Shown: in pieces, positions 1-20,703 of the stretch
How positions within the stretch are numbered: position 1 is the first letter of the stretch
How the letters are laid out: each line of letters begins with the position of its first letter
Source of the DNA: a virus
Virus record (IMG/VR): IMGVR_UViG_3300021509_000108
Location: 1 to 20,703 of that record
Reading direction: 5' to 3' (one strand)
Length of the DNA stretch: 20,703 bases
The notes under the pieces: generated by a model
Databases searched by the model: none
Told to the model about the DNA's origin: nothing
Seen by the model: the letters and a program-made list of their open reading frames with translations, nothing else
Position numbers and translations under genes: made by a program

Positions 1-54
1 AAGGAGCTAAAGAAGAATAAACGGATGGAGGTGGATGAAGGATATGAGGGTTGA
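1..54 (+). CDS. 3' end of an upstream gene, cut by the window edge (uncertain)
   Basis: Frame 1 is open from the first base to a TGA at 52-54, giving a Lys/Glu-rich tail (KELKKNKRMEVDEGYEG). A second possibility is frame 3, which would end at TAA 18-20. Both would place the stop close to or overlapping the csf2 start, as is usual in this operon. In type IV loci the gene upstream of csf2 is commonly the large subunit csf1 or a small subunit, but nothing here identifies it. Only the existence of an upstream gene is inferred, not its identity. Confidence 0.35.
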   Translation, partial: KELKKNKRMEVDEGYEG

Positions 55-874
55 TATTGTACGAGGATACATAATTGCTCTCTCGCCTATCCATACTGCA
101 GGTGATGAGAAGACAGGTAGCGAGAGTCTCTTGCGGCGTTTGAGTTATGTTATTGATGGTAAGCGAGTGGAGATTCCAGTGCTGAGTGGGAATGCAATTC
201 GTGGAATCTTGAGACGAGAGCTGATGGCAGATATGTTGATGCGAATAGGTTATAATCTGACAAGTGCAAAGATATATCACATGCTATTTTCAGGCGGTAT
301 GCTCGAAACAGTAGATGAAAAGAGTAGTGGTGCAATAGATATAGGATTGAAACGGAAGATTCGACAGACTATCCCTCCGATAGCAGTCTTGGGCTCATCG
401 CTTGGCAACCAAATATTTGAGGGTAAGCTCAAGGTAAACATGGCTCTTCCGATTTGTAAGGAACTTGCTGATTTCCTGCCAGACGATATAGAGATCAAGC
501 CGGAGACGAGCTTCTATGAGTTTCTCGATTGGACGTTTACAACGCGACGAGACGATTTGAGAGAACAGCGAGCAGAGGGTGAACAAGCGACACAGATGAT
601 GGTCAATTTTGAAGTCTTCGCGCCGGGAACACCGTTCTATCACGAGTTTATTTTGAATGATGCATCTGAAGTAGAGCGAGCAGTGCTGGTGAGAATGCTG
701 AATTTATGGCATCAAAAGCCATATATTGGTGGTAAAAGCGCAATAGGGTTAGGTAAATTGAAGCTGAACTATGATTACAATAGAGAAGACGAAAAACTAT
801 ATATAGACTTCCTCAGTAAAAACAGAGACAAGATAACAGCACTATTAAAGGAGTTAGAGGAGAAGTTTAAGTGA
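44..874 (+). CDS. csf2: Type IV CRISPR-like backbone protein Csf2 (Cas7-family RAMP)
   Basis: This is the likely crRNA-binding backbone subunit of a type IV effector complex. The 276-residue protein has an early acceptor-like stretch (SPIHTAGDEKTG), a conserved SGNAIRGILRR block near residues 48-58, the Csf2-like IPPIAVLGSSLGNQIFEGKL segment near 110-129, and a C-terminal glycine-rich loop (GGKSAIGLG, about 229-237) typical of RAMP folds. I chose the ATG at 44 rather than 35 because the Shine-Dalgarno GGAGGTG at 27-33 is 10 nt from the former and only 1 nt from the latter. csf3 follows 1 nt downstream. No csf1, cas6 or DinG gene and no CRISPR array lies in the window. A type III Cas7-like (Csm3/Cmr4) assignment is less likely given the adjacent Csf3-like gene. 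The family call is by recalled motif similarity. Confidence 0.75.
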   Translation: MRVDIVRGYIIALSPIHTAGDEKTGSESLLRRLSYVIDGKRVEIPVLSGNAIRGILRRELMADMLMRIGYNLTSAKIYHMLFSGGMLETVDEKSSGAIDIGLKRKIRQTIPPIAVLGSSLGNQIFEGKLKVNMALPICKELADFLPDDIEIKPETSFYEFLDWTFTTRRDDLREQRAEGEQATQMMVNFEVFAPGTPFYHEFILNDASEVERAVLVRMLNLWHQKPYIGGKSAIGLGKLKLNYDYNREDEKLYIDFLSKNRDKITALLKELEEKFK

Positions 875-875
875 A

Positions 876-1583
876 ATGCAACAAATATTCAATAAGCTTA
901 AACAATACGAGCCACCACAAGATTTTGAACCGTTGAAAGTCATATTTAGGATGACCTCACCGATCATGTTAGGTCATCCTTTTATTCATTTCGATAGCTT
1001 GATTCTGCATCTCCTCTATCGTGATTTGCTCAGTGATGACTATTATTGCCTACCATCAAAAGACCCGATAGACTTCTCGCAATATGTCAAAGCGCCAATA
1101 AAGCAAACCGAAGATGTCTATCATACCTCGGTTTCGTTTTTTGATACAGATACGAAAATCGCAACAACCATATATAAACGGTTCTGTACCGAATATCTTG
1201 AATTGCTGAACACTAAGAAACGAAAGATAGCGAGGGGTAGCGGGTTTTATCGTGATTACATGATGCGTATGATTTATATACCAGCAAAAACAGTCTATTT
1301 CTTTGTAAATGCTAATAAGTCAGAAATATCTCGTTTATTGAAGTCAGTGGTTTATCTCGGTAAGAAGACAGCATACGGATTTGGTAGGGTGAAGAGCATT
1401 CATATAGAGAGGACAGATAATGATTATAGCATAATAAAAGATAGCAAAGCGATGCGTCCTATTCCAATGCGAATGTTAAGGGGCGCTGAAGTAAAGGCAA
1501 TGCTGGCATATAAGCCGCCATACTGGGATAAGCGTAATGTTGAATTATGTGCCTTTCCTGACTCGAATGTGGAAGTGCTATGA
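876..1583 (+). CDS. csf3: Type IV CRISPR-like protein Csf3 (Cas5-family RAMP)
   Basis: Csf3 normally caps the 5' handle end of the crRNA in type IV complexes. The 235-residue product starts after a short leader with a RAMP beta-strand (LKVIFRMTSP, about 20-29), followed by the Csf3-like LGHPFIHFDSLILHLL block (32-47). It then has a basic segment (KKRKIARGSGFYRDY, about 114-128) and the glycine-rich loop GKKTAYGFGRV (162-172). It lies 1 nt after csf2, with GAGGAGA at 856-862 as its ribosome site, and its TGA overlaps the next ATG. The csf2-csf3 pairing is what makes type IV more likely than a lone RAMP. No Cas6-like processing gene is seen, as in type IV-B. Assignment rests on recalled motifs and gene order. 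Confidence 0.7.
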   Translation: MQQIFNKLKQYEPPQDFEPLKVIFRMTSPIMLGHPFIHFDSLILHLLYRDLLSDDYYCLPSKDPIDFSQYVKAPIKQTEDVYHTSVSFFDTDTKIATTIYKRFCTEYLELLNTKKRKIARGSGFYRDYMMRMIYIPAKTVYFFVNANKSEISRLLKSVVYLGKKTAYGFGRVKSIHIERTDNDYSIIKDSKAMRPIPMRMLRGAEVKAMLAYKPPYWDKRNVELCAFPDSNVEVL

Positions 1584-2275
1584 TACATTTCATTATTCCG
1601 ACGTTTGGGCGATACAATGAAGTCAGAAACTGTATTAGTGCGATCAGAGCGAACACACCAAATGAGATTCTTGGTCAGATTGTTGTTGTGGATTCTAACA
1701 CCATGCGAACAAAGTATCCCAGTTATATCAAAGTAATTCACATGAACAAAGTCTATCCGGCAGTAGCAAGAAGAACAGGAGCGAACTCTTTGAAATTCGT
1801 TAGTGACGACGACTACCTTATTTTCTTAGATGACGATATACTCATTCTCGATAACTTCAGGGCGGGAATAAGCAAGATTCTTCTGTGCTATGAGAAGTAT
1901 GATGTGGGTTGTCTGCAGTTAGGAATGCGAAAAGGCAAGCCGTGGGTCAAAATCAAATTAGGGTTTACTGGAGGTGGCATTTTAATAAACAAGCGAAAGT
2001 ACTTCGAGATTGGGGGATATGGAAACGACTACTTAGATGATGTAGAACTATTTCTCAGATCATTCATCAGCGGATATGACAATTACAGAACCGGATATGT
2101 CTATTCAAAGCACAAATTTTCGAGTCGTGGAGGAATAAAGGCATCTTTGAATCTAACAAGAAAAGGGAAAGAGCATCTGGAGCTGAGTAAGTTAGATAAG
2201 GTGTATCCTAAATTCATTGAGAGGACGGATACATGGTTGGGGTTCAAAATAAAGTCGGGGATAAAGAGAAGATGA
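1580..2275 (+). CDS. Family 2 (GT-A fold) glycosyltransferase
   Basis: This is a predicted nucleotide-sugar-dependent glycosyltransferase of 231 residues. The N-terminus (HFIIPTFGRYNEVRNCI) is the usual GT2 nucleotide-binding start. LDDD at 83-86 fits the metal-binding DXD motif, GGGILINKRKYFEIGGY at about 131-147 matches the acceptor-site region, and DDVELFLR at 153-160 resembles the ED-x-(D/E)-L..R catalytic block. No transmembrane segment is evident, so it is probably cytosolic. It is translationally coupled to csf3 (ATGA overlap) and to the CysH-like gene downstream. Its acceptor is unknown: viral glycosyltransferases often modify DNA bases, host surface glycans or virion proteins. Its place between CRISPR-like genes and a CysH-like gene is unusual. 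Confidence 0.85.
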   Translation: MIHFIIPTFGRYNEVRNCISAIRANTPNEILGQIVVVDSNTMRTKYPSYIKVIHMNKVYPAVARRTGANSLKFVSDDDYLIFLDDDILILDNFRAGISKILLCYEKYDVGCLQLGMRKGKPWVKIKLGFTGGGILINKRKYFEIGGYGNDYLDDVELFLRSFISGYDNYRTGYVYSKHKFSSRGGIKASLNLTRKGKEHLELSKLDKVYPKFIERTDTWLGFKIKSGIKRR

Positions 2276-2997
2276 AGCATATATGGTACGAAACCTTCAA
2301 GTTATGGTCAGAGACTAAGGAGTATAAAGATAAGGTAGAGGAGAGTAGGAGAGTAATATCAAATGCGTTCACTCGCTACAAAAATCCCTATGTTGCTTAT
2401 AGTGGCGGTAAAGATTCAATAGCAATGTTACACTTAGTTTTACAGCAGAAACCAGAGATTGACATCTGGCATTTTGATCATGGGAAAGCATTGATGCCGA
2501 GAGAAATAGAGAGGGAAATCATACACAATGCAAAATTATTAGGTGCAAAGAACCTTATTATAAAGACATCGAAGCAATTAGGTAAAGAAAGTGCTCGTTG
2601 GGATTATAAGATTTGGTATAACTCGTTTTTTGGCATTCTAAACAGTGTTACTAACGAACGAGGTTGGGATGGTGTATTTTTAGGTTTGAGACAAGAAGAA
2701 AGTGCAAAGAGAAAAAGAAAGACAAAGGAGTTCTTCAGTGGAAATGAGTGTTATCCTCTTGCGAGGTGGTCATGGAAAGATGTCTGGAGCTACATTGTGT
2801 CAAATAACCTCCCATACCCATCTGTTTATGATCGATACGCAGAAGTCTTCGGATATGATAGGGCTCGGTTAGTAACTTTCTTCGATAAAGAGTTTGAATA
2901 TCTTGGTGCTCCATACGTAGATGGAATCTTGATGCCGGAATTCAGATATATTGATCGTAAGGTGAAGAAGCGTCCAAGGATCGAGGGAGATCGTTGA
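2272..2997 (+). CDS. CysH/PAPS-reductase-like ATP pyrophosphatase-fold protein
   Basis: The protein has the N-type ATP pyrophosphatase signature SGGKDS (44-49) in VAYSGGKDSIAMLHLVL. It also has a downstream GLRQEESAKRKRK block (about 138-150) and the PLARWSWKDVWSYI...LPYPSVYDRY region (about 162-189) typical of PAPS reductase and DndC-like proteins. It should bind and activate with ATP. The C-terminal ECGLH-type redox cysteine of true PAPS/APS reductases is not present, and the only cysteine is near residue 160, so sulfate reduction is unlikely. I start at ATG 2272, which overlaps the glycosyltransferase stop as ATGA. An upstream in-frame ATG at 2233 would overlap by 43 nt. CysH-like genes are the characteristic companion of type IV-B csf loci. 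A role in DNA or RNA thiolation is an alternative. Confidence 0.8.
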   Translation: MKHIWYETFKLWSETKEYKDKVEESRRVISNAFTRYKNPYVAYSGGKDSIAMLHLVLQQKPEIDIWHFDHGKALMPREIEREIIHNAKLLGAKNLIIKTSKQLGKESARWDYKIWYNSFFGILNSVTNERGWDGVFLGLRQEESAKRKRKTKEFFSGNECYPLARWSWKDVWSYIVSNNLPYPSVYDRYAEVFGYDRARLVTFFDKEFEYLGAPYVDGILMPEFRYIDRKVKKRPRIEGDR

Positions 2998-3365
2998 TGT
3001 CTAAATTAGAAGATCGTCTCTTAGAAGAGACCAAGTCATTTGAGTGGCACTGGCACATCGAAGGTAGCATCAGGCACTACACATATTGGGACGACAGGAA
3101 GAAATCCATTGGTCAATTGATTGGTGCTAAGAAGATTCTTAGTGGACTCGGATATGACCTCTTCATTGGAACGGGAATAGACTTGCTGAGAATCGCGTAT
3201 CCTTTTGAGTGCGAAGTTAAGGATATAGGCTTTAAATTACTCCATAGAGATTCCCATACAGGAGGAAAGTGGTATGTTCGGAAGAGTTTACAAATAGAAG
3301 AATCGAAGGAAACGCATCAGCAGATATGGAGTTTGTTATCGAGACGGAAGAGAAAAAATGAGTAG
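2997..3365 (+). CDS. Hypothetical protein, 122 residues
   Basis: I do not recognise a family. The product is soluble and mixed alpha/beta, with an aromatic/His-rich N-terminal segment (FEWHWHIEGSIRHYTYW, about 14-30). A basic stretch and a Gly-rich turn (GYDLFIGTGIDLLRI, about 52-66) follow, and the C-terminus is strongly basic. The ATG overlaps the preceding TGA by one base (TGATG); a TTG one codon earlier is possible but less likely. GAGGGAG upstream can serve as its ribosome site. It lies between the CysH-like gene and nrdD, overlapping nrdD by 8 nt, so it belongs to the same transcript. It could be a partner of either neighbour. Confidence 0.7.
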   Translation: MSKLEDRLLEETKSFEWHWHIEGSIRHYTYWDDRKKSIGQLIGAKKILSGLGYDLFIGTGIDLLRIAYPFECEVKDIGFKLLHRDSHTGGKWYVRKSLQIEESKETHQQIWSLLSRRKRKNE

Positions 3366-5130
3366 GGTAGAAACATATATTAAAGGACAAACATGGCGTT
3401 CCCGAAGAAGCGGAGCGAATGAAAACGCGAACCGGTTAAGGTCAGTTGGAGGTTTGAAGGCATACCTTGCAGAGAACGAAATTGCTCGTTATATGCTCAA
3501 ACATATATATCCTCCAAGGATAGCAAAAGTCCACATTCGGGGCTATTTCCATATACATGACTTAGGTTCGGGTATTGTGCCTTATTGCGCGGGCTGGTCG
3601 TTACAAGACCTCTTGTCACGGGGCTTCATAGGTCCTGCAGGAGTTGTGCAGTCGAGACCACCGAAACATCTTTCGTCTGCTCTTGGTCAATTACTGAATG
3701 CAGTTGGAGTTCTACAACAGGAATGGGCAGGTGCTCAGGCATATAATTCAGTAGATGTATTGTTAGCTCCTTTTATCTACTATGACAAGCTGACATATCG
3801 TCAAGTCAAACAGGCGATTCAAGAGTTTGTGTATGGAATCAATGAACCCACAAGATGGGGCTTTGAGACTCCCTTCCTGAATTTCACATTTGATTTGATA
3901 CCACCAGATGACCTTGAGAATCAAGCAGTCGTTATTGGTGGAGAATTGCAAGACAAGACTTATGGTGACTTCGAGAAAGAAATAGAGATGTTTAATTTGG
4001 CATTTCTCGATGTGATGTATGAAGGAGATGCGAATTCAAGCATATTTAGATTTCCGATTCCTACGTATCTTATGGATGAGAAATTCGATTGGAATACAGA
4101 GGTTGGACGTCGGCTGGCGAAAGTAACTGCGAAGTTTGGTCTTCCATATTTCCAAAATTGTTCCGAGAATACCGGATTGGAACGCCATCAAGTTCGCAGC
4201 ATGTGCTGTCATCTAAATTTGGATTTAAATCAATTGAAGAGGAAGAGTGGAGGGCTATTCGGCTACGGAGACGTTACAGGTTCGATAGGAGTCGTGACGC
4301 TTAACCTGCCAGCTTTAGCTTGGGAATCACGAGACGAAGATGAATTCTTTGAGAACCTCATACATTACATGGACTTAGCTAAAGAATCGTTAGTTATTAA
4401 GCGGGCAGTCTGCAGTCGCAGTTTCGCAGAAGGACTAATGCCCTATTCTCGGATATTCTTGACGGGACTCGATCATCACTTCTCTACGATCGGTTTAGTG
4501 GGCGGAGAGGAAGCTTGCCATAATCTCCTTGGTTGCTCAATAGCTGATCCTGAAGGATTGGACTTGATGAAGAGAGTTTTAATCGTTATGAGGGATAGGT
4601 TAGTAGAGTACCAGCAGGAAACCGGAGATTTATGGAATCTCGAAGCTACTCCGGCTGAAGGCTGCTCACACCGACTTGCAAAGATTGATGTGAAGACACG
4701 TCCCGGTTGTTATGTTTCTGGAACTCGAAAATCGCCCTATTATACGAATTCGACCTTATTGCCGGTTAATTACACTCAGAATCTGGGAAAGGCTGTCAGG
4801 CATCAAGAGCAGCTCCAACGACTTTATACGGGTGGGACTGTCTTCCATGTGTTCTTGCCAGAACGTCCTGATGAGCGGGTTATTCCGTTCTTGGTAGACC
4901 GATTAGTTCAACGGACATGTTTGCCCTATTTCACAATTACTCCGACTTTCAGTGTCTGTCCGCAATGTCATCAGACTTTCTCTGGTGAGCATTGGGAATG
5001 CCCTGTATGTGGAGGTCCGGCAGATGTAATGTCTCGAGTTGTAGGTTATCTTTCAAATGTCCGAGTATGGAATGAGGGAAAGCAGCAAGAGTGGCAAGAT
5101 CGAAGTCCTTTTGTATTGAACGATGGCTGA
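3358..5130 (+). CDS. nrdD: Anaerobic (class III) ribonucleoside-triphosphate reductase, large subunit
   Basis: It reduces NTPs to dNTPs with a glycyl radical and so works only without oxygen. At 590 residues it is about the length of the phage T4 enzyme. Diagnostic features are the HIHDLG block (65-70), Cys77 as the likely thiyl-radical cysteine, Cys283/Cys284 as the second catalytic site region, and NLEATPAEG..RLAKID (427-443). A C-terminal zinc site follows (C534, C537, C548, C551), then the glycyl-radical loop RVVGYLS with Gly563. The protein begins directly with the catalytic barrel, and no N-terminal ATP-cone is visible, so dATP feedback control is probably absent. The activating enzyme NrdG is not in the window and may be supplied elsewhere in the genome or by the host. 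Confidence 0.97.
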   Translation: MSRVETYIKGQTWRSRRSGANENANRLRSVGGLKAYLAENEIARYMLKHIYPPRIAKVHIRGYFHIHDLGSGIVPYCAGWSLQDLLSRGFIGPAGVVQSRPPKHLSSALGQLLNAVGVLQQEWAGAQAYNSVDVLLAPFIYYDKLTYRQVKQAIQEFVYGINEPTRWGFETPFLNFTFDLIPPDDLENQAVVIGGELQDKTYGDFEKEIEMFNLAFLDVMYEGDANSSIFRFPIPTYLMDEKFDWNTEVGRRLAKVTAKFGLPYFQNCSENTGLERHQVRSMCCHLNLDLNQLKRKSGGLFGYGDVTGSIGVVTLNLPALAWESRDEDEFFENLIHYMDLAKESLVIKRAVCSRSFAEGLMPYSRIFLTGLDHHFSTIGLVGGEEACHNLLGCSIADPEGLDLMKRVLIVMRDRLVEYQQETGDLWNLEATPAEGCSHRLAKIDVKTRPGCYVSGTRKSPYYTNSTLLPVNYTQNLGKAVRHQEQLQRLYTGGTVFHVFLPERPDERVIPFLVDRLVQRTCLPYFTITPTFSVCPQCHQTFSGEHWECPVCGGPADVMSRVVGYLSNVRVWNEGKQQEWQDRSPFVLNDG

Positions 5131-5359
5131 AGAAGATCAATGTAGATTGGATGAGGTGCTCAGAGAAGTCAAGACAATGAAGGATGTCGAGGACTACATT
5201 GGGTTCGTGCTTGCTGGAGCAGAGCGAGTCAAAGCCCAAGCCGAAATGGCTGGTAATATCATCAGGTACCTCGCAGCCGATGGTGTAATTCGTGAGTTTG
5301 AATCCCTTCAAAAGGCAATTGAAAGAGGAAAAAGAGGGAGGGATGTAGCTTATGGCTGA
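5123..5359 (+). CDS. Small hypothetical protein, 78 residues, alpha-helical
   Basis: The gene is short but well tiled: its ATG overlaps the nrdD stop by 8 nt and its stop overlaps the RNase HI start by 8 nt. The product is acidic at the N-terminus and basic at the C-terminus, and appears almost entirely helical (RLDEVLREVKTMKDVEDYI, then ERVKAQAEMAGNIIRYLA). It has no cysteine cluster or membrane segment. I recognise no family. The position between two nucleic-acid-metabolism genes suggests a DNA-replication accessory role, which is a guess from context only. Confidence 0.65.
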   Translation: MAEEDQCRLDEVLREVKTMKDVEDYIGFVLAGAERVKAQAEMAGNIIRYLAADGVIREFESLQKAIERGKRGRDVAYG

Positions 5360-5804
5360 GAAATATTGCAAAATCTACGTGGATGGTGCATGTCGAGGTA
5401 ATCCCGGACCTGGATCTATCGGAATAGTAGTTCTCAAAGATGGTGGAATAGCAATGGAACATTCTGAGTATCTCGGTCAGACAACCAATAACGCTGCTGA
5501 GTACACTGCTGTCCAGCGGGCATTGGAACTTATCCGAGTAAGTCCGAACTATCAAATCGTTATTTTCTCTGATAGCGCATTAGTAGTGAACCAGATATTG
5601 GGTCGGTGGAAAATCAATGACCCAACACTCAAATCCCTCAACTCTACAATCCAAATCCTTCTTTCTATGTTCAGCCACCGACCTATCTTGAAGAAACTGC
5701 CACGGAATGAAGCCTACCTCCAGCGAGCAGACGAGTTAGCAAATCAAATACTCGATTATGACAGAGGTCAGGCAAAGGCAAAAGTGCACGGTTCTTTCTC
5801 GTAG
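5352..5804 (+). CDS. rnhA: Ribonuclease HI
   Basis: It cleaves RNA in RNA:DNA hybrids, for example replication primers. The 150-residue protein shows the full catalytic set: D11 in YVDGACRGNPGPG, E50 in NNAAEYTAVQRAL, D74 in IFSDSALVVNQI, and D127 in RADELANQ. The aspartate-containing C-terminal block is intact. An AGGGAGG ribosome site at about 5336-5343 precedes the ATG. The last ~15 residues (after NQILDYD) look like an unconserved extension. They run over the start of the degenerate paralogue at 5758, so the original stop may have been nearer 5761 and been lost by mutation. Confidence 0.93.
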   Translation: MAEKYCKIYVDGACRGNPGPGSIGIVVLKDGGIAMEHSEYLGQTTNNAAEYTAVQRALELIRVSPNYQIVIFSDSALVVNQILGRWKINDPTLKSLNSTIQILLSMFSHRPILKKLPRNEAYLQRADELANQILDYDRGQAKAKVHGSFS

Positions 5805-5982
5805 ACGCGACACTTTCTTTGGAGCGACTTAATCTTTTGGAAGAATCCTTAAGAAAATCTGATTTAGACATGGATGTTGAGAAATGCCTTCTTGACGACC
5901 TATCTTGGGCTTTCTGGTCGCTCTTGGAAGTTGAGAAGCCCTAAATGGTCAATTTGATATTATAATAGTTACAGATGAGTGA
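5758..5982 (+). pseudogene. Frameshifted first copy of a five-member tandem paralogue family
   Basis: Homology to the four following genes can be read across three segments. ATG 5758 opens a frame beginning MTEV, as in copy MTEIVIFER. The match then moves to the next frame for LSLERLNLLEESLRK and on to LLEVEK, which ends at TAA 5942-5944. It returns to the first frame for ALNGQFDIIIVTDE, which ends at TGA 5980-5982 and overlaps the next gene's ATG by 8 nt. The two shifts are opposite in sign (+1 then -1) and restore the original frame. The aligned core (ALxGxFDIxxV) is the family's most conserved part. I read it as decayed; programmed frameshifting twice in so short a gene is unlikely, and assembly indels are possible. 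Confidence 0.65.
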
Positions 5983-6211
5983 GGTCTTCATCTTCGAGCG
6001 AGTCGGTGACACCTGGCGTTCCTCCAAACTCTCACTTGAGAAGAGAATGCTTTTGAGCGAACTTGAGGATTTAGAGTTAAGATTAGAACTTGATCCCGAA
6101 CCTCCGGTCAAGGCAATATTACTCAAGAACCTCTATGAAATCCGTTGTGATGTTCGACTCATTGATCAGGCCCTGATAGGAAGTTTTGATATAGTAGTGA
6201 TAGCGGAATGA
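5975..6211 (+). CDS. Tandem paralogue 1, 78-residue protein of unknown function
   Basis: This small helical protein begins MSEVFIFERVGDTW, has a charged amphipathic middle (SLEKRMLLSELEDLELRL), and ends with the family signature IRCDVRLIDQALIGSFDIVV. It shares this layout with the genes at 6208, 6437 and 6675 and with the broken copy at 5758. The start overlaps the previous copy's TGA by 8 nt and the stop overlaps the next ATG as ATGA, so the copies are translationally coupled. No known domain, cysteine motif or membrane segment is visible. Function is unknown. Confidence 0.8.
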   Translation: MSEVFIFERVGDTWRSSKLSLEKRMLLSELEDLELRLELDPEPPVKAILLKNLYEIRCDVRLIDQALIGSFDIVVIAE

Positions 6212-6444
6212 CCGAAATCGTTATCTTCGAACGGAAAAACACGGAACCTACAGAACTTTCTTTCAAGAGAAAACTTCTCGAGGCTAAGCTTAAGAAAATA
6301 AATCAAGAACTTAAGAAGGAAGATATCCTTCCTACTGTTAGGGAGAAGCTGCTCAATGATATGTACTTAATTCGTCGAGACATCCAACTTATTGACTATG
6401 CTTTAACTGGAAATTTCAATATTGTAATCATAGCAGATGGCTGA
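6208..6444 (+). CDS. Tandem paralogue 2, 78-residue protein of unknown function
   Basis: It begins MTEIVIFERKNTEPTELSF, has a Lys-rich middle (KLLEAKLKKINQELKKED), and ends with the family block IRRDIQLIDYALTGNFNIVI. The middle is much more basic than in copy 1, while the C-terminal block is retained. That pattern suggests the end is the functional or structural core and the middle is under diversifying change. It overlaps both neighbours (4 nt upstream, 8 nt downstream). Function is unknown. Confidence 0.8.
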   Translation: MTEIVIFERKNTEPTELSFKRKLLEAKLKKINQELKKEDILPTVREKLLNDMYLIRRDIQLIDYALTGNFNIVIIADG

Positions 6445-6682
6445 AGTAGTAGTTTACTTTCGGCTTGGAGAGAAATGGCTCATTAGCGATCTTGCTTCTG
6501 AACGCGAAAGTCTCCTTCGTACAATTGAGGACTGGGAATTTAGCTTTGAAGCAGAACCTTCTCAAGCTATCAAAAATGAAATTCTTCATGAACTCCATAA
6601 GACTTACTGTGAACTTCGTCAGATAGACCAAGCACTCACAGGTAAATTCGACTTGTTGATTGTAGACAATCCTGATGAGTGA
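6437..6682 (+). CDS. Tandem paralogue 3, 81-residue protein of unknown function
   Basis: It begins MAEVVVYFRLGEKWLISDL, continues with an acidic, aromatic middle (ERESLLRTIEDWEFSFEAEP), and ends CELRQIDQALTGKFDLLIV. Unlike copy 2 the middle is acidic. Both boundaries overlap neighbouring copies by 8 nt, the same spacing as between copies 0 and 1. That is consistent with duplication of a whole unit including its start-stop overlap. Function is unknown. Confidence 0.8.
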   Translation: MAEVVVYFRLGEKWLISDLASERESLLRTIEDWEFSFEAEPSQAIKNEILHELHKTYCELRQIDQALTGKFDLLIVDNPDE

Positions 6683-6921
6683 AGTTATCGTTCTCCTCAA
6701 AAACCTTGAAGGAATGGAATTTAAACGTCTTTCTTATGAGAGAGAAGAGAAGATTCATGATCTCGAGCAGACTGAAACAAGTTATAGAAGAAGATCCAGA
6801 GTTCGAGCCAGAATGGTTTAAAGACTACTATGATATTCGAAAGATGATTCAGCTTATTGACCAAGCGTTAAAGGGAAAGTTTAATCTTATTGTAGTTGCA
6901 AAATCTGACCAGAATATATGA
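6675..6921 (+). pseudogene. Tandem paralogue 4, frameshifted near the middle
   Basis: The family-like N-terminus starts at ATG 6675 (MSEVIVLLKNLEG...LSYEREEKIHDLEQ), with the usual 8-nt overlap with copy 3. That frame runs on to an early stop after about 48 codons. The conserved second half (LKQVIEEDPEFEPEWFKDYY, then IQLIDQALKGKFNLIVV) is one frame forward, ending at TGA 6919-6921. Dropping one base at about 6768 joins EQ to LKQVIEED and gives a full-length family member. An ORF starting at ATG 6679 in the second frame exists, but its N-terminus does not resemble the family, so it is either a new N-terminus or an artefact. The options are a +1 programmed shift, a real lesion or a sequencing indel. 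Confidence 0.65.
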
Positions 6922-7313
6922 ACATAAATCCTCGAGAAGCTAAAGAGAGGGGTTGGGTAAAGTTCGCGAAGCATACAGAAATTCAACAGGTCGGAATAGA
7001 TCTCACAATAGCAGAAACTGTACGACTCCAACACTGTGAACACAAACTCGCGAAGCTGAATGAAATAGTTTCAGTTCCACCAGACGCATTCGGTCTCATC
7101 TTCAGCCGAAGCACATTCAAACGTCTTGGAATCTTAATCACAGCTACGGTCTTCGAACCTGGATGGCGAGGAATTCCGACGGTCTCAATTTGTAACCTTT
7201 CAGGTATCCCTTGTTATATAGCAAAAGACACGAGGGTAGCTCAGATAGTATTTTTCAAGGCGAATCCAGCAAGTGTTTATGACGGCCAATACCAGAACCA
7301 GTTCTTGGAATAG
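6918..7313 (+). CDS. dUTPase / dCTP deaminase family protein
   Basis: It probably hydrolyses dUTP to dUMP or deaminates dCTP, keeping uracil out of viral DNA and feeding dTMP synthesis. The 131-residue product has QVGIDLTI (24-31), as in dCTP deaminases, the SRSTFKRLGI motif (63-72), the FEPGWRGIP turn (79-87), VAQIVFF (107-113) and a C-terminal YDGQYQNQ (121-128). It is shorter than most dCTP deaminases, closer to trimeric dUTPases, so I cannot choose between the two activities. It starts inside the stop of the last paralogue (ATGA) and is the final gene of the rightward operon. nrdD upstream is a logical metabolic partner. Confidence 0.85.
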   Translation: MNINPREAKERGWVKFAKHTEIQQVGIDLTIAETVRLQHCEHKLAKLNEIVSVPPDAFGLIFSRSTFKRLGILITATVFEPGWRGIPTVSICNLSGIPCYIAKDTRVAQIVFFKANPASVYDGQYQNQFLE

Positions 7314-7318
7314 TTTAA

Positions 7319-7338
7319 TAACCTATGATATGAGGTTA
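7319..7338. terminator. Stem-loop between convergent operons, possible bidirectional terminator
   Basis: TAACCT (7319-7324) and AGGTTA (7333-7338) form a perfect 6-bp stem with an 8-nt loop. It lies in the 48-bp gap between the two convergent transcription units. There is no clear T-run on either strand, so terminator function is inferred mainly from position. Confidence 0.4.
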
Positions 7339-7361
7339 CTACTTAACATTTATGTCTTCCA

Positions 7362-7865
7362 CTATCTTCTTAACAAAATTTTTCGCCATCTGATCTGCTT
7401 CGCTCTTCTCTCCATTTCTACGATAGCAGGTCGCCAGTAAGGTCGCTCTCGAATGCCTCTTCTTTGTATCTTCTTTGCAACTGCCCACGCTGCCTGCCAG
7501 CCAAGGGGTGTAGCTCTCAATCTTCGTCTTCTCGTTTGCAAACTCAACTGCGATGCACCTCTCATGACGCCCTTCCTGATTACCCACTCCCGGATGACAT
7601 CAACAGGTGGAAGTCGTCCGGGAGGTCTACCCCACTCGACTGCCGGGGCATGCCTTGCTGTACTCACGACTTTTCGGGTCAAGGGATCAGGCCTCTGAAT
7701 TCTAAAGGATCGAAGAAGAATGCCCCGGTCTACCGCTCGCTGCTTGAGAATGTTCGATTGGACTTTCTGAACAAAGTCCCGTGCAAGGTTCTCTATGATT
7801 TGAGAGATATCTTTTTGAATCTGACTATGGATGCTTAATCCTCCAGACGTTGTAAGTTTGATCAT
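7362..7865 (-). CDS. HK97-gp10-like neck/tail-completion protein
   Basis: The 167-residue basic protein matches the gp10-like pattern. It has an N-terminal helix, AVDRGILLRSFRIQ (the V-x-T/R-G-x-L-x-x-S segment), then a strand ending HAPAVEWGRPPGRLPPVDVI and EWVIRKG. It closes with AWAVAKKIQRRGIRERPYWRPAI, the usual ...G...PF.RPA ending. Members sit in the neck and join the tail to the connector. The ATG at 7865 overlaps the previous gene's TGA as ATGA, with AGGAAG just upstream; a TTG at 7886 is possible but less likely. It is oddly placed: such genes usually sit between the connector and tail terminator genes, but here it is the last late gene, after the radical SAM and Cys-array genes. Confidence 0.65.
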   Translation of the reverse strand: MIKLTTSGGLSIHSQIQKDISQIIENLARDFVQKVQSNILKQRAVDRGILLRSFRIQRPDPLTRKVVSTARHAPAVEWGRPPGRLPPVDVIREWVIRKGVMRGASQLSLQTRRRRLRATPLGWQAAWAVAKKIQRRGIRERPYWRPAIVEMERRAKQIRWRKILLRR

Positions 7866-8341
7866 CTTCCTACCGACCTTCCACAATCACGTCCACAAAA
7901 CTGACCAACAGTTTCACAAGCGGTTTGGCAGGTCAACTGACAGGTAGATTGACAAGCTTGCTGACAATAACTCTGACAAGAAGATTCACAAGATGACTGG
8001 CAACTGGACTCACAGCTGGTCTGACATTGAGTTTCGCAGGTGTCCGGGTCGGAAGGAATGAAGAGTTCTTCGCTATCTTCGTATTCGCCATCGTCACAAC
8101 GACCAAGCCAGAGTTTGATCGTATAGGTTTGCCCACCATAGTCAATGAGTCGTCCAGCAACATAGCACTCTTGAGCATATTCATCATCAGAAGGCATGTG
8201 CCCGCACTGATTTTTAGGTTTTCCTCCGTGATATACGCAATTGTAATAACGTTCCCCTGCATTACAGTTCTTAACCCATATCTTGTAATAGGCGTTATGA
8301 TTTTCCCATCGATCAAAATCAAGCGCGGCTATGTATGCCAT
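7862..8341 (-). CDS. Cysteine-array protein, probable radical SAM substrate (RiPP-like)
   Basis: The 159-residue protein has two parts. Residues 1-100 look globular, aromatic- and Asp-rich (CNAGERYYNCVYHGGKPKNQ), with cysteines at 26, 35, 46, 59 and 82. Residues 102-142 are an uninterrupted array of 11 cysteines spaced exactly every four residues, with units of the form C-[EQ]-[STQ]-[SAT]. After the array come Cys149 and Cys153 and a Gly/Arg tail. No signal peptide is visible. A strong GGAGGT lies 8 nt before the ATG, and the start overlaps the radical SAM gene's end by 23 nt, so the two are coupled. I infer that the array is modified by that enzyme, for example with thioether crosslinks. Alternatives are metal binding or a disulfide/beta-spike virion protein. 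Confidence 0.8.
   Translation of the reverse strand: MAYIAALDFDRWENHNAYYKIWVKNCNAGERYYNCVYHGGKPKNQCGHMPSDDEYAQECYVAGRLIDYGGQTYTIKLWLGRCDDGEYEDSEELFIPSDPDTCETQCQTSCESSCQSSCESSCQSYCQQACQSTCQLTCQTACETVGQFCGRDCGRSVGR
7916..8038 (-). repeat. C-x3-C array: about ten tandem 12-bp coding units
   Basis: This segment encodes residues 102-142 of the Cys-array protein. Each unit is four codons beginning with a Cys codon followed mostly by Gln or Glu, then Ser/Thr, then Ser/Ala/Thr. Codon choice varies between units while the cysteine spacing never slips. That argues for selection on the protein pattern rather than a recent microsatellite expansion. Confidence 0.9.
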
Positions 8342-9305
8342 TTCTTACTACCTCCGTCAATAGTCTCTTGAGTTTACATTCGATTGGAATAGGTTCAATC
8401 ATATTACCCATGGCCAGATACGAATTCACATAGCATATCCCACAGATCGCAGTTGAGCATTGCTGACATTCTTTCCGTAGCGTTCCATACTGTCTGAACT
8501 CTCTTCGTTGTTCTTCATTAATTCCATTCCAAATATCACCAAGTGAGATTCCAATCTGCTGCCAACCTGAGACGTGATAGCATGGATAGAGCTTACCATC
8601 GTAGTTGATTGTAACTGAACCTCGACCTGCACCACATGCGATGTTCTCCACTCGCCATCCCTTTTCTATTCGTTGCTGAATCTTCCAAAAGGGAAAGATG
8701 TGTGGAAAGTCTCGATAGACCTCCTGGAGCTGTTCTTTCAAAATAAGTAAGTCTTGTTCTTGAAGACTGTAATCTGAAACAACATCGAAGTTCAACGCTA
8801 TTGAGTCTGAAAACTTTGCAGTATGAACGACTGCATCATATAGAAGCGAACATTCTGTGCTGGGGACAGTTATAGCAATTGAGAAAGGAATTTCTGATGA
8901 CTTCAATTTCTCTATATTCCGTTCAACCCTTGACTTTGTAGGTTCATTTGTCTTGGTTCGCCTGAATTTGTCATGCCAAATAGAATCATAGGAGACTAAT
9001 ACACTGATTTGATATTTCCATAGTAAATCGAGCGTCTCTTGACTAAGATTCACAAGATTCGTAGTAATGCCCTGAACCCGGATGTGGTTATCAAAGAATG
9101 CCTCTACAACGTTTCGAAACAATTCTTCGTTAAGGATCGGTTCCTGCTGAGGAATCTCGATTGATTGAATGCCTTCACGATGACAGAAGTCTACGATTTC
9201 GGGCAGTAGTGCAAGGTCAAGTTCAGCAGGTTCATTGTGTCGAAGGTAGCAGTACCGACAAGCCAAGTTGCAGGAGTTATTTATCCTCAAGAACCCTACT
9301 GTCAT
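8319..9305 (-). CDS. Radical SAM / SPASM-domain peptide or protein maturase
   Basis: The 328-residue enzyme has the radical SAM cluster motif CX3CX2C (C12, C16, C19 in SCNLACRYCYL). The usual GGE motif is replaced by QQEP (about 53-56). A C-terminal SPASM domain follows: C224 in ACGAGRGS, the G-x4-C pair G237/C242, then C280, C283, C288, C291 and C310, enough for two auxiliary clusters. SPASM enzymes commonly install thioether or C-C crosslinks in ribosomal peptides, or act as anaerobic sulfatase-type maturases. The next gene, overlapping by 23 nt, encodes the Cys-array protein, so that is the likely substrate. No Shine-Dalgarno precedes the ATG, and an AAATAT box lies 23-28 nt upstream, which is compatible with a leaderless transcript and an internal promoter. 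Confidence 0.92.
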   Translation of the reverse strand: MTVGFLRINNSCNLACRYCYLRHNEPAELDLALLPEIVDFCHREGIQSIEIPQQEPILNEELFRNVVEAFFDNHIRVQGITTNLVNLSQETLDLLWKYQISVLVSYDSIWHDKFRRTKTNEPTKSRVERNIEKLKSSEIPFSIAITVPSTECSLLYDAVVHTAKFSDSIALNFDVVSDYSLQEQDLLILKEQLQEVYRDFPHIFPFWKIQQRIEKGWRVENIACGAGRGSVTINYDGKLYPCYHVSGWQQIGISLGDIWNGINEEQRREFRQYGTLRKECQQCSTAICGICYVNSYLAMGNMIEPIPIECKLKRLLTEVVRNGIHSRA

Positions 9306-9343
9306 TTTGTTATAAGATGCTCATATTTGGCTTCTATTGCAAT
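9303..9343 (-). promoter_or_regulatory. Late intergenic repeat, copy C1 (radical SAM promoter region)
   Basis: Read on the minus strand, it begins ATTGCAAT, passes through CCAAATATGAGCATC, and ends at the radical SAM ATG. It aligns with the repeats at 18565-18614 and 10262-10312. A second TATA-like box, TTTTATAC, lies at 9359-9366. Depending on which box is used, the repeat is the core promoter itself or an operator over the start site. Confidence 0.5.
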
Positions 9344-9417
9344 TTTATGATCAAGAAGGTATAAAAGTATTCGAGGATCAAAAAAATTCAAGATAACTCG
9401 AAATTTGAGTGTCTCGT

Positions 9418-9675
9418 TTAGAATCTCCGCAGGATTGCCTTCAAGATATTTTCTACAACGGCTATGACACCTACATAGGCAGCGAGCTGTGCCATTACAT
9501 TGCTCTCAGTTATCTCCAGTCCAGAGGCATACATTATTGCTCCGACACCCATGCCTACGATGACAGTTGCAGCGAACTTCGTTACTTCAAAACTCTCGAA
9601 ATTGGAAGACTTCAGATAACCACTTGCTGCGAACACAGCCGCTGCTATGATTGCAATAAGGATTGTCATATCCAT
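9418..9675 (-). CDS. Small membrane protein with about three TM segments, possible holin
   Basis: The 85-residue product is dominated by hydrophobic stretches at about 3-19 (MTILIAIIAAAVFAASGYL), about 33-50 (AATVIVGMGVGAIMYASG) and about 62-78 (AQLAAYVGVIAVVENILKA), with a basic C-terminus (LRRF). The size, topology and place after the tail genes fit a holin-like lysis protein, but nothing diagnostic is present and no endolysin gene lies next to it. A very strong AGGAGGTGGT at 9681-9690 sits 5 nt before the ATG, suggesting high expression. The 112-bp gap downstream carries the promoter region of the radical SAM gene and a near-palindrome (ACTCGAAATTTGAGT) at about 9398-9413. Confidence 0.7.
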   Translation of the reverse strand: MDMTILIAIIAAAVFAASGYLKSSNFESFEVTKFAATVIVGMGVGAIMYASGLEITESNVMAQLAAYVGVIAVVENILKAILRRF

Positions 9676-9702
9676 GCTACACCACCTCCTAAATTCAACA
9701 AC

Positions 9703-10161
9703 TCAATAAATGTAGGGAAGAACTGATTGTTTAATGAAGCATTCCTCCACTAACTTTGTAACTGCGATCATTAATGCCATTACTTTCTTGGTCTGTTCTG
9801 GACTGAGATGCCAGGATTCGCATAGACTCTTGACGGAAGTCTCAAACTGCCAGCCCTGGCGGTCTCGCTGTCTGAGTTCCCTAAGAATATCATTGACATC
9901 ATCAACGAGTTCTTCTGGTTTGACGATTTCTGGCTCCAAGGCGTCTTCAAGCATCTTCTGCATAGTCACCAGCGAAACCCGGTCGGAAATCCATAAGGTG
10001 AATTCTTGTTCCTTGAACTTAAGGTTGAACTTGACTGTCTTCTGGCCTGTTTCTTCATTTTCTACGATTCCCCAGATAACTGAGAAGTCTTTAACCTCTT
10101 TACTACTTGAACCATCCCAGACGGTACACTCAACAGGTTTGTGCTTATCTTCTGAATCCAT
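9703..10161 (-). CDS. Hypothetical protein, 152 residues
   Basis: I recognise no family. The N-terminal ~75 residues look like beta-strands (VWDGSSSKEVKDFSVIWGIV, KTVKFNLKFKEQEFTLWI). The rest is helical and charged (DDVNDILRELRQRDRQGW, SPEQTKKVMALMIAVTKLVE). The start is ATG 10161, with GAGAGGAG a few bases upstream; the in-frame TTG at 10176 is rejected. It lies between the tail hub and the holin-like gene and is probably a late accessory gene. The upstream gap carries two copies of the late intergenic repeat and a tiny ORF. Confidence 0.7.
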   Translation of the reverse strand: MDSEDKHKPVECTVWDGSSSKEVKDFSVIWGIVENEETGQKTVKFNLKFKEQEFTLWISDRVSLVTMQKMLEDALEPEIVKPEELVDDVNDILRELRQRDRQGWQFETSVKSLCESWHLSPEQTKKVMALMIAVTKLVEECFIKQSVLPYIY

Positions 10162-10188
10162 TCTTACTCCTCTCAATGATTTTGTGCT

Positions 10189-10248
10189 CTAAGCCTCCAA
10201 ATTTGACCGTGATTGCAATTTTTTCTTACTACCTGATGTTTTACTCAT
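10189..10248 (-). CDS. Possible 19-residue basic leader peptide
   Basis: ATG 10248 follows AGGAGCACC and encodes MSKTSGSKKKLQSRSNLEA before TAG. The ribosome site is good, the peptide is Lys/Ser-rich, and it lies between repeat copy A and the hypothetical gene at 10161. Ten to twenty codons is too short for coding statistics, so it may be chance or a leader ORF. Confidence 0.3.
   Translation of the reverse strand: MSKTSGSKKKLQSRSNLEA
10197..10219 (-). repeat. Late intergenic repeat, partial copy C2
   Basis: On the minus strand it starts ATTGCAATCACGGTCAAAT, close to the first half of copies A (10262-10312) and B2 (18565-18614). It is inverted relative to copy A, 43 bp away, so the gap holds an imperfect inverted repeat. 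It overlaps the tiny ORF at 10189-10248, so part of that ORF's sequence is repeat-derived. Confidence 0.5.
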
Positions 10249-10261
10249 GGTGCTCCTAAAG

Positions 10262-10312
10262 ATTGCGTCTATGGTCAAATATATGCGTCTCACGCGAAAT
10301 TTAACGGGACTC
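10262..10312 (+). promoter_or_regulatory. Late intergenic repeat, copy A (probable promoter/operator)
   Basis: It begins ATTGCGTCTATGGTCAAAT and runs into the last codons of the hub gene. It contains the dyad GCGT-CTC-ACGC (10285-10295) flanked by AAAT (10277-10280) and ATTT (10299-10302). Read on the minus strand it holds the TATA-like CATATATTTG about 27 nt before the tiny ORF start. It aligns over ~50 bp with both copies upstream of purM. Confidence 0.55.
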
Positions 10313-12508
10313 TACAAAGCATTTGACCCAGGCATCGAATTGGAACCTGCCAAGATTACCAGAACTGAGACCAACTTCGATTTCATTGTTACCGGGCTCG
10401 AAGTAGTCCGCGAGGTTACCTTCCTTAGAAAAGATGTTAGACCAGACTTCGTGACCATTGACCTTAAGATAAAGGTTATTGCTCGACCCCTCATATATTC
10501 CATGCTGAAGTTCATGAGTATGCGATTTAATGCTATGAGTATGCGAGGGAAGCATAACGGAATGAGTGTGTTCGTATTCAACTTCTCGGAAGCCAAGAAT
10601 ACCAAGACATTGCGCTGCTCCACTTGCCGCAACTTCGATCCTGAGCCTATGACCAGCAACAGTACTGTCCGTAATAGGCGTAAATTTAAAGGCTCGCGCT
10701 CGACCCCACTTTATAACGGTTTCTCTTCCCATTTCCTCTATCAATTCATCTGTCTGGTCGTCCTTTAACCTGACATATTTCAGACCAAATCCCTCTCTAT
10801 AACTGAAATTCAACACTAAGGCAACAACTCTTGTCCGCTTATGCCTTTTGGGATCATATTCAGCAGGTGCATCTAATTTGAAGATTGTTCCTGCCGGAGA
10901 TACCTCAGTTGTCATGAACAATGACATGTCATCATTCCTGCAGAATGTCGAGACTATCTCAGAAGTGGTATGCGAGCCAGCAGAAGTTCCCGAAACACCA
11001 CCACCTGCTTCAGTCGTTGTCTGACCACCTGCCTTTGTAACTTTCTCATAACTACGCCAGGGAAGGGACTTGAGACTGACCCTGACGAGGTTGATTGCGA
11101 CTGCATCTTCAGGGATTCTGAGTGTAAACCTGAAGGGTTTGGACGAATCAATTGACTCGACTATGGGACCAACCTGATAGAGGTTCGTAGCACCTTGTCC
11201 ATAAGCTTGTTCAAGTGTAACTTCTCGTTCAATGGACTTAATCTCTTCAAGCAGTGGAGAATAGACCTGACCTGCCTTGATTGTTGTTCGAGGATAAGGC
11301 TTCTCAGAATATTTGATTTCAGCAATAATCCAATCCTCTCCATCATAAGTGAGTTTGAACCCAGGCAGCCCGTTGTAATCGTCCATGTAAGCAGTCTCAA
11401 GAGTAAGGGACTTGCTGGGTTGGGCATGACTCTCAATAACTCGATTGGCATACCTGTCGAGACAGTTCTGATCAATAATGCTCTTATCCTTTATGACCCT
11501 TGACTGCAATCCAAATTGCTTAATTGACGAAGTTGCATGAGGGTATGACACCGAGAAGGCAGGTCGAACAATGATACCCTTCTCGTGTCGATATGCTGAG
11601 AGTCCTGGCGACTTACCTCTTTCTGTCACATGAAGCTTGTAGAGAGAATCGGTAGAGGTTCGATTATCAAAATGTAGTAGCTCCCGACCAATCCAAATAT
11701 CTCCAGATAAAGGGAAGCTTGCCGGTTTGGTAATCTTGATAGTAAACGGAGGAGTTGCAGACTCCGAAATCTCAGTCTTCAATACCGCCCGTTGCTCGCC
11801 AGCACTATGATCGTCATAGCTCCAGAGCTGGTTGATTCCATCACCACGACCAAGTACCTTGGCAGCATTGATTATCGAACGGGAGCGGGAGGTACTGACC
11901 CCTCGAACCTTGGAGTCGGAAACTGAAGCTGACGAGATCGAACCCGGTACAAAGATTTTAACCCTCTCGTGTAGATAATATCCATTTTGCCAATCCTCGA
12001 AAGAAAGATACCAGCTCGCACCAATTAGAGATAGGAGTTTTGCAAGGAGTTTGAGAATCGAGTCCCGTGATATTCTGAAGGAGACCTTCTCATCGAGGAT
12101 CGAATTGGAAGTATCGAAAAGAAGAGAAGTATCGGTAACCTCTTTGTACTGGTTCTTCAAAGTCTGAATAACTGTCCGAGCCGTGACGTTAGAGAAGACC
12201 TGTTCCTCACCTGCATCCTGATCAAGTTTGATTAAGGCATCATAACCTGTGAACTCTAATTGTTGAGAGAACTTGTTATAGTTTTTCTTCACGATCCTGC
12301 CTTGGATGGGCACATAGTTAGGTTCGGATAACGAGGAACTCTTCAATGTAAATAATGACCAGAAGTCAATTGAATCAGCTTCATCCTTTGAGACTCCAAC
12401 CAGAGTACCCTTCACCAACGTAAGCTGACCTTGCTTCCGAGTTATCTCGAGACCTACTACTCGATTACGATAACTCCCATTTCTATCAATCCACAAGTCC
12501 CATTTCAT
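10301..12508 (-). CDS. Tail hub / baseplate protein with His-Thr-His triplets
   Basis: This 735-residue protein sits after the tape measure gene, where siphovirus-type tail tip hub proteins are found. The first ~400 residues look like the hub fold: MKWDLWIDRNGSYRNRVVGL, then GRIVKKNYNKFSQQLEFTGY, and an IIAEIKYSEKPYPRTTIKAG strand region. A Gly/Ser/Thr-rich linker lies around 500-520, followed by a beta-rich C-terminal half. At 647-649, 656-658 and 663-665 there are three HTH triplets plus His669. Such HxH motifs bind metal along trimeric tail fibres and needle tips. The protein may therefore combine hub and fibre/needle roles. The start overlaps the previous gene as ATGA, and the stop lies inside repeat copy A. 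Specific family unproven. Confidence 0.7.
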   Translation of the reverse strand: MKWDLWIDRNGSYRNRVVGLEITRKQGQLTLVKGTLVGVSKDEADSIDFWSLFTLKSSSLSEPNYVPIQGRIVKKNYNKFSQQLEFTGYDALIKLDQDAGEEQVFSNVTARTVIQTLKNQYKEVTDTSLLFDTSNSILDEKVSFRISRDSILKLLAKLLSLIGASWYLSFEDWQNGYYLHERVKIFVPGSISSASVSDSKVRGVSTSRSRSIINAAKVLGRGDGINQLWSYDDHSAGEQRAVLKTEISESATPPFTIKITKPASFPLSGDIWIGRELLHFDNRTSTDSLYKLHVTERGKSPGLSAYRHEKGIIVRPAFSVSYPHATSSIKQFGLQSRVIKDKSIIDQNCLDRYANRVIESHAQPSKSLTLETAYMDDYNGLPGFKLTYDGEDWIIAEIKYSEKPYPRTTIKAGQVYSPLLEEIKSIEREVTLEQAYGQGATNLYQVGPIVESIDSSKPFRFTLRIPEDAVAINLVRVSLKSLPWRSYEKVTKAGGQTTTEAGGGVSGTSAGSHTTSEIVSTFCRNDDMSLFMTTEVSPAGTIFKLDAPAEYDPKRHKRTRVVALVLNFSYREGFGLKYVRLKDDQTDELIEEMGRETVIKWGRARAFKFTPITDSTVAGHRLRIEVAASGAAQCLGILGFREVEYEHTHSVMLPSHTHSIKSHTHELQHGIYEGSSNNLYLKVNGHEVWSNIFSKEGNLADYFEPGNNEIEVGLSSGNLGRFQFDAWVKCFVESR

Positions 12509-12870
12509 GTTCCGTAATATTGGTTAAGTGTAAGAGTGAATTTCCATTGAGCTTCACCTTCGATATAAGTGACTATACAACTCTCGACACAGGTTTTGAG
12601 TACGCGATTTCCTTCATGGGGAAACGTAACTTCAATGCCTCCTTCGCTACCATCCCATGAGGCAAGCTTGGAGAGAAAGGTATTCTTTGCGACATGATCT
12701 GTCCAGAATCCTTCCATAACGATCTTAGAGGTTATCTGCTTGAGATCGAGCATAATTGTTTCAGCACCAGGAAGAGGGGAGACTATTGGCTGCTTACTCA
12801 CTCGTTCTGCAATTTTCTCAACTTTGAGAGTAACTTTATCACTCCCAACCCCTATTTCTATTTCAGGCAT
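12505..12870 (-). CDS. Small tail/baseplate protein, 121 residues
   Basis: It is translationally coupled to the tape measure gene (start overlaps its TAA) and to the hub gene (ATGA). It is beta-rich: an N-terminal EIEIGVGSDKVTLKVEKIAE, a middle KIVMEGFWTDHVAKNTFLSK, and a C-terminal strand EGEAQWKFTLTLNQYYGT. The position between tape measure and hub is that of a distal tail or small baseplate protein. I cannot name the family. The role is inferred from position and compact beta content. Confidence 0.7.
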   Translation of the reverse strand: MPEIEIGVGSDKVTLKVEKIAERVSKQPIVSPLPGAETIMLDLKQITSKIVMEGFWTDHVAKNTFLSKLASWDGSEGGIEVTFPHEGNRVLKTCVESCIVTYIEGEAQWKFTLTLNQYYGT

Positions 12871-14534
12871 TAGAGAATCGCCTCCATTCTCCTCTGGAGT
12901 AAACTCGCAATCTCGTCCGCTAATTCCTCAACAGACTTACCTTCTTCTTTGACTTCTACATTCACAGTTATCGAAGGTGAGAATTGAACAACCTTCGATT
13001 CTGGAGAAGGGACACCAACATGAACTTTGGGAGTTTCAAACCCACGAGCAGCGAAACCCTGACTGAGCGTACGAGCAAAAATCGCAGGAATTTCCGAGAT
13101 TCTGGGAGAGAAGCTTATTAAGCCTGCTGCCCAATCCCGAAGCTTGTTAGCTACATCCGAGAGCCCTGATCTAATAGAGTTCCAAATTCTGCTACCAATG
13201 TTTGCCAGACCTCTCACGAGCTGATCAACCAAATACCGTCCTGCCTCAAGGAAGGCTGAAGCAAACGATCGAATTCGTTCGACTACCGAGGACCCAAATT
13301 CTCTCACTCGCTCGACAAACGCGTTGATCTTATCACTTGCGATTCTAACCCATTCTCCAAGTCGACCGCCGGTAAGATCGTTAAGTGTATCGTAAGCGCC
13401 TTGTGTGAGATTCAAAATAACTTGTGACCAGTCCTGGAGTGCTCCGGGAATATCACCTCGTAAAAGTTTATCCCAGGCGCTTTTCATTAGGGGGAGTTGG
13501 TCATTTGTAATCCTAACCATCGAAGAAAGACCCTCAACGAACTTCGACTTTAGAAGACCCACTCCGCGATCAACAACTGCAGTCAAACCCGGAAAATGCT
13601 CTTGGAAGAATCCATGAATTCTCTCGAGCATTGTTCTATGAACAGCAACAAAAGCCCGCAACCCATTTGACGCTCGCTCAGGCAAGGAACCGAAAAAGTA
13701 TGCAATTGTGTCTTTCGCTGAACTTGCCCAATTCGCAATAGCAGAGCCTGCTGTCGAAAGAGCACCTCTGATCTTACCGGGCAATTCAGAAAAGAACTGA
13801 GGCAAACCCGCAAAGAATTCGATTATCTTTATTCCTAAATCCTTCAAGAATCCTGCTACTGCCAGAATCCCCGCCTTAATTACAGCCCCAACCCGATTGA
13901 GAATATCCCGCATGCCAAACCAATTGAACTTCCAAGCAAGAAAGAGAAAACTGACAACTGCGATGATAGCAAGGATTGCCCAACCGATGGGTCCCGCACT
14001 AATAAGAGCGGCAATGCCTCCGACTGCGAGCCTTGTGATAGCCAGTATCCCTATCCAGACAAATTTGAAGATACCAAGTAGTGGCATGAGAATGAAACCG
14101 AATACCTTTAGGATGGTAATGACGGTCACCAATGCTCCAAGAAACAGAAGAATTGCACCAATGGCACCCCTGACTGGTGCCGGCAGGCTTCTCCACCACT
14201 TATAGAGCTTCATCAACCACTCGACAATCTTCAGAAAGAAGGGTATCAATGGAGCTAACGCCGTATCAAGGAAGGCAGTAAAAATACTACCAAGTCCTCG
14301 AATGAATGCAGATAGGACGGTGCTACGAAGGATTATTTCCCGAACAGAATATCCTACTGCTGCAGCCCACGCTAACCAGCTTACCTTCTGGACAAGAAGG
14401 TTTCGTTCAGTGTCGCGGGTTGATCGTCTTGATGTCCTGCCTAAATCCTCGATAGAAGACCCGACCTTTCTTAGTCCTCCAAGCGCTTGTGAGATTCTGG
14501 CAGAAATGTTATATATGAGTGAATATTCAACCAT
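12870..14534 (-). CDS. Tape measure protein
   Basis: The 554-residue protein sets tail length and is ejected with the DNA. The N-terminus has helical, Ser/Arg-rich sequence (SARISQALGGLRKVGSSIED). Hydrophobic segments lie at about 50-75 and 120-200 (ILLFLGALVTVITILKVFGF, AGPIGWAILAIIAVVSFLFL). A long amphipathic helical region follows to about 470, then a beta-like tail (SKVVQFSPSITVNVEVK) and a terminal helix. That arrangement and its place between the tail chaperone and baseplate genes are typical. It is short for the family; at about 1.5 angstrom per residue it would imply a tail well under 100 nm, an inference from the family rule. Confidence 0.9.
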   Translation of the reverse strand: MVEYSLIYNISARISQALGGLRKVGSSIEDLGRTSRRSTRDTERNLLVQKVSWLAWAAAVGYSVREIILRSTVLSAFIRGLGSIFTAFLDTALAPLIPFFLKIVEWLMKLYKWWRSLPAPVRGAIGAILLFLGALVTVITILKVFGFILMPLLGIFKFVWIGILAITRLAVGGIAALISAGPIGWAILAIIAVVSFLFLAWKFNWFGMRDILNRVGAVIKAGILAVAGFLKDLGIKIIEFFAGLPQFFSELPGKIRGALSTAGSAIANWASSAKDTIAYFFGSLPERASNGLRAFVAVHRTMLERIHGFFQEHFPGLTAVVDRGVGLLKSKFVEGLSSMVRITNDQLPLMKSAWDKLLRGDIPGALQDWSQVILNLTQGAYDTLNDLTGGRLGEWVRIASDKINAFVERVREFGSSVVERIRSFASAFLEAGRYLVDQLVRGLANIGSRIWNSIRSGLSDVANKLRDWAAGLISFSPRISEIPAIFARTLSQGFAARGFETPKVHVGVPSPESKVVQFSPSITVNVEVKEEGKSVEELADEIASLLQRRMEAIL

Positions 14535-14539
14535 TTCTG

Positions 14540-14680
14540 CTATTCTCGATTATCTGATTTCGATTTTCCCAATGAAGAAACTTTAGCAAGAGAAAGATAG
14601 TACAATCCTAATGGATTATCACAGATACGTGGTGGTACACCAATATATTTTAACCAGGGATTCTCAACATAATTATCCAT
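14540..14680 (-). CDS. Short ORF, 46 residues, between tail chaperone and tape measure genes
   Basis: ATG 14680 overlaps the stop of the frameshift-encoded chaperone extension, and its TAG lies 5 nt before the tape measure ATG, so it fills the gap exactly. The product (MDNYVENPWLKYIGVPP..., then LGLYYLSLAK, basic end) is aromatic, with Pro-rich turns. It matches nothing I know. Its perfect tiling argues that it is real, perhaps a third tail assembly component. Confidence 0.5.
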   Translation of the reverse strand: MDNYVENPWLKYIGVPPRICDNPLGLYYLSLAKVSSLGKSKSDNRE

Positions 14681-14903
14681 TCTTCAAACGCTCAGCCTCC
14701 CGACGCTCTTCTTTTGCGATGAGATTCAAAAACTCTACATAAATCAAGACGTCTCGTGCTGGCAACTGACGAACCTCTAAGGGTGAGATATGTAACTCAC
14801 GAGCGAGTTGAACCTCGACGAAATAGGGAGAGTATTCATTTGTAGCTCCATAAAAGGCTTCCCTGATAGCTCTTCTTTCACTTGGTTGTAGGACGAAAGG
14901 ATG
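14673..14903 (-). CDS. Tail assembly chaperone extension (gpT-like), made by ribosomal frameshift
   Basis: This 77-codon frame has no plausible start codon and is open from just past an in-frame TGA at 14904-14906 to TAA at 14673-14675. It overlaps the end of the chaperone gene by 26 nt. The encoded sequence (VLQPSERRAIREAFYG, then LARELHISPLEVRQLPARDV and EFLNLIAKEERREAERLKNG) resembles C-terminal chaperone domains. It needs a +1 (or -2) shift. The best site is TTT-C at 14895-14898, where tRNA-Phe could re-pair from TTT to TTC, joining LTSF to VLQPSE. The fused product would be about 173 residues. Tail chaperone fusion is known in lambda (gpG/gpT) and many tailed phages; +1 is less common than -1. 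Confidence 0.75.
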   Translation of the reverse strand, partial: HPFVLQPSERRAIREAFYGATNEYSPYFVEVQLARELHISPLEVRQLPARDVLIYVEFLNLIAKEERREAERLKNG

Positions 14904-15195
14904 TCAATGGTAGATGTCTCTCTAACTCTGAGCCAACTGACTCTTCCAATCTCTCGAGATTCTCTCTCGTGACCTCAAAGGGAGCTTCCACGACAGCATA
15001 TAGCGCAAGATCAATAGTAAAACCTGCCCAATCTATCTCAAATTCGCCTGATGGCTTGATAACCACGTGCTTCGAGAGAAGTCGCTGACGCTCCAACCAC
15101 GAGATATTCTTCCGAATTTTGAACTTAAACTCCTGATCGCCACGTTTGATAATAACAGTTTCAGGTTCTTCTTCCTCTACAAATAGACCTTTCAT
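14878..15195 (-). CDS. Tail assembly chaperone (gpG-like)
   Basis: The 105-residue acidic protein lies directly after the major tail protein (ATGA overlap) and before the tape measure gene, the conserved position of the gpG chaperone. It begins MKGLFVEEEEPETVIIKRGD and has a helical second half (FEVTRENLERLEESVGSELE). Its TGA lies 26 nt downstream of where the +1 frame opens, which gives the short and long forms typical of this gene. The chaperone is thought to coat the tape measure protein during tail polymerisation. Confidence 0.8.
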   Translation of the reverse strand: MKGLFVEEEEPETVIIKRGDQEFKFKIRKNISWLERQRLLSKHVVIKPSGEFEIDWAGFTIDLALYAVVEAPFEVTRENLERLEESVGSELERHLPLTSFRPTTK

Positions 15196-16091
15196 GCGAA
15201 ATCACCCTTTGCCTCTATAACTAAGTCCTTAAAGACTAAATTGATCTCGGTTTCAGTCAAGCCTTCTTCAGGCACTGGATGAGGTGCAGTCCGAACTTTA
15301 CCATCCTTTGCTGTGATCTCGCAGTAATCAGTCGCAGCATCTCGTGAGATTTTCGCAACTATATCTATCTCAGACTGATCCAAAAGATAATCGAGGATCT
15401 TCCGATCTGAAGGATTAACTGTCAATCTACCAGTTATCTCCCGTCGCTTGTCCACGATAACAGTTGGATAACCATCTCCACTATCCGATTTCTCATATCT
15501 CTTCTCCTCAAGATTGTTGTTGATCTCAACCTCCCATCGTGTAACCTGATACTCGGATCCATCAATACTTACAGCGGTATGATAGGCAGTGGTAAGATTC
15601 TTCCGACTGCCACTTGGAGTCGTCCATGAATTGACAGGTGGCTTCAGTCCCAAGATTTCAAATTCCGTTGTGAAGACTCCGCCTTCTTCAACAGCAAACC
15701 TTGCCCGATTTACATATACTCCACGATACTGTCGTTTCACGTTGGATTCTGCCGAATTATAGATTTCTAACGAAAATGAAGGCAACGGATGGGCTATTTT
15801 GTATGTTGTAATACCACCAGCAACTGACGAAGTACCCAGTGCCATCTTGAACATCGAGGCAGAGTAAGGTTCAAATCGAATCCTGCCACGTACTGTCTTC
15901 CGAACCGGGATAATGAGTCCAGGCACAAACTTGTTTTCCCAGTACTTAGGTTCGAATTCCATCTCAGGCTCAGGCGTTTCAATTGTAAGGATATGTCCGG
16001 GAATCAAATAAAACGAACCGGGTGCAGAACCAGGAGTTGACTCCTCACCCCAACCGATCTGGGTAGTCTCCCGCATAAAGACCTTGACCAT
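15192..16091 (-). CDS. Major tail (tube) protein
   Basis: The 299-residue, beta-rich protein starts with the common tube-protein opening (TTQIGWGEESTPGSAPGSFY). It is followed by ETPEPEMEFEPKYWENKF and PVRKTVRGRIRFEPYSASMF, and in the second half VTRWEVEINNNLEEKRYEKS and a typical EITGRLTVNPSDRKILDYL segment. It is predicted to form the hexameric rings of the tail tube. It is followed by the chaperone gene (overlap) and preceded by a 40-bp gap after the tail terminator gene. GGAGAG lies just before the ATG. Confidence 0.88.
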   Translation of the reverse strand: MVKVFMRETTQIGWGEESTPGSAPGSFYLIPGHILTIETPEPEMEFEPKYWENKFVPGLIIPVRKTVRGRIRFEPYSASMFKMALGTSSVAGGITTYKIAHPLPSFSLEIYNSAESNVKRQYRGVYVNRARFAVEEGGVFTTEFEILGLKPPVNSWTTPSGSRKNLTTAYHTAVSIDGSEYQVTRWEVEINNNLEEKRYEKSDSGDGYPTVIVDKRREITGRLTVNPSDRKILDYLLDQSEIDIVAKISRDAATDYCEITAKDGKVRTAPHPVPEEGLTETEINLVFKDLVIEAKGDFA

Positions 16092-16131
16092 TTCTCTCCA
16101 TCACTCCACCACGTTTATTAGAACTCTAACT

Positions 16132-16554
16132 CTATTCATAGTATTTCACAAGGCTGAACTCGAAAGTTGGATAGATTATCCCATGAGTTTCCTCAAGATT
16201 GAACTCTACCCGCTCAAGTTTCATAATGTCAACACCCTCAAATGGATCACGACCTCCCCTATCGAAAAGAGTTGTAAGTACGATGTCCTCTACTGTATCG
16301 AGTTCGTCTTCTATTGAGGAATATACTGACATCTCAGCCAACCATGTGCGACGTCTCGCTTTATAGCCTAAGCCCACGACCTCGACTGTTTCATTCACAA
16401 TGTTGAAGACGAAAGACGTGCGATTTCTTAAGTCAAGAGCCTTGATCTCATTGATATTCCAATAGACCCGCTGCTTGTCCTTCCACTCAGTAGCCTGGTA
16501 TCGAGTCTCAAGAGCATCTTGCCAGAACTCCTTGAAGGAATTCAGTATCCTCAT
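16132..16554 (-). CDS. Tail terminator-like protein, 140 residues
   Basis: Length and position, right before the major tail protein and after the connector gene, match tail terminator (gpU-type) proteins that stop tail growth. Sequence features are an N-terminal helix (NSFKEFWQDALETRYQATEW), beta-strands (RRRTWLAEMSVYSSIE), a short acidic helix, and a C-terminal strand (YPTFEFSLVKYYE). No diagnostic motif is visible, so the name depends on synteny. It is coupled to the upstream gene by an ATGA overlap. Confidence 0.6.
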   Translation of the reverse strand: MRILNSFKEFWQDALETRYQATEWKDKQRVYWNINEIKALDLRNRTSFVFNIVNETVEVVGLGYKARRRTWLAEMSVYSSIEDELDTVEDIVLTTLFDRGGRDPFEGVDIMKLERVEFNLEETHGIIYPTFEFSLVKYYE

Positions 16555-17444
16555 ATCAAACTTGCCTCCTTCCGACGTTGAATGATGGCTCGGCAGTCGT
16601 CTCTGTAATTCTCCGCTCGCTGCGCGATTTCAATAACTGAATTAACACCTGCAGGCAGCAGATGCTGATATGCCTCACTTTGGAGAATATCCACTGCAAC
16701 GAGCTTGGTACAGAGCTCACGAATGTCCGCTGGCACCTCCGAATAGCCCCATTCATAAGAGACTCGAATATCGAACCTGCGACCCCACCACCAGATTCGT
16801 CGAACCTTAAGAACTCCATCCTCAAGTCGCCAGATGTTACCTTCAGAGTCCTCTGTCCAGTCGCCCCACCACCAGTAGCGATACTCGAACTTAGTTATCT
16901 TCTGAACTGGCTTGTGATTCAAAAACACTGGTATCCAACCTATTGCCTGCGGTGACCGGACATCAAGAGTATGAACTTCGTCAGTAGTGGTTTGCTTCGT
17001 AAAGGAGGTATTCAAAAGCTCATCAATGTACCGTTCCTTTGCAACCAACCAGCGAGCAACCTCTTGCTCGGATGGCGTTGTCTCATCCGTAATGTCTTGG
17101 TGCAATAGAGTCGCTACCTCCAAGACAGAGGAATATTTGGGTATCAAAACCTGAGGCAAGACTGTAAAGTAACCCCTGTCCAGAATCTTCGTAGATCCAA
17201 CGACACCTTCGAAGAGATAACTCCATTGTGCAGCATAGCTAATATCAAGGTCCGAAGGCACATTGTAATCATAGTAATACGATCCAAGCGCTTGCTTACT
17301 GGCTGTATCCCGGTCTACGACTTTTGAACCTGAGTTGTTCCAAATAGTAACGTAAACCTCGTCAGGATCGAAGAGGTCACCGTCCCAATCATAGAATTCT
17401 GCTCTGAGCCGAAGCGACTCGCCTACTTCAACTGTTTCACCCAT
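16551..17444 (-). CDS. Head-tail connector (gp6-like) with N-terminal Ig-like domain
   Basis: Residues ~1-95 form a beta-sandwich-like unit (GESLRLRAEFYDWDGDLFD, ALGSYYYDYNVPSDLD, ILDRGYFTVLP). The remainder resembles the helical connector fold: EVATLLHQDITDETTPSEQE, VARWLVAKERYIDELLN, then a Trp-rich hairpin region and ADIRELCTKLVAVDILQSEA. Connectors of this group form a dodecameric ring under the portal. At 297 residues it is about twice the usual size because of the added domain, which could decorate the neck. It has AAGGACGAG before the ATG and starts 10 nt after the purM stop. Function is inferred from fold-like pattern and gene order. Confidence 0.6.
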   Translation of the reverse strand: MGETVEVGESLRLRAEFYDWDGDLFDPDEVYVTIWNNSGSKVVDRDTASKQALGSYYYDYNVPSDLDISYAAQWSYLFEGVVGSTKILDRGYFTVLPQVLIPKYSSVLEVATLLHQDITDETTPSEQEVARWLVAKERYIDELLNTSFTKQTTTDEVHTLDVRSPQAIGWIPVFLNHKPVQKITKFEYRYWWWGDWTEDSEGNIWRLEDGVLKVRRIWWWGRRFDIRVSYEWGYSEVPADIRELCTKLVAVDILQSEAYQHLLPAGVNSVIEIAQRAENYRDDCRAIIQRRKEASLI

Positions 17445-17454
17445 ATCTCGTCCT

Positions 17455-18477
17455 TCATCTTGTTATAAACTCTTCAGTTAAATATACCCGTCTTCCGCCT
17501 CCTTTGATTACATTGCCAATATTATACGCATTGACCTTGTGTTTCCCTGCAATCTCAATTATTCTTTCCTCTTCTGTTTTAGAAGCTATGATGCAGAACC
17601 CTATACCCATATTAAATATCCGGAACATTTCCTCAATTGGTACTTTACCGAGTCGCTGCAGCAACTTAAAGATAGGAGGCGGTTCAGGAAAATTCGAAAT
17701 TTTGAAACTAACATCTGCTTTTATTCTTCCCAAATTCAAAAGACCTCCACCCGTAATGTGTATTAAGGCCTTTACATCGAGTCCAGACCTGATCATCTCC
17801 ATTATTTCAGGGACGTAAATATGAGTTGGCTTCAGAAGCTCTTCTCCTATAGATCCATCGAACTCTTCAAAGTGCTCATCTATACTAATATGGTTTCTTT
17901 CGAGTATTCGCCGTGCTAATGTGAATCCATTACTATGAATTCCATTACTTTGAAGACCGATAATAACATCCCCGTCTTGAACCGTACTCCCAACGATTAA
18001 TTTATCAAGGGAAACTTTCCCAACTGCCATTCCCGCCAGATCGAACTCATAACCCGCTCGCTCGCCCGTAATGACATTTTCCATTATAGCTGTCTCTCCA
18101 CCAGAAATACTTATCCGTGCGATCTCTGCACCCTCCCTCAACCCCTTACCGATTTCCCGGACCAACAGAGGATTAGAACGAGAAACCACTATATAGTCAA
18201 GCATAGTTATAGGTTCAGCTCCTACACAGAGAAGATCATTGACATTCATTGCGACGCAGTCAATACCAATAGTGTCATACTTATTTAGCATCTGTGCGAC
18301 TAACACCTTTGTTCCCACTCCGTCAGCAGATAAGGCTATTCCCATACCCTCCCCAACATCAATTACATTTGCGAAATATCCTATATCAAGCCCGACCTTG
18401 TCATATAGAAATGTCTTACGAATATAAGGAACAAGTTCTGTTAACATTTCCTCCTCTATTTGTTCCAATAATTTCAT
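17455..18477 (-). CDS. purM: Phosphoribosylformylglycinamidine cyclo-ligase (AIR synthetase)
   Basis: It converts FGAM to AIR with ATP in de novo purine synthesis. All family marks are present over 340 residues: SADGVGTK (50-57), TIGIDCVAMNVND (69-81), GAEPITMLDY (86-95), SISGGETA (123-130), QSNGIHSNGFTLAR, HITGGGLLNLGRI and FRIFNMGIGFCII. It appears full length and intact. It heads the transcription unit for connector and tail genes, only 10 nt before the connector gene, with two repeat copies (18486-18614) upstream. No Shine-Dalgarno is evident, and a CCAAAATTTAG box lies 22-32 nt upstream, compatible with a leaderless message. Purine genes occur in some phages as auxiliary metabolic genes; lodging in a virion operon is unusual. 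Confidence 0.96.
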   Translation of the reverse strand: MKLLEQIEEEMLTELVPYIRKTFLYDKVGLDIGYFANVIDVGEGMGIALSADGVGTKVLVAQMLNKYDTIGIDCVAMNVNDLLCVGAEPITMLDYIVVSRSNPLLVREIGKGLREGAEIARISISGGETAIMENVITGERAGYEFDLAGMAVGKVSLDKLIVGSTVQDGDVIIGLQSNGIHSNGFTLARRILERNHISIDEHFEEFDGSIGEELLKPTHIYVPEIMEMIRSGLDVKALIHITGGGLLNLGRIKADVSFKISNFPEPPPIFKLLQRLGKVPIEEMFRIFNMGIGFCIIASKTEEERIIEIAGKHKVNAYNIGNVIKGGGRRVYLTEEFITR

Positions 18478-18485
18478 TTTTCAAT

Positions 18486-18537
18486 ATTGCGCCTATGGCT
18501 AAATTTTGGACGTATAACGCAAAATTTAACTTGACAG
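18486..18537 (+). promoter_or_regulatory. Late intergenic repeat, copy B1 (purM promoter/operator)
   Basis: It starts ATTGCGCCTATGG and contains the clearest dyad of the family: AAATTTTG (18501-18508) and CAAAATTT (18520-18527), a perfect 8-bp inverted pair around an inner CGT-ATA-ACG. The element lies 9-60 nt upstream of the purM ATG. It overlaps the AT box expected to act as TATA, so a dimeric regulator bound here would control transcription. Confidence 0.6.
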
Positions 18538-18564
18538 GTATTAAGATATAGGCTACCCAATAAA

Positions 18565-18614
18565 ATTGCAACCACGGGCAAATATATGCGTCTCATGACA
18601 AATTTTATAGGTCT
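18565..18614 (+). promoter_or_regulatory. Late intergenic repeat, copy B2
   Basis: It begins ATTGCAACCACGGGCAAAT, continues with ATATGCGTCTCATG, and ends over the stop of the 18-residue-repeat gene, just as copy A ends over the hub gene stop. It is in the same orientation as B1, about 79 bp away, giving a tandem pair upstream of purM. Confidence 0.55.
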
Positions 18615-19675
18615 CCTTCATCGAACTCTAAGACTTGATTACCTAACTTCGCACGTCGAGCAAAGTACCAGAGTTTGATGGCTTTAGCCAAAAGAACAAC
18701 CTTACTTATAACCTCTTCCCGCTGACTTGTTTCCAAACTCTGTCCAGACTCAACTGACTTAAGTAGTGCCAGCGCCAATACATCATTATCAAATAAAGCA
18801 CCGACATCAGTTGCTGATTTTGAGACTAATCCCTCTTTCTGTACATTGCCTAATTCAAGAAGCGAACTTATATCGAGTCTTCGTAGAGCTACATTAAGTA
18901 AACGATCATCGAAACCCAATCCTACATCAAGTCCTAAGATCGAAGACTGCGTCAAGGCAGAGTCTTTAAGAGTGTTTACATCAGAAGACCGAAGCCAAGA
19001 CGCTACCAGACTTGCGTCAAAACCTGATCCTATTTCGGACCTTGAGAACGCGGATTGCACCAAAGCGAAGTCCCTTAGGACGTCGAAATCAATGACTGAT
19101 AGAGAGGTATCCAATTTCTTTAGTGATAACCCCTTACCAACATCTATTGATTGAAGTTGAGCTGCTGTTGAGCTTATCTCCTTAAGAAAACCTGCATCGC
19201 TACCTAACTTGGAAGTAGAGCTTAACAGAAGACTTGACTCTAAATACTCGCTAATGTCCAACGATGCTAGTGTAGCGAAGAGACTCGAAACTTCATGAGA
19301 TGAAAGGAAATCTGAAGAGTGAAGTATTGAACTTAATACCAGCGATTCAGTTCCAATAGTTGTATCCACTTGGGAGAATGTAGCGTTATACCCGAATGTT
19401 TCAAGTCCCGAACCTATCTCCGCTCGTTGGTTAGAAGCCATTAGAGTTATCATGTCCAGCAGAAATCCGATCTCAGATTCAGAGATAAGAGAGGAAAGAA
19501 GCTCAACCTCTGCAAAGCTACCAACGTCGGAAGAAGAAACCTCGACTGCGGAAGGCTCTGGATTCTCGTGAAATACAAATGTAGAGCCCAATCCCCATTT
19601 GACAACAACGAGGTCTCCGCTGGAGTTAAAGAGCTGGACACTTCCTAATCCCCACGAGACACTATTTACCGCCAT
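18605..19675 (-). CDS. Repeat protein built of 18-residue units, unknown virion or surface protein
   Basis: The 356-residue protein is rich in Ser, Leu and acidic residues, with no cysteine. After an N-terminal part holding two WGLGS motifs (8-12, 27-31), an [DE]-[IV]-G type motif recurs at residues 50, 68, 86, (104), 122, 140, (160), 178, 196, 214, 232, 250 and 268, an 18-residue period. Typical units are SEIGSGFDASLVASWLRS and LDVGLGFDDRLLNVALRR. The C-terminus turns helical and basic (VVLLAKAIKLWYFARRAKLG), then acidic. No signal peptide is seen. It overlaps the beta-helix gene by 10 nt. A solenoid fold and a fibre or adhesive role are inferred. I recognise no family. Confidence 0.75.
   Translation of the reverse strand: MAVNSVSWGLGSVQLFNSSGDLVVVKWGLGSTFVFHENPEPSAVEVSSSDVGSFAEVELLSSLISESEIGFLLDMITLMASNQRAEIGSGLETFGYNATFSQVDTTIGTESLVLSSILHSSDFLSSHEVSSLFATLASLDISEYLESSLLLSSTSKLGSDAGFLKEISSTAAQLQSIDVGKGLSLKKLDTSLSVIDFDVLRDFALVQSAFSRSEIGSGFDASLVASWLRSSDVNTLKDSALTQSSILGLDVGLGFDDRLLNVALRRLDISSLLELGNVQKEGLVSKSATDVGALFDNDVLALALLKSVESGQSLETSQREEVISKVVLLAKAIKLWYFARRAKLGNQVLEFDEGDL
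18821..19528 (-). repeat. About 13 diverged 54-bp coding repeats (18 residues each)
   Basis: The region encodes residues 50-285 of the repeat protein. The unit consensus is roughly [S/L]-[D/E]-[IV]-G-x-[GFL]-[LF]-x4-L-x2-S-x3. Spacing is exactly 18 residues in most steps, with one step of 20 in the middle and the last step longer. The DNA is well diverged between units. Confidence 0.75.

Positions 19676-20703: not shown

Follow-up and report, generated by a model that had tools for sequence, protein, structure and literature searches.

A viral radical SAM/SPASM enzyme gene that overlaps the gene of an 11-cysteine array protein, its probable substrate, and related pairs in tailed viruses

The window, by which we mean the whole stretch of DNA analysed here, is a 20.7-kb IMG/VR virus record (IMGVR_UViG_3300021509_000108). 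On one strand it carries genes for a head-tail adaptor, a tail tube protein, a tape measure protein, a baseplate-like protein, a radical SAM enzyme, a cysteine array protein and a Neck1-like protein, and on the opposite strand genes for an anaerobic class III RNR, an RNase H and a dCTP deaminase-like protein. The anaerobic class III RNR makes it probable that the host is an anaerobe, in whose cytoplasm disulphides would be hard to form. A preliminary description of the sequence had located the enzyme and array genes at 7862-9305, overlapping by 23 nt, in a virion/lysis region with no protease or transporter gene nearby. Both open reading frames were indeed found at these positions (Table 1), the same-strand neighbours are of the tail tube, tape measure, baseplate-like and HK97-gp10/Neck1-like kinds, with a holin-like 85-aa ORF recognised by eye, and neither a protease nor a transporter gene was seen among the ORFs of the window. 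The sequence shared by the two genes is ATGGCATACATAGCCGCGCTTGA.

Table 1. Features of the enzyme and array locus and of its neighbourhood in the window
Feature	Position	Strand	Basis
HK97-gp10/Neck1-like tail completion protein, downstream neighbour	7362..7886	-	family match; 83% identical in L128, same place
Array protein gene, 159 aa, ATG start	7862..8341	-	ORF list; 69% identical syntenic homologue in L128
Tail C-terminal to the array (QFCGRDCGR..., C149, C153)	7865..7915	-	
C-[E/Q]-x-x array, residues 102-142, 11 Cys, exact period 4	7916..8038	-	
N-terminal part of array protein, residues 1-101, five conserved Cys, no family match	8039..8341	-	69% identical to L128
Radical SAM/SPASM enzyme gene, 328 aa, no N-terminal RRE	8319..9305	-	
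Overlap of enzyme gene 3' end and array gene 5' end, 23 nt	8319..8341	-	equal length in L128
Ribosome-binding-like GGAGGT, 8 nt before the array gene ATG, within the enzyme gene	8350..8355	-	sequence
SPASM domain, seven Cys (C224-C310)	8376..8636	-	PF13186 and TIGR04085 above cut-off
CX3CX2C radical SAM cluster motif (C12, C16, C19)	9249..9272	-	sequence; invariant in 25 array-linked enzymes
ORF of 85 aa with two stretches that look hydrophobic by eye (holin-like)	9418..9675	-	no family match
Baseplate/tail-tip-like protein, upstream, same operon	10301..12508	-	phrog_4311 2e-26, weak YQBQ
Tape measure protein	12870..14534	-	phrog_1272 5e-18 and others

The enzyme belongs to the radical SAM/SPASM superfamily by its CX3CX2C motif and its seven-cysteine SPASM domain, both of which the preliminary description had noted. 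The SPASM cysteines are C224, C242, C280, C283, C288, C291 and C310 (CX12GX4C ... CX2CX4CX2C ... C), and the Pfam models Radical_SAM (PF04055, 3e-12) and SPASM (PF13186, 1.7e-6) are both matched above their cut-offs. An RRE is absent from the enzyme: 11 residues precede the first cluster cysteine, and the alignment with SkfB starts at residue 113 of the latter.

In the array protein, the 11 array cysteines occupy residues 102, 106 and so forth up to 142, with a period of exactly four, so that the coordinates and the spacing given in the preliminary description are right; the longest period-4 cysteine run in 20,000 shuffles of the protein was six. What that description overlooked is the key feature of the repeat, namely the Glu or Gln that directly follows each cysteine. 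Glu or Gln is found at +1 and +5 of all 11 array cysteines of the window and at -3 of ten of them. The other cysteines of the protein are C149 and C153 past the array and those at positions 26, 35, 46, 59 and 82 in the N-terminal part. This N-terminal part looks like a folded domain; its ~100 residues had no match in Pfam, PHROG, NCBIfam or the PDB, and AlphaFold gave no confident model of the array protein (mean pLDDT 39), which leaves the globular domain of the preliminary description a putative one.

One close relative was found, the 63.9-kb viral record IMGVR_UViG_3300024423_000001 (L128). Its gene order is that of the window, with a homologue of window 9703-10176, the enzyme, the array protein and the Neck1-like protein, and the identities are 72% for the enzyme, 69% for the array protein and 83% for the Neck1-like protein. 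The 23-nt overlap is kept, and so are all 11 array cysteines, several of them through a synonymous change of the cysteine codon. The residue after cysteine is always E or Q in both viruses (8 of 10 identical within the array, the rest Q to E), and the x positions 2 and 3 of the repeat are 40-50% identical. Along both arrays (7916-8038 in the window) this residue alternates E, Q, E, Q, strictly so over ten units in L128, and this may reflect a super-repeat of eight residues. Neither the enzyme nor the array of the window by itself retrieved relatives from viral contigs in back-translated searches, and searches from the two-sequence alignments gave the L128 contig as the sole relative there; tblastn of the array against phages, with a filter that masks low complexity, returned no match.

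The window also contains several genes of interest in their own right. Two adjoining genes at 35-1583 (+) match type IV CRISPR Cas7/Csf2 (1e-78) and Cas5/Csf3 (6.5e-58), and to judge from these matches the edge of the record carries part of a type IV effector. A PurM-like AIR synthase gene lies within the tail operon (17455-18477, -). For none of these three genes was a counterpart found in L128, nor was a homologue of the 85-aa ORF found at the corresponding place there. Four tandem paralogues of ~80 aa at 5975-6921 (+) are multiplied and diverged in L128 too. At 19666-20703 (-) a beta-helix protein related to disaggregatase (PF08480, 1.3e-24) is encoded, which may be a tail depolymerase, and its disaggregatase likeness hints at an archaeal host.

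The relation between such arrays and radical SAM enzymes was followed across viruses. Viral contigs were scanned for C-x3-C arrays by a DNA pattern, genuine coding arrays were kept, and the whole record was checked for PF04055. In a first set, and among the matches listed, PF04055 was found in 27 of 33 genuine-array records and in none of 40 control records in which the pattern match was of low complexity or out of frame; the controls, here and in the second set below, were matched by pattern and not by size. The set was partly hand-picked with the enzyme matches in view: four of its members failed the mechanical filter, and eleven records that passed it had been omitted; two of these eleven carry the enzyme, and in most the match is a shadow frame or a simple repeat. 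A purely mechanical count gives the enzyme in 26 of 40 records, again among the matches listed. For a second set, a new pattern was scanned completely and the classification was fixed before looking for the enzyme. Here a radical SAM gene accompanies 7 of 8 strict arrays, or 9 of 10 with two borderline loci, as against 2 of 40 controls (Fisher 4e-6 and 2e-7, respectively). The wide occurrence of arrays without a radical SAM neighbour, which the preliminary description had named as speaking against its reading, was thus looked for in both sets and not encountered.

Most enzymes of the first set lie less than 5 kb from the array. Of 43 array records, 7 lack PF04055; in three of them the record ends ~1.2 kb or less from the array, and in one more this distance is 4.6 kb; the enzyme-less records L199, L104 and L416 are not easily put down to record ends. 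A pattern scan of genome contigs yielded at least four real arrays among the 117 stretches listed, all four adjoining a radical SAM gene on contigs from Clostridia/Firmicutes; where the surroundings were inspected, the neighbours were of phage type. For TIGR04115, 399 genomes from a single bacterial phylum gave no match, but no positive control gave one either, so this negative is uninformative. In a tree, some deep joins of which are unsure, several deep clades of array-linked enzymes are seen, at ~20% identity, and a single inherited neighbourhood therefore does not account for the pairing; the enzymes of the window and L128 form a separate clade (100/100). As arrays and enzymes, the latter divergent, are found together in one unrelated virus after another, we consider it very probable that the array is the substrate of the adjoining enzyme, and we regard this pairing as strongly supported.

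Some of these loci are more elaborate. In L236 (2482-9241) two tandem radical SAM genes adjoin the array protein gene and are preceded by a reverse transcriptase gene and that of a protein which, by eye, resembles the target of a diversity-generating retroelement; as read by eye, the array and a diversified tail protein share one locus there. Two or three different radical SAM genes stand beside one array in L218 (1000-3485) and in L161, suggesting several modifications of one array. The Firmicutes genomes L364 and L365, to which the array records L350 and L349 belong, have the tail-array locus and in addition their own SCIFF peptide and maturase.

As to the class of the enzyme, the PapB model is matched by all 25 array-linked enzymes that were compared, TIGR03942 by 24, the SCIFF maturase and QhpD models by 21 each and TIGR04115 by 19. 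A profile of these 25 enzymes matches the solved structure 5wgg, which we take to be CteB, the SCIFF maturase, at 9e-80 (window enzyme alone, 1.4e-7). The predicted model of the window enzyme (pLDDT 90) likewise has 5wgg as its best solved fold in Foldseek (3e-19), with sulfatase maturases next. The preliminary description had linked the enzyme through its SPASM class to thioether maturation, and with PapB as best model and CteB as nearest solved fold this assignment is supported as regards the class of the enzyme: the data point to a peptide-modifying SPASM class closest to the thioether-forming maturases, although the enzyme scores below all curated maturase equivalog cut-offs. The resemblance to ranthipeptide systems includes the homology of the enzyme to PapB, the SCIFF maturase and QhpD; a leader and an RRE are lacking, and ~100 conserved residues precede the array instead of a short leader. 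With moderate confidence, we think that the enzyme is a ranthipeptide-type maturase whose action turns the array into a ladder of thioether cross-links, carried by a tail-associated protein.

An enzyme of this class could also alter the array without making thioethers, by oxidation, dehydrogenation or epimerisation in an anSME-like or EpeE-like manner, and would then leave the cysteine repeat uncross-linked. The anaerobic sulfatase maturase, which oxidises and does not cross-link, has a fold close to that of the window enzyme, sulfatase maturases being the second-best fold group, and nearly all of the array-linked enzymes match TIGR03942. However, sulfatase maturation targets a CxPxR-type motif, which is absent here, and both the best model and the best structure are those of thioether maturases, PapB and CteB. 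We therefore consider a modification of this kind unlikely.

The repeat itself bears on the chemistry. Over 845 units, the consensus in the viral arrays is C-[E/Q]-[T/S/A]-[S/G/T/A]. Glu or Gln follows the cysteine in 80% of the units, a value partly imposed by the search pattern; at +1 of the last cysteine of a run it is 77%, and after cysteines outside the pattern runs 60%, against a background of 10%. The preference is not universal, as arrays of the TIGR04115 type mostly have G/S/T/A after cysteine. The core of SCIFF, CQTSCQSACKTSC, has the same register as the viral C-[E/Q]-x-x unit. A ring of the [E/Q]-x-x-C type, as in NxxcA (Asn20-Cys23), was considered as definition of the repeat and is disfavoured, Glu or Gln at -3 of the first cysteine being found in 11% as against 10% background. 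The link in SCIFF has been reported as Cys32-Thr37 (+5) or Cys32-Thr34 (+2), in NxxcA cysteine is joined to Asn and in QhpD to Glu C-gamma (PMC8326336). PapB takes Cys-Xn-Asp substrates in which n = 0-6, and Glu as well (PMC9413430), and related maturases join cysteine to Glu C-gamma, Asp or Asn C-beta, or Thr (PMC9413430, PMC8326336). By analogy, the acceptor in the viral arrays is likely Glu or Gln, at +1 or at +5, and thioethers are the presumable product of the window pair.

The array might instead be a strip of unmodified thiols that binds metal or Fe-S clusters or buffers redox state, with the enzyme acting elsewhere or on nearby residues. Regularly spaced cysteines can bind metals, but the repeated pairing of array and enzyme across unrelated enzymes and array-bearing proteins would then be hard to explain. 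A conserved Glu or Gln after cysteine, moreover, is not known to be a signature of metal sites. A thiol strip thus appears rather improbable.

A place on the tail for the putative ladder is suggested by where the arrays of other viruses are found. They sit on P2-gpI-like (L223, and L164, L213 and L214 by phrog_48 tail matches), tail-fibre-J-like (L226), tail-tip (L350), YQBQ-like (L168) and F5/8-C-bearing (L075) proteins. A tail-family match was obtained for 9 of 20 array proteins tested elsewhere, whereas the N-terminal part of the window protein matches nothing. The array-bearing tail proteins of other viruses measure about 300 to 1967 aa, the viral arrays, that of the window included, number from 11 to more than 60 cysteines, and some arrays adjoin lysis genes as read by eye. 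From the neighbouring genes and these tail-fused arrays we infer a virion location for the array protein of the window. The preliminary description had preferred neither of a structural spike and an injected or secreted effector; as related arrays extend proteins of recognisable tail families, the spike is now favoured. The product could still be a diffusible ribosomal peptide or a secreted or injected effector, such as a bacteriocin, a signal or a superinfection exclusion factor, and not a virion part at all. Consistent with this, the array protein of the window is a small one without a tail-family match, encoded near the end of the late operon, and the known relatives SCIFF and freyrasin are free peptides. 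Against it, the window has no protease, transporter or leader, and the arrays of relatives lie inside large tail proteins, so that we give an effector little probability. That the array is mere low-complexity drift or a shadow reading frame without function can practically be dismissed, since many pattern matches in the collections are of this kind but their records rarely have radical SAM genes (0/40, 2/40), and at the window locus such a reading is refuted by the conservation of overlap, synteny and, through synonymous codon changes, every array cysteine in L128.

In the preliminary description no described system of this form was known, an idea that is not supported. TIGR04114, TIGR04117 and TIGR04115 already pair curated CXXX-repeat proteins with a radical SAM maturase, and some viral enzymes are members: the enzymes of L177 and L057 pass the TIGR04115 cut-off, that of L075 is just under it, and the arrays of L177 and L058 pass TIGR04114. 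The window pair lies outside these models (enzyme 40.9 of 350 bits for TIGR04115; array without TIGR04114 match and at E 0.95 for TIGR04117), and it differs in having E/Q after cysteine, where arrays of the TIGR04115 type mostly have G/S/T/A. SCIFF (TIGR03973) with its maturase CteB/ScfB (TIGR03974) shares the C-Q-x-x register and provides the nearest enzyme by sequence and fold. However, SCIFF is a chromosomal leader peptide of ~45 aa with an RRE-bearing maturase, and the viral form has 11 to more than 60 cysteines on a larger protein, with an enzyme that lacks the RRE; the window enzyme reaches 57.8 of 425 bits for TIGR03974, far below the cut-off, and the array protein gave no TIGR03973 match. 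The freyrasin system PapA/PapB (NF047865) includes the best family model for the window enzyme (8e-29; 100.8 of 340 bits for the equivalog, below the cut-off) and a cysteine multi-ring array with acidic acceptors, but PapA has CX3D/E, a leader and an RRE (PMC9413430).

The substrate of QhpD (TIGR03906) is a cellular enzyme subunit without a repeat array. As in the proposed viral system, the protein in which QhpD makes its radical SAM thioethers, Cys-Glu and Cys-Asp, is no exported peptide (PMC8326336), and the window enzyme matches its model at E 2e-17, although the model has ~90 extra N-terminal positions. Among viruses, the phage radical SAM proteins of phrog_1802 and Campylobacter phage CP220 are related to the window enzyme (phrog_1802, 1e-25); no array was found beside the CP220 gene in the 12.6 kb examined. 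In the open-access papers searched, no description was found of a viral tail system of this kind. It is the leaderless, virus-borne form with arrays on virion tail proteins, recurring across many viruses, that appears to be new by this search.

In the scheme that we infer for the chemistry, the joined residues, the virion location and the function, the overlapping genes would yield the enzyme together with its array protein substrate. During late expression in the cytoplasm of the anaerobic host, 5'-deoxyadenosyl radicals from SAM, together with the SPASM clusters, would enable the enzyme to bond the sulphurs of the array cysteines to side-chain carbons inside the array; the Glu/Gln conserved after each cysteine would most likely provide these carbons. 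Residues 102-147 would thereby become a rigid, redox-stable and protease-resistant ladder. The N-terminal part would anchor the protein to the tail or baseplate, and the ladder could serve as a stiff tip or as an element that contacts the receptor or the envelope. For us it stands in even balance whether, more generally, tailed viruses of various kinds that infect anaerobes have time and again recruited ranthipeptide-type enzymes to build such ladders into tail-tip proteins, so that radical chemistry would supply a structural or receptor-binding part of the virion, with the window encoding a compact archetype.

Radical SAM peptide maturation has so far been mainly a matter of natural-product chemistry on small leader-bearing peptides. 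The findings suggest enzymatic cross-linking as a means by which some viruses harden or arm their tails. If this is true, radical SAM chemistry makes virion parts, as a covalent post-translational modification of the virion, and provides a substitute for disulphides that works in a reducing anaerobic cytoplasm. Such viruses would then supply leaderless enzymes for the multi-step processing of long substrates, and the arrays would be a likely substrate for many of the unexplained radical SAM genes in viral genomes.

Follow-up and report, generated by a model that had tools for sequence, protein, structure and literature searches.

Inverted pairs of a conserved 44-bp element bracket a TATA-like box before many genes of probably archaeal tailed viruses

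How viral genes are controlled has been worked out in only a handful of archaeal viruses. In halovirus HF2, class I and class II intergenic repeats of 58 or 29 bp are proven promoters that carry a TATA box and a start site (PMC8707807). In SSV1, the small repressor F55 acts on several viral promoters, each of which has two sites that overlap the BRE and the start site (PMC5569661). In SIRV2 and other archaeal viruses, a conserved early sequence surrounds the BRE/TATA core before many genes, and some of these sequences contain inverted repeats (PMC11065993). In the open-licence literature we came across the HF2 repeats that carry promoters and the early sequences conserved in other archaeal viruses, but no paired, inverted module with a fixed spacing.

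The repeats described here resemble those of HF2 in that they are intergenic, occur at several gene boundaries of one presumably archaeal virus, and are kept in its relatives. In HF2 the TATA box is inside the repeat unit, whereas here it lies between two inverted 44-bp elements held at a rigid spacing of 78–80 bp, in what we predict to be a promoter. As with the F55 operators, there are two sites per promoter, which we place relative to the BRE and the start site by means of the TATA box. The F55 sites are tandem ATAGATAG sequences of a spindle-shaped virus; consensus, size, orientation (inverted), and virus type are all different here. Like the SIRV2-type sequences, one conserved regulatory sequence surrounds the core before many genes of one virus. 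Those regulons are early and mostly anti-defence, whereas the two-element module is common to genes of tailed viruses for structure, replication, and metabolism. The module appears to be an undescribed, shared switch for viral transcription that is reused before many genes.

The window, that is, the whole stretch of DNA that was analyzed, is a 20.7-kb IMG/VR virus record. Its minus strand carries tail, connector, and head genes, and its plus strand carries NrdD, RNase H-like, and nucleotide genes. The first-pass annotation had described five repeats confined to the big late gaps, and all five are present near the positions it gave. The gaps that hold them (112, 139, and 127 bp) are the largest among the leftward genes, and the largest gap of the window, in the rightward operon (5805–5974), is without any copy. 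Copies were also said to end over a stop codon. This is true of those at 10262 and 18565, which reach the stops of genes 10301–12508 and 18605–19675, but the copy at 9303 covers the radical SAM start codon instead. The copies match each other both as direct repeats (10259 versus 18562, 76% over 54 nt) and inverted (9306 versus 18560, 74% over 43 nt), and a perfect AAATTTTG/CAAAATTT pair is found at 18501/18520 within the 18486 copy. A sixth copy, overlooked at first, emerged once a profile had been built (pair A distal element, Table 1). It is weak, with 16 bits in leave-one-out scoring, and completes three pairs in the window.

Table 1. Module elements and downstream genes in the window
Feature	Positions	Strand	Remarks
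Radical SAM/SPASM gene	8319..9305	-	downstream of pair A; Pfam PF04055, PF13186
Pair A proximal element	9303..9346	-	ends on radical SAM ATG; 44-bp profile score 35.4
Pair A TATA-like box CTTTTATACC	9358..9367	-	between both elements
Pair A distal element	9383..9426	+	score 16.5; 80 bp from partner
Function-unassigned gene	9703..10161	-	downstream of pair B
Pair B proximal element	10179..10222	-	weak 3' half; 18 nt before 10161 ATG; score 17.4
Pair B distal element	10259..10302	+	runs onto 10301-12508 stop; score 41.0; 80 bp spacing
purM-like (AIR synthase) gene	17455..18477	-	between pair C and head-tail adaptor gene; Pfam PF00586/PF02769
Pair C proximal element	~18482..18535	ambiguous	degenerate, near-palindromic; just before purM ATG
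Pair C TATA-like box CTATATCTTA	18542..18551	-	between both elements; conserved in relatives
Pair C distal element	18562..18605	+	runs onto 18605-19675 stop; score 46.4

One relative, G001 (IMGVR_UViG_3300024423_000001, 63.8 kb), shares 70–79% nucleotide identity over most of window positions 10302–18703. The orthologue of the weak pair A distal element scores 35.6 in G001 (1196–1239). The pair C proximal element has a profile score of only 5.8; it aligns to the 10259 copy with 75% identity over 53 nt and is kept in two relatives (L002 and L024). Both pair C elements are kept in G001 directly before the head-tail adaptor gene, with no purM there, so that purM separates the first tail-operon gene from the promoter region in the window and not in G001. 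The copy at 10262 is missing at the orthologous end of the 10301–12508 gene in G001, and weaker copies precede G001 577–1065, which looks like a homologue of the function-unassigned gene 9703..10161. Further pairs in G001 precede the radical SAM gene, a gene that we take, from our own reading of its sequence, to be glycosyltransferase-like, and others.

We trained a 44-bp profile on 14 sites from the window and G001. The sites scored 12–48 bits when left out in turn, compared with a best score below 10 in shuffled sequence. Neither an exact 17-mer search of viral contigs nor the use of purM as a bait returned a match or a relative, respectively. We then scanned 2.9 million viral contigs with a degenerate one-element pattern and, where a contig had true matches, analyzed most of its sequence. 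After retraining, the profile picked out 82 elements in ~430 kb, whereas shuffled sequence gave two above an identical cut-off; the consensus is approximately AAAATTTC...AAATATGTGCRTCTcATGCAAAATTT. The same element occurs in ~19 IMG/VR contigs, some of them near-identical to each other, and all contain pairs; G002, with only one convincing element, was excluded from this count. The element is thus conserved in both related and distantly related virus contigs.

Pairing is the rule throughout this set. A partner was located 77–80 bp away for 83 of the 86 elements scoring at least 25 bits, as opposed to 199 of 70,000 random positions (0.3%). Two later scans with other one-element patterns, which held no pair information, recovered new contigs whose elements were again paired at 77–80 bp. 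When every distance from 44 to 159 bp was considered, the reverse/forward pairs (51, or 26 non-redundant) were all spaced 78, 79, or 80 bp start to start. The two 44-bp elements are inverted toward each other across a spacer of 34–36 bp, giving a module of ~124 bp. A few pairs are oriented otherwise (++ in G001 at 42720 and in G008; -- in G005 and G007 at 61037 and 67960, respectively). No reverse/forward pairs were found at 68–70 or 89–90 bp. Since looping of the DNA should be indifferent to shifts by whole helical turns, this points to a rigid complex.

Read along the gene, the module consists of a reversed distal element, ~11 bp, a TATA box, ~17 bp, and a forward proximal element, followed by the ATG; the distal element overlies the end of the upstream gene. 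Of 22 sampled pairs, 12 have a TATA box (e.g. CTATATAAAA or GGTATATAATTATACC) that begins 9–12 bases into the spacer, nearer to the distal than to the proximal element, whereas shuffled spacers gave an expectation of 1.4 and a maximum of 6 of 22 pairs. In most pairs, the next ATG lies at −13 to +33 relative to the proximal end, and the upstream stop lies near the distal end. The genes that follow include radical SAM, purM or the head-tail adaptor, PCNA, a DNA methyltransferase, an RNA ligase, a scaffold-like head protein, and the NrdD operon. Late genes are therefore served, as the original designation of the repeats as late elements implied, but so are replication and metabolic genes (PCNA, DNA methyltransferase, RNA ligase, and the NrdD operon).

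A TATA box at a fixed place upstream of the gene start, as in these 12 of 22 pairs, is what is expected of archaeal (BRE/TATA) promoters; pair B of the window departs from it. The pair B spacer contains no recognizable TATA box, nor does that of the homologous pair, so the promoter role of pair B is the least certain. A Shine-Dalgarno sequence and a short reading frame (MSKTSGSKKKLQSRSNLEA) that overlaps the proximal element are present in this region (10192–10248), and the same start opens the longer gene 577–1065 in G001. Elsewhere in the window, Shine-Dalgarno sequences are clear at the 10161 and 9675 starts and are lacking at the radical SAM and purM starts.

Other exceptions to the gene context are the near-identical pairs at G005 61037 and G007 67960, which sit within long reading frames, and a few pairs in G004 and G006 without a clear gene after them. 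In both of the latter contigs, three pairs follow in a row, ~200–300 bp apart, with no clear genes between them (G004, L052, 1043–1565; G006, 52576–53606, also given as L060 12976–13606). These clusters could possibly give rise to small transcripts or form a control region. Such gene-poor clusters, together with the presence of several copies per genome, would also be expected if the sites served replication, packaging, or recombination rather than transcription. Most pairs, however, fit between a stop and the next ATG and have an oriented TATA box, and we find a function of this kind quite improbable.

The inverted ends, the constant length near 124 bp, and the several copies per genome would also suit a miniature transposable element inserted between genes, the 44-bp elements being its terminal inverted repeats. 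The interior of such an element should not diverge faster than its ends, yet it varies more here (45% versus 58% identity, with 35% for shuffled spacers, part of the excess of 45% over 35% being the shared TATA box). Mainly the TATA box is kept in the interior, most copies are at gene starts, some are orthologous between relatives, and none were seen in host genomes. A transposable origin is, in our estimation, exceedingly unlikely.

We also considered that the repeats act as RNA and control translation or termination, either as leaders that fold into hairpins or through a long stem formed by the two arms. The proximal element would fall within the 5' leader and each element contains a loose dyad, both of which fit this reading. 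On the other hand, we detected no compensatory changes within elements, two arms resemble each other no better within a pair than across pairs (21.3 versus 22.5 of 44 positions), the distal copy would be upstream of the start, and there is no Rfam match. The T-runs at the distal end were tried as a terminator and did not clearly exceed in length those at the mirror position, leaving this idea unsupported. A role as RNA thus has very little to recommend it.

Finally, a pattern scan of 257 Gb of prokaryotic genomes produced 20 matches, which is about chance level; these were low-scoring or, in several cases, apparently within coding sequence, presumably that of CTP synthase from our own reading of the translation. 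The only convincing match (L037), and the only one to combine a high score with a position outside coding-like sequence, shares 99.7% identity with virus contig G003 and represents a virus contig binned in a metagenome-assembled genome (MAG). No convincing chromosomal copy of the kind that a mobile repeat would leave was found in these genomes, in line with the expectation set out with the original proposal. The data also bear on the view that the viruses have a genuine promoter here but exploit a regulator or chromatin protein of the host, which binds its elements. A common host would account for the sharing of the element by distantly related virus groups, and we identified no regulator family common to all virus contigs. 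Against this view stand the chance-level genome matches and a class-level scan of the kin of the L037-bearing MAG, which gave no other match, although the true host class may lie outside the genomes scanned. We regard a host-derived regulator as unlikely, while giving it some weight.

Together, these data led us to conclude that the repeats are probably operator elements of a virus-specific promoter module, in which an inverted pair surrounds a TATA core and one regulator controls all such promoters. A two-operator promoter is favored over a mobile repeat or an RNA leader because the spacers vary beyond the TATA box, the arms show no covariation, and there is no convincing chromosomal copy. 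The earlier proposal of a shared promoter/operator is strongly supported in this respect by the first-gene position, the conservation, the TATA box, and the lack of convincing chromosomal copies; it needs amending in that the unit is an inverted pair bracketing the core promoter and not a single element.

Archaeal transcription starts ~26 bp after the TATA center. On this basis, the distal element would span roughly −84 to −41, and the proximal element roughly −6 to +38; in the window, starts would be expected near 9336 and 18520 on the minus strand, slightly within the respective proximal elements. In HF2, the TATA box begins at −26 (PMC8707807). The TFB-recognition region would then directly follow the distal element, and the predicted start site and the 5' leader would be covered by the proximal element, at whose end the downstream gene begins. 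Both would flank the place where TBP, TFB, and the polymerase assemble. One regulator, either viral or recruited by the virus, probably occupies the two elements in dimeric or higher oligomeric form, and may open or close all module promoters together; binding of the elements by a dimer, as first proposed, is plausible given the dyad. Since the proximal element overlaps the initiation region, we favor occlusion, i.e. repression, when both sites are filled. By analogy with F55 in SSV1 (PMC5569661), a regulator filling both sites could shut or time the promoters; activation from the distal site would be an alternative. A bolder and less likely reading is that the viruses have a transcription complex of their own that forms on the two elements simultaneously and holds the host initiation machinery in position, or locked, between them. 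This would amount to a new class of viral promoter in which the geometry, and not the motif alone, is conserved across distantly related tailed archaeal viruses.

In the search for a regulator, no DNA-binding regulator common to all contigs was found. All that the three virus groups share is NrdD, an ERCC4 nuclease, a primase-like protein, and a single small protein family (that of G001 10732–11163), which has no recognized domain and a predicted fold that is not confident (pLDDT 44). A winged-helix protein of G001 was rejected as a shared regulator, as it has no homologue in the other contigs, and none of the proteins scanned, which were part of the total, contained the ribbon-helix-helix domain of an F55-type repressor. 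The 124-bp module itself could serve as bait for finding the regulator.

The tailed viruses that bear the module are probably archaeal. Related contigs encode a family B polymerase, an ERCC4 nuclease, and PCNA, which together with the TATA boxes point to an archaeal host. The MAG with the G003-like contig belongs to an archaeon; TBP is present in it and MCR gave no match. The link to the virus is weak, as it depends on the binning of a 3.4-kb viral contig. NrdD, PhoU, and PAPS genes are listed for ANME-1 viruses (PMC9894754), and similar genes here make these viruses a candidate group. For uncultured viruses, the module provides a signature that can be computed: it flags promoters and first genes, gives predicted start sites with a precision of a few bases, and groups contigs that have few proteins in common.

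Several further features of these contigs were noted. The left contig end of the window (35–1583) encodes a RAMP-superfamily protein (type III CRISPR Cas7-like, PF03787) and possibly a second one. Four paralogous genes of ~80 amino acids each are arranged in tandem at 5975–6921, and a run of similar genes is also present in G001. The 877-amino acid ligase-like protein of G001 (L007 9680–12313) apparently contains an intein. The radical SAM/SPASM gene is overlapped by the reading frame (7862–8341) of a 159-amino acid protein with a long run of CxxxC repeats, which is also conserved in the relative (L006 2279–2758). The two have the appearance of a cysteine-rich peptide and its dedicated maturase within a viral tail module.
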